This document shows positions 1 to 64,000 of a stretch of DNA of 64,000 bases, in pieces. Position numbers and translations under genes: made by a program. The notes below the pieces were generated by a model. That model was not told the DNA's origin and did not search any database. It worked only from the letters and a program-made list of their open reading frames with translations. The DNA comes from Botryococcus braunii. Lineage: Eukaryota > Chlorophyta > Trebouxiophyceae. Position 1 is the stretch's first letter, and every line of letters begins with the position of its first letter. The stretch covers positions 36,933-100,932 of the forward strand of contig MVGU01001480.1 of the NCBI GenBank assembly GCA_002005505.1, in the 5' to 3' direction.

Positions 1-1315
1 TTCTCACAAACAATATGGGGCTACCATACGGTGATGCACTCGGCCTGATGAAACCCTGTGCTAGTAATTCCTCAACCTGCCTCCGACACTCCGCCACTTC
101 TGGTTCAGCCAACCTATAAGTGGGGCGACAGGGCGGCGTATGGCCGGGTGTCATAGGTATAGTGTGCAAGATGCCCCTGTCTGGAGGTAAATCTGGCAAT
201 TTCTCTGGAAAAACATCCAAAAACTCTAACAACAATTGCTTCAAGTCTTGTGGCTTGTCAGTCATACCCTCAATAACACGCCGGGAGTTTTCGTTTAAAT
301 CTAGGCCGGTGGCTCCGCTGTCTTCGTCCCAAGGATTATCCCCCTCTGTAGTTGCCACTGCAACCCTATGGAGATAGTGTGTTGCACAAACTGAGTCCTG
401 TCCACTCCTTGCCTCTCGCACAACCCCCCAAAACCCTGGACAACCCTTTCGCATAGCCCGCCTAGCTTGACCCTCACTTATAACATTCACTTTTTGCGCC
501 GGTAAGGTACCTCTTTCACTAGGGGGCAGCGGGTTGAGGAGTGTAATGTAGTGTGAGGAATGAGGCGGTTTAAGATGAACTGCGCCATGATTGTAGTCAA
601 TTAAAGCTTTTCTTTCTTTCAAAAAATCCTCCCCAAGGATTAAGTCCACCCCATCCAACAGAGTTTCGCAGACAATGAAATCCCTCTGTTCCACATATGT
701 TTGAGATAAGTGCACCCTGAGCTTAGCTGTCCCCGCCGAGCGCATGGTCTGTCCATCTGCCAGCTGGACATCCACACACTTCTTTGACAGCCTCACTCCG
801 AGAGTAGCTAGGAAGTCTTGTCTGACGAACGAGTGCGTCGCCCCGGTATCGACTAAAGCGACGCCCTTCACACCAGTACAGTTAACATGAAAAAGCATTG
901 CTAAATGCCTATTTGAAAAAGCTTGAGCAAAAGATACGCTAAATTTGGGTCCGGCATGGTAAACTACATAGGAGTAGGGGACATCAGGTCCCTTGGTACC
1001 TTGCAGGATAACTCTCATGCCTTTTAGCCATGGGTACACTGCCTTGGATTTCGCCACTTTACCACCCATTAGAAAACAAGCACTTAAATGTTTATTTGCT
1101 TGTTGCTCACGAGCGAAAGTGGATAAGGTGTCCTCCGCTTTACCTATAGGTACTGCAACAAATGTCGGTTTAGACGTTCCATCGGGTAGGGTATTGTCAA
1201 AGGGGCCTCTAGAAAAAGAACAATGCAAAAACTCAGAACAACGTTGCTCGATAGAAGAATGAAAAGATTCCCAAGGAACAAAAGTGTGGAGGTTTCCTTC
1301 TCTAACTCCACTCAT
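1..1315 (-). CDS. pol: Ty3/gypsy element H pol, N-terminal part (protease, start of RT), runs off window
   Basis: Reading the minus strand from 1315 gives an open frame without stops to the window edge. An aspartic protease follows an N-terminal extension of about 150 residues, with the active-site motif VDTGATHSF near residue 156 and ILGEDFL further on. The last residues (EELLAQGFIRPSASPYGSPI) are the typical start of a Ty3/gypsy reverse transcriptase. The ATG lies in the overlap ATGA with the gag stop, so pol is in another frame than gag. Known role of the family: Gag-Pol maturation and reverse transcription in virus-like particles. RT, RNase H and integrase should lie beyond the left edge. 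Confidence 0.88.
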   Translation of the reverse strand, partial: MSGVREGNLHTFVPWESFHSSIEQRCSEFLHCSFSRGPFDNTLPDGTSKPTFVAVPIGKAEDTLSTFAREQQANKHLSACFLMGGKVAKSKAVYPWLKGMRVILQGTKGPDVPYSYVVYHAGPKFSVSFAQAFSNRHLAMLFHVNCTGVKGVALVDTGATHSFVRQDFLATLGVRLSKKCVDVQLADGQTMRSAGTAKLRVHLSQTYVEQRDFIVCETLLDGVDLILGEDFLKERKALIDYNHGAVHLKPPHSSHYITLLNPLPPSERGTLPAQKVNVISEGQARRAMRKGCPGFWGVVREARSGQDSVCATHYLHRVAVATTEGDNPWDEDSGATGLDLNENSRRVIEGMTDKPQDLKQLLLEFLDVFPEKLPDLPPDRGILHTIPMTPGHTPPCRPTYRLAEPEVAECRRQVEELLAQGFIRPSASPYGSPILFVR

Positions 1316-2649
1316 GGCCTACCGCGTCCCCTTGCCCGGCCCCGTCCACGGCCCCGTCCTCTGATTCTCCGTCCCCGTCCGGCCCCACCCTGTGCTGTCC
1401 ACCCTTGCATAGGGGCTGCTCCCACACCGAGGGACCTAAAGTTGTTGTGGCCCCCTCCTACCCGTCGCCGCAGCAAATCACCAGCCAGACCTGGAGTTGG
1501 TGGAGCAGGCTGGTTTACCTCCTGTCTGGCCTTCACAATGTGTTGCAAGATGTCCCACTGTTGTTGATTAAGATAGGCGTTAGGGTCCTCTCTAAGTTTT
1601 TTGAGTGGGCAAAACCAAGATTCATGGCCAGGGGTATTGCACGCGTAACAGCTTCTGTTGAGGGGAAAGGCAACTCTAGTGTCCCTCCGATACTCGGGAG
1701 GTAAACCATCCCTGCGGGGATAAGGAGTCGCGCCTTGGATCGCGGCGACCGTGGCGAGCGGCGCAGGGTAACCATGGGCCATCTGGATTGGCGCTGCCAC
1801 CATCGGTGCAGCTGCCATCATCCCAAATTCATGACTGTAGTAGGGGATTGTCCAGTCCTGTCCGACGCCAGCAACGTGCGGTGCTGGGCCAACGGTGGCG
1901 GTTGCAATGCTTGAGTTAGGGCCCCCGGGGCCGGGGCCGGTTCTCAGTCTCTTTGCCTGTAAGGGCCCGCCCACCGCGGCATCGTACCGAGTGAGTAAAC
2001 TTATCAAGGCATCCAAATCATCAAAACCTTTGCCTGTTGTAGGGTTAATTGCTGAATATTTCTTTAAATCCTCACGTAGGCCTTTACGAAACCTATGGAT
2101 TTTCTCCCCCATGGATAGGTCCCCACTGACTTCTACCTCTGCTAGCAAGGTTGTAAAGCGCTCAACATACTTCTCAACTGATTCGTTGCCCTGATATACG
2201 GAATCAAGTTTATCCCTTGCCTTTGCAACCTTATCAGTGTTATCATAGACAGAAGACAACAGATCCCCAAAGAGAGCTAAATCCACGACAGCACCTGGAT
2301 TTTGCCTCATGTAAGCTGCTTTTTTGGTAAACCACACCTTTTTCACGCTCTTTCCTAAACAGCGCACTGCGTAATCAACCCTGAGGTTCGCGGGCACACC
2401 GGTGAGTTCACAATATGACCTCACATCGTCTAGGAATTGTTCGAGATCGTCCCTGCGTCCCTCGAATTTTTCCGGTAAATGCGTTCGAACTGTCGGGATT
2501 CTTGCCTGTGGGTTCGCGGGGTTTTGAGCCGCGACTTCAGCGTTTTCTGCCTGTTGTCGTAACTCAGCCAGTTCGGCAGCCATTGCCGCTTCACGCCCCT
2601 CGGCCTCGGCCAAAGCAGCCTGCAGCTCTTCGACTTGTCGTCTAGCCAT
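1312..2649 (-). CDS. gag: Ty3/gypsy element H Gag
   Basis: An open frame of about 445 codons from the ATG at 2649; it can be extended to 2760 only with a GTG start. The N-terminus (ARRQVEELQAALAEAEG and on) is alanine/glutamate-rich and likely coiled coil. The middle has the retrotransposon Gag look (LPEKFEGRRDDLEQFLDDV, then VEKYVERFTTLLAEV). A CCHC zinc knuckle (CYACNTPGHESWFC) follows, and the tail is a basic RGRGRGR stretch. Expected role: capsid assembly and RNA packaging. Its TGA stop overlaps the pol ATG by two bases. The frame is intact, so this copy may be fairly young. Confidence 0.85.
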   Translation of the reverse strand: MARRQVEELQAALAEAEGREAAMAAELAELRQQAENAEVAAQNPANPQARIPTVRTHLPEKFEGRRDDLEQFLDDVRSYCELTGVPANLRVDYAVRCLGKSVKKVWFTKKAAYMRQNPGAVVDLALFGDLLSSVYDNTDKVAKARDKLDSVYQGNESVEKYVERFTTLLAEVEVSGDLSMGEKIHRFRKGLREDLKKYSAINPTTGKGFDDLDALISLLTRYDAAVGGPLQAKRLRTGPGPGGPNSSIATATVGPAPHVAGVGQDWTIPYYSHEFGMMAAAPMVAAPIQMAHGYPAPLATVAAIQGATPYPRRDGLPPEYRRDTRVAFPLNRSCYACNTPGHESWFCPLKKLREDPNAYLNQQQWDILQHIVKARQEVNQPAPPTPGLAGDLLRRRVGGGHNNFRSLGVGAAPMQGWTAQGGAGRGRRIRGRGRGRGRARGRGRP

Positions 2650-2850
2650 TTCTGAGCTGTCAGTGCTGGCGAGGCTCGGTGACACAGGAAATCGAGAAAG
2701 TCCGGGTGGGGGCCCTAAACTCGGTGACCCGAGTCGTAGGCCCCTAAAAGCGCCACACACACCACAACTAACCCAATCCGAATCTGTAGAATTCTCTGAA
2801 AACTTCTTTGGGAAATCTTTTCAACGAGAGGAGCTCAAAATTTGGCCCCT

Positions 2851-2863
2851 CTCGCCGATACCA
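2851..2863 (-). promoter_or_regulatory. Primer-binding site of element H
   Basis: On the minus strand this reads TGGTATCGGCGAG, beginning with TGG as expected for pairing to a tRNA 3' CCA end. The implied acceptor strand would start A1 and end U72, a hallmark of eukaryotic initiator tRNA. The same 13 bases form the PBS of element G at 51161. It lies between the probable LTR and gag. Confidence 0.75.
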
Positions 2864-2864
2864 G

Positions 2865-3163
2865 TGATACAGTAGAAACGGCCAAAGGATGCGAAAACAA
2901 TGGTTACAAGTTGTTTGGGCTCCACCTCAGTACCCGTCCAGTCCGGCCCGGTCCTTCCTCTGCCAAAGCCTTATTCTATCCTGTTCTAAGTGTGTCCCTG
3001 TCTCCATCGCCAATGCGCCTTGTCAAGTAAGGGGTCACTCCCTTGGCGCGTGAAGTAGCCACTTCTTGGCGTGGAGGAACATAACTCACGAAGGGACCTT
3101 TATGGAGGTCCAAATCCTCGTGGTCCGGTCATTTTCCTATAACACGCGACTATTCCTGTTACA
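2865..3163 (-). mobile_element. Probable 5' LTR of gypsy element H
   Basis: On the minus strand the block starts TGTAACAGG, like the G-element LTR (TGTAACGTT), and ends CA one base before the PBS. No partner LTR is in the window, so the outer border rests on the TGTAAC start only. Length would be 299 bp. Confidence 0.5.
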
Positions 3164-3263
3164 CTCGCGGTGTCACCCCTTCCTTAAACCCTAGTATCTC
3201 TTATTATTAAACTTGCATACACGTCTCCCTTTGTTTCAGTTTGTGCCCGAGTGTCAGTGTCCA

Positions 3264-3310
3264 CGTGTGTGTGTGTGTGTGTTTGTGTGCGCGCGCGCGC
3301 GCGCGCGTGT
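3264..3310 (+). repeat. (GT)n-(GC)n compound microsatellite, copy A
   Basis: Alternating GT repeats pass directly into GC repeats. This purine-pyrimidine alternation favours Z-DNA. It heads the first copy of a repeated sequence (see 3264-4351). Confidence 0.95.
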
Positions 3311-3344
3311 TATGAGGCCCATGGGTTATTGCATGGGGTGTTTC

Positions 3345-3506
3345 AGCACAAGACACATGGAAGGAGTTGCCCATCGGTACCCGTACCGCATCTGCGCACG
3401 CATACAACTGCAGGTGTACTGAACTAGTACAGTACACCTGGAGTTGTGTGCGTGCGCAGATGCGGTACGGGTACCGATGGGCAACTCCTTCCATGTGTCT
3501 TGTGCT
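3345..3506. repeat. 162-bp near-perfect inverted repeat
   Basis: The left arm from 3345 (AGCACAAGACACATGG...) is repeated in reverse complement ending at 3506 (...CCATGTGTCTTGTGCT). Arms are about 76 bp with a spacer of about 10 bp around 3421-3430. The arms contain the TCGGTACCCG block of the dispersed repeat, so this looks like two head-to-head copies of it. Confidence 0.9.
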
Positions 3507-3554
3507 GGAACAGTACTGTACAGTTTGTGTGCATAAAAGTTGACGATAACAATG

Positions 3555-3556
<2 letters not shown>

Positions 3557-3605
<49 letters not shown>

Positions 3606-3610
3606 CGCGC
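3557..3610 (+). repeat. (GT)n-(GC)n microsatellite, copy B
   Basis: About 44 bases of GT repeat followed by GC repeat, same polarity as copies A and C. ORFs with long CVCV runs here are not proteins. Confidence 0.95.
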
Positions 3611-4121
3611 TATTTAATGAGCCCCCTGCATGCGGTACTGTGGAGTGTTCCGCCACAAGATGTCACGGAGTTGCGCATCGGTACCACTACACCGTATGCG
3701 CACCCATGCACGCACACCCATACCCAGGAAAAGAGGGGGAAGGGGGGGCATAGAAGTTCTGCACACCTTTCGGGATCTTTTCGGGCCTTTCGCAACTGCA
3801 GGTGGCACCCTTGTCGCGACTGGCTTGCCTTTCCGCTTCCCGGCAGCGGGTCCAGCTTCTTTGGAAGCAGTAGTGGCCGCCCCCCTGCAGACAGCCGTTC
3901 ATGTCACGTGGTGATCATGGACATGCTGCACCCTATAGGATATATGGCAGCACAGAGAGACAGAGGGGGGCGGGGAGACACATGGGGAGAGAAGTTTGAA
4001 GCAGCAATAATCACATGTAAATTCAACCACACATCTATGTTTGTTTCCAGGTACATGATTGCCTTTCTTGGGGAGCACCGTGGTGTCTTGCGCTGTAACG
4101 ATGCGGCAGCAGGAGTGTCAC

Positions 4122-4247
<126 letters not shown>

Positions 4248-4740
4248 CTTTTCAATGAGGCCCCTGGGGGAACTGTGGGGGTGTTTCAGCTCCTGACATG
4301 CACGGAGTTGCGCACTGGTACCCCGTATGCGCACGCACACCCATACCCAGGGGAGGGGGGGGGGGCAAGAAGGGAACACTGTAATAATGGTTTCACTCAC
4401 ACTACCACCGATGTCCCAACCCTTTCAAGCCAATGCTTGTAACCCGTAACTCAAATTCCATTTCAAATTACCTTGAGGAAGACGTTGATAAACATCGGAA
4501 AAGAGGAGGCTAAGGTACATGCCGAAAAGATCAACTCCTAGACAGGATGGAGGCACCAATGGGAAAAAGGGGAAATATCGTAACAGAAAGAAAGATAGGG
4601 GGCGAGGGAAGGGAGGTAGAAGGGCGCAAGAGGGAGAGAGTGAAAAAGGGGGAAAGGGAGAGATGATAGGGGAGAGAGCAGGTGGGGGGGGGGCAAACTG
4701 TGACAAACAGACATGCAATCGCACGCATGCACCCCCCCTC

Positions 4741-4802
4741 CCCAACACACACAGACACAGACACAGACACATACACACACACACACATACACTCACTCTC
4801 TC
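4741..4802 (+). repeat. Imperfect (CA)n / (ACAGAC)n microsatellite
   Basis: CACACACAGACACAGACACAGACACATACACAC-type repeat following a purine-rich stretch (about 4550-4690). No gene seen between 4352 and 4939. Confidence 0.85.
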
Positions 4803-4939
4803 TGCACATATCAAGTACAGGCAAAAATGCCTCAGGGCTTGTTACACCCTGACACTGATGGCGCAGCATAGATCGATTGGACCCCAACTCAAGGAAACAA
4901 TACAATCTAAATAGGTCATTGAAGAAGGCACAGTAGAAA

Positions 4940-5562
4940 TAGAGTTGGGCAACTACGCGTTCCGTACCTACGCGTACGTACAAAAACCGTAGAAAAATCG
5001 TACGTAGATGGGATCCAACTACGGATGCCTACGCATGTTGTTTTCATGTTTTTGGGGGATTTTGCGCGATTTATGCCATTGAAAACATAGTCTATAATAA
5101 AATCTTTATTCAGTAGCTGCGTTCGTGTGTACATGGACTCTTTTCGGTACTTATGGTGTCCGATCATGCTTATCCGACCTGGCAGAAGTACACCGGACTT
5201 CTGCCGTACTGCAGTACAAATGTACTGTGTTGTATAAAATGCGGTTTTTTGTTTTCTTTGACAAGTTTTTTATTTTTTATAGGGATGAAAGGCATTAACT
5301 TTGATAGAAACAACCTCTACAGTGTCTGACTGGACATGCAAAGCGAAACATACTTGAGTTTTTCCATGTGCCAACAGGCCACATTTTGCTACAAAAGTGG
5401 ATGAAGATGGAAGAATTTCCATGAACTACGCCGGGCAATATTAACCACTAGGATGTCCTTGATCGAATGGTGCACTCTGCCGCGACCTACGCGACCTACT
5501 TACGCCTACGCGTAGCAAATACGTACGTAGATCGGCAAAAATCGTAGAAAATGCCAACTCTA
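4940..5562. mobile_element. Non-autonomous hAT-like element 1
   Basis: The element is flanked by identical 8-bp sequences AGTAGAAA (4932-4939 and 5563-5570), the target-duplication length of hAT transposons. The ends are inverted: TAGAGTTGGGCA at the left and the reverse complement of ATGCCAACTCTA at the right. Both subterminal regions carry many CTACG/TACGTA motifs, as seen in hAT elements where they bind transposase. Length is 623 bp and no transposase-like frame is present, so it would depend on an enzyme encoded elsewhere. Confidence 0.8.
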
Positions 5563-5570
5563 AGTAGAAA

Positions 5571-7123
5571 GGCACATTTCTTTCTTACGTTACATTGGCC
5601 AGCCCAGAGGCCTCAACATGCCCCTACCTCTGCGAGCCGTGCCTCATCCCTGCTTAGCCAACCTCTATGGATTGCGGAGACTTCTCAGAACTTCTGCATT
5701 CTCCTCTTGTAGTACCCTGCAGGGTACCCAGCTGCTTAGAATGGATGTGCAATGTTGAAAAACCACGTCGAGGTCCCAATTTGTAGGAGTGATGAGATGT
5801 GGTCATTGAAATTTCACTTCTAGAAGTGAAGGGAAGTTCAGGAGGCCCTTGATGGTCCAAACGAAGAGCACCAGCCACCTCATGCTGACAGCACTATTCC
5901 TTCAATACAGTTCCAAGTCACGACCACTAAGGAGTTATTCACTCACGGTCATACTGACGGCGTAGTTTTTGAGCTGTTCAAGGATTGTGAGGTACTGCAA
6001 GTCGCTCCAACCGTGCTGAGCAATATAGTTTCTTGCCGTGCCAAAACATCCTTGAGAGTCTTCGTAAAAGCATTCTGATAACGGTTCAAAGCATGGAATA
6101 ACTAATACAAAGCTCGGAGAAGCAGAAGTTCGTCCGGAGCACAGAAATTCAAAATGCAGGCGGTGTAGCCATTGGTTGCAAGCCCAAGCAACTCCGGCGT
6201 CAACTGTTCAATGATAGACATGAAACAAAATTGCCTCCACAAACACAAAATCTATCTTCGGAATGTTGGTCTTTGTGTGGGTCCAACTCACAGAACACTG
6301 TTGGACCAATTCCGCACTCGAGGTCTGAGTCAGGCCTTCTGACCACGGTGGGTCCCGCTGCGGGACTCCCACAACGTGACAGTGTCAGTGACACTGTCAC
6401 AGGAACGGCAGAATCGTAGTGCAGTTGCCCCGACTTGTCCAAGCCAAATTGTGCGTTTCCATGGGAGGCTAAAGGTATCCAGCTGTGCGCTGTATCCTTT
6501 ATTTTCTACCATTATTCATAATCTGAAGCTGGAGATTGGAAGCAGCTCAGCGGTGACTACCTCGGTTCCAGTGTTTGCACAGTGCCTGTTGTCTGTGTGT
6601 TCTTTTTGGATGAGCTTCTTCACGGTTATTATTTGGGGAAAAGTTTTCAAGAGTTATGATTTATATGAGTTGTGTGGTCTTAAACGAGCTGCTCAAGGGT
6701 GCTTCACCAGGTAGGTCACTTTGGGTTTCGTCAGTCCGTTTTGGCTTTCATGCCTGGCCGGCTAGAAGCAACAAACAAGATTTCCGAACTTGCTTCTGTT
6801 CATATTGTATACCAGTGAACTACCCGTCTCTTTGCCTGTATGTCCAGGAAACAGAACTCTTGTGGGTGAGGGCCCATCTTGCAGGGCTAACTCTGAAAAA
6901 CCATCTCGTGCAACAGTTTGGGGATTGTTTAGGCGGGGCCACTCAGGTGCAGAACAGGGAGGCCAGAGCTGCCTGCTCAATGCGTGTACAAAGCAGAGGC
7001 CAGAGCAGCTGACAAAAGGAACTGCTGCTTTCTGCCATGCACGGGCGCCAACGCTTACGCCGTTCTCTCCCGTCTCGCCTCCTTCTCCCTCCCTTCCCCC
7101 CTCTACCACCCTCCCCCCCTCTC
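5571..7123. other. Non-repetitive stretch without recognised gene
   Basis: Only short frames of 60-120 codons, none with a recognisable domain. Two perfect palindromes stand out: GTACCCTGCAGGGTAC at 5712-5727 and the 25-bp one at 6376-6400. The region could contain host intronic or intergenic DNA. Confidence 0.5.
6376..6400. repeat. 25-bp perfect palindrome (12-bp arms)
   Basis: GTGACAGTGTCA, one central base, then TGACACTGTCAC. The arms are themselves built from GTGACA/TGTCAC halves. Confidence 0.9.
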
Positions 7124-7125
7124 TC

Positions 7126-7128
<3 letters not shown>

Positions 7129-7217
<89 letters not shown>
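7129..7217 (+). repeat. (CT)n microsatellite
   Basis: Nearly pure CT repeat following a C/T-rich run. Long SLSL frames across it are artefacts of the repeat. Confidence 0.95.
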
Positions 7218-7221
<4 letters not shown>

Positions 7222-7377
7222 CTTCACCATTGAACGCGTTTGAGCCTGGGGCGTGCATGTGGAGAACCTTGACTGGAGATGAACTTCAAAGTACATCTCA
7301 ATCAAGGGATACCCCTGTCCATAGTGTCAGAGGTTTCCTTATCCAGGGATGCAGTTCTTTTGTGGAGCGAGGTTTTG

Positions 7378-7446
7378 CTTGGCTACTGGCATGGCATTCG
7401 CTTGGCTACTGGCATGGCATTCGCTTGGCTACTGGCATGGCAAGTG
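7378..7446 (+). repeat. Minisatellite, three 23-bp units
   Basis: CTTGGCTACTGGCATGGCA is repeated at 7378, 7401 and 7424 with a 23-bp period; the first two units end TTCG and the last diverges at its end. Confidence 0.92.
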
Positions 7447-7638
7447 CGTCCTTTCACAATAGAAAGGGGCATTCAGGTGCACCTGGCTTCTTGGCTTTTG
7501 GATTCAGTTTTGCGCTAGATTTCCCAATTTGCAAGGCAGTTTATAGAGTAGCCGGCTACTTCATTGTTCTACAGTATGACGATGGGTCATACTGGTACCT
7601 TCATCGGTACCCAAGCATTTCGCGCGCGCGCGCGCGCT

Positions 7639-7790
<152 letters not shown>

Positions 7791-7801
7791 TGGGTGACCA
7801 A

Positions 7802-7802
<1 letters not shown>

Positions 7803-7900
<98 letters not shown>

Positions 7901-7983
7901 GGTGCGTGCGCGTGCGTGTGCGTGTGCGTGTGCGTGTGCGTGTGCGTGTGCGTGTGCGTGTGCGTGTGCGTGTGCGTGTGCGT

Positions 7984-8063
<80 letters not shown>
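7803..8063 (+). repeat. Compound (GT)n-(CGTGTG)n-(GT)n array
   Basis: GT repeats flank a central block (about 7905-7995) of the hexamer CGTGTG. The hexamer block could have arisen from T-to-C change in the dinucleotide array followed by slippage at 6 bp. Confidence 0.93.
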
Positions 8064-8065
<2 letters not shown>

Positions 8066-8284
8066 AGGGGTGTCCTGGCTCTGGCAGAGCGCAGCTCCGC
8101 CAGAGCCAAGATCAGGGAGTTGCAGGGTTTAAGTACCTTCTTTTTTAAAATGGCAGTGGTCTTTGGAAGGAGGGGGTTGGCACAACGATTACACATGCAT
8201 TATCCTCACTTACAGATGGTTGTGAACCCTGGCCAAAACAATCTAAGGTGCCAGACATCCATCCTTTGGTACTTTCCTTGGTAC

Positions 8285-8475
8285 AAGTGGGGGGGGTGAT
8301 CAATCTGGGATCAATGTGAGATCGATGTGAAGAGGTGGGTTCGAACTGGGATTCGACCACAGAATCCCACCGCCAAGTGGGAACGAAGTGGGATCTCCCG
8401 ACAGCTGCCAGGGATCGAAGTGGGATCGAAGTGGGACCTAGGGACCGAACTGGGATCGAAGTGGGACCAATTTCG
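8285..8475. repeat. Short-period minisatellite (GGGATCGAAGT)
   Basis: Degenerate units of about 11 bp (GGGATCGAAGT, GGGACCGAACT and similar). It forms the last roughly 50 codons of the J ORF2 frame on the minus strand, so the true protein probably ended, or was cut off, upstream of it. Confidence 0.8.
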
Positions 8476-10728
8476 TTCTGCCAGTGTTGGAAGGCCTATA
8501 GCATACTTGGAACGCATGGGTTTTAATTGAACATCGTACTGCAACATGAAAGCCCATGCTATCAGGTAATCAATGGCCAAGTTGTCAATTACAAGAAAAG
8601 TAGCAACATAGTATGCTTTGTCCATGCAAAATATAACATTATCTAATGCACGGACAGTCATAGTGTGCGACCTTCCATCAGCCATGTTCACCCTAAATGG
8701 TTTGATTTTCTTGATGGTATGGGTGAAGAGATGTTGATCAGCAGCAAACGCTTTAGCACTCATAAGATTTACATTGCAGCCAGTATCAAAGTGCCCCATC
8801 CTAAGGGCCATGGGCGAGAATTGTGAGGGTACCTTAGCACCATTTTCTGCAGGCTTCAGAAAAGCGAACTTGAATGCAGGCATGCTAGCTGTTGGAATAA
8901 ATATTGTGGGTACCTGATTTGTCGCTACTTGTGCAAAGTCTTCCTGCATTGACTGTGGGACTGATTCTGCAATCTGCATTGCTGGAGTCAACAGTGAGAT
9001 AATTGGTATTTCCTCAAAATTAATGCTTCTACATGGAATGTACAAGGAAGGTTCCCTGTACAAAGGTGTCTCAAATGTGGTGTGTGGAGTAGCTGTCCCT
9101 GCATCCTGCATAAACATCTCCCCCCCTTGCAGGGGAAGCTCTCTGCCATTAAGGGAACAACTGAATGCAATCTGCTCCTGCTCAGCCATATGGTTTAGCG
9201 CGACCCCCATTTCAACTATGACTTTTTCAGCATCAACAGGGCTGGGCTGGAACAAGGCTTCACAAGCATCTGCAAACTTGGGGTATGCAGGGTTTTTAGT
9301 GATCCTGACCAGACCAGATAAGGTGGTTGTAATTACGGCTGAAGCAATGCGATTCTCTGGTTGATGGAAGTATTGCGGCGGATGCTGCGCGGGGCGCGGG
9401 TCTGCGCGGTCCGCGGGCCTAAAGTTTTCCGCCCTATACGGCCTCCTACTATTCAAGGCAAAAACATTAGCAGGTGGATTTTCATGAGACGTTCCTGACA
9501 TGGAACCTAGTCCCTGCATCATTCCGCACATTACATTACGCAAATCATCAAAGTCATGCACGACTGTGCTTGGCTGCGAGACAGGGGGTGTTTCAGGCAT
9601 GGAGGAAGGACCAGCATATCTGTCTGGTTGAAACCCTGTAATCTCTCGTGCCTGCTGCAGCAAATCAGAAGCATGATTATGTCTGAGCGCAAGTGCTCGG
9701 AGTGCAATGTCTTTCTTGGTCTCAATTGGGGTCATCTGTGCCCCAACATGCTGTGCCGGTGGAGGATTCATGGCTTTCTGCTGCAGCAGATCATGAATGT
9801 CCACTGACCAATTCATAAAACGTGGATTTAAATCATGTGAGTCCTGCACAAGTGCTAAAATATCCAGGTGTTGATTAGTCAGCTGGATCTGCGGACTCAC
9901 AGTGGTTACGACAATACGATTATGTTGTACTGTCCTCGTAGTGATCATCCTATGGGTGGGCAAAACACTCGCATTAACAGCAATATATTCATCAGTGTTG
10001 GGAGTCCTCTGCCAAATTGGTTCTAAGGTGTTCATGTATTCTGCATTAAAACGAGCCATATGTGTTTCGTTCAATGTGTTTGGAGGGTGTTGCAATGCAG
10101 GCACAAAGTCAATGAAGGGTTTGACCATTCCATTATCATAATACACTTGTGCTGGCTCTATGTTAGGGCCACTCGGCCAACCTGTATGCTGGGCAGGCTT
10201 GGGCAAGTGAGCAGGCCAGTACGGCGGTTTTTCAAAACAGTGAAGTGTGGGGTCAAACAAAGCAGCCTTCATTGGCCAACATAAGTCTTTCTGCCTTTCA
10301 GCAACACGTGTAGAGTCAGGCAATGGCAGCTTCCAGCAGTCATCAGTGTAAAGTGGCACGTTACGGAACGCAGTGGCATGGGGAGGAGGCTCAACTCTAG
10401 GAAGGAACGTAACTTCCTGCATCTCCATGGGCACTGGCAATTGTGGCAGTTGTGGCTTACCCGAATTTTTCTGACTGCTCTCAAAGGCTGCGCATTCTGC
10501 TGGAGTCATGGGGCGCTTACCCTTATCAATACCTTTGCTCGCTGCTGCCGTATCGATAAACTCATAAGCACCGGCCAAGAGCTCCATGCCCTCTTTAATC
10601 ATGGCCTGCACCTGCTTGGTATGCTTGGGCTTTCTGCCCCTGGTTATCAAAGGCGGCAACCCTGCAGGTGTCTTAACGGCTGGACCTGTTTTCTTTGCTG
10701 CCCTGGGTTTGCGGATGACTTTCCGCAC
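8311..10728 (-). CDS. Retroelement J ORF2 with aspartic protease domain; no RT
   Basis: Open frame of 805 codons from GTG; it opens after a TAG at 10738-10740. The first 550 residues are unlike anything I recognise (rich in P, Q, H). Near residues 660-760 lies a retropepsin-like domain: DTGCNVNLMS as the active site, then NMADGRSHTMTVRAL, and YLIAWAFMLQYDV near its end, resembling the end of gypsy-type proteases. After that the frame runs into the GGGATCGAAGT minisatellite, so the element is probably truncated before RT. It follows the J gag in the same reading frame, separated by stops. Confidence 0.6.
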   Translation of the reverse strand: MRKVIRKPRAAKKTGPAVKTPAGLPPLITRGRKPKHTKQVQAMIKEGMELLAGAYEFIDTAAASKGIDKGKRPMTPAECAAFESSQKNSGKPQLPQLPVPMEMQEVTFLPRVEPPPHATAFRNVPLYTDDCWKLPLPDSTRVAERQKDLCWPMKAALFDPTLHCFEKPPYWPAHLPKPAQHTGWPSGPNIEPAQVYYDNGMVKPFIDFVPALQHPPNTLNETHMARFNAEYMNTLEPIWQRTPNTDEYIAVNASVLPTHRMITTRTVQHNRIVVTTVSPQIQLTNQHLDILALVQDSHDLNPRFMNWSVDIHDLLQQKAMNPPPAQHVGAQMTPIETKKDIALRALALRHNHASDLLQQAREITGFQPDRYAGPSSMPETPPVSQPSTVVHDFDDLRNVMCGMMQGLGSMSGTSHENPPANVFALNSRRPYRAENFRPADRADPRPAQHPPQYFHQPENRIASAVITTTLSGLVRITKNPAYPKFADACEALFQPSPVDAEKVIVEMGVALNHMAEQEQIAFSCSLNGRELPLQGGEMFMQDAGTATPHTTFETPLYREPSLYIPCRSINFEEIPIISLLTPAMQIAESVPQSMQEDFAQVATNQVPTIFIPTASMPAFKFAFLKPAENGAKVPSQFSPMALRMGHFDTGCNVNLMSAKAFAADQHLFTHTIKKIKPFRVNMADGRSHTMTVRALDNVIFCMDKAYYVATFLVIDNLAIDYLIAWAFMLQYDVQLKPMRSKYAIGLPTLAERNWSHFDPSSVPRSHFDPTSIPGSCREIPLRSHLAVGFCGRIPVRTHLFTSISH

Positions 10729-10737
10729 TAGGGGACT

Positions 10738-11085
10738 CTAGGGCGCAGACTTGTTAGTACGTAAATTGTTCATGCAGGCAGGATCCAACTTGGGAAACTG
10801 CTCCCCCACAGGTGTGGGACGACAAGGCAGGACATCACTGACAGCGACCTGAGCTTGCTGTGGGGTCAATGCAGTCACCGTTCTCTTTCTTTTTCAAGCT
10901 GGTTCTTGACTTGGAACATACACAGCAGGCTTACGGTTCTCAATTTTGACAGGCACAAAGTCAGGATCCCTTGCACTTACCTTACATTCTTTCTCAGTGT
11001 CGGTCTCCTCATCAGGAGTCAAATCACAGATATTCACATCAAGGTCTGAATCTTCTTCAGACAGGTCGAGTTGTAACATGAATTA
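10738..11085 (-). other. Gag to ORF2 connector of element J with three in-frame stops
   Basis: J gag, this connector and ORF2 share one frame. The stops are TAA at 11083-11085, TGA at 10894-10896 and TAG at 10738-10740, with about 62 and 51 sense codons between. The first segment is acidic (LDLSEEDSDLDVNICDL), a typical linker composition. Either the element has decayed or expression needs readthrough. Confidence 0.7.
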
Positions 11086-12231
11086 AAATGGAGACTTCTC
11101 TTCAAACGGTTGGTTGTAATTCGCGTAACCCCTGCCATTGCCTCTGCCTCTGCCCCTATAATTGCTGGACCTGTTGTCTTGGAAGTTCCTCTTATCATTT
11201 GAGTCCCCCTGCGAGTTGTTGACTTTGGCTCCCTGTGCACTGTTAGTCCGTTTCTGGCGCAAAAGGTTTGCCGCAAACTCGGCATCAGAATCCAGAGCCC
11301 ATGTAAGCAAGTTGGCTAAGGTAACAGGCTTGGGATTATCTTGTGCTTGCATAGCAACATGCATAGTTTCGAGTTTTAAACGCATGAAAGGCCTGTGGTG
11401 CTTATCTGACATGGCTGAGATAATCATCTCGAATACCTCTTCTTTGTCTGGTAAACCGATCCAATGCTTGTAGCCAAGATCATTGATCTCATTCATGAAG
11501 TCTGCAGCTGACTGATTCTCTCGCTGCAACTTTGAACGAAGGGCTGCCAAATATCCATGTTGATCCGGCTTGAAAAGCTTGGTTAGTACCAAAAACAGCT
11601 CACTGACATCAGTTAGTAACTTGCCAGCTATGTTAGAGTCAATATTCAAAGCAACCTCGCTGTTAGCACAAGCAGCTTTCTTGACAGCATCCAAAATTTC
11701 AGATGGGGTCAGACCTGTTCCATCCTGTCGGATGATCAACGTCACTGTTTCAATCCAGTGAGCAACCGACGTACCTTTTACGAGCGTTGGAAGGCGCTCG
11801 TTTAACATTTTACGTCTCGTTGCCCTCTCCTGAGGCGTTGGACCACTGACACTTGGAACTGGTCTTGGCTGACTTAGTGCTGCTGTCACTGCTGAACGGA
11901 TTTGAGCTGACATCTCAGAATCCTTAATGTTGAGGGCCTTATTGAACGCTCTAACTAGACCTTGGATAATGTGAACTGCCTCATTACCAACATCAGCACC
12001 TTCTCTCAATGAATCTGCAAACTTCTGAGCCTCATAAGGACCACAACCTCTCTCTATGCTCAGGATCATGGCTGGCACGAATGCCGCCAATTCAGGTTGT
12101 TCTTGTATTATTTGTAACGACTGTGCCACAGCACGAGGTGTATCAGGAATATGAATAGGGTTTCGTCTAGTACCTCTTGGAGGTGTCACTACCTCTTCTT
12201 CTACAGGTACCTCCATGCCAAAGTCTGTCAT
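11083..12231 (-). CDS. gag: Retroelement J Gag-like protein
   Basis: 382 codons from ATG. The centre matches the retrotransposon Gag pattern: LPTLVKGTSVAHWIETVTLI, then LFKPDQHGYLAALRSKL with QSAADFMNEINDLGY, where small capsid proteins of gypsy elements have a conserved helix and FxxRF-like motif. The C-terminus is basic and RG-rich (NYRGRGRGNGRGY), with no CCHC knuckle. Expected role is nucleic-acid packaging. I cannot assign a family: no RT is present and no LTR or PBS was found upstream. Confidence 0.6.
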   Translation of the reverse strand: MTDFGMEVPVEEEVVTPPRGTRRNPIHIPDTPRAVAQSLQIIQEQPELAAFVPAMILSIERGCGPYEAQKFADSLREGADVGNEAVHIIQGLVRAFNKALNIKDSEMSAQIRSAVTAALSQPRPVPSVSGPTPQERATRRKMLNERLPTLVKGTSVAHWIETVTLIIRQDGTGLTPSEILDAVKKAACANSEVALNIDSNIAGKLLTDVSELFLVLTKLFKPDQHGYLAALRSKLQRENQSAADFMNEINDLGYKHWIGLPDKEEVFEMIISAMSDKHHRPFMRLKLETMHVAMQAQDNPKPVTLANLLTWALDSDAEFAANLLRQKRTNSAQGAKVNNSQGDSNDKRNFQDNRSSNYRGRGRGNGRGYANYNQPFEEKSPF

Positions 12232-13645
12232 GCTTCAAACACTGACACAAATCTCAAGCAACACGAGTTACACTATCCCTGCACAGTTCCTATCACTCTT
12301 GCAAGTGTGATCAGAGGCTGTGCGTTCTCGGTTGTCCAACATGTGCTCCACCGTCAGACAATTATCATGTATATGGGGTGTGAATTTCTCTCAGACTACC
12401 CCTCAAAATTTTAAAATGTTCCGTTTTACAACTCCTGCCTGACACTTCAACGATCACTGCTGCCTTACGCTTACCGGCGTCGGGCCGTTCTTCGAGGTTC
12501 TACCTGCTCGCAATCCAGTTACCTGTCTTCCTGGTTTCAGCAGAAAGTTTGAGCCTTCAAACTCAAACACAAGTGTTAGTGTACACCACCGACCTGGGAG
12601 AGAGGTCCAAGCGCGGGCGGCTATGCCCAAAAACACGACACAGAGGCAAATATGCCAATTGAATCACTGATTTTACTTCTAAATCAAAGCTTTAACCTCG
12701 CATCTCCCAGTCTAGCAGGCCACTTAACAAATTAAAACAGATACGTGCCGGATTCTGATCCGCACAAAAGCTTACTCTCGCAAGGAGGACGGACTGGACC
12801 CAAAAGCAGACGCAGAGCAGATAAAACCTCAGAATCTACAGACCTTGCACCAATAGACGCTGCTAGGCACACACAGTATCTCAATCAAAGTGCTGATCAA
12901 ACTCAAGCGACGGACCTTGGAAACTCCGAGAGGGAGTTCCGCCAGGTATAATTTCAAAGTGAAAACTCACAAAATACACTTAATTGCTCGTGGGTATAGT
13001 ACACAGCCACAGCCATCAACTTACTTGAGTTAAGGAATAGCGTCGGGATGTTGCGCGCCACCTACCGACTTGCGATGGTGCCCGAAACTACGACGATCTT
13101 AGCAGAGGAAGTAGAGATTTTAATATATGAGTTTTACAATAGGGATGATATGTGATTACAATAACTTTGGGGCGTAGGATTCCCTGTATACACCTGCTGT
13201 AAATATGTGATGCTCCCATCGGTGGGCGTCCCCTACCGGGATCTTTGTCACCACAAGGTGCGCACAACAAACGTGAGGTCTGATGACTCTCACTTCCTAA
13301 AACCTCTTGAATATGTAAAGACTGGTGTGCGCCACCGACTGTCGGTGGTGGATAGACCGAAGTACCTCTCACACTACCTAGCCTCAAGCAAAGGACATTT
13401 AAACGTAAGATTGTCCACACGGCCCCTATACACAGTAACAAAGACTGCTTTAGCGCATAGCATCACAATCGAATGTCCACGGTTTTTCGGAAACTTCACA
13501 TAAAAAGTATCCCAGGCTATCAATCTGAGGGATCTTTTGTGGCAGGCGAGCTTATCTATGCCCGCGAGACTGCTGCCCCACGTGATTGCCGTACCATGCA
13601 GTCACGTGGATCACCAATACATTATATGTCACAACTAAGGCTATG

Positions 13646-13647
<2 letters not shown>
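12232..13647. other. Stretch without recognised gene upstream of J gag
   Basis: No convincing coding frame, LTR pair or PBS. A 17-bp palindrome CCACCGACTGTCGGTGG lies near 13332, and CCACGTGA/TCACGTGG arms flank 24 bases near 13577-13609. A 5' LTR of J could be here but has no partner to prove it. Confidence 0.4.
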
Positions 13648-13728
<81 letters not shown>

Positions 13729-13750
13729 TGTGTCTGTGTTTGTGTCTGTA
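13648..13750 (+). repeat. (GT)n microsatellite with TGTCTG tail and poly-G
   Basis: GT repeats of about 80 bases, then TGTCTGTGTTTG units; a G run follows at 13756-13768. Confidence 0.94.
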
Positions 13751-13874
13751 TGTGTTGGGGGGGGGGGGCGGCGGGCGAGTGTATTGGTCCGTGTGCACCT
13801 GTTTGAATGTTCCAGACTTTCAATTATGCAAAACAATGGACTTCCGCTGCAACTGTATTCTGCACACTTTATTC

Positions 13875-14009
13875 TTAGTGCTGAAGTACTGACACATCAG
13901 AGTGACGGATTCTTTTGTCAAAGGAAAGATCTTGGTTTGGTAGACGAGCATATGCTGCAGCGATCTCCTCCCAAACTTTTGTGCGCAAATGGTCCTGTAA
14001 TTGCCATTG
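13875..14009 (-). pseudogene. Possible coding remnant cut by the D0 LTR
   Basis: Reading minus from the D0 insertion gives about 44 sense codons before a TAA, including HLRTKVWEEIAAAYARL, which has the composition of a helical Myb/SANT-like segment. No start is visible because D0 interrupts it. It is short and the resemblance is only by eye; it may be chance. Confidence 0.22.
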
Positions 14010-15634
14010 TGTTGAGTTGTGAACATACATTATAGAATGCCTTGTGCTTTAAGGTGATCTTCAAATGTACATTATTAGGATACGGGTCCACTATCCACAT
14101 AAGGTACCTCCAGACACGTTCGGATGAGGTCTATTTTCGAACATAAGGTACAATCTGATCTAGAATACGCGTTAGTGTGAAAGGACTATTAAAGCTGCGA
14201 TCACCGCATAGTCGAGCAACTGGTTTGGAAAGATACTGGGCACATAAGGATGCCAGTCTTGTTCATGCAGTTGCATGTGTCTAAAGAGCAGACAGTCGTC
14301 AAGGACTGTAGCTGGAGAGGCACGAACTTACGACCTGTCTGCTTGCTTACAGGTGCGGTGACGCAGGGTGTGTATTGGTAATGTGTTCATGTTTGATTGC
14401 TTGTTTGTAAGTGAATCATCTTAGTGTACAATCAAGTCTCTAAAACAGCTAAGGGACGGAGTCTTGATTGAGTATAGGAAGGCACTTGCTTTCAGCCGTC
14501 AGGAGCTTATCCGTGTGTAGATGCTCATTGACAGATCAACATGTAACGGAACTGGTTTGGAAAGATACTGGGCACATAAGGATGCCAGTCTTGTTCATGC
14601 AGTTGCATGTGTCTAAAGAGCAGACAGTCGTCAAGGACTGTAGCTGGAGAGGCACGAACTTATGACCTGTCTGCTTGCTTGCAGGAGACGCCACCAGTGA
14701 ACGACAACCCGTACGGGAACCGTACGGGTTGGCGAATTTCGGTAGGGGTCCCGTACGGGTCGCCTAGGGGGGATACGGCTTACCCGTTAGAATTCATCAG
14801 ATTCTGGTAGCGAAATACGGGTCATACCCAACGGGCTAAGCGGAAGTCTTACGGCTTACCCGGGAAATATTCTATTCTATCGGGACAACTCTAGGGGTCG
14901 ACTTTACATGACTGATGACATTAATGCCGTGATTATGCCGTGATTATGTAGGCCTCTGCGGTTCCTATTGGGGCGATTTGTGGCCTTATTTGCCCGATGT
15001 AGCATGAAAACCGTGTCGAGGAATCCCAAGGTCCAGAAGGGACTCAGCCGAAAGTTTCGGCCCGAAACCCCTTTGGTTCCAAAGTCAAGGCACGTGAGAC
15101 CCATGTGACAGTATTGACAGTTAATGTCGCGCACCGCATTTGCTGGCGAAACATTGATGCAACAAGTTCCACGATAGGATATATCATTCATGTTTACTGA
15201 TTAGTGCATTGGCAAAAGATTGGGGCATCCGGAGTTGATTTTTCTACGTTCGCAGACGCGCCATCCGGAAAAGATTGTCGACGAAAGCAATATGAGGAGA
15301 TGGAAACGAAGCAAGCATATGTCGGGTGTAATAAAGTTCAAATGTGCTGATATTGCTGAAAAATGTGCTTTGGATGCATACGGAATCACTGCTAGTCCTT
15401 CGAGGAACCCTGAGCGGCCTCAAGATAATCGCGGCCTAATTTTGCGCAAATTTCGCAAATTTAGCGACCCATGCAGCTTTGACTTCGACATACGGGTAAC
15501 CCGTATGTTTTCCCACTTCCCTTCAGAGGCGTAGGGGTACGTCCCAGGCGGTGTTCCAGACCCACAGGGGTTTAGCCGTACGGGTTTTCAAGAGGCTGTC
15601 GAACACTGGACGCCACTGCCCATAACCTTTTACA
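14010..15634 (+). repeat. 5' LTR of D0 (14010-14694 and 15609-15634)
   Basis: Aligns with the 701-bp LTRs at 41397, 44683, 47972 and 60474. It has the two R-like copies characteristic of D, the second followed by U5. It carries more point differences than the other D LTRs (for instance ACAG to GCAG at the end of R'), consistent with greater age. Confidence 0.88.
14695..15608. mobile_element. Non-autonomous hAT-like element 2 inside the D0 LTR
   Basis: Flanked by 8-bp duplications GACGCCAC (14687-14694 and 15609-15616), which restore the D-family U5 when the insert is ignored. Termini are inverted: CAGTGAACGACAACC and, from the right, CAGTGTTCGACAGCC. Subterminal CCCGTACGGG motifs occur many times. 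914 bp, with one frame of 104 codons (15220-15534) that resembles no transposase. It differs in termini from element 1, so two families are present. Confidence 0.85.
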
Positions 15635-15650
15635 GGTTATGGGCCCACGC
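15635..15650 (+). promoter_or_regulatory. Primer-binding site of D0 (half-tRNA type)
   Basis: GGTTATGGGCCCACGC. The first 13-14 bases are complementary to the anticodon arm of eukaryotic initiator tRNA-Met (TGGGCCCATAACC), the priming mode known from Drosophila copia. Confidence 0.85.
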
Positions 15651-16066
15651 CCTTCCAGCTGAGCCAAGGGCAGACAGGAGTGCATGGCATCATCGGATGC
15701 ATCTGTACTGGGTTTTCCACGGACTCGCCTGACGGCAAGAAGAAGTAAAAAAGGAACAACTGGATATTCACTCAGAAGGCCTACCGACAGAGTCTTCAAT
15801 CTCTTGGGAAGTTTTTTTTTTTATTATTATTTTTTTTTCCGTGAAGTGACCTGAGATTATCACCCGTCCTCGTTGTTGTGAGACCGTCAGTAGGTCCGGG
15901 TGGTCAGGCAATTGAATTGCTGAAGAATATTTTGCATATCTTGCATATTAAGGTTACGTGCTAGACCTCGAAAGGGTGGAATACTTGAAAGTGCTGTGGT
16001 GTACGCCGGAAGGGTATGCTTAAACCAGCTGTGTCAGGCTGAACGCTGTGAGAGCAAGTGAAGTGT

Positions 16067-17157
16067 ATGACCAGACCTCAAACTCGTTCACAAAGCAAGG
16101 TTTCTGAAAGTAATCCCAGCAGTACAGAGACTATGGCAACACCAGCAGGAGGCAGCACGGCCTCCTCAGGAGCTGGACAGTCAGGACAGACCACTGGTGG
16201 CACTGCAGCCAGCTCGTATGCATACACGATGAACTCCTCCAATCCCAAGATGTCTACGCAGCTGAAGGCTGATCGCACTAATTTCAGGGCCTGGCGTGAA
16301 GAGCTGAAGTCCTGCGCAATGCAAAAAGGAGCAATGGGAGCGTTGGAGACAGCTATGCCTAAGACCGCAGAGAACGCAGCAGTAAAACATTTCATTTTGC
16401 AGTCTGTCCCGTCCATGTGGCACGACGAAGTCAAACAGCGGGGGAGCGCTTTTGACTTCATTCAGTGGATGGCAGACCGCTGCACTGGAGGGAAGGACAG
16501 GGAAATCAACGAGAAGTGGATCAAGGGGCTCAAACAAGGCATGGTAAAGGGAGAGACAGTGCAAGAATGGTGCCACCGAGTCATCAGTATTGCCGCCTCC
16601 CTGGAGGCCAATAACCATCAGCTGAGCGACCGCCAGATCTGCAGGTATATGTATAAGGGGCTACCTGCAATCTTGTAGAACGACGCTTGGGCAATTACCT
16701 CCGCCAAGTCAGACCCCTACAACATGCTGGAGACGATCCTCACTGCCATTGAGAACTTGGAGTACCAGGATATCCCGCTGGCAGAGTCAGTGCAAGTCAC
16801 AGCATCAGCTGCAGCAGTTACGGCAGCAGCAGCAGCAGCCGTGCCAGCTCAGGGTGGAATCCCTGAGCCTCCCCAAGGCGCTGGAGCTGCACCTGGCGCT
16901 GGAGCAGCACCAGGAGTGGGAGTTGGAGCACCTGCTGATGGTCAGGCCCCCTATTGCCCTTCTGGTCACAACGCTGGAGGCAGGGGGCGAGGGTCTGGAC
17001 GTGGCAGGAGGCCAAAGGAGGAACTGGCATGTCGCTTCTGCAACAGGACGGGACATTTCTGGAGGGAGTGCCTGGAACTGAAGAGGCTGCAAGCTCTACA
17101 TGGCACAATGCAAGCTGCAAGTGCGGGCCCAGCTGCGTGGTGGGGCACTGGAGCTCC
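16067..17157 (+). pseudogene. gag: D0 gag, nonsense-mutated and truncated
   Basis: Starts MTRPQTRSQSKVSES, identical in layout to the intact D3 gag at 49088. A CAG-to-TAG change at 16676-16678 stops the frame after about 200 codons. The same frame continues through the alanine-rich linker to the CCHC knuckle CRFCNRTGHFWREC near 17030. The last codons (from 17158) belong to the inserted C2 LTR. Not functional. Confidence 0.85.
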
Positions 17158-17805
17158 TGTGGATCCTGCAAGATCCAGTTTGTATTTAATATTATAGATC
17201 ACAGAAGATGAGACATACACATGTGTCATCCAAGTAAGTGAATACTTTCAATATCAACACCATTGTATGATGGAAGCAGTTTAACAGGTCAGTCTGATCT
17301 CCTCTTGATCTGAAACAATGCATTCACGATGCCAACACAGATGAGAGTTAATTGAGGTCAGGCTGAGAGTCAGTGTTTGAGACAACAAAGACGTTTCACA
17401 AACACTACGGATTGACTTACACCGGGCAGTATACGACACTGGCCTATCTAACGATTACCTGCAAGATCCAGTTTGTATTTAATATTATAGATCACAGAAG
17501 ATGAGACATACACATGTGTCATCCTGTGCATGTTACACACTTAGTATCTTGCTGGTAATTCACACACGATCACTTGTTTGCAAACCAACGTGCAGCGTAA
17601 ACTGCTTACCAAGTAAGTGAATACTTTCAATATCAACACCATTGTATGATGGAAGCAGTTTAACAGGTCTGCACATTAGCAAGAATATTTCTTAGTTAAA
17701 GTCACCAAACAGCACTTATGGCTGCTGGAATAACGTAAGCGACGAACATGCGCCTCACCAGTCTGATCTCCTCTTGATCTGAAACAATGCATTCACGATG
17801 CCAAC
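17158..17805 (-). repeat. C2 3' LTR, distal part (R, R' and U5)
   Basis: In minus sense it ends with R' lacking introns (from about 17392 down) and U5 TCCACA ending at 17158. Before these, the intron-containing R copy is seen (introns near 17548-17610 and 17665-17760). It shows the same unspliced-then-spliced order as the C1 LTR. Confidence 0.85.
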
Positions 17806-18906
17806 TGTTGGAATTTGTGTACTGTCAGGACAATCCAAGGATGACAAATTTTAACCTGAATAAATTAGCTGTATAGTTGACCATGTGTTCAACTCAAGGG
17901 AAACTCTTTGATAAACAGCCAGTGACATTTATGGCCACAAGTAGTAATGGATAAAGTATATAAGAACATGGTAGAGAAGGACTTTCCTGTTGTTTGTGGC
18001 TATTAAAAATGAGTTTATCCAAATTGTTAATAACGTGATAAACTCAATTGGGTTAAGGGCCAATTTCCAAGGCTCTGAACCTGAACTCTGATACGAATTC
18101 ATGAAAAAGGGCCAGAACAGCGCAAGTCAACGCGCTGGTCTGATAATACTAGGAGCGACTGACCGAAGTCTCAAGCAGTCAATCCGTTGTGTTTGTGAAA
18201 CGTCTTTGTTGTCTCAAACACTGACTCTCAGCCTGATCTCAATTAACTCTCATCTGTGTTGGCATCGTGGATGCATTGTGTCAGATCAAGAGGAGATCAG
18301 ACTGGTGAGGCGCACGTTTGTCGCTTACGTTATTCTAGCAGCCATAAGTGCTGCTTTACTGAATTTAACTAAGAAAGTATTCTTGGTAATGTGCAGGCCT
18401 GTTAAACTGCTTCCATCATACAATGTTGTTGATGTTGAAAGTATTTACTTACTTGGTAAGCAGTTTACGCTACACGTTGGTTTGCAGACAAGTAACCGCA
18501 TTTGAATTACCAGCAAGATACTGATTGTGTAACATGCACAGGATGACACATGCATATGTCTCATCATCTGTGATTTATAATATTAAATACAAACTGGATC
18601 TTGCAGGTAATCGTTAGATAGACCAGTGTCGTATACTACCCGGTGTAAGTCAATCCGTTGTGTTTGTGAAACGTTATGTTGTCTCAAACACTGACTCTCA
18701 GCCTGATCTCAATTAATTCTCATCTGTGTTGGCATCGTGGATGGATTGTGTCAGATCAAGAGGAGATCAGACTGGCCTGTTAAACTGCTTCCATCATACA
18801 ATGTTGTTGATGTTGAAAGTATTTACTTACTTGGATGACACATGCATATGTCTCATCATCTGTGATTTATAATATTAAATACAAACTGGATCTTGCAGGA
18901 TCCACA
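17806..18906 (+). repeat. C1 5' LTR
   Basis: 1101 bp, TGTTGGAATTTG ... GATCCACA. U3 contains GAGTTTATC/GATAAACTC inverted arms (about 18012-18042). Downstream are R with two introns, a donor, R' and a U5 of only 8 bp. Confidence 0.92.
18177..18906 (+). other. C1 5' LTR: intron-containing R, spliced R', U5
   Basis: First copy: E1 about 18179-18304, intron GTGAGG...TGCAG 18305-18396, E2 18397-18455, intron GTAAGC...CACAG 18456-18541, E3 18542-18606, then donor GTAATC at 18607. Second copy without introns: E1' 18650-18774, E2' 18775-18833 (59 bp, as E2), E3' 18834-18898 (65 bp, as E3), then U5 GATCCACA. E1' is one base shorter in this LTR; the 3' LTR copy keeps the first-copy bases there. Both junctions are exact splice products. 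Confidence 0.93.
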
Positions 18907-18908
18907 AT

Positions 18909-18924
18909 GGTTATGGGCCCACGC
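18909..18924 (+). promoter_or_regulatory. C1 primer-binding site (half-tRNA type)
   Basis: GGTTATGGGCCCACGC two bases after the LTR, identical to the D and F sites and complementary to the initiator tRNA anticodon arm. Confidence 0.85.
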
Positions 18925-18926
18925 CC

Positions 18927-19547
18927 ATGGAGCGACGACCATCTCTGTTGACGGACGACGAACTTAATCTGCTCCGCGAAGGGCACTTCCACTGTGGTCT
19001 ATGCAATAAGTGGGTGTCAGGAAAGGTTCCCATTGAAAACGTGAATCGTGCTATTGAACGTGGAATTGTTGTGTTCGAAGACTTTTGCCGAGAAGGTATT
19101 GAGCAAGAACGTCACTATCAAGCAAAGTTTAATCATCACAAGATTAAGCTAGTTCAATCACTTGAAAACTCGAAGTATCCATTTCCTAAGGGTTCACGTC
19201 GAACCTTTTCTCTTGACACTTGGGAAGCTAGACTGATCGATAGAGAAGTTTACTCTCAAAGGTTTCAAGAACAATATACCACATTAGCTAGATACGAGAT
19301 CCCGTTGGACTTCTCACATCACTGTTTATTGATTGAGTATGCCACCCTCCTTGCATTGAGTAAAGGAGCAGGTGTATCGTTGAGTCCTTGGCTTGCACGA
19401 GACGAATCACCCTACGAAACTCTGAAAGACAAGCTTGCTGAGACGAACGCCTCAATTGTGAATGATTTAGAAGACGGTACAGAGCAAAGGTGCAGGTGTT
19501 ACATTCCCAGGCATGGCAACATTGGCTACGAACCCTACCCCAGGTAA
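18927..19547 (+). CDS. C1 ORF0, unknown protein upstream of gag
   Basis: 206 codons from an ATG three bases after the PBS. Contains a CGLC pair near residues 33-36 and a helical middle part (IEQERHYQAKFNHHKIKLVQ), but no domain I recognise. It overlaps the start of gag by 35 bp in another frame (gag is +1). Its last codons are CCC AGG TAA, and AGG before a stop is reminiscent of +1 frameshift sites such as Ty1, so fusion to Gag is possible but unproven. Element B also has an ORF in this place. D and F have none; E's 5' end is not in the window. Confidence 0.55.
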   Translation: MERRPSLLTDDELNLLREGHFHCGLCNKWVSGKVPIENVNRAIERGIVVFEDFCREGIEQERHYQAKFNHHKIKLVQSLENSKYPFPKGSRRTFSLDTWEARLIDREVYSQRFQEQYTTLARYEIPLDFSHHCLLIEYATLLALSKGAGVSLSPWLARDESPYETLKDKLAETNASIVNDLEDGTEQRCRCYIPRHGNIGYEPYPR

Positions 19548-20154
19548 TCCATCTAATCCACAAGTAAATCAACCCTCAGCTGGTAATACTAGTCAGTCTG
19601 CCCAGTCAGGTAATAGCATAGATCAGACAAACCCTGTTTATACCAATCTAAAATTGGTTCAGGCGTTAGACCTGGATTGTGAAAACGGCTTTAGATGGCA
19701 TAAAGATGTTCTGAATGTTGCTAATAGCAAACGTATTAAGATGTGTCTAGACGAAGAGCATCCTAATACAGCAGGAGACTCTCTTGCTGTGAGTCTTCTA
19801 ACTGAGAAAATTCCTGACGTTTGGGTGGACAGGGCATTGGACATGCCAAACGCAAAGCAGGCCTATGACTGGCTGCTGCGCAAGTTCACTGGTGGCCACA
19901 ATGAGGAGTTAATGAGGAAATGGTCCAAGGTCTTGGACTATGGGCGTATCGATGAGGGTCAGGAGTACCATTCATATGTTGCTAGGAAGTTCAGGATTGC
20001 AAGAGGTCTACAAGCCAATAATCACCCATGCTCTGATGGTAGGCTAAAAATGGGGATTGTAGAGGGTTTGCCCAAGCATTTTGACCATGCCAAATCAAAT
20101 CTCTACACCTCCTGCCTTGGTGAGGATGAGGACAAGGTCACACTCAATATTTAG
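19513..20154 (+). pseudogene. gag: C1 gag, ended by an in-frame TAG
   Basis: Starts MATLATNPTPGNPSNPQV. Copia Gag features: WVDRALDMPNAKQAYDWLL, FTGGHNEELMRKW, DEGQEYHSYVARKFRIARGL. The frame meets TAG at 20152-20154 and continues open in the same frame to the CCHC and protease (20155 on), so a single nonsense change separates them. Normally Gag and Pol are one frame in this group. Confidence 0.8.
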
Positions 20155-21375
20155 GCATGTTCAAGGTTGCTTGGAATTGATGAATTTAAGGCCCCCTCAC
20201 CATCAGTCAATCTTATCAATCCAGTCAGAGGTCCCCCTCGTCCCAGGAACGCTCCAGGATCCAGGCCACCGGGGATGCCAGAAGATCTGCCTGACAACTT
20301 CAGGGGCTGCTGGCACTGCTTGGAAGATGGACATACCAGAAACGTGTGTCCAAAACTTACAGCTGAGAAAGAAAAAAGGGCTGCCCTCATTTCAGCACGC
20401 AAGAACCAAGCCAATCCAGTTGGAGGTATTGCATTGGGGGACTCTTCTGACTCAGGTAATCCATTCTCTAGATGGGTGGTAGACTCAGGAGCCTCAACAC
20501 ACATATGCAATGATGTTAGACTAATGCAAAACATTCACTGGTATACACAGCCAAAGGGTCTAAATTTGGCAACTGGTGAACATGTTGCACAACGCAAGGC
20601 ATGTGGTTCTGTGTGCTTAGTAGATGAAATGGGGAACATGTGTAAAGTTAAAAACGTAGAATATGTACCTACTGCAATTGAAAATTTGTTGTCGGTCTCT
20701 AGTGCAGTAACAGATGGCATCATGTTTACAAACAATTCACATGGAGAGATTATTAGTATGTACAGTAATGCCTCAAAATTCATCTCTGAAGTCAGAAAAG
20801 TAAGAGGACTGTACTTTGTTTACTGCTTGTGCTGCAAAATTCAGCTCTCACATAGTGTTGGATATGCTCACAAATGCTCTGAATATGATTTGTGGCATCA
20901 ACGCTTAGGACATCCAGGAAGTAAAAACCTGGAACGACTGCAGATTGAGGATATGGTGAAGGGAATAGCTACATCTTTGTCTCCTTGCTTACATGGTCAT
21001 TCACTGTGTGATGTGTGTGTGATGGGCAAGCAGACTAAAGAGAGCTACCAAAGATCCCCAGTATCAGCAACTGAACGTCTTCAGCTGTTGCACTTGGATG
21101 TAATTGGTGAGCTACCAATTCCAGGAGCTGAGGGTGAACGCTACATGCTCACATTTCTAGACGATTACTCTAGAGCTGGTGAATTGTTAGCATTGACTTC
21201 CAAGTCCCAGGTGGGTGGTGCTGTTAAGTCAATCATCCTGTACTTGGAAAATCAGACTAATCACAATGTTAAGGTGGTTAGGTCTGATAGGGGAAGTGAG
21301 TTTGTAAATGCTGACTTGCTTGACTTTTTTCAGTCTAAAGGGATCAGACATGAAACGTCTGCTCCTTATACCCCT
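20155..21375 (+). pseudogene. pol: C1 gag end, protease and integrase start (cut by B)
   Basis: After the TAG the frame holds a CCHC-like knuckle (CWHCLEDGHTRNVC), the protease active site WVVDSGASTHICND, a GAG-pre-integrase motif (LWHQRLGHPGSKNL), an integrase zinc-binding C pair (CDVCVMGKQT) and the catalytic-core parts HLDVIGELP and RSDRGSEFVN. It ends at SAPYTP where the B LTR enters (TSD CCCCT 21371-21375). The next conserved residues QQNG are found right after B at 36404. Confidence 0.9.
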
Positions 21376-22878
21376 TGTTGTATAAACTGATAGGTACGTA
21401 TAGATACGTGATGGCAAACGTACAAGTTACAGGGGCGCTATCAGTTTATCAAGTGGTTTTAGGAAACATTGTATATCTGAATTTCTCCACGTGTGGAGTA
21501 CAAGTAAAAAGATGCGCCTGATTGCGTGTCAAAGGGTATTGTATTATGTTCAGTTAGGTTGATCATATAAGTGACCTCCATGCAGTACAGGTCTTGTACT
21601 AGTGACGGTAAGGTCACAAGGTAAAGACTCCATTGAGTGTGTACGCGTGTATAAGTATGAGATCCCTGGTGCAGCTATAGAGCTACACGTTGGCATAGGG
21701 CCAAGTCAGGGTTGTTTATGTGACCATGCAGTACGGTACAGCCTCTCGAAAGGAACTGTACCGTTACCGCCGGTTACGATCAGAAGGCATAGAAACGCCA
21801 GATCGCGAGCAAGCTTGGCAGTCGATGGGGTGTGGAATGCATCTGGGCTTCGAGCTCCAAGCTGAATAGTGTTTGCTCTGTATTGAAGGACTGCTTGATA
21901 TACTGCTGTCACATTCATTTCAATACAGGTAAGCTTGCGATCGCTGGCAAGGGTAACGGTCGCAGTCGTGTGGCTGCGATCGTAGGCGTTAAGCACATGC
22001 ATACTGATGTTTCTGCTGATTATGAAACATTACATGTGTCTTGTGTTGCAGGAGCTGCATTGCTTGTATGTTACTGTTGTGCGAACAGTAAGGCTATTTG
22101 TGTGTGACGAGTTGCACACTGGTTATAGCAGTGAGTACAGATACGTATAACAAGCATGCTCCTGCTGGTTAAATAACTGTTTTGTTTTGATCTCTGATGA
22201 TCCACATATTGTGCAGATTGGTTGGGAGTAGCCATTAAACTCCTGGGACTGCTGAAGGGCCAAGGGTGTCCTGATCGGAGAGCAGTCGGTACGTACACAT
22301 ATGTGGATAGGTTGCGTGTGTGTTTTATGTGGTTTAGATATATTTTATGGACACTGATGAACCCACAAGTAAATCGTAACGCTCGGATGCAGGCAGATAT
22401 AGACGGCAGTGCGAGCACTGGTCTATATAGACATTGAGATTACTTGGTGGTGTTCACAGGTAAATATACGTAAACCATTTGTAATCAGTCGATGGGGTGT
22501 GGAATGCATCTGGGCTTCGAGCTCCAAGCTGAATAGTGTTTGCTCTGTATTGAAGGACTGCTTGATATACTGCTGTCACATTCATTTCAATACAGGAGCT
22601 GCATTGCTTGTATGTTACTGTTGTGCGAACAGTAAGGCTATTTGTGTGTGACGAGTTGCACACTGGTTATAGCGATTGGTTGGGAGTAGCCATTAAACTC
22701 CTGGGACTGCTGAAGGGCCAAGGGTGTCCTGATCGGAGAGCAGTCGGCAGACATAGACGGCAGTGCGAGCACTGGTCTATATAGACATTGAGATTACTTG
22801 GTGGTGTTCACAGGAAGTGATTCTCCTACGGCATACGCACCGCTTACAGTTACGGCATCCTCCAACTAATACACAACA
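21376..22878 (+). repeat. B 5' LTR
   Basis: TGTTGTATAAACTG ... ACACAACA. A 12-bp inverted repeat ATAAACTGATAG/CTATCAGTTTAT (21382-21393, 21438-21449) lies at the very start of U3. Only a handful of differences to the 3' LTR. Confidence 0.93.
21821..22878 (+). other. B 5' LTR: four-exon R, spliced R', U5
   Basis: First copy: E1 21821-21928 (108 bp), intron GTAAGC...TGCAG 21929-22051, E2 22052-22130 (79), intron GTGAGT...TGCAG 22131-22216, E3 22217-22288 (72), intron GTACGT...TGCAG 22289-22392, E4 22393-22459 (67), donor GTAAAT at 22460. Second copy 22488-22813, 326 bp, equals E1+E2+E3+E4 with all three introns absent, then U5 22814-22878. The last E2 base is A here, but G in the second copy and in the 3' LTR, so it mutated after insertion. 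Confidence 0.96.
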
Positions 22879-22880
22879 AA

Positions 22881-22894
22881 GGTGCTGGGCCCAC
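22881..22894 (+). promoter_or_regulatory. B primer-binding site, divergent
   Basis: GGTGCTGGGCCCAC at the PBS position; it differs from GGTTATGGGCCCAC of the other families at two neighbouring bases that would pair with the anticodon loop. Either decayed or adapted to another primer. Confidence 0.6.
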
Positions 22895-22904
22895 AACTTG
22901 CTGC

Positions 22905-23885
22905 ATGCCAGAGGAGGAAGTCATTGTGATCGAAGATACACCGGAACCTGAAGAGCAACGGACGCCGAGACCTTTCCCAACAACGAGAGGAAGAGGACTG
23001 CGACCTGCAGTACGTCAACAGCATCCAAGAAGACCGGAATACTCAGAGTATCCCATTCCTTTTGTCAGGACTCACTTTAAAGTTCCTGACTATTTTGGAG
23101 ACCCGGGTCTGTATATTCATATTGAGAGGCCTGGTGTTCCAAAGGGTCAATTTCAAAGGCCAATTGTGCATCACCAAGACATTGTGCTGAACAATCTTCC
23201 TGATCCTGTTGAACGAGCAAACTACATCTTTGTTAAGACTTGTGAAAGTGAAGAAGGGTCCGCTCTGTGTGAAGGAATCATATCAACGGCATTCTTGGCT
23301 GGTCTGACACAGCCACGAGAGGAGCCCATTTTGGTCAAGTGGGAGGAATTGATTGTGTTCAGTGATCCCCTTGCTGATAGCCTGGTGCATGAGGTAGCAG
23401 AGCTATACGGGAAGAGCCTTCCAAAAGAAGACTGGGAGGTGCACTATTTTCTGAAAGTGTGGAACCGTTTGCAGGAGTTATTTAAGCTAACTGCAGACGG
23501 GCCACTGGAAGGTTTTCCTTCGTTCTTTCTCGACAGAGCTATTGTTGAGGGAAGAGAGGGAACAGGACAGGTACTCAGGTGGTACAGAGAATACCACGTG
23601 TATATCGAGCTGGTACAGTTCCAGTTCCGTTTACACCAAGGGCAGAGTAAGGCAGTATTTGACCGACTGCCATCATGGAGGGAGGTGGAGGAGCTGGGAC
23701 TCAATCCGTTGCGGCTCCATCCGGATTACTTCCAGACCTACGAGGGGATCTCACGGGGGTGGCTGGAACCAGTGATGGGGTTACAGCGACTGACATGGGA
23801 AGAGATTCAGGAGTTGGAACAGCAGTGGCTAGGGGATCTGAACCGGCCAGTACATCTGGCCGGGAAGATCCGACGAGTCCAGTGA
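22905..23885 (+). CDS. B ORF0, unknown 326-residue protein upstream of gag
   Basis: Starts MPEEEVIVIEDTPEPEEQRT 10 bases after the PBS. The acidic start is followed by a basic R/P-rich part, then a folded-looking body (YPIPFVRTHFKVPDYFGDPG, FLKVWNRLQELFKLTADGP) rich in aromatic residues and W near the C-terminus (GWLEPVMGLQRLTWEEIQEL). No domain recognised. It overlaps gag by about 210 bp in a different frame (gag is -1), which differs from C1 where gag is +1. Intact, with no stops, which suggests it was under selection until recently. A nucleic-acid-binding or regulatory role would be speculation. Confidence 0.6.
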   Translation: MPEEEVIVIEDTPEPEEQRTPRPFPTTRGRGLRPAVRQQHPRRPEYSEYPIPFVRTHFKVPDYFGDPGLYIHIERPGVPKGQFQRPIVHHQDIVLNNLPDPVERANYIFVKTCESEEGSALCEGIISTAFLAGLTQPREEPILVKWEELIVFSDPLADSLVHEVAELYGKSLPKEDWEVHYFLKVWNRLQELFKLTADGPLEGFPSFFLDRAIVEGREGTGQVLRWYREYHVYIELVQFQFRLHQGQSKAVFDRLPSWREVEELGLNPLRLHPDYFQTYEGISRGWLEPVMGLQRLTWEEIQELEQQWLGDLNRPVHLAGKIRRVQ

Positions 23886-24831
23886 ACTCCAGTCTGCAGG
23901 TCACCACCTCCTTAGATAGACTGGGTTTTTCGTTGGACATCTGGAAACAAAATGTGTTCCATTGTGCCGTGAGCAGGAATGTGCTGGAATGCCTAAAAAC
24001 GTCCATGCCGGGGACTAAAGGGGATGCAGTGGCACTGCATTTGTTGCTGCAAAAGGTTCCAGAAGTGTGGGCTCAGAAGGTGGCATTTGCTGAATCTGCA
24101 GCAGTGGCATTTAAATGGATTATGAGCCAGTTCCAAGGGGGAGCAAACTTGGAAATCAATGACCAATGGCTGGAGCTGTTGGACAGTGAAATAATGGGGA
24201 ATGAGGGCACGTTGGAAGAATATGTGGCTAGGAAAGAGCTGCTGGCAAAAAGACTGAACGATAACAACATGCCAGTAACGCAAACAAAACTCAAGAAGTC
24301 AATCCTGAAGTGCCTTCCGTACCAGTTTGATGCTCATAAACCAAGTTTATCTTCTTCCACTGCTACATGCAATATTAACCAAACCTTGGCTGCTATAAGG
24401 GTGGTTGCAGAAACCATTGGTTTCAATGATCAGCAACCAAGGGCTCCAAGGGCGGCTGTTGTCCGCAAGCCGGGTCCGGCTGTCAGGAACGATAATCGGA
24501 CATGCTATGAGTGTGGTGAGAGGGGGCACATTAAAGTGAACTGCCCAAGACTTGTGCACCCTCCTAACCGAGGTAACCCACCCACTGGAGAAGAGGTAAA
24601 TCCAAGGGCAGGGATGGCATCCTCAAAGTTACAAAACACTGGGGAAGGGCAGTGGATTGTTGACACGGGTGCTACTAACCATATATGCAATGATTTGCAT
24701 TTAATGTCCAATGTCATTGTTTATGATGAAGCCAAACCACTGGGACTAGCAGCGAGTGATGGTCAAGGATTGCGAAAGGCACAGGGAAATGTGTGTCTAT
24801 CTGTGCAAGGTGGGGGAAGTGTGTTGCTTAC
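23675..24831 (+). CDS. gag: B Gag and protease, interrupted by F
   Basis: Copia Gag: LDIWKQNVFHCAVSRNVLECL, PEVWAQKVAFAESAAVAFKW, FQGGANLEINDQWLELL, EEYVARKELLAKRLNDNN. Zinc knuckle CYECGERGHIKVNC. Protease site WIVDTGATNHICND, then LAASDGQGLRKAQGNVCLS. The first ATG overlaps ORF0; a later start would shorten the poorly conserved N-terminus. At 24827-24831 (CTTAC) F enters; the next conserved residues (EYVPTATDNLLSVS) follow F at about 32077. Confidence 0.88.
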
Positions 24832-25710
24832 TGTTGAATGAATTGGTCAATACTGTACTTAGTGACATCCCCTGTCACATGCCATCAACAGCAGTGTAAA
24901 CTATAGCCGTTATAGCCCTTTATGAACGGTATAGATCATACTCGTACCTCAATGACATAACACGTGACTTGTACGATATGCGTTCTCAATAGACATTACG
25001 TATGGTAGTACTTTAGGATCCCTGCAGTCCGAGCCATCCCTGGGCAGCCCAGGAACGGCTCGGTACTTGTCCGAAGCATGTTGGTATCCTTGACCAACCT
25101 CTACTGTTGGAGAGTGCTGTGTGCTGTTCCTGGAAACGTTGTAGCGTGGACGGTTTTTCCCACAGGCTACGAAGTGACGCTGCCGTCGTGCCATCACTGC
25201 AGGTGTGTTTAGGATTCTCAAAGCCGTTCCAGATATGATTGTGCTCAAACATTCAGACCAGTTAGATATTACTGCTGTGTGCATTGATGAGAGTGCATGA
25301 CGAGAGCGCACTGAATGTTTGACCTCATTGAGACTTATGTTGACGTCCACCGTTGTGGCGGTAAGATAGTTTCACTGTACAAACATCACAAAGAGACCTT
25401 GCTGAGTTACTGATGAACTATTATTGTATTCTAGTGACGTAAAGTAGACATCGCAAGGCCTCTTTGGTGCTGAACTCTGCTATCAGGCAAGGCGTAGTGT
25501 TACGTGGTCTTTAGCAAGAGTGAGAGCAGTTAAGATCATTTGTAAGACTTGTCCGAAGCATGTTGGTATCCTTGACCAACCTCTACTGTTGGAGAGTGCT
25601 GTGTGCTGTTCCTGGAAACGTTGTAGCGTGGACGGTTTTTCCCACAGGCTACGAAGTGACGCTGCCGTCGTGCCATCACTGCAGGTGACGCCGCAAGCAG
25701 AAATGCTTGA
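24832..25710 (+). repeat. F 5' LTR with duplicated R block
   Basis: R copy 1 25065-25202 (138 bp), followed by donor-like GTGTGTTT at 25203. R copy 2 25547-25684 (138 bp) ends CTGCAG, then U5 25685-25710. No intron inside the block. Same order as B and C: first copy plus GT, second copy ending in AG before U5. Confidence 0.92.
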
Positions 25711-25726
25711 GGTTATGGGCCCACGC
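25711..25726 (+). promoter_or_regulatory. F primer-binding site (half-tRNA type)
   Basis: GGTTATGGGCCCACGC directly after the LTR, as in C and D. Confidence 0.87.
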
Positions 25727-26018
25727 TTTCCAAGCTGAGCTTGCAGTGACGCACGACAGATTTCCAGGGAGAAAAGGGGTTTCGGACCCCGCTTCGAGAC
25801 TGCGAGCTTCACTGACGAGTGAGGTCTGGCCGTTCAAACATATCGAGCTAGTCACGTAAAATTATTCCTTCTGTAGTGCTGGAAGGAATTGTTGTACAGT
25901 AGCAACTGGGCTGGGAAAGCAGAAGTACTTCTGGGACTGATCAACTCAGTGTCAGAGCTAGGAAGAAGTGCTTCCAGGGGAAGTCATTTAAGGCTTGGAG
26001 TGAAGAACTGGCTTGATC

Positions 26019-27641
26019 ATGAAAACTAGAAGCAGACAAGTGATCATGAAAACGAGAAGTAAGCGCACTGCAACGGAGTCTGGATCAGCTGGGTCTGGCT
26101 CCTCCATCAGTGCATCACCCAGCCAGCCAGCAAACTCCACTGCGCAGAGTGGAGAGATGTGCATCGCAATGACGAAAACCGGTGGCGTCGTCACCACGAA
26201 TGTCAAATGTCCAGTGACTCTGGACAGAGAGGGAGTGGAATTTCCACTCTGGGATCTGGCATATGTGGCAGCCTGTGGCCTCAAAAGGTGCAAGGCAGCC
26301 ATTGAAGCTCCAATGCCAGACACAGAGGAGAATGCAGCAGCGCTCCTAATGCTGATTGAGAGCGTCCCCAAGGCGTGGGGTGCCAAGCTGGCTGCAATGC
26401 AAGTGGCAGCCAATGCCTACCAGTGGGTTCGAGAGCGTTTTACTGGAGGGGCAGACCAGGAGGTAACAGCACGCTGGCTGGAGCTCCTACACACCAGCAT
26501 GGGAGAGACAGAAACGTTGGAGGACTACTACAACAGGAAGGTGGCACTCTTCCATGCACTCAAGCGAAATGGGCACTCCATCATGGAGAGAGAAGCCAAG
26601 CTGGCAATCATCAAGGGCCTGCCAGAGGAAGCGAAGGAGACTGGGATGTTCTCCTCATCTGCTGGGAAGGATCTGGAGGGACTGTGGGAGATCATCTCCA
26701 CCACAGCCAAGGGACTGGGCTTCAACGACCAGGTCCCCAGAGTCACCCCTGTGGCCAGGGCAGCCATCACACCAGCCTACTCCACCACACCAGGGACTGC
26801 AAGCCCACAGGAGACCCAAGCTGGAGGCCAGGGGGGCCAAGCTTCATCGACCAAGGTGGAGGGACGGGACCGGCGTGACAACAGGCGCTGCCGCTACTGC
26901 AACAAGCTAGGCCATTTTGAGAGGAACTGCCTCAAGAAGGAGGCGGACGAGAAGATGCAACAGAACCTGCAGCAAGTCATGGCTGCAATGGCCAATCTGC
27001 TTCCGCAATTCCAAAATCAAGCGTCGGCTGCAGTGGCTCGACCTCCGGAGGGCAGCGGGAACGGCAACAACTTTTTCCCCGGGGGATATCCACCACCCTC
27101 TGGTATGTCTGCCATGATTTCTCTGAATGTCTTAACACCAACACGCGTCATGCCAGAAGCGAGAAGTTTTCTGGTGGACAGTGGAGCCACCATCCACCTA
27201 GTCAATGATCTGTCCCTGCTACATTCCCCCACCCTGCACAGAAATCCCATTCCTTTGCATATGGCTACGTCAGATGCCACGGGACAGATAATTGCAACTG
27301 GTTCCCTGTGCTTGAGCAGTGCAGAACAGCAACCCCTGTGGCTTCACAATGTGCATTGTGTTCCTTCAGCTACAGCTAATCTGATTTCAGTGACAGCTGC
27401 TATACGTGATGGGGCTAGTTTTGTGACAGACAGTGTGGGAAGTTACACTGGTATGCGTGGCGCTCAAAACTGGTCTTGTTCAGTTGCACAGAGAAATGGC
27501 CTGTATTTCTTGCAGAAGGTCAGTCCAGTCAGAAACCCTGTCTCTGTGTTTGTTAACACAGCCAGAGCACCAGTCGCTCATGATTGCAGATTGAGAGCAC
27601 TGTGGCACAGTAGACTGGGGCACCCAGGGAGGTTAATATGA
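26019..27641 (+). CDS. gag: F Gag, protease and GAG-pre-integrase
   Basis: ATG at 26019 (MKTRSRQVIMKTRSKRT). Copia Gag motifs: FPLWDLAYVAACGLKRC, VRERFTGGADQEVTARWL, ETLEDYYNRKVALFHALKR. Zinc knuckle CRYCNKLGHFERNC, protease FLVDSGATIHLVNDLSLL, and the GAG-pre-integrase motif LWHSRLGHPGR, at which the frame stops. The downstream frame starts in the same place, -1 relative to this one. Relatives (D3) have no break here, so this is probably one indel rather than programmed frameshifting. Confidence 0.88.
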   Translation: MKTRSRQVIMKTRSKRTATESGSAGSGSSISASPSQPANSTAQSGEMCIAMTKTGGVVTTNVKCPVTLDREGVEFPLWDLAYVAACGLKRCKAAIEAPMPDTEENAAALLMLIESVPKAWGAKLAAMQVAANAYQWVRERFTGGADQEVTARWLELLHTSMGETETLEDYYNRKVALFHALKRNGHSIMEREAKLAIIKGLPEEAKETGMFSSSAGKDLEGLWEIISTTAKGLGFNDQVPRVTPVARAAITPAYSTTPGTASPQETQAGGQGGQASSTKVEGRDRRDNRRCRYCNKLGHFERNCLKKEADEKMQQNLQQVMAAMANLLPQFQNQASAAVARPPEGSGNGNNFFPGGYPPPSGMSAMISLNVLTPTRVMPEARSFLVDSGATIHLVNDLSLLHSPTLHRNPIPLHMATSDATGQIIATGSLCLSSAEQQPLWLHNVHCVPSATANLISVTAAIRDGASFVTDSVGSYTGMRGAQNWSCSVAQRNGLYFLQKVSPVRNPVSVFVNTARAPVAHDCRLRALWHSRLGHPGRLI

Positions 27642-30600
27642 GGCGACTGCAGTCTGAAGATTTGGTCCTGGGCATCCCTGTATCTCTCTCCCCTTGCGCA
27701 AACTGTCACTCTTCGTGTGAAGCGTGCATTCAAGGAAAGCACAGTCGTCCCCCTTTTGGAACCAGTTCCAGAGCAGCCACTGAGCCCCTTGAGAGAATTC
27801 ATTTGGACACAGTTGGCCCCATCTCCCCTACAGCTATTACTGGGGAGCGCTTCTTTGTCACGATTGTGGATGAGGCTACGCACTACGTCATAGCCCTGGC
27901 AGTAAAAACCAAGGATGCAATCAGCAGTGCAGTCAGAGACCTCCTGATTTTTTGGCAGAGGCAGTTGAACCGCTCTGTTAAGTGCATTCGTACTGACAGG
28001 GGGACAGAATTCCTCAACAGTACATTGAAGGGTTTCTGTACGCAGGAGGGAATTAAATTTGAGACCTCTGCAGCATACACGCCTCAGCAAAATGGCGTTG
28101 CTGAACGGATGAACCGAACAATCAAGGAGAAGGCCAGAACACTCATGTTGCATGCAGCTGCCAAACAGTCACTCTGGAAGGAAGCAGTGGAGACAGCCTG
28201 CATCCTGTACAATATGGGACCTGTGACTGGACGTGACAAGACGCCTTATGAAGCCTTCCATGGGGTAAAGCCCGATGTATCCCTGCTCAGGACTTTTGGC
28301 TGTCTAGCACATGTGCACATACCTGATCACCAAAGGGGAGTGTTTGAGTCTAAGACCTCCCCTGGTCTCTTCACAGGGTATTCCAGTGTGTCAAAGGCAT
28401 ATAGAATTTATATGGGAAACGGGATTTGGAAAGAAAGCAGAGATGTTACCTTTCTGGAGCACTTAAGGGGCGCAGACAGAGTGGGGCTTAGCACCATGTC
28501 TCCTGTGAGTCCAAATGCAGTCCAGCAGCCCTTTGCCTTGCCTTTTGTACAACAGGAGGGCCAGCAGTCCTTGGGTCAGTTGTCTTTTTGGGACTCAGAT
28601 GATCCTGAGCCTCTCTGCAACCGAGAGGTCAACGTGCAGCAGTCCGGACCTGACTCCCCCTGTGCAACCACCCCCTGTGCAACTACCCCATGTGCAATCA
28701 ACCCCTGTGAGAATTCTGAGACTACAAGTGTCAACGTGGACGGGGAGCCCACTTCCTCGGAGCTGAGCCATACGCAGTCCGGCCACAGCTGGTCCGTACT
28801 CGGACACATGGAGAACCTGGCGCGAGGAGGCGAGGAGACCAAGTCACACATGCAACGTTTGAATAATGTGCAAGAATGTGTTCGAATGGAAGTTGGGGCC
28901 ATGGGTGTCCGAGGGCAAGACGGGCTGACCCGGCAGCAACGGTATGATCAGAGAGTAGCAGCACGTGAGACTGCAGCTGAGGTCACTGTGGAACATGATG
29001 GAGATGTGAGTGATGGAGAGAATAGGAGAATGTCAGAGGCCATTTGCCCAGGGGAAGCAACGGAAGCTCAGCCTAATGGACAGGACTTGGCCAGGCTGGA
29101 GGGCATGTCTGATCATGTAAGCGCTGAGAGTGAGGCAAGAGAGGTCAGTTTGGAGATTTCCAATCAGACACTTGATGGACAAAGGGAGTCTTCAGATGGC
29201 CAGGCTCTGCGTGCTTGTGAGGGACACACTGGGGAGTCACAGGTGTGTTGTGAGAGTACAAGCGTGGATGAGAGAGACACCACTGCAGGGTGTCGCACAG
29301 TGCCAGATTATGCTGCGCCTTTGAGTGATGAGTGCGTTTGGGACATGACGAGTGATGTAAGACCCAGATTGAGTGGAGCAGCATGTGAATCCTCCAAGGA
29401 GAGAAAGCTGCAGACACCTCCAGAGTGGGAGAGAGTCAGAGAGGTGTGTAACGCAGTAACCTCGAGCGAAAGAGTAGTGGAAGCACGTGCGTGTGAGCCT
29501 AGAGAGGATAGCCATGTTGTGCATGATCACAATCTGAATCCTGTAAAGGGTAAGATACCTGGGGTGAGGTGGTCCAAGGTGCCAATCCCTGGAAACCTCA
29601 GGGAGGCGCAAAGATCCCCTCAGTGGGAATTCTGGCGCCAGGCAATGCAAGAGGAGCAAGATTCTCTTGATGCGCACGAGGTGATGGAGTACGTTGAGAG
29701 ACCCAGGGGACACAAGGTGATCCCTGTGCATTGGATCTTCTCTGTGAAGACTGATGCACATGGGAACGTGTTGAGATTTAAGGCTCGGCTTGTAGCCCAG
29801 GGCTGTAGACAGATTCCTGGAGTTGATGTAGATGAGGTCTTTGCACCTACCAGTAGCTATGGGTCCAGGAGGACTTTGCTAGCAACTGCTGCAGCAAAGA
29901 ACATGGAAATTCACCAGGTGGATATAAAGACCGCCTTTTTGAATGGTGAATTAGAGGAGGAGGTGTATGTGACACAGCCTCCTGGATTTGATAATGGCAA
30001 CCCCAACATTGTGTGCAGACTGCGTAAGGCCCTTTATGGCCTGAAGCAGGCTCCCAGGGCTTGGCACAAGACCCTGAATGAGAAGCTGCTGAGTATGGGA
30101 TATGAAGTGTGTAAGAGCGATGCGGGAGTTTACATAAAGAGACACGAGGATGGGGAGCTGTCATACATGCTTGTGTATGTTGATGATCTTTTGATTGTGG
30201 CAATGGGTGCGGAAGAGATAGAATGGGTGAAAAAGGAGCTGTTGGCAAGCTTCAAGATTCATGACCTTGGTGAAGTCAAGGACTTCTTGGGCTGCCAGAT
30301 CCTGAGAGATAGAGAGAATCGGTGCTTATCACTGAGCTGCGTGCCTAAGATTGATGCACTGTGTGAGAAGTTTGGGGTGAGTGCTGAGTCACGTACAGTC
30401 GATACTCCCATGAGTAAAGACTTTGTGATGTCTGGGATGCCGCAGGTTACAGTGGGTGAGACCAGCTTTGGGTCTGGGACTCCACTGCCTCCCGGGCATA
30501 GATATTGTGAGCTTGTTGGGTCTCTGTTGTATATTGCTAATACAACTCGACCTGATATAGCTCAGGCTGTGGGTGTTCTGTCCCGTTACCGGAACGCTCC

Positions 30601-31162
30601 CACCACTGCCCACATGAATGAGGGCTTGAGGGTATTGAGGTATCTTCAGTCTACTCGAGAGTGTGTCTTAGTGCTGGGAGGGAAAGGGCCTGTGTTAGAA
30701 GGTCATGTTGATGCAGATTATGCTGGCGATATTGACAGCAGGCATTCTACCTCGGGATATGTGCTATCAGTGTTTGGCAGTGCTGTGGTCTGGGGTAGTA
30801 AGAAGCAACACTCAGTTGCTACCTCCACTGTGGAGGCAGAATTCATGGCAACCAGTCTGGCTATTAAGGAGCTTAACTGGCTGCGTGGGTTCATGGAGGA
30901 AATCGGAACTCCTCCTTGGTCAGTGAAGCTATACTGTGACAATCAGGGGTGCATTGCTAACCTGAAAAACCCACTGTATAGCAAGTATACTAAGCACATT
31001 GCAGTGTGCTTCCACTTTGCACGTGAAGCTATTGCAAAGGGGCAGGTTACACTCTGCTATGTGGAGTCTGCAAGGAACAAGGCAGACATGCTGACAAAGC
31101 CTCTCGCTCGCCCTGCCTTCCAGATGCACAGGCGAGGGTTTGGACTTGTGAAGATGACATAG
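27638..31162 (+). CDS. pol: F Pol: integrase, RT, RNase H
   Basis: 1174 codons without stop. Integrase: HHCC-type cysteines (CHSSCEACIQGKH), catalytic D in HLDTVGPIS, RTDRGTEFLN, and E in QQNGVAERMNRT. A hydrophilic linker of about 350 residues contains TTPCATTPCAINPC repeats. [64 protein letters not shown]. RNase H: HVDADYAGDIDSRHSTSGY, STVEAEFMA, YCDNQGCIANL, ending NKADMLTKPLA. All catalytic residues are present. Apart from the frameshift at about 27630 this is the most complete Pol in the window. Confidence 0.93.
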   Translation: MRRLQSEDLVLGIPVSLSPCANCHSSCEACIQGKHSRPPFGTSSRAATEPLERIHLDTVGPISPTAITGERFFVTIVDEATHYVIALAVKTKDAISSAVRDLLIFWQRQLNRSVKCIRTDRGTEFLNSTLKGFCTQEGIKFETSAAYTPQQNGVAERMNRTIKEKARTLMLHAAAKQSLWKEAVETACILYNMGPVTGRDKTPYEAFHGVKPDVSLLRTFGCLAHVHIPDHQRGVFESKTSPGLFTGYSSVSKAYRIYMGNGIWKESRDVTFLEHLRGADRVGLSTMSPVSPNAVQQPFALPFVQQEGQQSLGQLSFWDSDDPEPLCNREVNVQQSGPDSPCATTPCATTPCAINPCENSETTSVNVDGEPTSSELSHTQSGHSWSVLGHMENLARGGEETKSHMQRLNNVQECVRMEVGAMGVRGQDGLTRQQRYDQRVAARETAAEVTVEHDGDVSDGENRRMSEAICPGEATEAQPNGQDLARLEGMSDHVSAESEAREVSLEISNQTLDGQRESSDGQALRACEGHTGESQVCCESTSVDERDTTAGCRTVPDYAAPLSDECVWDMTSDVRPRLSGAACESSKERKLQTPPEWERVREVCNAVTSSERVVEARACEPREDSHVVHDHNLNPVKGKIPGVRWSKVPIPGNLREAQRSPQWEFWRQAMQEEQDSLDAHEVMEYVERPRGHKVIPVHWIFSVKTDAHGNVLRFKARLVAQGCRQIPGVDVDEVFAPTSSYGSRRTLLATAAAKNMEIHQVDIKTAFLNGELEEEVYVTQPPGFDNGNPNIVCRLRKALYGLKQAPRAWHKTLNEKLLSMGYEVCKSDAGVYIKRHEDGELSYMLVYVDDLLIVAMGAEEIEWVKKELLASFKIHDLGEVKDFLGCQILRDRENRCLSLSCVPKIDALCEKFGVSAESRTVDTPMSKDFVMSGMPQVTVGETSFGSGTPLPPGHRYCELVGSLLYIANTTRPDIAQAVGVLSRYRNAPTTAHMNEGLRVLRYLQSTRECVLVLGGKGPVLEGHVDADYAGDIDSRHSTSGYVLSVFGSAVVWGSKKQHSVATSTVEAEFMATSLAIKELNWLRGFMEEIGTPPWSVKLYCDNQGCIANLKNPLYSKYTKHIAVCFHFAREAIAKGQVTLCYVESARNKADMLTKPLARPAFQMHRRGFGLVKMT

Positions 31163-31187
31163 GTGACAGGGTGCTGTCAAGGGGAAG

Positions 31188-32066
31188 TGTTGAATGAATT
31201 GGTCAATACTGTACTTAGTGACATCCCCTGTCACATGCCATCAACAGCAGTGTAAACTATAGCCGTTATAGCCCTTTATGAACGGTATAGATCATACTCG
31301 TACCTCAATGACATAACACGTGACTTGTACGATATGCGTTCTCAATAGACATTACGTATGGTAGTACTTTAGGATCCCTGCAGTCCGAGCCATCCCTGGG
31401 CAGCCCAGGAACGGCTCGGTACTTGTCCGAAGCATGTTGGTATCCTTGACCAACCTCTACTGTTGGAGAGTGCTGTGTGCTGTTCCTGGAAACGTTGTAG
31501 CGTGGACGGTTTTTCCCACAGGCTACGAAGTGACGCTGCCGTCGTGCCATCACTGCAGGTGTGTTTAGGATTCTCAAAGCCGTTCCAGATATGATTGTGC
31601 TCAAACATTCAGACCAGTTAGATATTACTGCTGTGTGCATTGATGAGAGTGCATGACGAGAGCGCACTGAATGTTTGACCTCATTGAGACTTATGTTGAC
31701 GTCCACCGTTGTGGCGGTAAGATAGTTTCACTGTACAAACATCACAAAGAGACCTTGCTGAGTTACTGATGAACTATTATTGTATTCTAGTGACGTAAAG
31801 TAGACATCGCAAGGCCTCTTTGGTGCTGAACTCTGCTATCAGGCAAGGCGTAGTGTTACGTGGTCTTTAGCAAGAGTGAGAGCAGTTAAGATCATTTGTA
31901 AGACTTGTCCGAAGCATGTTGGTATCCTTGACCAACCTCTACTGTTGGAGAGTGCTGTGTGCTGTTCCTGGAAACGTTGTAGCGTGGACGGTTTTTCCCA
32001 CAGGCTACGAAGTGACGCTGCCGTCGTGCCATCACTGCAGGTGACGCCGCAAGCAGAAATGCTTGA
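31188..32066 (+). repeat. F 3' LTR
   Basis: 879 bp, matches the 5' LTR throughout as far as compared by eye. Confidence 0.94.
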
Positions 32067-32071
32067 CTTAC

Positions 32072-34358
32072 ACATGTTGAGTATGTCCCGACAGCGACTG
32101 ATAACCTCTTGTCCGTGTCAGCTGCTGTCAAAGATGGATGCACATTCTCTGTAAATGAAAAAGGGGAATATGTGGCTGTCATGTGCCAAGCAAATGAGTT
32201 CATGTGTGACATTGAACCGAAAGGGAGCTTATACTTCCTGTCACACAAAAGTGGGCTCTGTGCATGGGGAGGGGCGGCTGCACTTTTAGTAACTACACGA
32301 GAAGAGACAGAGTTGTGGCACAAAAGGTTGGGACATCCGGGAGTTGTATGCATGTCAAGAATGTTGAGAGAGCAGATTGTGAATGAGGTTAAAGGAAGTG
32401 TGGGTGAAGTAGAAAGAGTTGTGACTCACTGTGACGGTTGTATACGGGGGAAGCAGACTAGGACTCCCACGCCTTCCTCCACTGCGGCTGAGTCTACTGA
32501 GAGACTTCAGCTGGTCCATATGGACGTAGTGGGAGAGCTGCCTGTGGCTGGGCTGAATGGAGAGAAGTATATGCTGGTCCTTTTGGACGACTTCTCGCAT
32601 AGAATCCAAATCAGGACGTTCAGTTCAAAGACTGAGGTAGGAGCACTCGTTCAAGAGGTCCTCTTGAATTGGGAGGTGTCAACTAAATGTAAAGTTGGCA
32701 CTGTTAGGACGGACAGAGGTACTGAATTTGTAAATCGCGAGCTGGCAGATTTCTTTGCCAGAAAGGGGATCGCGCATCAGACCTCTGCACCGTACACGCC
32801 TCAACAAAATGGCAAGGTAGAGCGTGTAAACAGGGTAATCAAGGAACGAGTGAGGGCTCTCCTCTTCACAGCAGAGGCAGGGCCTGAACTATGGGCTGAG
32901 GCAGCACACACTGTGGTACGACTGCTGAATGTGAGTGCCGTCAGTGGAAAGGAGTCTTGTCCGTATGAGGCATTCTATGGCAAGAAACCCTCAGTTGCTC
33001 ACCTGAAGGTTTGGGGTTGTTTGGCTTATGTGAAGCTGCCTGATAGGCAGCTGTCAGCACTTGGTCCGCGCTCAGTTGCGGGCATGTTTGTGGGATATGA
33101 AACAGGATCCAAGGCGTATCGGATCCTGGTGCAAGGCAAGGTGATGGTGAGTAAGGATGTGAGATTTATTGAAGATAAGTTGGGCTATCCGGTTGTAACT
33201 CCACCCACACTACAACCTGAAATGAGGGTTGAAGAGTTGTTTCATGATGAAGAGGAGGTACCTGAGGTTTCCCTGGAAGAGGCAATTGATGCCCCGCGCG
33301 AAATTGCGATAAACCCGGAATTACGAACGGACGATATGCATGAAGTCATGAGGCGTGCACGGGAGGTGCTGCAGCAGCTTCCTGCAGAACTTCCAGCCGG
33401 GGAAGTGACTGATGAGGGAAATGGTGATGGTGAAAGTCAAGGGCAGGCAAGTGAGAGAGACGAAGAGCAGCATGATTATGAGGAGAATGCAGAGAGGGGA
33501 AGAGGTGGTGGGCGTTACGAATTGAGAGAGAGAGTTGGCCCGCCAGATAAGTATGTTCCTGGGGCATATCACACGCAAGTAAAAGCCCATGCAGTAGTAG
33601 TTGAGGAGGCAAAATTGAAAGCATCAGAGTTGTCCATTCCAAAACACATTGGAGAAGCGCTTGCCAGTCCTCAAAAGGAGTACTGGAAGCAAGCCATGCA
33701 AGAGGAGCTAGATGCTATTGAAGAATGTGACACGTATGAGGTGGTGAGGAGGCCAGAGGGAGCAAAAGTGATTCCTCTGATTTGGGTGTTTGCCTTAAAG
33801 ACGGATGAATATGGCGATGTCATCCGGTTTAAGGCAAGACTCGTAGCGCAAGGTTGCAGGCAGGTAGAAGGTATAGATTGTGATCAAACCTTTGCACCTG
33901 TCAGCACCCATGCATGTAGGAGAGTGTTGCTGAATATTGCAGCAACAGAAAATCTTGAAATCCACCAAGTGGATATCAAGACGGCATTTCTCAATGGAGA
34001 ATTAGAGGAGGAGGTGTATGTAACGCAGCCTCCTGGTTTCTCTAATGGTGATAAAAAGGAGGTGTTTCGCTTGAGGAAGGCTTTGTATGGACTCAAGCAG
34101 GCACCTCGGGCATGGCACAAAAGGCTCTCCAAGGATCTTGGAGAGATGGGTTTCAAGGCATGTAGGAGCGACCCGGCCTTATTCTTGGACTCCGGAAGGG
34201 GTGAAGACCGGGCGTTCATTGTTACCTATGTGGATGATTTGCTGATCATCTGCAAGAGTGGTGAGAGAGTGTCAGAAATCAAGGGTGAGTTGAAAGCAAG
34301 ATTTAAGGTTCACGACTTGGGGGAAGTGAAGAATTTCCTCGGAAGTGAAGTCAGGCGT
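32072..34358 (+). pseudogene. pol: B integrase and RT, deleted at its C-terminal part
   Basis: Continues from EYVPTATDNLL: GAG-pre-integrase LWHKRLGHPG, zinc C pair (CDGCIRGKQT), integrase core HMDVVGELP, RTDRGTEFVN, TPQQNGKVERVNR (catalytic E). [54 protein letters not shown]. After [13 protein letters not shown] the text jumps to the RNase H sequence [16 protein letters not shown] in another frame; relatives have about 160 residues there. The lost part includes the first RNase H aspartate (DADYAGD in F). Confidence 0.88.
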
Positions 34359-34749
34359 GTTCATGCTGAATGGGGGAGCAGTGTCGTGGGGAAGTAAGAA
34401 GCAACAGTCAGTTGCTACTTCCACTGTCGAGGCGGAGTTTATTGCGGCGAGCCATGCAATAAAGGAAGGAGTATGGCTTGGGAGCTTGTTGGAGGAGCTC
34501 GGTCAGTCTGTGTCTGGTGTAGAATAAAGAATGGACAACATGGGCTGTATTGCAAATCTGCAAAACCATGTATTGTCCAAGTACACCAAGCATATTAGCG
34601 TGTGCTATCATCAAGCGAGGGAAAAGGTAGCATGGGGGCAGATCACGCCGGTGTACGTCAACACAGAGGAAAATGTGGCTGACATTTTTACAAAGCCGTT
34701 GGCCAGTCCAGCATTTCTCAAGCATCGTGACAGCTTGAGAATGGGTTAA
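34345..34749 (+). pseudogene. pol: B RNase H C-terminal remnant
   Basis: [20 protein letters not shown], then a TAA at about 34526-34528, then MDNMGCIANLQNHVLSKYTK and NVADIFTKPLA to a stop at 34749. Fits the RNase H end of the other copia copies. The MDNMGC in place of CDNQGC also lacks the usual Cys and Gln. Confidence 0.85.
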
Positions 34750-34893
34750 GCCTAGAGTGTTGAAGTTCTAGGGCTTTAGGGCTTTAGGGCTTCAAAGATT
34801 CTAAGTTTGGCTCGGAAGAGTAGTGCGTTAATGGGAACAATTGAACTCAACATTAATGAACGACATTATACATGTTTTCTAAAAGGGGAAGAT

Positions 34894-36398
34894 TGTTGTA
34901 TAAACTGATAGGTACGTATAGATACGTGATGGCAAACGTACAAGTTACAGGGGCGCTATCAGTTTATCAAGTGGTTTTAGGAAAACATTGTATAACTTGA
35001 ATTTCTCCACGTGTGGAGTACAAGTAAGAAGATGCGCCTGATTGCGTGTCAAAGGGTATTGTATTATGTTCAGTTAGGTTGATCATATAAGTGACCTCCA
35101 TGCAGTACAGGTCTTGTACTAGTGACGGTAAGGTCACAAGGTAAAGACTCCATTGAGTGTGTACGCGTGTATAAGTATGAGATCCCTGGTGCAGCTATAG
35201 AGCTACACGTTGGCATAGGGCCAAGTCAGGGTTGTTTATGTGACCATGCAGTACGGTACAGCCTCTCGAAAGGAACTGTACCGTTACCGCCGATTACGAT
35301 CAGAAGGCATAGAAACGCCAGATCGCGAGCAAGCTTGGCAGTCGATGGGGTGTGGAATGCATCTGGGCTTCGAGCTCCAAGCTGAATAGTGTTTGCTCTG
35401 TATTGAAGGACTGCTTGATATACTGCTGTCACATTCATTTCAATACAGGTAAGCTTGCGATCGCTGGCAAGGGTAACGGTCGCAGTCGTGTGGCTGCGAT
35501 CGTAGGCGTTAAGCACATGCATACTGATGTTTCTGCTGATTATGAAACATTACATGTGTCTTGTGTTGCAGGAGCTGCATTGCTTGTATGTTACTGTTGT
35601 GCGAACAGTAAGGCTATTTGTGTGTGACGAGTTGCACACTGGTTATAGCGGTGAGTACAGATACGTATAACAAGCATGCTCCTGCTGGTTAAATAACTGT
35701 TTTGTTTTGATCTCTGATGATCCACATATTGTGCAGATTGGTTGGGAGTAGCCATTAAACTCCTGGGACTGCTGAAGGGCCAAGGGTGTCCTGATCGGAG
35801 AGCAGTCGGTACGTACACATATGTGGATAGGTTGCGTGTGTGTTTTATGTGGTTTAGATATATTTTATGGACACTGATGAACCCACAAGTAAATCGTAAC
35901 GCTCGGATGCAGGCAGATATAGACGGCAGTGCGAGCACTGGTCTATATAGACATTGAGATTACTTGGTGGTGTTCACAGGTAAATATACGTAAACCATTT
36001 GTAATCAGTCGATGGGGTGTGGAATGCATCTGGGCTTCGAGCTCCAAGCTGAATAGTGTTTGCTCTGTATTGAAGGACTGCTTGATATACTGCTGTCACA
36101 TTCATTTCAATACAGGAGCTGCATTGCTTGTATGTTATTGTTGTGCGAACAGTAAGGCTATTTGTGTGTGATGAGTTGCACACTGGCTATAGCGATTGGT
36201 TGGGAGTAGCCATTAAACTCCTGGGACTGCTGAAGGGCCAAGGGTGTCCTGATCGGAGAGCAGTCGGCAGATATAGACGGCAGTGCGAGCACTGGTCTAT
36301 ATAGACATTGAGATTACTTGGTGGTGTTCACACGAAGTGATTCTCCTACGGCATACGCACCGCTTACAGTTACGGCATCCTCCAACTAATACACAACA
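34894..36398 (+). repeat. B 3' LTR
   Basis: Preceded by the polypurine tract at 34881-34893. Exon-intron layout as in the 5' LTR shifted by 13520 (E1 35341, donor GTGAGT at 35651, second copy 36008-36333). The AG before U5 is AC here (36333), so the final acceptor is lost in this LTR. Confidence 0.93.
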
Positions 36399-38941
36399 CC
36401 CCTCAACAAAATGGAAGAGCATAACGTTTTAACAGATCCTTGAAGGAGAAAGTTAGAATGCTTCTTTTGCAGGCAAAAGCTCCACAGAGCATGTGGGCGG
36501 ATGCACTTCCAACAGCTGTTAGGTTGTTAAATCTCAGAGCAGTAAAGGGGAAGACAGCCACTCCCTATGAACTGCTGTTTGGGAGGAAACCATCAGTGCA
36601 CTACTTAAGAGTGTGAGGATGCTTGGCGTTTATCAAAATACCAGATAAGGATCTGTCAGCCTTTTCGGCTAGATCTGAGGCTGGGATGTTTGTGGGATAT
36701 GAGCCTGCATCAAAGGCCTACAGAGTTAAGGTGGGGAACAAGGTAAAGGTGTCAAAGAACGTCAAATTCTTTGAAGACAAATTAGGAATTCATGCTCTCA
36801 CTCCCAGTAATTCTCTCACTGCTGAATTCTCCCAGGAGATAAATTTTGATCAAGTTCCATGCACTGATGATGGGGATGATTGGGATTTTGTACCGGTAGG
36901 CCTCACTGGTGCATTGGAATTAAACAGGGAAGCTGGAAGGGGTATTGCCACAACTCTCCCAGCTAACATGGAAGTCATGCACAGGATGAATGATATCCTG
37001 AGAGGCTTGGGAACAGCGGAAGAGAGTGGTCCGAGTGGGTTATCTGGGCCAGGAGCTCCAGGGGAAGGAGTAGTGGGCACTGGGAACATGCAAAATCCAG
37101 TGTCACATGCACCAGACAGTTCAGGTGAAGAATCAGATAATCAACCTCCTGCTGAAACCAGTGACTCATTTGAGGAAATGCAAGGTGGTGCCAGGAATGG
37201 TGGAGGTAGATACGAACTGAGGCAAACGTTGGCAGAACCAGACAGGTATGTTCCGGGTACATACCACATTGGGGAAGCGCCAGTCACATATGCATCAGAA
37301 ATAATCCCTCCAAATCAAAATGGTGCACAAGAGCAAGTGAAATTATCATCCAAGAATATCAAGGTTCCAGAGGACTGGTGGGAGGCTAAAAAATCCCCAC
37401 AGTGGCCATATTGGTTAGAAGCCATGAATGAAGAGATGGATTCTATAGACTCTCATGAAACGTTTGAGTATTGTGAGAGACCCTCTGATGCCAAAATTAT
37501 TCCATTAAAATGGGTCTATGCTCTAAAGACTGACAGTTTTGGTGATAATGTCAGATTTAAGGCGAGACTGGTGGCACAAGGTTGCAAGCAAAGGCCAGGT
37601 GTTGACTACTTTGAAACCTTCGCTCCAGTAAGTACACACACATCTAGGAGGGTGCTGTTAAATCTGGCTACGTCAAATGGGTGGAAAGTTCACCAAGTTG
37701 ATGTGAAAACAGCATTCCTAAATGGAACACTGGATGAGGAAGTGTATGTAGCCCAACTTCCTTGTTTCTTTAATGGCGATTCTAATGTTGTGTGCAAGCT
37801 ACTAAGATCTTTGTATGGTCTGAAGCAAGCACCACGTGCATGGCACAAGTGTCTGGTTGAAGAGCTTGGAAAATTTGGGTTTATAGCCTGTCAAAGTGAT
37901 CCAGCGCTCTTCATCAACAAGGAGTCATTCAAGTCATACGTATACTTGTTGGTATATGTGGATGATTTGCTGATTGTGAGTGAGGATGTGGAATGTATTC
38001 AGTGTGTTAAGCAACAGCTGACTAGTATATTCTCAATTCACGATCTTGGTGAGATAATGTCATTTTTGGGATGTGAAATCAAGATAAATGAATCCTCACA
38101 TACTCTGAAAATGACCAATGTCCTGAAAATTGAGAAATTGGTGGAAGAGTATGGGCTGCCTGATCAGGGGAAGGAGGTTGATACACCCATGTCAGGTTCC
38201 TTCTTGCCTACCCAAATGCCTGAACCTCCTAAAGGGATGACTGGAGAGCAGATTGGATCAGGAATTCCCTTACCAGAAGGTCACAGGTATTTAGAATTAA
38301 TTGGTTCACTACAGTATTTGTCAACAACTACAAGGCCTGATATTTCTCAAGCTGTGGGGATGTTGAGCAGATTTAGAGGACAGCCAACAACATCCCATTG
38401 GAATGGAGCAATTAGAGTACTGAGGTACCTCAACTGCACCAAATACATGGGAATTAAGTATACTGGATCAAATAAAAATGAACTGGTATGCTTTGTGGAT
38501 GCAGATTTTGCAGGTGATCTGGACAGTAGAAAATCCACAACTGGGTTTGTGTTTCTATTGAACGGATCTGCTGTATCCTGGTCAAGTAAGAGGCAAACTT
38601 CCATAGCAACATCCACTGTGGAGTCTGAATACATTGCTGTGAGTGCAGCAGTGAAAGAAGCCATGTGGGTGGGAAGTATGCTCTGTGAGTTGGGAGAAGA
38701 GATCACATGTGTAACCATGTATTGTGATAATCAGGGGTGTGTGTCAAACCTGAGAAATCACATGGTCTCTAAACACACTAAACACATCAGTGTGAGTTAC
38801 CATCATGCACGAGAGAAGGTGGTTTGGGGTCAGATTGATCCTACATATGTGCCAACTACTGAAAATGTAGCTGACATGTTCACAAAGCCACTAGCATCTA
38901 CTGTGTTTGAAAGGCATCGTAACATGTTGGGAATGCAGTAA
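36399..38941 (+). pseudogene. pol: C1 integrase end, RT and RNase H
   Basis: Resumes after B with PQQNGRA, then GAA-to-TAA at 36422-36424 and TGG-to-TGA at 36614-36616, and is open to 38941. RT features: [52 protein letters not shown] (catalytic DD). RNase H: CFVDADFAGDLDS, TSTVESEYIA, YCDNQGC. C-terminal TENVADMFTKPLA. The variable linker between integrase and RT is acidic. All catalytic residues are present; the nonsense codons inactivate it. Confidence 0.9.
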
Positions 38942-38979
38942 CTGATTGTTGGCATGTCCTGAAAGTACAAGGGGAAGAT

Positions 38980-40081
38980 TGTTGGAATTTGTGTACTGTC
39001 AGGACAATCCAAGGATGACAAATTTTAACCTGAATAAATTAGCTGTATAGTTGACCATGTGTTCAACTCAAGGGAAACTCTTTGATAAACAGCCAGTGAC
39101 ATTTATGGCCACAAGTAGTAATGGATAAAGTATCTAAGAACATGGTAGAGAAGGACTTTCCTGTTGTTTGTGGCTATTAAAAATGAGTTTATCCAAATTG
39201 TTAATAACGTGATAAACTCAATTGGGATAAGGGCCAATTTCCAAGGCTCTGAACCTGAACTCTGATACGAATTCATGAAAAAGGGCCAGAACAGCGCAAG
39301 TCAACGCGCTGGTCTGATAATACTAGGAGCGACTGACCGAAGTCTCAAGCAGTCAATCCGTTGTGTTTGTGAAACGTCTTTGTTGTCTCAAACACTGACT
39401 CTCAGCCTGATCTCAATTAACTCTCATCTGTGTTGGCATCGTGGATGCATTGTGTCAGATCAAGAGGAGATCAGACTGGTGAGGCGCACGTTTGTCGCTT
39501 ACGTTATTCTAGCAGCCATAAGTGCTGCTTTACTGAATTTAACTAAGAAAGTATTCTTGGTAATGTGCAGGCCTGTTAAACTGCTTCCATCATACAATGT
39601 TGTTGATGTTGAAAGTATTTACTTACTTGGTAACCAGTTTACGCTACACGTTGGTTTGCAGACAAGTAACCGCATTTGAATTACCAGCAAGATACTGATT
39701 GTGTAACATGCACAGGATGACACATGCATATGTCTCATCATCTGTGATTTATAATATTAAATACAAACTGGATCTTGCAGGTAATCGTTAGATAGACCAG
39801 TGTCGTATACTACCCGGTGTAAGTCAATCCGTTGTGTTTGTGAAACGTCTTTGTTGTCTCAAACACTGACTCTCAGCCTGATCTCAATTAACTCTCATCT
39901 GTGTTGGCATCGTGGATGCATTGTGTCAGATCAAGAGGAGATCAGACTGGCCTGTTAAACTGCTTCCATCATACAATGTTGTTGATGTTGAAAGTATTTA
40001 CTTACTTGGATGACACATGCATATGTCTCATCATCTGTGATTTATAATATTAAATACAAACTGGATCTTGCAGGATCCACA
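38980..40081 (+). repeat. C1 3' LTR
   Basis: 1102 bp, preceded by the polypurine tract AAGGGGAAGAT. Same two-copy structure as the 5' LTR, with donor GTGAGG at 39479 and both R copies agreeing at the position that differs in the 5' LTR. Confidence 0.92.
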
Positions 40082-40565
40082 CCAACACAGATAAGAGTTA
40101 ATTGAGGTCAGGCTGAGAGTCAGTGTTTGAGACAACAAAGACGTTTCACAAACACTACGGATTGACTGCTTGAGACTTCGTTCAGTCGCTCCTAGTATTA
40201 TCAGAGCAGCGCGTTGAATTGCGCTGTTCTGGCCCTTTTTCATGAATTCGTATCCGAGTTGAGGTTCAGAGCCTTGGAAACTGGCCCTTATCCCAATATG
40301 AGTTTATCACGTTATTAACAATTAGGATAAACTCATTCTTAATAGCCACAAACAACAGGAAGGACATTCTCTACCATGTTTTTTTCATTAATACTTATGG
40401 CCAAAAGGCCACTGGCTGTCTATCAAAGAGTTTTCCTTGAGTTGAGCACATGGTCAACTATACAGCTAATTTATTCTTGCTATAATTGTCATCTTTGGAT
40501 TGTCCTGATAGTACACAAACTCCAACAATCTTCCCCTTGTACTTTCAGGACATGCCAACACTTGT

Positions 40566-41396
40566 TTACTGCATTCCCAACTTGTTACGATGCCTTTCAA
40601 AGACAGTGGATGCTAGTGGCTTTGTGAACATGTCAGCTACATTTTCAGTAGTTGGCACATATGTAGGGTCAATTTGACCCCAAGCCGCCTTCTCTCGTGC
40701 ATGATGATAACTCACACTAATGTGTTTAGTGTGTTTTGAGACCATGTGATTTCTCAGGTTTGACACACACCCCTGATTATCACAATACATGGTTACACAT
40801 GTGATCTCTTCTCCCAACTCACAGAGCATACTTCTTACCCACATGGCTTCCTTCACTGCTGCACTCACAGCAATGTATTCAGACTCCACAGTGGATGTTG
40901 CTATGGAAGTTTGCCTCTTACTTGACCAGGATACAGCAGATCCGTTTAGTAGAAACACAAACCCAGTTGTGGATTTTCTACTGTCCAGATCACCTGCAAA
41001 ATCTGCATCCACAAAGCATACCAGTTCATTTCGATTTGATCCAGTATACTTAATCCCCATGTATTTGGTGCAGTTGAGGTACCTCAGTACTCTAATTGCT
41101 ACATTCCAATGGCATGTTGTTGGCTGTCCTCTAAATCTGCTCAACATCCCCACAGCTTGAGAAATATCAGGCCTTGTAGTTGTTGACAAATACTGTAGGG
41201 AACCAATTAATTCTAAATACCTGTGACCTTCTGTTAAGGGAACTCCATATCCAATCTGCTCTCCAGTCATCCCTTTAGGAGGCTCAGGCATTTGAGTAGG
41301 CAAGAAGGAACCTGACATGGGTGTATCCACCTCCTTCCCTTGATCAGGCAGCCCATATTCTCCCACTAATTTCTCGATTTTTAGAACATTGGTCAT
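40566..41396 (-). pseudogene. pol: C2 pol, C-terminal RT and RNase H fragment
   Basis: Open on the minus strand. Upstream it is cut by the D1 LTR, whose first bases give a spurious MYVHNST start. Visible are the end of the RT palm region (VDTPMSG, then TTRPDISQAVGML), the RNase H start CFVDADFAGDLDS, WSSKRQ with TSTVESEYIA, MYCDNQGCVSN and the C-terminal TKHISVSYHHAREK, ADMFTKPLA. About 275 codons, very close to the C1 pol end (38101-38941). A displaced fragment, not an expressed gene. Confidence 0.88.
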
Positions 41397-42097
41397 TGTT
41401 GAGTTGTGAACATACATTATAGAATGCCTTGTGCTTTAGGTGATCTTCAAATGTACATTATTAGGATACGGGTCCACTATCCACATAACGTACCTCAAGA
41501 CACGTTCGGATGAGGTCTATTTCGAACATAAGGTACAATCTGATTTAGATTACGCGTTAGTGTGAAAGGACTATTAAAGCTGCGATCACCGCATAGTCGA
41601 GCAACTGGTTTGGAAGGATACTGGGCACATAAGGATGCCAGTCTTGTTCATGCAGTTGCATGTGTCTAAAGAGCAGACAGTCGTCAAGGACTGTAGCTGG
41701 AGAGGCACGAACTTACGACCTGTCTGCTTGCTTACAGGTGCGGTGACGCAGGGTGTGTATTGGTAATGTGTTCATGTTTGATTGCTTGTTTGTAAGTGAA
41801 CCATCTTAGTGGACAATCAAGTCTCCCAAACAGCTAAGGGACGGAGTCTTGATTGAGTATAGGAAGGTACTTGCTTTCAGCCGTCAGGAGCTTATCCGTG
41901 TGTAGATGCTCATTGACAGATCAACATGTAACGGAACTGGTTTGGAAAGATACTGGGCACATAAGGATGCCAGTCTTGTTCATGCAGTTGCATGTGTCTA
42001 AAGAGCAGACAGTCGTCAAGGACTGTAGCTGGAGAGGCACGAACTTACGACCTGTCTGCTTGCTTACAGGATACGCCACTGCCCATAACCTTTTACA
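41397..42097 (+). repeat. D1 5' LTR
   Basis: 701 bp, TGTTGAGTTGTG...CTTTTACA. Enters C2 pol after GTCAT (41392-41396). PBS follows at 42098-42113. Confidence 0.93.
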
Positions 42098-42522
42098 GGT
42101 TATGGGCCCACGCCCTTCCAGCTGAGCCAAGGGCAGACAGGAGTGCATGGCATCATCGATGCATCTGTACTGGGTTTTCCACGGACTCGCCTGACGGCAA
42201 GAAGAAGTAAAAAAGGAACAACTGGATATTCACTCAGAAGGCCTACCGACAGAGTCTTCAATATCTTGGGAAGTTTTTTTTTTTTTTTTTTTTTCCGTGA
42301 AGTGACCTGAGATTATCACCCGTCGTCGTTGTCGTGAGACCGTCAGTAGGTCCGGGTGGTCAGGCAATTGAATTGCTGAAGAATATTTTGCATATCTTGC
42401 ATATTAAGGGTACATGCTAGACCTCGAAAGGGTGGAATACTTGAAAGTGCTGTGGTGTACGTCGGAAGGGTATACTTAAACCAGCTGTGTCAGGCTGAAC
42501 GCTGTGAGAGCAAGTGAAGTGT

Positions 42523-43136
42523 ATGACCAGACCTCAAACTCGTTCCCAAAGCAAGGTTTCTGAAGGTAATCCCAGCAGTACAGAGACTATGGCAACACCA
42601 GCAGGAGGCAGCACGGCCTCCTCAGGAGCTGGACAGTCAGGACAGACCACTGGAGGCACTGCAGCCAGCTCGTATGCATACACGATGAACTCCTCCAATC
42701 CCAAGATGTCTACGCAGCTGAAGGCTGATCGCACTAATTTCAGGGCCTGGCGTGAAGAGCTGGAGTCCTGCGCAATGCAAAAAGGAGCAATGGGAGCGTT
42801 GGAGACAGCTATGCCTAAGACCGCAGAGAACGCAGCAGTAAAACATTTCATTTTGCAGTCTGTCCCGTCCATGTGGCACGACGAAGTCAAACAGCGGGGG
42901 AGCGCTTTTGACTTCATTCAGTGGATGGCAGACCGCTGCACTGGAGGGAAGGACAGGGAAATCAACGAGAAGTGGATCAAGGGGCTCAAACAAGGCATGG
43001 TAAAGGGAGAGACAGTGCAAGAATGGTGCCACCGAGTCATCAGTATTGCCGCCTCCCGGGAGGTTAATAACCATCAGCTGAGCGACCGCCAGATCTGCAG
43101 GTATATGTAAAAGGGACTATCTGCAGTCTTGCAGAA
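42523..43136 (+). pseudogene. gag: D1 gag fragment, cut by E
   Basis: MTRPQTRSQSKVSEG and on, identical to D2 and nearly identical to D3 for about 195 codons. A TAT-to-TAA change at 43108-43110 stops it (RYM instead of RYMYKG), and the E LTR begins at 43137. Confidence 0.88.
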
Positions 43137-43827
43137 TGACATATTCTGGGCTTGGCGTATCCTGCATGGTGGCGGCACGGAGGGTGTTAGACGATGTCCT
43201 CCTACTTGTGCGTTGTTAAGTAGGCACGGACATATTCAAGTCAAGGACTGGTTAGCAACTGATTGATAGACACCCGGAGTGCCACTATAGTTCCAACCAA
43301 GTATTACAATATCTCTCATCTCTCCTAACGAGGTGACGCAGTTCAAACACGCCTAACCTGCTCTCACTCAGGTCGTGCTCATTACTTTGTCCGATGAGCT
43401 AAACTCAACTCCATATGTCTAACATGTTCTAACAATGTTCATCTGAGTGCTAAATCCAGGAATACAATAAGGATTAAGTCACCTGCATGGTGGCGGCACG
43501 GAGGGTGTTAGACGATGTCCTCCTACTTGTGCGTTGTTAAGTAGGCACGGACATATACAAGTCAAGGACTGGTTAGCAACTGATTGATAGACACCCGGAG
43601 TGCCACTATAGTTCCAACCAAGTGCCTTCCCTATCCGTGCTTGCCCCATATGCCTCCTTTCTACAAAAGTGTCTGTAACTTGCGTTATGATAGTCTTCGT
43701 TCAAACGCATGTATTGCCTGGCAGAACTCAGAGTTCTGCCTCTCCTTCCTAACTGGTATTGTTGTCATCCGGAGACTTGCCATTATTTCTCCTCTGAGGG
43801 AAAGGCATAAAATTAATTAACACAACA
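43137..43827 (-). repeat. E 3' LTR, copy in unit 1
   Basis: Minus sense TGTTGTGTTAATT...GAATATGTCA, 691 bp. Preceded in minus sense by the PPT AAGGCAAGGGGAAG. Confidence 0.9.
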
Positions 43828-43845
43828 CTTCCCCTTGCCTTTACC

Positions 43846-44682
43846 TCACAGAAACTTGGCCAGTCCCAGTGAGTTACGATGTCCCAGAAACACTTGTCTA
43901 ACTAGTGGTTTGGTAAAAATGTCAGCCACATTTCTAGCAGATTGAATGTACTTGAATTCAACCTGCCCCTTTGCAATAGCTTCACGGGCAAAGTGACAGC
44001 TAATTGCAATATGCTTTGTGTGTTTGGAGTACACCGGATTCCTCAGGTGGTTTATACACCCTTGGTTGTCACAGTGAATCTTCACTATCCACGGTAACAC
44101 TCCAATTTCCTCCAGGAAACCTCTCAGCCAATTTGCTTCCTTCACAACAGCACTTGCTGCCATGAATTCAGCCTCCACTGTTGAAGTGGCAACAGAAGAT
44201 TGCTTTTTACTTCCCCACACCACTGCTCCTCCAAACACAGTGAGGACAAAGCCAGTGGTGGAGAAACGATGATACTGATCACCTCCATAGTCGGCATCCA
44301 CATAGCCTTCTAGCTATATCTCCCCCCCTCCGAGAGTTAGAACCAAATCTCGGGTTCCTTTCAGATACTTCAACACACGGATGGCTTCATTCCAATGTGC
44401 TGTGGTGGGAGATATGCGGTAACGAGACAATACACCTACTGCCTGAGCTATATCGGGACGTGTGGTGTTGGCTATATACAGAAGAGACCCTACTAACTCA
44501 CAGTAACGGTGACCTGGAGGTAGTGGACTGCCAGCACCAATGCTGTCGCTCCCATCTCTCGGTGCAGGCCTTTGGGACATTACGAAATCTTTTGTCATGG
44601 GAGTATCAGGTCCCACTGACTCAAGATCCAAGCCAAATTTCTCTACAAGTGCATCGATTTTAGGGATGCAACTCAGGGTGAT
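43846..44682 (-). pseudogene. pol: E pol end (RT tail, RNase H), copy in unit 1
   Basis: Minus strand: SCIPKIDALVEKFGLD, TTRPDIAQAVGVLSRY, then LTLGGGEI followed by TAG, then in the same frame [55 protein letters not shown]. Cut upstream by the D2 LTR. Not functional. Confidence 0.88.
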
Positions 44683-45383
44683 TGTTGAGTTGTGAACATA
44701 CATTATAGAATGCCTTGTGCTTTAGGTGATCTTCAAATGTACATTATTAGGATACGGGTCCACTATCCACATAACGTACCTCAAGACACGTTCGGATGAG
44801 GTCTATTTCGAACATAAGGTACAATCTGATTTAGATTACGCGTTAGTGTGAAAGGACTATTAAAGCTGCGATCACCGCATAGTCGAGCAACTGGTTTGGA
44901 AGGATACTGGGCACATAAGGATGCCAGTCTTGTTCATGCAGTTGCATGTGTCTAAAGAGCAGACAGTCGTCAAGGACTGTAGCTGGAGAGGCACGAACTT
45001 ACGACCTGTCTGCTTGCTTACAGGTGCGGTGACGCAGGGTGTGTATTGGTAATGTGTTCATGTTTGATTGCTTGTTTGTAAGTGAACCATCTTAGTGGAC
45101 AATCAAGTCTCCCAAACAGCTAAGGGACGGAGTCTTGATTGAGTATAGGAAGGTACTTGCTTTCAGCCGTCAGGAGCTTATCCGTGTGTAGATGCTCATT
45201 GACAGATCAACATGTAACGGAACTGGTTTGGAAAGATACTGGGCACATAAGGATGCCAGTCTTGTTCATGCAGTTGCATGTGTCTAAAGAGCAGACAGTC
45301 GTCAAGGACTGTAGCTGGAGAGGCACGAACTTACGACCTGTCTGCTTGCTTACAGGATACGCCACTGCCCATAACCTTTTACA
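44683..45383 (+). repeat. D2 5' LTR
   Basis: 701 bp, same ends as D1; preceded by GTGAT (44678-44682) of E. PBS at 45384-45399. Confidence 0.93.
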
Positions 45384-45812
45384 GGTTATGGGCCCACGCC
45401 CTTCCAGCTGAGCCAAGGGCAGACAGGAGTGCATGGCATCATCGATGCATCTGTACTGGGTTTTCCACGGACTCGCCTGACGGCAAGAAGAAGTAAAAAA
45501 GGAACAACTGGATATTCACTCAGAAGGCCTACCGACAGAGTCTTCAATATCTTGGGAAGTTTTTTTTTTTTTTTTTTTTTTTTTCCGTGAAGTGACCTGA
45601 GATTATCACCCGTCGTCGTTGTCGTGAGACCGTCAGTAGGTCCGGGTGGTCAGGCAATTGAATTGCTGAAGAATATTTTGCATATCTTGCATATTAAGGG
45701 TACATGCTAGACCTCGAAAGGGTGGAATACTTGAAAGTGCTGTGGTGTACGTCGGAAGGGTATACTTAAACCAGCTGTGTCAGGCTGAACGCTGTGAGAG
45801 CAAGTGAAGTGT

Positions 45813-46426
45813 ATGACCAGACCTCAAACTCGTTCCCAAAGCAAGGTTTCTGAAGGTAATCCCAGCAGTACAGAGACTATGGCAACACCAGCAGGAGGCA
45901 GCACGGCCTCCTCAGGAGCTGGACAGTCAGGACAGACCACTGGAGGCACTGCAGCCAGCTCGTATGCATACACGATGAACTCCTCCAATCCCAAGATGTC
46001 TACGCAGCTGAAGGCTGATCGCACTAATTTCAGGGCCTGGCGTGAAGAGCTGGAGTCCTGCGCAATGCAAAAAGGAGCAATGGGAGCGTTGGAGACAGCT
46101 ATGCCTAAGACCGCAGAGAACGCAGCAGTAAAACATTTCATTTTGCAGTCTGTCCCGTCCATGTGGCACGACGAAGTCAAACAGCGGGGGAGCGCTTTTG
46201 ACTTCATTCAGTGGATGGCAGACCGCTGCACTGGAGGGAAGGACAGGGAAATCAACGAGAAGTGGATCAAGGGGCTCAAACAAGGCATGGTAAAGGGAGA
46301 GACAGTGCAAGAATGGTGCCACCGAGTCATCAGTATTGCCGCCTCCCGGGAGGTTAATAACCATCAGCTGAGCGACCGCCAGATCTGCAGGTATATGTAA
46401 AAGGGACTATCTGCAGTCTTGCAGAA
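45813..46426 (+). pseudogene. gag: D2 gag fragment, cut by E
   Basis: Same frame, same TAA and same E junction as D1 gag; a duplicate rather than an independent insertion. Confidence 0.88.
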
Positions 46427-47117
46427 TGACATATTCTGGGCTTGGCGTATCCTGCATGGTGGCGGCACGGAGGGTGTTAGACGATGTCCTCCTACTTGTG
46501 CGTTGTTATGTAGGCACGGACATATTCAAGTCAAGGACTGGTTAGCAACTGATTGATAGACACCCGGAGTGCCACTATAGTTCCAACCAAGTATTACAAT
46601 ATCTCTCATCTCTCCTAACGAGGTGACGCAGTTCAAACACGCCTAACCTGCTCTCACTCAGGTCGTGCTCATTACTTTGTCCGATGAGCTAAACTCAACT
46701 CCATATGTCTAACATGTTCTAACAATGTTCATCTGAGTGCTAAATCCAGGAATACAATAAGGATTAAGTCACCTGCATGGTGGCGGCACGGAGGGTGTTA
46801 GACGATGTCCTCCTACTTGTGCGTTGTTAAGTAGGCACGGACATATACAAGTCAAGGACTGGTTAGCAACTGATTGATAGACACCCGGAGTGCCACTATA
46901 GTTCCAACCAAGTGCCTTCCCTATCCGTGCTTGCCCCATATGCCTCCTTTCTACAAAAGTGTCTGTAACTTGCGTTATGATAGTCTTCGTTCAAACGCAT
47001 GTATTGCCTGGCAGAACTCAGAGTTCTGCCTCTCCTTCCTAACTGGTATTGTTGTCATCCGGAGACTTGCCATTATTTCTCCTCTGAGGGAAAGGCATAA
47101 AATTAATTAACACAACA
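46427..47117 (-). repeat. E 3' LTR with duplicated R block
   Basis: Minus sense: U3 from 47117, R copy 1 46913-46773 (141 bp, ACTTGGTTGG...CCATGCAG), donor-like GTGACTTAAT at 46772, R copy 2 46592-46452 (141 bp, ends CATGCAG), U5 46451-46427 (GATACGCC...). Same order as the other families; no intron inside the block. Confidence 0.9.
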
Positions 47118-47135
47118 CTTCCCCTTGCCTTTACC

Positions 47136-47971
47136 TCACAGAAACTTGGCCAGTCCCAGTGAGTTACGATGTCCCAGAAACACTTGTCTAACTAGTGGTT
47201 TGGTAAAAATGTCAGCCACATTTCTAGCAGATTGAATGTACTTGAATTCAACCTGCCCCTTTGCAATAGCTTCACGGGCAAAGTGACAGCTAATTGCAAT
47301 ATGCTTTGTGTGTTTGGAGTACACCGGATTCCTCAGGTGGTTTATACACCCTTGGTTGTCACAGTGAATCTTCACTATCCACGGTAACACTCCAATTTCC
47401 TCCAGGAAACCTCTCAGCCAATTTGCTTCCTTCACAACAGCACTTGCTGCCATGAATTCAGCCTCCACTGTTGAAGTGGCAACAGAAGATTGCTTTTTAC
47501 TTCCCCACACCACTGCTCCTCCAAACACAGTGAGGACAAAGCCAGTGGTGGAGAAACGATGATACTGATCACCTCCATAGTCGGCATCCACATAGCCTTC
47601 TAGCTATATCTCCCCCCTCCGAGAGTTAGAACCAAATCTCGGGTTCCTTTCAGATACTTCAACACACGGATGGCTTCATTCCAATGTGCTGTGGTGGGAG
47701 ATATGCGGTAACGAGACAATACACCTACTGCCTGAGCTATATCGGGACGTGTGGTGTTGGCTATATACAGAAGAGACCCTACTAACTCACAGTAACGGTG
47801 ACCTGGAGGTAGTGGACTGCCAGCACCAATGCTGTCGCTCCCATCTCTCGGTGCAGGCCTTTGGGACATTACGAAATCTTTTGTCATGGCAGTATCAGGT
47901 CCCACTGACTCAAGATCCAAGCCAAATTTCTCTACAAGTGCATCGATTTTAGGGATGCAACTCAGGGTGAT
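47136..47971 (-). pseudogene. pol: E pol end (RT tail, RNase H)
   Basis: As the copy at 43846-44682 but with one C fewer in the C run near 47608, giving a frameshift in place of the TAG. RNase H markers [29 protein letters not shown]. Upstream continuation at 61179. Confidence 0.88.
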
Positions 47972-48672
47972 TGTTGAGTTGTGAACATACATTATAGAAT
48001 GCCTTGTGCTTTAGGTGATCTTCAAATGTACATTATTAGGATACGGGTCCACTATCCACATAACGTACCTCAAGACACGTTCGGATGAGGTCTATTTCGA
48101 ACATAAGGTACAATCTGATTTAGATTACGCGTTAGTGTGAAAGGACTATTAAAGCTGCGATCACCGCATAGTCGAGCAACTGGTTTGGAAGGATACTGGG
48201 CACATAAGGATGCCAGTCTTGTTCATGCAGTTGCATGTGTCTAAAGAGCAGACAGTCGTCAAGGACTGTAGCTGGAGAGGCACGAACTTACGACCTGTCT
48301 GCTTGCTTACAGGTGCGGTGACTCAGGGTGTGTATTGGTAATGTGTTCATGTTTGATTGCTTGTTTGTAAGTGAACCATCTTAGTGGACAATCAAGTCTC
48401 CCAAACAGCTAAGGGACGGAGTCTTGATTGAGTATAGGAAGGTACTTGCTTTCAGCCGTCAGGAGCTTATCCGTGTGTAGATGCTCATTGACAGATCAAC
48501 ATGTAACGGAACTGGTTTGGAAAGATACTGGGCACATAAGGATGCCAGTCTTGTTCATGCAGTTGCATGTGTCTAAAGAGCAGACAGTCGTCAAGGACTG
48601 TAGCTGGAGAGGCACGAACTTACGACCTGTCTGCTTGCTTACAGGATACGCCACTGCCCATAACCTTTTACA
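47972..48672 (+). repeat. D3 5' LTR with duplicated R block
   Basis: R copy 1 48179-48312 (134 bp), then donor-like GTGCGGTG at 48313. R copy 2 48511-48644 (134 bp) ending CTTACAG, then U5 48645-48672 (GATACGCC...TTTTACA). A TATTAAAG about 32 bp before R copy 1 could be a TATA-like element. Confidence 0.92.
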
Positions 48673-48681
48673 GGTTATGGG
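48657..48681 (+). other. Hairpin over the D3 U5/PBS junction
   Basis: CCCATAACC, loop TTTTACA, GGTTATGGG: a perfect 9-bp stem whose 3' arm is the PBS and whose 5' arm copies the tRNA anticodon arm. Present in D0, D1, D2 and D3. Confidence 0.92.
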
Positions 48682-48688
48682 CCCACGC
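48673..48688 (+). promoter_or_regulatory. D3 primer-binding site (half-tRNA type)
   Basis: GGTTATGGGCCCACGC immediately after the LTR. A poly-T tract of copy-specific length (10 here, 21 and 25 in D1 and D2) follows about 160 bp downstream in the leader. Confidence 0.87.
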
Positions 48689-49087
48689 CCTTCCAGCTGA
48701 GCCAAGGGCAGACAGGAGTGCATGGCATCATCGGATGCATCTGTACTGGGTTTTCCACGGACTCGCCTGACGGCAAGAAGAAGTAAAAAAGGAACAATTG
48801 GATATTCACTCAGAAGGCCTACGGACAGAGTCTTCAAAATCTTAAGAAGTTTTTTTTTTCCGTGAAGTGACCTGAGATTATCACCCGTCGTCGTTGTCGT
48901 GAGACCGTCTGTAGGTCCGGGTGGTCAGGCAATTGAATTGCTGAAGAATATTTTGCATATCTTGCATATTAAGGGTACATGCTAGACCTCGAAAGGGTGG
49001 AATACTTGAAAGTGCTGTGGTGTACGTCGGAAGGGTATACTTAAACCAGCTGTGTCAGGCTGAACGCTGTGAGAGCAAGTGAAGTGT

Positions 49088-50965
49088 ATGACCAGACCTC
49101 AAACTCGTTCCCAAAGCAAGGTTTCTGAAAGTAATCCCAGCAGTACAGAGACTATGGCAACACCAGCAGGAGGCAGCACGGCCTCCTCAGGAGCTGGACA
49201 GTCAGGACAGACCACTGGAGGCACTGCAGCCAGCTCGTATGCATACACGATGAACTCCTCCAATCCCAAGATGTCTACGCAGCTGAAGGCTGATCGCACT
49301 AATTTCAGGGCCTGGCGTGAAGAGCTGGAGTCCTGCGCAATGCAAAAAGGAGCAATGGGAGCGTTGGAGACAGCTATGCCTAAGACCGCAGAGAACGCAG
49401 CAGTAAAACATTTCATTTTGCAGTCTGTCCCGTCCATGTGGCACGACGAAGTCAAACAGCGGGGGAGCGCTTTTGACTTCATTCAGTGGATGGCAGACCG
49501 CTGCACTGGAGGGAAGGACAGGGAAATCAACGAGAAGTGGATCAAGGGGCTCAAACAAGGCATGGTAAAGGGAGAGACAGTGCAAGAATGGTGCCACCGA
49601 GTCATCAGTATTGCCGCCTCCCTGGAGGCCAATAACCATCAGCTGAGCGACCGCCAGATCTGCAGGTATATGTATAAGGGACTACCTGCAGTCTTGCAGA
49701 ACGACGCTTGGGCAATTACCTCCGCCAAGTCAGACCCCTACAACATGCTGGAGACGATCCTCACTGCCATTGAGAACTTGGAGTACCAGGATATCCCGCT
49801 GGCAGAGTCAGTGCAAGTCACAGCATCAGCTGGAGCAGTTATGGCAGCAGCAGCAGCAGCCGTGCCAGCTCAGGGTGGAATCCCTGGGCCTCCCCAAGGC
49901 GCTGGAGCTGCACCGGGCGCTGGAGCAGCACTAGGAGTGGGAGCTGGAGCACCTGCTGATGGTCAGGCCCCCCATGGCCCTTCAGCTCACAACGCTGGAG
50001 GCAGGGGGCGAGGGTCTGGACGTGGCAGGAGGCCAAAGGAGGAACTGGCGTGTCGCTTCTGCAACGGGACGGGACATTTCTGGAGGGAGTGCCTGGAACT
50101 GAAGAGGCTGCAAGCTCTACATGGCACAATGCAAGCTGCAAGTGCGGGCCCAGCTGCGTGGTGGGGCACTGGAGCTCCTCAGCAACAAGCCAGCTGGTGG
50201 GATGCTGGCCAGTCCAGAGGAGGCCCTCCCGTGGCACCCTCACATGCTCATGGATCTGTGTCCACTATCTTCCCCTTCTTCCCAGGCTGGCATCTCCCAC
50301 CACCACCTCCTCCAGGTGCTGGTGAGCCTATGTTCGTTTCGTTGAATGTGCTTACCCCTACGTCTCATGGGGCTTGCAGTACCTCGTGGCTGATAGATAG
50401 TGGTGCATCGGTGCACCTTGTAAATGATCTGTCTTTACTACACAACCCAGTCCTGCATGCCCAACCCCTCCCTCTTCATTTGGCCACTTCTGACGCCAAA
50501 GGAGGGATAGTTGCAACTGGGTCTGTGTGTCTGGTCAATGCCAGACAAGAGGTGTTTTGGCTGCATAATGTGCAGTGTGTGCCCACTGCACACACTAATC
50601 TGATTTCTGTCACAGGAGCCATTCAGGATGGAGCATCATTCCTCACTGACAGTGCAGGTGGGTACACGACCATGAAAGGCCCAGCAGGCTGGTCTGGTAA
50701 GATAGCCAGAGAGCGAGGGCTGTTTTTTTTAGAATGGGTGTGTCCCGTCAAGAGCCAGCATGATGCACAGCCACAGTCCAGTCCTCATGTTGCCTCGTAT
50801 CATGTTTGGAAAGGGCACGTGTGTACAGATCGACTACTGTGGCATGCAAGGTTGGGGCATCCTAGGGTTAAGAGTATGACAAGGTTGGACAACGAAGACC
50901 TGGTCACTGGGATCAATGTGTCCATTGCTCCATGCTCAGAGTGTTCTCCCCAGTGTGAGTCATGT
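49088..50965 (+). CDS. gag: D3 Gag, protease and integrase start, cut by G
   Basis: ATG at 49088 (a GTG nine bases earlier is in frame). Gag: NFRAWREELESCAMQKGAMG, DRCTGGKDREINEKWIKGL, ETVQEWCHRVISIAASLEA. An alanine/proline-rich linker and an RGRGSGRGRR basic patch precede the knuckle CRFCNGTGHFWREC. Protease WLIDSGASVHLVNDLSLL, GAG-pre-integrase LLWHARLGHPRVKSMTRL, and zinc cysteines CSECSPQCESC. Open to the G insertion; the bases beyond 50965 are G LTR. All motifs are intact in this half. Confidence 0.9.
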
Positions 50966-51156
50966 TGTAACGTTCCGAGTGCGAAGGGTCCGTTAGGGAG
51001 CCGATCGGCATCGAGCCGATAGCGCGTGATCGGAGAGCGGGGTACGATGACCTCATTACGTAAACTGGCCAGCTTGGCTGGCGGGGTGCTATCAGACGGG
51101 TCGCACCTGTGTGAGGTCATTCTCACACGAACTTGAGATCGGCACAAGATATTACA
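50966..51156 (+). repeat. G 5' LTR
   Basis: 191 bp, TGTAACGTTCCG...AAGATATTACA. Does not have the duplicated R architecture of the copia LTRs. Confidence 0.95.
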
Positions 51157-51160
51157 TCTT

Positions 51161-51173
51161 TGGTATCGGCGAG
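51161..51173 (+). promoter_or_regulatory. G primer-binding site
   Basis: TGGTATCGGCGAG, four bases after the LTR; same as element H. Standard 3'-CCA type, unlike the copia elements here. Confidence 0.8.
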
Positions 51174-51261
51174 AATTTCTAAAACCTCGGGTTTTCGATT
51201 TCTCGTGTATCTTGTGTGTTTTACGGACCTGGGGTCCGTGGTCGTAAACCTGGGGTTTGCG

Positions 51262-52707
51262 ATGGCACTCCGGACACTTGTCGAAGTGCCGCAGGGGTTG
51301 CGAAATACATTTGTAACCGTGCCTCCTACGAGGAGGTGTGCTATTGGGACGGTTTGGGACGACTCGTGGCCCACTTGGGCCAGGAAAAATCCCCGAGTCC
51401 CGGACCTTTCGAACGGCTTGAGCTACGAAAATTGTCGCGCTTTCACGAAACAGAAGCTCGTAGAGATCCAAGCACTTCCTAGTGCCGAGATCGCTACGCA
51501 GCAACTGGTTCGTGAAATCGGTGATTATTTCGAGAAGCTTGAGCCGGTCGAGGCTCACTTGGCGAAGCTGTCGACGCAGCTGCACCTCCAGGTAACTGGA
51601 GAGGGCGGCTTTAAGCCGGGTTTCGACTCGGTGGCGCATTTTGCCGAAATGCAGAGGCTCGCGACGGCGAAACTGGAATACGAAACGAGAGTTTGGCAGT
51701 TGTACTTCATCGCTGCCGAGCTCGATACGGATTCTTCCGTGGGTCGTACGGAGGACCGCGTGGATATGCTCGAGGCCGAAGTGGCAGTGCTCACTCAGCG
51801 TGTTGCCGGTAAGCACCCCACTTCTGGTCTGTCCTCTGACGTGTTGAACTCTGATTTCAATGCGAGACGAACAACGGAACCGTCACGTGGGCCCTTTCGG
51901 CGCCCACCGGCCCCGTTATTCAATGGAGAAAAGGAGGGGACGGATATCATCACTTGGTTCGGTCAATTTGATGACTACTCGTCTATTTTGGGCCTTCGTG
52001 ATGATGAATTAGTGTCCCACGCGTCCCTTTGCCTTACTGGTCGAGCCGCTAAGGAATGGGCGCTCCTAAAAAGGTCTCTTTCTGTTCAAGGAAAGGACGT
52101 GAAGGACTTCGCCATTTTCAGGACCTCCCTTCTCGCACATTTCGTTGAAGTGGAAGTTGAAAATACTGTGCGTCCACGCTTGGCGCGATTGAGGCAAACT
52201 AAGTCCGTGGCAGCTTACCATGCTATGTTTCGTGCTATCATGGTTGAAGCTATCAAGTATCCTATCTCGGGCCCTGAAGCGTGTGCCTACTTTAGGGCGG
52301 GGTTAAAACCGAACATTTTGGAGGTTTTAACAAGAGATTCACTCGTTCGGAACGAGCTTGGTAACCTTGACATTGTTGTTCAAGCTGCCAAGGAAGCTGA
52401 ATCCTTCTTGCGTATGTTGCCGGGTGCAGCGAACGAGAAGGAGACTCAGGAGCTGAAGGCCTTGATCAAGGGCAAGCGCCTGGCAGACGGGGATGCTATT
52501 CCACCTCCTAAGCGCGCTGCCTTTGGGAAGCCTCCGGGCTCAAATGGATCTGGTGCTGGGCCTTCGGGCACGCAGCCCAATGCGTATGCCGCGAGGATGA
52601 AGCGCGAAGGCCGCTGCTACAAGTGCGGGGAACTGGGCCACACGGCTAAGTTCTGCAAGAAGCCTGATGCCCACGACAAGGGCAAGGGCAAGGGACCTGC
52701 TTCCTGA
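51262..52707 (+). CDS. gag: G Gag
   Basis: ATG at 51262 (MALRTLVEVPQG); the open frame reaches back into the LTR but that start is unlikely. A coiled-coil-like region (EDRVDMLEAEVAVLTQRV) precedes the capsid part (FNGEKEGTDIITWFGQFDDY, HASLCLTGRAAKEWALL, VRPRLARLRQTKSVAAYHAM). Zinc knuckle CYKCGELGHTAKFC, then GKGKGPAS and TGA at 52705-52707. Pol follows in the same frame, so Gag-Pol would need readthrough of this TGA, or the TGA is a mutation. Confidence 0.9.
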   Translation: MALRTLVEVPQGLRNTFVTVPPTRRCAIGTVWDDSWPTWARKNPRVPDLSNGLSYENCRAFTKQKLVEIQALPSAEIATQQLVREIGDYFEKLEPVEAHLAKLSTQLHLQVTGEGGFKPGFDSVAHFAEMQRLATAKLEYETRVWQLYFIAAELDTDSSVGRTEDRVDMLEAEVAVLTQRVAGKHPTSGLSSDVLNSDFNARRTTEPSRGPFRRPPAPLFNGEKEGTDIITWFGQFDDYSSILGLRDDELVSHASLCLTGRAAKEWALLKRSLSVQGKDVKDFAIFRTSLLAHFVEVEVENTVRPRLARLRQTKSVAAYHAMFRAIMVEAIKYPISGPEACAYFRAGLKPNILEVLTRDSLVRNELGNLDIVVQAAKEAESFLRMLPGAANEKETQELKALIKGKRLADGDAIPPPKRAAFGKPPGSNGSGAGPSGTQPNAYAARMKREGRCYKCGELGHTAKFCKKPDAHDKGKGKGPAS

Positions 52708-55314
52708 AGGTATGGGCCTTCAGACCAAGTGGGGGCTGATGTAAGTCCAATGCAGATAGTCGCTAATGCTTTCCACCCAGATGCTGAGGTGCAAAAGCTG
52801 ACTATGATTTTTGATGGCCAGGTGCAAGGCGTGCACTGCCAGGTATTGGCTGACTCTGGAGCTAGCTGCAACATCATCAGCGCAGCGCTTGCGGATAGAC
52901 TTGGTCTACAAATAGAGCCACCACCGGAGAGGGCAGTGTTGCAAATGGCCAATGGCATGGAAGTTGATCATCTTGGGCATGTTACAATCTCTGTGACGAT
53001 CCAGGGTTACCGTTTTGCTGCTGTAACTTGTACAGTGATGCATGTTCACTCCTGTGAGTGGGATGTGTTGTTAGGGCAGCAATGGTTGACCAGAGCTCGT
53101 GCTAGTGTGAACTTCGATGACAAATGTGTCACTGGGTACACTAGGAAGGGTAAGCCCTTTCGGTTACGATGTAAGGACAACATCGCCATGACTGACTCTG
53201 ATTGTACAGATGCAAAGAAGTTAGTCATCACGATGGTACAGGCCAAGCGTCTTGCGCGCGCGGGGTGTAAAACGTTCTTATCATCTGTAACGCAATTGCT
53301 GTCTTCTGAAGCATCGCTTGTGGAAGTACCTGTGAGTGTGCACTCTTTGCTACAAGAGTTTGCAGATGTTTTCCCTGAAGACGTGCCAGGGCTGCCCCCT
53401 GACCGTCCTGGGGTTTCTCACACAATCCCTCTGATTGATCCACACGCGAAGCCTCCATCTCGACCCTTCTACCGACTGTCTCGTTCGGAGGTGATGGAAG
53501 CTGAAAGACAGGTGAAGCTGCTCCTGGAGAAGAAGTTCATAGAACCTTCAACTTCTCCTTACGGTGCACCTATCCTGTTTGTCCAGAAGAAGGACGGTGG
53601 TTTGCGGATGGTTATTGACTATCGCGCACTTAACAAACTCACCGTCAAGAACAAGTACCCAATGCCTCGCATTGATGATGCACTTGATCAGCTTCAAGGT
53701 GCGACCTTGTTTACAAGTCTGGACTTGACATCAGGATACCATCAGATCCGGATATCCGACGAGGATGTACCTAAGACTGCCTTTCGTACACCCGACGGAT
53801 TGTTTCACTGGCGTGTCTTGCCGTTCGGATTGACGAACGCGCCGGCAACTTTTCAGACGGCAATGAATACAATATTCCGGCCGTATCTGCATAAGTTTGT
53901 CTTGGTGTACTTAGATGACATCCTCATCTACAGTAAGACACCAGAGGAGCATTGCCAGCATTTGCGGCAAGTGTTGGAGCTTCTTCGAGAGCATCAGCTC
54001 TATGCAAATATGAAAAAGTGCTCCTTCGCTAAGTCCGAGGTGGCTTACTTAGGCCATATTGTCTCTTCTGAGGGCGTGAAGGTTGACCCACGCAAGACTG
54101 CTGCAGTCTACAATTGGCCTAAGCCCACGTGCTTGACGGAGCTGCGATCCTTTCTTGGATTGGCAACATACTTCCGTAAGTTCATTCGAGACTTTGCAAG
54201 GCTGGCCATGCCCCTGCATGGCATGACTCGCAAGGGTGTCCTTTGGGACTGGAAGAGCTCGTGTCAGCAAGCCTTTGATGCTATTAAGCAGGCTTTGACT
54301 CAAGCTCCGTGCTTGGCTTTCCCGGATTTCTCTAAGCCGTTTGAGGTGCATACGGATGCCTCACTGGCAGGTCTTGGGGCCGTCTTATATCAAGAGGGCC
54401 GCCCCATTGCCTTTGAGAGTCGTCGCCTCACACCGGCAGAAATCAATTATCCAACCGGGGAGCAAGAGCTGCTAGCAGTGGTTCACGCCTTAACGGTGTG
54501 GCGCTGTTATCTTGAAGGTGGGCCGGAGTTCCGCGTGGTCACTGACCACAAGGCTATTACCTACCTTGATACTGTGGCACAGTTGAGCCGCCGCCAGACA
54601 CGTTGGGCAGAGTTTCTCTCCCGGTTCCATTTCACATGGGAACATATGGCGGGTGCCTCAAATGTGGTTGCCGATGCGCTGAGCCGCACGCCGGTGGGAT
54701 ATTCACCTCCAAACTCATTGGTGAACACTGTGGTGGTTCGTTCCACTCGTTCATACGTTTCGGAGGGTCCCCCTTGTCTTCCAAATCGCTCCCTTCGGGA
54801 TGTCATTTGCGCCGTTACCCGAGCACAGGGTACTCCCTTGGCTGCAGAGGCTCGTGGTATGGGACACGAGTCTAGGCCTCCTTCAGGTGGGGGAGAGGGC
54901 ATGACGTGGAAGGACAAGTTTGTGCGTGGTTATCAGGAAGACCTTTGGTTCAAGGAACCTAGCAATGTGGCGCCTCTGGTCGCACACGACGGCTTCCTGT
55001 TACACGAAGGAAAGATTGTTGTGCCGCATGCATTTGGGCTTAGATCCCACCTTATGGAAGAAATGCATGATAGCCCGTATGCTGGACACCAAGGTGTGAA
55101 CAAAACCCTGAAGTTGGTTGCCCGCCATTATTGGTGGCCGACGATGACACAGGATGTGACGCAGTACGTGACTCACTGTCACCTCTGCCAGAAGAACAAG
55201 GCAAGACATGCAAAGCCTTCGGGGCTGTTGCATCCCCTTGAGCTTCCGCATAAACCGTGGGACACGGTGACCATGGACTTCATCACCCAGTTGCCTCGCA
55301 CCAGATGGGCATGA
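52708..55314 (+). CDS. pol: G Pol: protease, RT, RNase H, integrase N-terminus
   Basis: In frame with gag after TGA. Protease VLADSGASCNIISAALADRL with later LLGQQWL. RT: PYGAPILFVQKKDGGLRMVI, DLTSGYHQIRI, FGLTNAPATFQ, VLVYLDDILIYS. RNase H FEVHTDASLAGLGAVLYQ with GEQELLAVVHAL and TDHKAITYL. Integrase H2C2 zinc finger H...H in SPYAGHQGVNKTLKLVARHY and CHLCQKNK. The frame ends in TGA at 55312-55314 because of an indel just before the integrase core. Confidence 0.92.
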   Translation, partial: RYGPSDQVGADVSPMQIVANAFHPDAEVQKLTMIFDGQVQGVHCQVLADSGASCNIISAALADRLGLQIEPPPERAVLQMANGMEVDHLGHVTISVTIQGYRFAAVTCTVMHVHSCEWDVLLGQQWLTRARASVNFDDKCVTGYTRKGKPFRLRCKDNIAMTDSDCTDAKKLVITMVQAKRLARAGCKTFLSSVTQLLSSEASLVEVPVSVHSLLQEFADVFPEDVPGLPPDRPGVSHTIPLIDPHAKPPSRPFYRLSRSEVMEAERQVKLLLEKKFIEPSTSPYGAPILFVQKKDGGLRMVIDYRALNKLTVKNKYPMPRIDDALDQLQGATLFTSLDLTSGYHQIRISDEDVPKTAFRTPDGLFHWRVLPFGLTNAPATFQTAMNTIFRPYLHKFVLVYLDDILIYSKTPEEHCQHLRQVLELLREHQLYANMKKCSFAKSEVAYLGHIVSSEGVKVDPRKTAAVYNWPKPTCLTELRSFLGLATYFRKFIRDFARLAMPLHGMTRKGVLWDWKSSCQQAFDAIKQALTQAPCLAFPDFSKPFEVHTDASLAGLGAVLYQEGRPIAFESRRLTPAEINYPTGEQELLAVVHALTVWRCYLEGGPEFRVVTDHKAITYLDTVAQLSRRQTRWAEFLSRFHFTWEHMAGASNVVADALSRTPVGYSPPNSLVNTVVVRSTRSYVSEGPPCLPNRSLRDVICAVTRAQGTPLAAEARGMGHESRPPSGGGEGMTWKDKFVRGYQEDLWFKEPSNVAPLVAHDGFLLHEGKIVVPHAFGLRSHLMEEMHDSPYAGHQGVNKTLKLVARHYWWPTMTQDVTQYVTHCHLCQKNKARHAKPSGLLHPLELPHKPWDTVTMDFITQLPRTRWA

Positions 55315-56266
55315 TGCCATCCTGGTGGTGGTGGACAAGCTGACAAGATGGTCCATTTGGTGGCTACGCAGACCACGGCGACTGCTGAGCAGACAGCGAA
55401 GCTGTTTGTGGATCACATTTGGAAGCTCCACGGAGTGCCTAGAAAGTGGTGTCTGACAGGGATCCCCTGTTCACGAGCCACTTCACTCGAGCCTTGTGTC
55501 GGATGCTTGGGACCAAGCAGGCCATGTCCACGGCGTATCATCCTCAGACGGATGGGCAGACAGAGCGTGTGAACCGTGTTCTTGAGGACATGCTTCGCAT
55601 GTATGTGTCTAAGTCACAGACTGACTGGGACGAGAAGCTGTCGTGTGCTGAGTTTGCTATCAACAATGCAGAGCACTCCAGCACAGGCTTCACGCCGTTC
55701 ATGTTGAACTATGGTCATCACCCGTACCTACCAGTATCGGTGTTGCCAGAGTTCAGGGTCCCGGCTGCCTCGAGCTTTGTCCAACGCATTCAGCGTTTAG
55801 TGGCGGAAGCTCGGCGCACACATCGCATTGCGACGGAACGCCAGGCACGTTACGCTAACACGAAGCGTAAGGATGTCACGTTCGCTCCAGAGATTGGGTC
55901 CTGTTGTCGGCTAAGAACCTGCGGTTCAAAGAGGGCACACCGAAGCTGTTGCCTAGGTGGGTCGGGCCGTTCCAGGTTGCCAAGTCTGTAGGGGGCAACT
56001 CCTATGAGTTGATCCTCCCGGCACGCTGGAGGATACATGACGTGTTCCATGTATCACGGCTGGAACGATACCGCCGAGATGGCACAGTCCAACCACCACC
56101 ACCTGCAGAGGTGCTGAAGGGGGAGGACGAGTATGAGGTTGAGAAAATTCTCGACCACCGGAAGGCTCGCCGTTTGCATGAGTTCCTGGTTCGGTGGGTG
56201 GGATACTCCCCTGAACATGACACGTGGGAATCAGAGGCGAACTTGCGGAATGCCCCTGGGCGTTGA
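55315..56266 (+). pseudogene. pol: G integrase core and chromodomain, four frameshifts
   Basis: Pieces in three frames: DAILVVVDKLT, then MVHLVATQTTATAEQ (55348), then SDRDPLFTSHF and STAYHPQTDGQTERVNRVLE (55446), then [20 protein letters not shown] (55904). The end is a chromodomain ([38 protein letters not shown]), which in chromoviruses steers integration by binding histone marks. Breaks near 55310, 55345, 55445 and 55895 are single-base and often in short runs. Confidence 0.88.
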
Positions 56267-56917
56267 AGGAGTATTGGGCACGGGTCAAGACGGGCTAGGA
56301 CCCAGGAGACACACAAATGGCCTTGAGTCGGGCTGTTGTCACTTCGGGGGTCGTGGCATTCGATCCAATGTCCAGTCGACGGGACATCCCTCGTTAGCGG
56401 CGAAGTGGTTGCGTTGTTCAACATGTCGTCCTACTCAATAGCTCCTCCCTGTCCCTGGCTATGCCAATGGAAGGGCCCTATTCCGTTCACTGCGGACTTA
56501 GTAGCACCTCAGATAGTCTCAAGGGCATGGTGCACCCCGGGTCCTGGACTCGGTGTCTGAGAGTCTCTGCTGATGGTGGGTTGTGACTCTAGAGTAACCA
56601 TGTACTCTAAGCGCTATGGTGATGGTCAGTGAAACCCCCAATAGCTTGATTAGCCAGATGGATTTCTGGTGACGGAGGTTGTACTTCCGGGAGTGCTCCG
56701 CGGGCAGTCCAAATGAGCATGGGTGTGGATTGTCGTTACCACTAGTCTGCCGGGACTAGGGTGGCGGGTGGCTGGGCAAGAGGTATGGGACTCTTGTCTG
56801 TAGGGCTTCCTGCGAAGGTGGCTGGTCAGGACGTGATACACTCTTGACTGTAGTGCTTCCTGTGTGGGAGATGCATCCCCCTCAATCCGAGACGGCTTGA
56901 GCCTAGGTGGGGGAGGG
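56267..56917 (+). other. G 3' untranslated region
   Basis: 650 bp between the chromodomain stop and the 3' LTR with no coding frame of note. It contains a loose repeat of GGGACTCTTGTCTGTAGGGCTTCCTG-like sequence (56785 and 56840) and ends in the polypurine tract. Confidence 0.7.
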
Positions 56918-57108
56918 TGTAACGTTCCGAGTGCGAAGGGTCCGTTAGGGAGCCGATCGGCATCGAGCCGATAGCGCGTGATCGGAGAGCGGGGTACGAT
57001 GACCTCATTACGTAAACTGGCCAGCTTGGCTGGCGGGGTGCTATCAGACGGGTCGCACCTGTGTGAGGTCATTCTCACACGAACTTGAGATCGGCACAAG
57101 ATATTACA
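56918..57108 (+). repeat. G 3' LTR
   Basis: 191 bp, no difference seen to the 5' LTR. Confidence 0.95.
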
Positions 57109-58340
57109 CATGTATACAAGGGAAACATTCTCGCCCCCCTTTCCAGCTTCCTCTAGGCCTGCAGAGAGTGTGTTAGATAGAGTGCATGTGGACACTGTGG
57201 GTCCCATTTCACCAGCTGCAATCACGGGAGAGCGTTTTTGGGTTACTGTGGTGGATGAAAAATCCCACCTGATAGCCTCATTGGCAGTGAAGTCGAAAGA
57301 AGCCATTCCCAAGGCCCTCATTGAGCTCTTGAAGTACTGGCAGACATTTCATGAGAAAGTGGTGAAGTGTGTGAGATCTGATAGAGGGACAGAATTTCTG
57401 AATCAGCAGTTCAAAGAATTTTGTGCTCAGCAGGGCACTAAAATGGAGACCTCAGCTCCATCCACGCCTCAGCAAAATGGACTTGCTGAGCGCATGAATC
57501 GGACTCTGAAGGAGCGCACAAGGACCCTGTTGGTGCACGCTGCAGCAGACCCTTCCTTGTGGAAGGAGGCACTGGAGTCTGCCACCCTGCTGTACAACGT
57601 GGGCCCCACCACAGGCAGGCCTCTGACCCTACTGAGATGTTCTATGGGGTAAAGCCTGATGTTGCTTCCTTGCGCACATGGGGCTGTGTGGCACATGTTC
57701 ACATTCCCCCATGTCAGCGGTCTGTATTAGGACCAAAGACCATTCCAGGCATGTTCACTGGGTATTGCCCACAGTCCAAGGCCTATAGAGTGTACGTAGG
57801 CAATGGTGTATGGAAAGAGAGCAGAGATGTTACATTCCTTGAGCATTTGAGAGGAGGGGAGAGAGTGGGTATGTATAAGGTGCAACCTGGATCCTCTCAA
57901 TGGCTCTCAGGAGCGTCCTCGCAGGGCAGGGGAGGCAATTCCAATGTCCCCAGCTCACCAACAGCCATTCCCGTGAATTTTTGGGAAGCAGAGGATGACC
58001 CAGTGGTGGAGTGCAAGCCCAGTGGATCTCCTGCTACCACTGCCAGCTCTCCAGAGGATCACAGCAGGCTGAGGAGCTCAGTCGGGCCTGTGGCTGGAGC
58101 CCCCAGCAGCCAGGATGATTCCCCTGCCACTTCAGAGACCTCACAGCAGTCATGGTCAGTGCTGGGCCATCTTCAAAATTTAGCTCGGGGGGTGCTGAAG
58201 CGCACTCGCAGCTGGACAAACTGCAGGAGATGCAGGAGGGGGTCAGGTTCAAGGGGAAGTCTCAACATAGACTTCCCCCGGGAACCACCCTCACAAGGGA
58301 TCAGCGTTATGAACAGCGCCAAGCTAGGAGGGACTCAGTA
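57109..58340 (+). pseudogene. pol: D3 integrase and linker after G, frameshifted
   Basis: Resumes at the duplicated CATGT. Integrase core HVDTVGPISPAAITGERFW, RSDRGTEFLNQQFK, PQQNGLAERMNRTLK (catalytic E). One base is missing near 57630 (GRPLT then TEMFYGVKPDV in the next frame). Linker regions beyond 57900 shift frame again near 58190 and 58320. Catalytic residues are present but the frame is broken. Confidence 0.85.
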
Positions 58341-60454
58341 GGGGTCCCCATGCATGACCCTGGCTCAGGCCAGGTACTTGTGAGTAAGCCACCCTTGGTA
58401 GGTCTCCCTGATTTGCAGAAGCAGGTTGAGACAGGGGAGGCTATGCTTGGAGAAGATGTTAGCGAGAAGAGTAGTGGGCTAGAAGTGCCAGCAGCAGGGA
58501 AGCACGTAGCCAAGTTGAGCTGGGAACCAGTCATGCTTATGGGTGCAGCCTGACACAGTAGGCGCAGCTCAGGAAAGTCAGAGTAGTGTACATAGGTGTG
58601 AGTCCAGGAGAGAGAGAGAGCTGCTGCTTCCACCTGCATTGAGAAAGGTGAGAGATTGTAATGGTGGAGCGCATGAGTCTGACAGTTCAAGAGAGAGAGT
58701 TGGGGAGGGCTCTGGCAGTTCTGGTTGTACTGCAGGATCTCAACAGAAGGTACAAAATGTACCTTATTCTGGGAACCAGGATCAGAGGGATATAAAAGAC
58801 AACAGTCCCAGGAGTACTGACAGTACTGTAGAGTCTCAGCATAAGGTACAAAATGTACCTTATGTCAAGCTGGGAAAGGTTCACGTGCCATCTAACCTGA
58901 GGGAAGCCCAATACTCCCCTCAGTGGGATTTTTGGCAACAAGCAATGAGGGAAGAGATGGATTCCCTTGATACCCATGAGGTTCTAGAGTATGTGGACAG
59001 ACCACATGGACAAAAGTTATTCCTGTCCATTGGATATTCTCCACTAAATTGATGCACATGGGAATGTTACTCGCTTTAAAGCGAGGTTAGTTGCCAAGGG
59101 TGTAGACAGATCCTGGGATAGATGTTGGGAGGTATTTGCACCCACCAGCAGCTATGGGGCAAGGAGGGCTGTGCTGGCAGTGGCTGCCACACAGAATCTT
59201 GAGATCCACCAAGTGGATATCAAGACGGCTTTTCTCAATGGAGAGTTGGAGGAAGAGGTCTATGTGACCCAACCACCAGGATTTGAGAATGGCAACACGA
59301 GGGTTGTGTGCAAGCTCAGGAAGGCACTATACGGTCTAAAACAAGCCCCACGGGCTTGGCACAAGACCTTGACCGACAAGTTGAGCGTGATGGGGTATAG
59401 TGTGTGCAAGAGTGATGCGGGTGTATACATCAGGAGGGCCCCTGATGGCAACCTGTCCTTTATTCTTGTTTATGTTGATGATCTTCTCATAGTTGCCAGA
59501 TTGGTTACAGAGATTGAGTGGGGGAAAGAGTTGTTGAAGAAGGACTTCACCATCCATGATTTGGGAGAGGTGAATGATTTCCTGGGGTGTCAGGTCCTAC
59601 GCAATAGAGTTCAGAGCACTATTTCCATGAGTTGCACTCCCAAGATTGATGCTCTTGTGGAAAAGTTTGGTGTTGCTGATGATGGGCGTGTGGTTGATAC
59701 CCCCATGTCCAAGGACTTCGTGGCTAGCAGCAGACCCGAGTCCTCAGATGGTCTGTCACATGGGGCAGGTACCCCACTGCCACCTGGTCATCGGTACTGT
59801 GAGTTGATTGGATCGTTGCTATATATTGCCAATACGACCCGGCCTGACATTTCTCAGGCTGTTGGAGTGTTGTCAAGGTATAGAATGACACCCACTACCT
59901 CACACTGGAATGAGGCCATTCGAGTGCTGAAGTACTTGAGAGATACGAGAGAATTAGCTCTTACTCTGGGTGGAAAGGGGCCTGAGCTAGAAGGCTATGT
60001 TGATGCCGACTATGCTGGGGACCTGGACCACAGGTATTCCACCACTGGCTATGTTCTATCAGTCTATGGTAGTGCCGTGGTTTGGGGAAGCAAGAAGCAG
60101 AGCTCAGTTGCTACCTCAACTGTGCAAGCCGAGTTTATGGCAGCCGGCCATATTGTGAAGGAAGCCAACTGGCTTAGGGGCTTCTTGGAAGAGATTGGAG
60201 CTGCACCTTGGAAAGTCAAAATTTTCTGTGACAACCAAGGATGCATTTTTAATTTACGGAACCCCCTTTATTCCAAATTCAGAAAGCTTGTTGCAGTAAG
60301 CTTCCACTATTTTAGGGAAGCTATGGCACATGGGCAGGTAGATATCCTCTATGTAGAATCTGCTCGAAATGTGGCTGACATTATGACCAAGCCACTTGCT
60401 AAGCCCGTGTTTGTTGGTCATCGTGATTCACTAGGTTTGAGAAGATACACATAA
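58341..60454 (+). pseudogene. pol: D3 linker, RT and RNase H, frameshifted at the start
   Basis: The linker holds two copies of AAGGTACAAAATGTACCTTAT-like sequence (58748 and 58844). RT begins LREAQYSPQWDFWQQAMREE; several single-base gaps between 59010 and 59130 break the frame. From 59171 it is open: [50 protein letters not shown], RNase H YVDADYAGDLDHRYSTTGY, FCDNQGCIFNL, NVADIMTKPLA, stop at 60454. Confidence 0.86.
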
Positions 60455-60473
60455 AGCATGCAGCAAGGGGAAG

Positions 60474-61173
60474 TGTTGAGTTGTGAACATACATTATAGA
60501 ATGCCTTGTGCTTTAGGTGATCTTCAAATGTACATTATTAGGATACGGGTCCACTATCCACATAAGGTACCTCAAGACACGTTCGGATGAGGTCTATTTC
60601 GAACATAAGGTACAATCTGATTTAGATTACGCGTTAGTGTGAAAGGACTATTAAAGCTGCGATCACCGCATAGTCGAGCAACTGGTTTGGAAGATACTGG
60701 GCACATAAGGATGACAGTCTTGTTCATGCAGTTGCATGTGTCTAAAGAGCAGACAGTCGTCAAGTACTGTAGCTGGAGAGGCACGAACTTACGACCTGTC
60801 TGCTTGCTTACAGGTGCGGTGACTCAGGGTGTGTATTGGTAATGTGTTCATGTTTGATTGCTTGTTTGTAAGTGAACCATCTTAGTGGACAATCAAGTCT
60901 CCCAAACAGCTAAGGGACGGAGTCTTGATTGAGTATAGGAAGGTACTTGCTTTCAGCCGTCTGGAGCTTATCCGTGTGTAGATGCTCATTGACAGATCAA
61001 CATGTAATGGAACTGGTTTGGAAAGATACTGGGCACATAAGGATGCCAGTCTTGTTCATGCAGTTGCATGTGTCTAAAGAGCAGACAGTCGTCAAGGACT
61101 GTAGCTGGAGAGGCACGAACTTACGACCTGTCTGCTTGCTTACAGGATACGCCACTGCCCATAACCTTTTACA
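60474..61173 (+). repeat. D3 3' LTR
   Basis: 700 bp, preceded by the polypurine tract CAAGGGGAAG, followed by TSD GTGAT and the E pol. Confidence 0.93.
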
Positions 61174-61178
61174 GTGAT

Positions 61179-63510
61179 CAGCCCTTTATCTCTATCTCTC
61201 ATCACTTGACATCCCAAGAAATCCTTCACTTTTCCAAGATCATGGATGGTGAACTCTTTCTTGAGGAGTCCCTTCACTCTCTCGATTTCTGACATACCCT
61301 TGGAAACTATCAGAAGATCATCAACATAGATTAGCACATAGGACTTTCCTCCATCAGTAGAGCATCTCACATACACTGCCGCATCACTCTTGCACACCTC
61401 ATACCCATGACTTCAAGTTTGTCATTCAGGGTTTTGTGCCAGGCACGTGGAGCCTGCTTCAGGCCATACAACGCCTTTCTCAATCGGCACACAAATCTTA
61501 TCACCATCTCAAAGCAAGGAGTTGCTTACATATACTTCCTCCTCAAGCTCACCATCAGAAAGGCGTCTTACGTCCACTGATGAATTTCACAGCCCTCTCT
61601 TGCAGCACCCAGCAGAGCTCTTCTAGCTCCATAGCTACTAGTAGGAGCAAAAACCTCCATCACATCCACTCCAGGGATTTGTCTGCATCCCTGTGCCCTA
61701 ATCTGGCCTTGAATCTCACCACATTGCCATGTGCATCCATTTTCACTGAAAATATCCAGTGAACTGGAATAACCTTATGTCCACGAGGTCTCGGCACATA
61801 CTCCATGACCTCATGAGTATCTAATGAATTTTGCTCTTCCTGCATAGCTGCCTTCCAGTATTCCCCACTGGGAGACATCTGTGCTTCTCTCAAATTAGAG
61901 GGACGTGAATTTTCCCAAATCTGACACCTGTGTGCTTTTCCTCTGTATTGCCTGATTTTCTCTCACTTTGTCCAGAACCCACTACTCTTCCACTGACACT
62001 CGCTGAGTTACACATCACAGGCTCTCCAGTAGGAGTAGAATGCTCTCTCATAGCACGCTCTCGCTTGGACTCACACTTGGCTTTGCACCAGTTACTCTGC
62101 TCATCCCTCACATCATTCTCCCATGCACAGGTACCTTTCGGACAGTCTTTGTAATTTGGAATTCCTTCACATCGTCCAGACTTCCGATTCACCTCCTCGG
62201 ACACACTCTGACATGCCTGCAGAGTTCAGACTCTTCAGGTCTCTCACAAGCAACATCGGGATATGGCAGAGTGTCTGCATACTTCCCCTGATTTACGTGA
62301 TCCACATGCCTCTAAGACCGACTACATGTCACTGGTTGGGAGTGACTCACATCTCTGACATCACTCTCCCAGGCACAGGTACTCTCAGTGAGCACTTGTA
62401 ATTTTGGTCTGTCTCCACAAGTCGGTGCTCCTGATTCACCTCCTCCTCTCGTCCCTTACACGGAGTCAAGGATGCAACCCTGTCTCCCGCTCACAATCAT
62501 GTTTGCTGTGCAGAGGAAGCATATGATGCTTCCTCTGACGGTGGCTGCCACCACAGTCCGTCCCGGGGTGCTCTGACTGACGGGTTGCCAGAGACTCTGC
62601 ATGGTCACATCTCTACATTTCTCTCAGTCACTGAACAGACCCCACCCTGCTGCTCAGCCTCCCCGGACACATTTGCAGCTTTTGCATGTAGCTGCCCCCC
62701 TCACTGCACTCACATGCAATTCATTGCCCCTCATGTGAATCACCCTCTAGCTGCACTTCCCCTGGTCCCTGTGACAGAGAGTCACATTCAGTCAACCCCT
62801 CCGCTCTCTGCTCTCTCCCTTCTCCTTGGCAGCAGGAGGTCTTTGGCCGGCAGTGCGTTGTTCGTGTCGTTGGGCCCGGGTCAGGCCATCCAATTGGTGG
62901 TTGCGCATTCAGACCTAGTTGGTCTGAGGAACCTCCTGGGCTCGCTCCATGTGCGGTCGAAGGTGGGAGTCCCCCTATCCCTCCCTCTGGCTAAGTCCTG
63001 TACGGGCCCCTCCAGGGTTTGGAGGCTGGCAGGTACTCAGGCTCACTGTGTGGGTCATCAAGATCTGTCTCAAGGCTGACGTTGGTTGTGCCAGGGGAGG
63101 TGCCGGGAAAGACTGGCGGAGTGTCACTTGCAGAGGGCTCAGGACACAGGAACTCTGTATGCTGTGTTGGGGAAACACTCATGCCAACCCGAGAGGCTCC
63201 CCTGAGGTGCTCCACGAAAACCACATCTCTGCTCTCCTTCCAGATACCCCTCCCACATAGATCCGATAGGCTTTGGAGGAGGCTGAGTAACCAGTAAGCA
63301 TCCCTGGCACAGTTTTGGGGGAAAACACAGAGCGCTGGACATCAGGAATGTGCACAAAGGCCAAGCAACCCCAGGTACGCAATGGGGTTACATTTGGTTT
63401 GTAGCCAAAAAATAATTCTGATGGCGTGCGGTCCCTCCCGGTACTGGGACCCATGTTCAGTAGGGTGCAGGCAGTTTCCAGGGCCTCCTTCCACAACGTT
63501 GGACTGGGCG
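61179..63510 (-). pseudogene. pol: E pol upstream part (integrase end, linker, RT), degenerate
   Basis: Minus strand. Integrase end near 63496: LWKEALETACTLLNMGP, then TWGCLAFVHIPDVQRSVF and LTGYSASSKAYRIYVGG. A hydrophilic linker follows. RT at 61893-61660: REAQMSPSGEYWKAAMQEEQ, PVHWIFSVKMDAHGNVVRFK; then VLIYVDDLLIVSKGMSEIE and VKDFLGCQVMRD at 61397-61179. Several frameshifts, so not a functional gene. It joins to 47971 once D3 is removed. Confidence 0.85.
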
Positions 63511-63895
63511 TCCTGAAAATATCTGGAAACTATCCCAGGTATCGTCTCGTCAGGACCTCTCGGGATGTCCTGGACACGTCCCGAAAATGTACCAGACGTC
63601 CCTCGAAGCGGGACATAGCTATCCAGGACATCCTAGAAGGTACCCAGTGCCGCTCAGATTATATTCGGGACTTTTGTTTGTAATGGTCCTGAAACCATCC
63701 CATAAACACACTGTAATGTACCTGGAAACATACTGGGAAATGTCTTGGGATCTTTCTGGGATACTTTCAGTAACATTCCAGGTTTTTTTGGTATCATTTC
63801 AACACCTACAAACATCTAGGATGTTGTTGGGATACTTCCAGGACAATTAGGACCTTTCCAGGACGATTCAGACCTTTTTCAGGTCAAAACTCATC
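63511..63895. repeat. Degenerate short-motif array at the E break
   Basis: The stretch is full of TCCTGGA/TCCAGGA, CTGGGA and GGGATAC words in both orientations at irregular short spacing (for example CCTGGAAACATACTGGGAAA). No frame of interest. It begins exactly where E loses similarity to copia integrase, so it may be part of another inserted element. Confidence 0.5.
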
Positions 63896-64000
63896 CTGCC
63901 AGTGAATCTGGGGGAGAGAGGATGGGATTACGGAACCATGTGGGGAGGCGATCAAACGGCGCGGCGGCAGAAACCTGCACCTGGTAAAAAAGAAAAAAAG
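63896..64000. other. Unassigned window end
   Basis: Purine-rich sequence without a recognised feature. Confidence 0.4.

Follow-up and report, generated by a model that had tools for sequence, protein, structure and literature searches.

The window analysed here is a 64,000-nucleotide stretch of a Botryococcus braunii contig (MVGU01001480.1) that holds several LTR retrotransposons. Reading the 5' LTR of one of these, element B, we found the order U3-R-spacer-R'-U5, in which R consists of four exons and three GT-AG introns and R' is an intron-free copy of the same exons. The features of element B are as follows.

21376..22878, plus strand: B 5' LTR, sitting in the copia integrase open reading frame of element A, with target duplication CCCCT
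21376..21819, plus strand: U3, the putative promoter side, ending in a pyrimidine before the A of R
21820/21-21928, plus strand: R exon 1, with the A at 21820 as predicted transcription start
21929..22051, plus strand: intron 1, 123 bp, GTAAGC...GCAG, missing in R'
22052..22130, plus strand: R exon 2
22131..22216, plus strand: intron 2, 86 bp, GTGAGT...GCAG, missing in R'
22217..22288, plus strand: R exon 3
22289..22392, plus strand: intron 3, 104 bp, GTACGT...GCAG, missing in R'
22393..22459, plus strand: R exon 4, with CACAG at its end, then the putative outer donor GTAAAT
22460..22813, plus strand: putative outer intron (spacer plus R'), GTAAAT...CACAG, predicted from its boundaries
22480..22484, plus strand: TGTAA, candidate poly(A) signal, its first base 7 nt 5' of the R' start
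22487/88-22813, plus strand: R', spliced copy of exons 1-4, 326 bp by the bounds of the first-pass annotation
22814..22878, plus strand: U5, 65 bp
22881..22897, plus strand: candidate primer-binding site GGTGCTGGGCCCACAAC, with GGTTATGGGCCCA or GGTCATGGGCCCA in some other B copies
34894..36398, plus strand: B 3' LTR, layout as in the 5' LTR
35339-35449, 35569-35650, 35736-35809 and 35912-35980, plus strand: R exons of the B 3' LTR, located by BLAST, with R' from about 36006

The first-pass annotation had described three GT...AG introns (123, 86 and 104 bp) in the first copy that were removed precisely from the second, and its coordinates were confirmed. Its wording of an exact spliced copy holds for the absence of the introns but not for every base, with R and R' of the 5' LTR identical at 324 of 326 positions and the two mismatches, placed by eye, falling at 22130 (in R) and 22752 (in R'). 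The spacer between R and R' in this LTR is 27 bp, and the first one or two bases of both copies are ambiguous because 'CA' opens each of them. The B 3' LTR is near-identical to the 5' LTR outside R' exon 2 and the R' end; its R' exon 2 (36113-36193) carries three private changes, and the final CAG of its R' reads CAC.

Evaluating the remainder of the window, we found the R/R' layout in all five copia LTR families recognised there (A, B, C, D and E), located as follows.

17806..18906, plus strand: A 5' LTR, R exons 18177-18305, 18396-18456 and 18541-18607, R' about 18648-18899, target duplication CCAAC
38980..40081, plus strand: A 3' LTR, layout as in the A 5' LTR
24832..25710, plus strand: C 5' LTR, single-exon R 25065-25205, R' 25547-25687, target duplication CTTAC
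31188..32066, plus strand: C 3' LTR, layout as in the C 5' LTR
14009..14694, plus strand: D-family LTR, R 14218-14353, R' 14550-14685
from about 41391, 44677, 47966 and 60468: further D-family LTR copies
R 43482-43623 and R' 43161-43302, minus strand: E-family R and R', with a second copy at 46451-46913

A gypsy element in the window (LTRs 50966-51156 and 56918-57108) has no R/R' duplicate. The host site of element A is itself an inverted A-type LTR (17158-17805 plus 40082-41397, minus strand), 5-7% diverged and with R/R' exons of its own; in its 17158-17805 part, exons 2 and 3 are identical between R and R' and 5-6% off the other A LTRs.

Elements A, B and C each possess two near-identical LTRs with a 5-bp target duplication, as listed, and their scanned frames hold RVT_2, integrase core, gag_pre-integrase and copia gag domains, with no match to a retroviral RT or env among these frames and only copia-type domains present. 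Integrase (rve) precedes RVT_2 in frames 27614-31162 and 32067-34397, and in element A rve lies in 20155-21390 and RVT_2 in 36617-38941. The primer-site stretch is GGTTATGGGCCCA after the A, C and D LTRs and GGTGCTGGGCCCA after the window B LTR; the former is similar to the internal initiator-tRNA primer-binding site of Drosophila copia, and the B candidate GGTGCTGGGCCCACAAC is a putative initiator-tRNA match. By eye, the D-type U5 and primer site form a potential inverted repeat, GCCCATAACC...GGTTATGGGC (window 48655-48680, and after R' in locus L094), such that the D-type primer site may be hidden in a hairpin.

To place the layout in its genomic context, we searched the 176 Mb assembly (989 contigs) and found the spliced exon 1-exon 2 junction of B at 138 places (up to 3 mismatches), with 0 for a reversed-pattern control, so that chance or assembly error as the source of the B layout is ruled out. 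Sixty B LTR loci were fetched, 40 by similarity to the window LTR and 20 picked for the spliced junction, and thus not a random sample. A complete R-spacer-R' was present in 51 of the 60, and one further locus (L044) is a standard B LTR with a tandem exon 3-4 duplication inside R'; two carry an extra unit, two, belonging to one element, read U3-R(spliced)-U5, and four are interrupted. Comparisons between R and R' used the 51-LTR set, leaving out L044, L049, L050, L051, L052, L057, L058, L059 and L068; L051 is cut within R', and L059 runs into Ns. L050 and L052 (C163:86100 and 117500) show B spacer-R'-U5 after a common foreign sequence ending in exon 4, within a rearranged region of contig C163.

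Extending the reading to other families, we examined 11 copia LTR representatives in eight sequence groups (A, B, C, D/D2, E/E2/E3, F, G and H), all of which are built as R-spacer-R'-U5. Introns occur in R of three groups (two in A, three in B, two in H), all seven being GT-AG and all seven missing from R', and R is a single exon in the other five groups; a gain of the introns in R after duplication was rejected, as it would need seven gains in R and zero in R'. The spacer before R' measures 21-47 nt in A, B, F, G and H and 178-341 nt in C, D, D2, E, E2 and E3. An R/R' pair was likewise present in 10 of 10 stretches fetched 0.5-2.3 kb past copia RT domains elsewhere in the genome, four of them family E and one (L101) in the orientation opposite to the RT. 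Among 30 RT loci, whose 3' side was mostly too short for an LTR, pairs of known kinds appeared in L089, L094 and L096. Rather than a peculiarity of B, the R-spacer-R'-U5 layout is found in each copia LTR family readable here.

A host light-harvesting protein read from the assembly has 99% identity to a protein labelled jgi/Botrbrau1, as expected for Botryococcus braunii or a very near relative. LTR elements are described as predominating among the class I elements of the B race of Botryococcus braunii (PMC11286282). Our genome search with RVT_2 gave 2658 first-look copia RT candidates, of which 150 were scored, and many of these 150 share one identical score and an open frame of 1805 aa, suggesting that one family has recently expanded. 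Relatives in viral contigs were sought and none found, and the plasmid matches numbered five, all distant (under 60% identity).

Seeing the same layout throughout, we assessed whether R' tracks R across genomic B copies, the check proposed with the original reading. Aligning the 51 LTRs, we counted a mean of 2.04 substitutions between R and R' within an LTR and 5.09 between LTRs, with 0 of 5000 permutations as low, and 14 of the 51 LTRs possess no R-R' substitution at all. At 12 informative sites the derived base stands in both copies in 84 cells, in R only in 1 and in R' only in 8, where cells are LTRs rather than independent events and the sites were chosen by total count, mildly favouring shared changes; all 8 R'-only cells belong to one chimeric element (L033/L034, below). 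A two-base insertion near the start is common to R and R' in L053-L056, L063 and L064. Between families the pattern recurs, with R' of D and D2, and of E and E2, 73-76% alike and R and R' inside each 97-100% alike.

The first-pass annotation had also held that R' is renewed at each transposition, which bears on how old the likeness of R and R' is. For 11 B pairs confirmed by target duplications, from which the chimera was omitted, the LTRs differ from each other at 10 of 5247 positions outside R, at 11 of 3584 in R and at 10 of 3586 in R', and R differs from R' within LTRs at 25 of 7168. With all 17 non-chimeric pairs, the counts are 114/8089 outside R (swollen by Ns or foreign DNA in U3 of L063 and L039), 20/5540 for R-R, 16/5544 for R'-R' and 44/11078 for R-R' within LTRs. 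Flanks of 5 bp match in 12 of 18 B pairs, five being unreadable and one (L020/L024) mismatched; the latter pair was dropped from the clock because L020 lies between two internal regions. L020 (C41:403900-406100) has internal sequence on both sides, an AAGAT flank before it and a primer site after it, and is part of a tandem element array sharing LTRs on contig C41. Since the R-R' difference is about that between LTRs, R and R' were near identical at insertion and have been drifting since; R' is thus about as young as the insertion, in agreement with its proposed renewal.

These counts bear directly on the possibility that R' originated a single time, from spliced RNA or through an ancient duplication, and that gene conversion at the DNA level has since maintained its likeness to R, with no role for R' in replication. 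Conversion tracts confined to the shared exons could homogenise the copies without moving introns, and R and R' do seem to recombine occasionally (L049 and L068), but no homogenising after insertion is visible in the clock, and post-insertion conversion of R and R' is both unneeded and unseen. Conversion also fits poorly with a layout and boundary signals common to eight sequence groups, and with a left junction of R' that varies between elements and is common to both LTRs of one. On this balance we regard it as improbable.

The left junction deserves separate description. In B, one or two variable bases separate TGTAA from the A of R', and the base directly before this A, scored in 33 B LTRs (one per presumed element), is a G 25 times and a C 8 times. 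With that base omitted from tree building, it shows six changes on the tree, the most of 1212 columns, and its left neighbour four. Within elements the junction is the same in both LTRs of 12 of 12 target-duplication-confirmed pairs (the chimera included). Of five more pairs, presumed on the basis of their spacing, four agree likewise, the exception being L063/L064, whose target duplication is unreadable. Being variable between elements and shared by the LTR pair, the junction points to a left end of R' made at reverse transcription, and on this sequence pattern that end seems to be re-made there. The C before the A of R' is the same base that precedes the start of R in the genome; as a guess, the G would be a copy of the cap.

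We then compared the boundaries of R and R' among the 11 representatives. The first base of R is an A after C or T in all 11, and a pyrimidine followed by A is the initiator pattern of transcription start; a TATA-like box near -30 of R is clear in 3 of 11 only, namely F (TATAAATAG), G and D. Both signals are consistent with the start at R that was originally postulated. R ends in CAG directly before GT, and R' ends in CAG before a G, followed by U5, in 11 of 11, which favours the outer intron of the first reading, predicted to run from the GT after R to the acceptor-like CAG ending R'. As a donor, the GT after R matches weakly in some families (GTGCGG in D, GTGTGT in C and G). In C and H the sequence following R' likewise opens with GT, which makes the outer boundary less informative there.

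Were transcription to start at R' instead, R' would serve as the usual terminal repeat, and R would be a one-time copy that had acquired introns. A leader from R' would need no splicing, and R' adjoins U5 as a normal R does. Yet the only template of R' would then be R' itself, which would keep it from tracking R as the 84, 1 and 8 cells require; the short spacers of A, B, F, G and H leave little promoter room and carry TGTAA, the TATA-like boxes of D, F and G lie upstream of R, and introns would need to have entered R seven times and R' never. Taken together, this makes a start at R' most improbable, and we continue with a start at R.

TGTAA begins 4-8 nt 5' of R' in 11 of 11 representatives, the chance of finding it at one of six start positions being about 0.007 per representative, with the span chosen post hoc. 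In all 11, the GT after R lies upstream of it, which places a splice donor-like site before the putative LTR poly(A) signal. UGUAA is a chlorophyte poly(A) signal with a peak 17 nt before the cleavage site and a range of 10-30 nt (PMC1868727). Combining this spacing with the position of TGTAA places the predicted RNA end at about +3 to +25 in R', and the terminal redundancy is therefore probably only a few to about 25 nt. With so short a redundancy, the whole of R' would be the product of strand transfer rather than the region that anneals. The strand-transfer part of the earlier interpretation is retained in this form, with a terminal redundancy shorter than it had assumed.

Drawing on what the DNA itself displays, namely the layout, the exact absence of introns, the boundaries, the tracking, the near-identity at insertion and the unstable junction common to LTR pairs, we propose a cycle for which we infer the transcription start, the outer splice, the cleavage site and the order of steps. 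Transcription would begin in the 5' LTR, at the A that opens R. Splicing would take out the R introns together with the outer intron, which comprises the spacer and R' and stretches from the donor behind R to the CAG at the end of R', such that genomic RNA would open with R(spliced)-U5-PBS. In the 3' LTR, cleavage of the RNA would follow TGTAA and fall a short way into R'. Minus-strand strong-stop cDNA, made of U5 and spliced R, would move from the 5' end to the 3' end via the short redundancy, and synthesis would then run on through the spacer, the intron-bearing R and U3. The new LTR would again read U3-R-spacer-R'-U5, with R' rewritten from the spliced leader in each cycle, and the end of the last exon would play two roles, as donor side in R and as acceptor in R'. 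The outer splice is proposed because R' ends at the donor sequence and abuts U5, and because a leader retaining the spacer would add a unit each cycle, extra units being present in 2 of 60 loci.

We judge this cycle very probably the best explanation of the sequence, and the overall interpretation of the first-pass annotation is thus upheld at that level, with a shorter redundancy and a wider distribution. Points against it are that the same introns must leave the RNA at its 5' end yet stay at its 3' end (all 56 B LTRs whose R is readable ahead of a spacer keep theirs), the U5 type of the chimera L033/L034, the TATA-like boxes in 3 of 11 representatives only and the weak donors in some families. 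In a variant of the same cycle, the RNA would end before R' with end-to-end joining of cDNA, or the outer intron would be spliced in part of the RNAs. This could accommodate the one or two variable bases between TGTAA and the A of R' in B, and the choice of start site or copying of the cap could account for the C or G directly preceding R', but chlorophyte UGUAA mostly lies 10-30 nt before cleavage, which puts the end inside R' (PMC1868727), and we hold the variant to be very improbable.

Several B LTRs depart from the usual form. In the element flanked by the target duplication CGGAG, the R' copies of both LTRs, L033 and L034, have six substitutions and one inserted base in common that are not in their own R. 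The exon-1 haplotype of this R' together with intron 1 matches exactly at five other genome places. Compared with the intron-bearing R of L110, an element at one of these five places, the two R' copies show 3 and 2 substitutions and no indel; compared with their own R, they show 7 and 6 substitutions and an indel. Being nearer to the R of L110 than to its own, this R' apparently derives from the leader of a different element or from a recombinant parent. The U5 of L033/L034 is not of the L110 type, so that the template would have to have been switched a second time, within exons 3-4, or the donor would have to be an element other than those read.

L057 and L058 (C48:236800-239000 and 242900-245100) read U3-R(spliced)-U5 in both LTRs, which are 99.9% alike over 840 bases and have a CCTCC duplication; this fits strand transfer onto R instead of R', or an exchange between R and R', and is equally explained by recombination, so that it favours neither. 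L049 (C163) reads R-spacer-R(spliced)-spacer-R'-U5, as does L068 (C21) except that its middle unit keeps intron 3. They may represent a leader in which the outer intron was kept, and an R/R' exchange by recombination accounts for them equally well; splicing intermediates as the sole reading were rejected, a crossover of R' with R in exon 4 or exon 3 giving the same structures. For L068 recombination is favoured because the extra unit is in one LTR only and the partner, L067, differs. Searching the genome for further forms, we found 0 matches (up to 3 mismatches) for an R that lacks intron 1 but retains intron 2 and, with no mismatch allowed, 1 match (L049) for exons 3 and 4 joined and followed by the spacer.

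Two kinds of LTR had been named beforehand as contradicting the original reading. An R that had lost its introns while keeping the spacer and R' was sought in the 60 B LTRs and none was found. The nearest cases among the 60 are L057/L058, with a spliced R only, and the extra units of L049 and L068, that of L068 having intron 3, and each of these can be accounted for by the proposed cycle or by recombination.

A second U5 type (GGGATACG...) stands on B-type R/R' in L037, L043, L046, L047, L055, L056 and L061-L064, with an ordinary B U3 in L043, L046 and L047. U3 and U5 modules seem to be reshuffled among B LTRs.

Comparison with known systems shows where these elements depart from their relatives. 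A standard LTR consists of U3-R-U5 with one R. Our elements resemble Ty1/copia (Pseudoviridae) in RVT_2, in an integrase core upstream of RT, in gag domains and in 5-bp target duplications, but differ from its single R in having the leader exons twice, first as the transcribed block (with introns in three groups) and then as its spliced copy. Every family read has R and R' between U3 and U5, with the exception of the B element L057/L058 and its single spliced R. By their proteins the elements are ordinary copia, yet they are without one defining trait, the single R.

In foamy viruses the spliced RNAs are subgenomic, whereas here the genomic leader itself would be spliced and its spliced form stored in the LTR. 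The likeness to foamy viruses is in a splice donor before the LTR poly(A) signal, both being putative here; there, U1 at the donor suppresses 5' polyadenylation, and RNA structure in the 3' LTR blocks U1 (PMC3694450). By analogy, such a 3' LTR structure blocking U1 could explain intron retention here. The resemblance to Retroviridae and spumaviruses is one of analogy, not membership, given the copia-type domains and no retroviral RT or env match in the scanned frames. Ogre of Medicago and EVADE of Arabidopsis are likewise LTR elements with functional introns, which serve subgenomic RNAs by alternative splicing, and the excerpted text of the source mentions no LTR-leader intron with a spliced duplicate as found here (PMC12786077). 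In Triticeae, template switching with abnormal strand transfer yields composite elements and chimeric LTRs (PMC1950507), events that are rare there, whereas in every family read here the LTR normally carries the duplicate. We found no published LTR of this layout in the literature searched, mostly outside subscription journals, which is not proof of absence.

An LTR element faces two problems: its poly(A) site has to be passed over in the 5' LTR yet used in the 3' LTR, and any intron of a reverse-transcribed leader is expected to be lost within one cycle. The layout offers an answer to both that is visible in the sequence, with a spliced leader beside an intron-bearing one and a poly(A) signal inside an intron. 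The likely benefit would be that a signal lying downstream of the donor, within the intron, is suppressible in the 5' LTR and usable in the 3' LTR. These elements would be misread by annotation pipelines that score the LTR duplicate as a tandem repeat or predict a gene from the R exons. Each insertion may document in the genome how its leader was spliced, which start site was chosen and how the strand was transferred, such that first-strand transfer could be studied from DNA alone. We consider it likely that the whole copia assemblage of this alga uses an obligatorily spliced genomic leader, with the LTR comprising a leader gene, intron-bearing in several families, and its cDNA rewritten at every insertion, an exon end that is both donor and acceptor, a poly(A) signal in the outer intron, and introns spliced at the 5' end and protected at the 3' end. 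If R' is rewritten at each jump, splicing would be a working step of the element's copying cycle.
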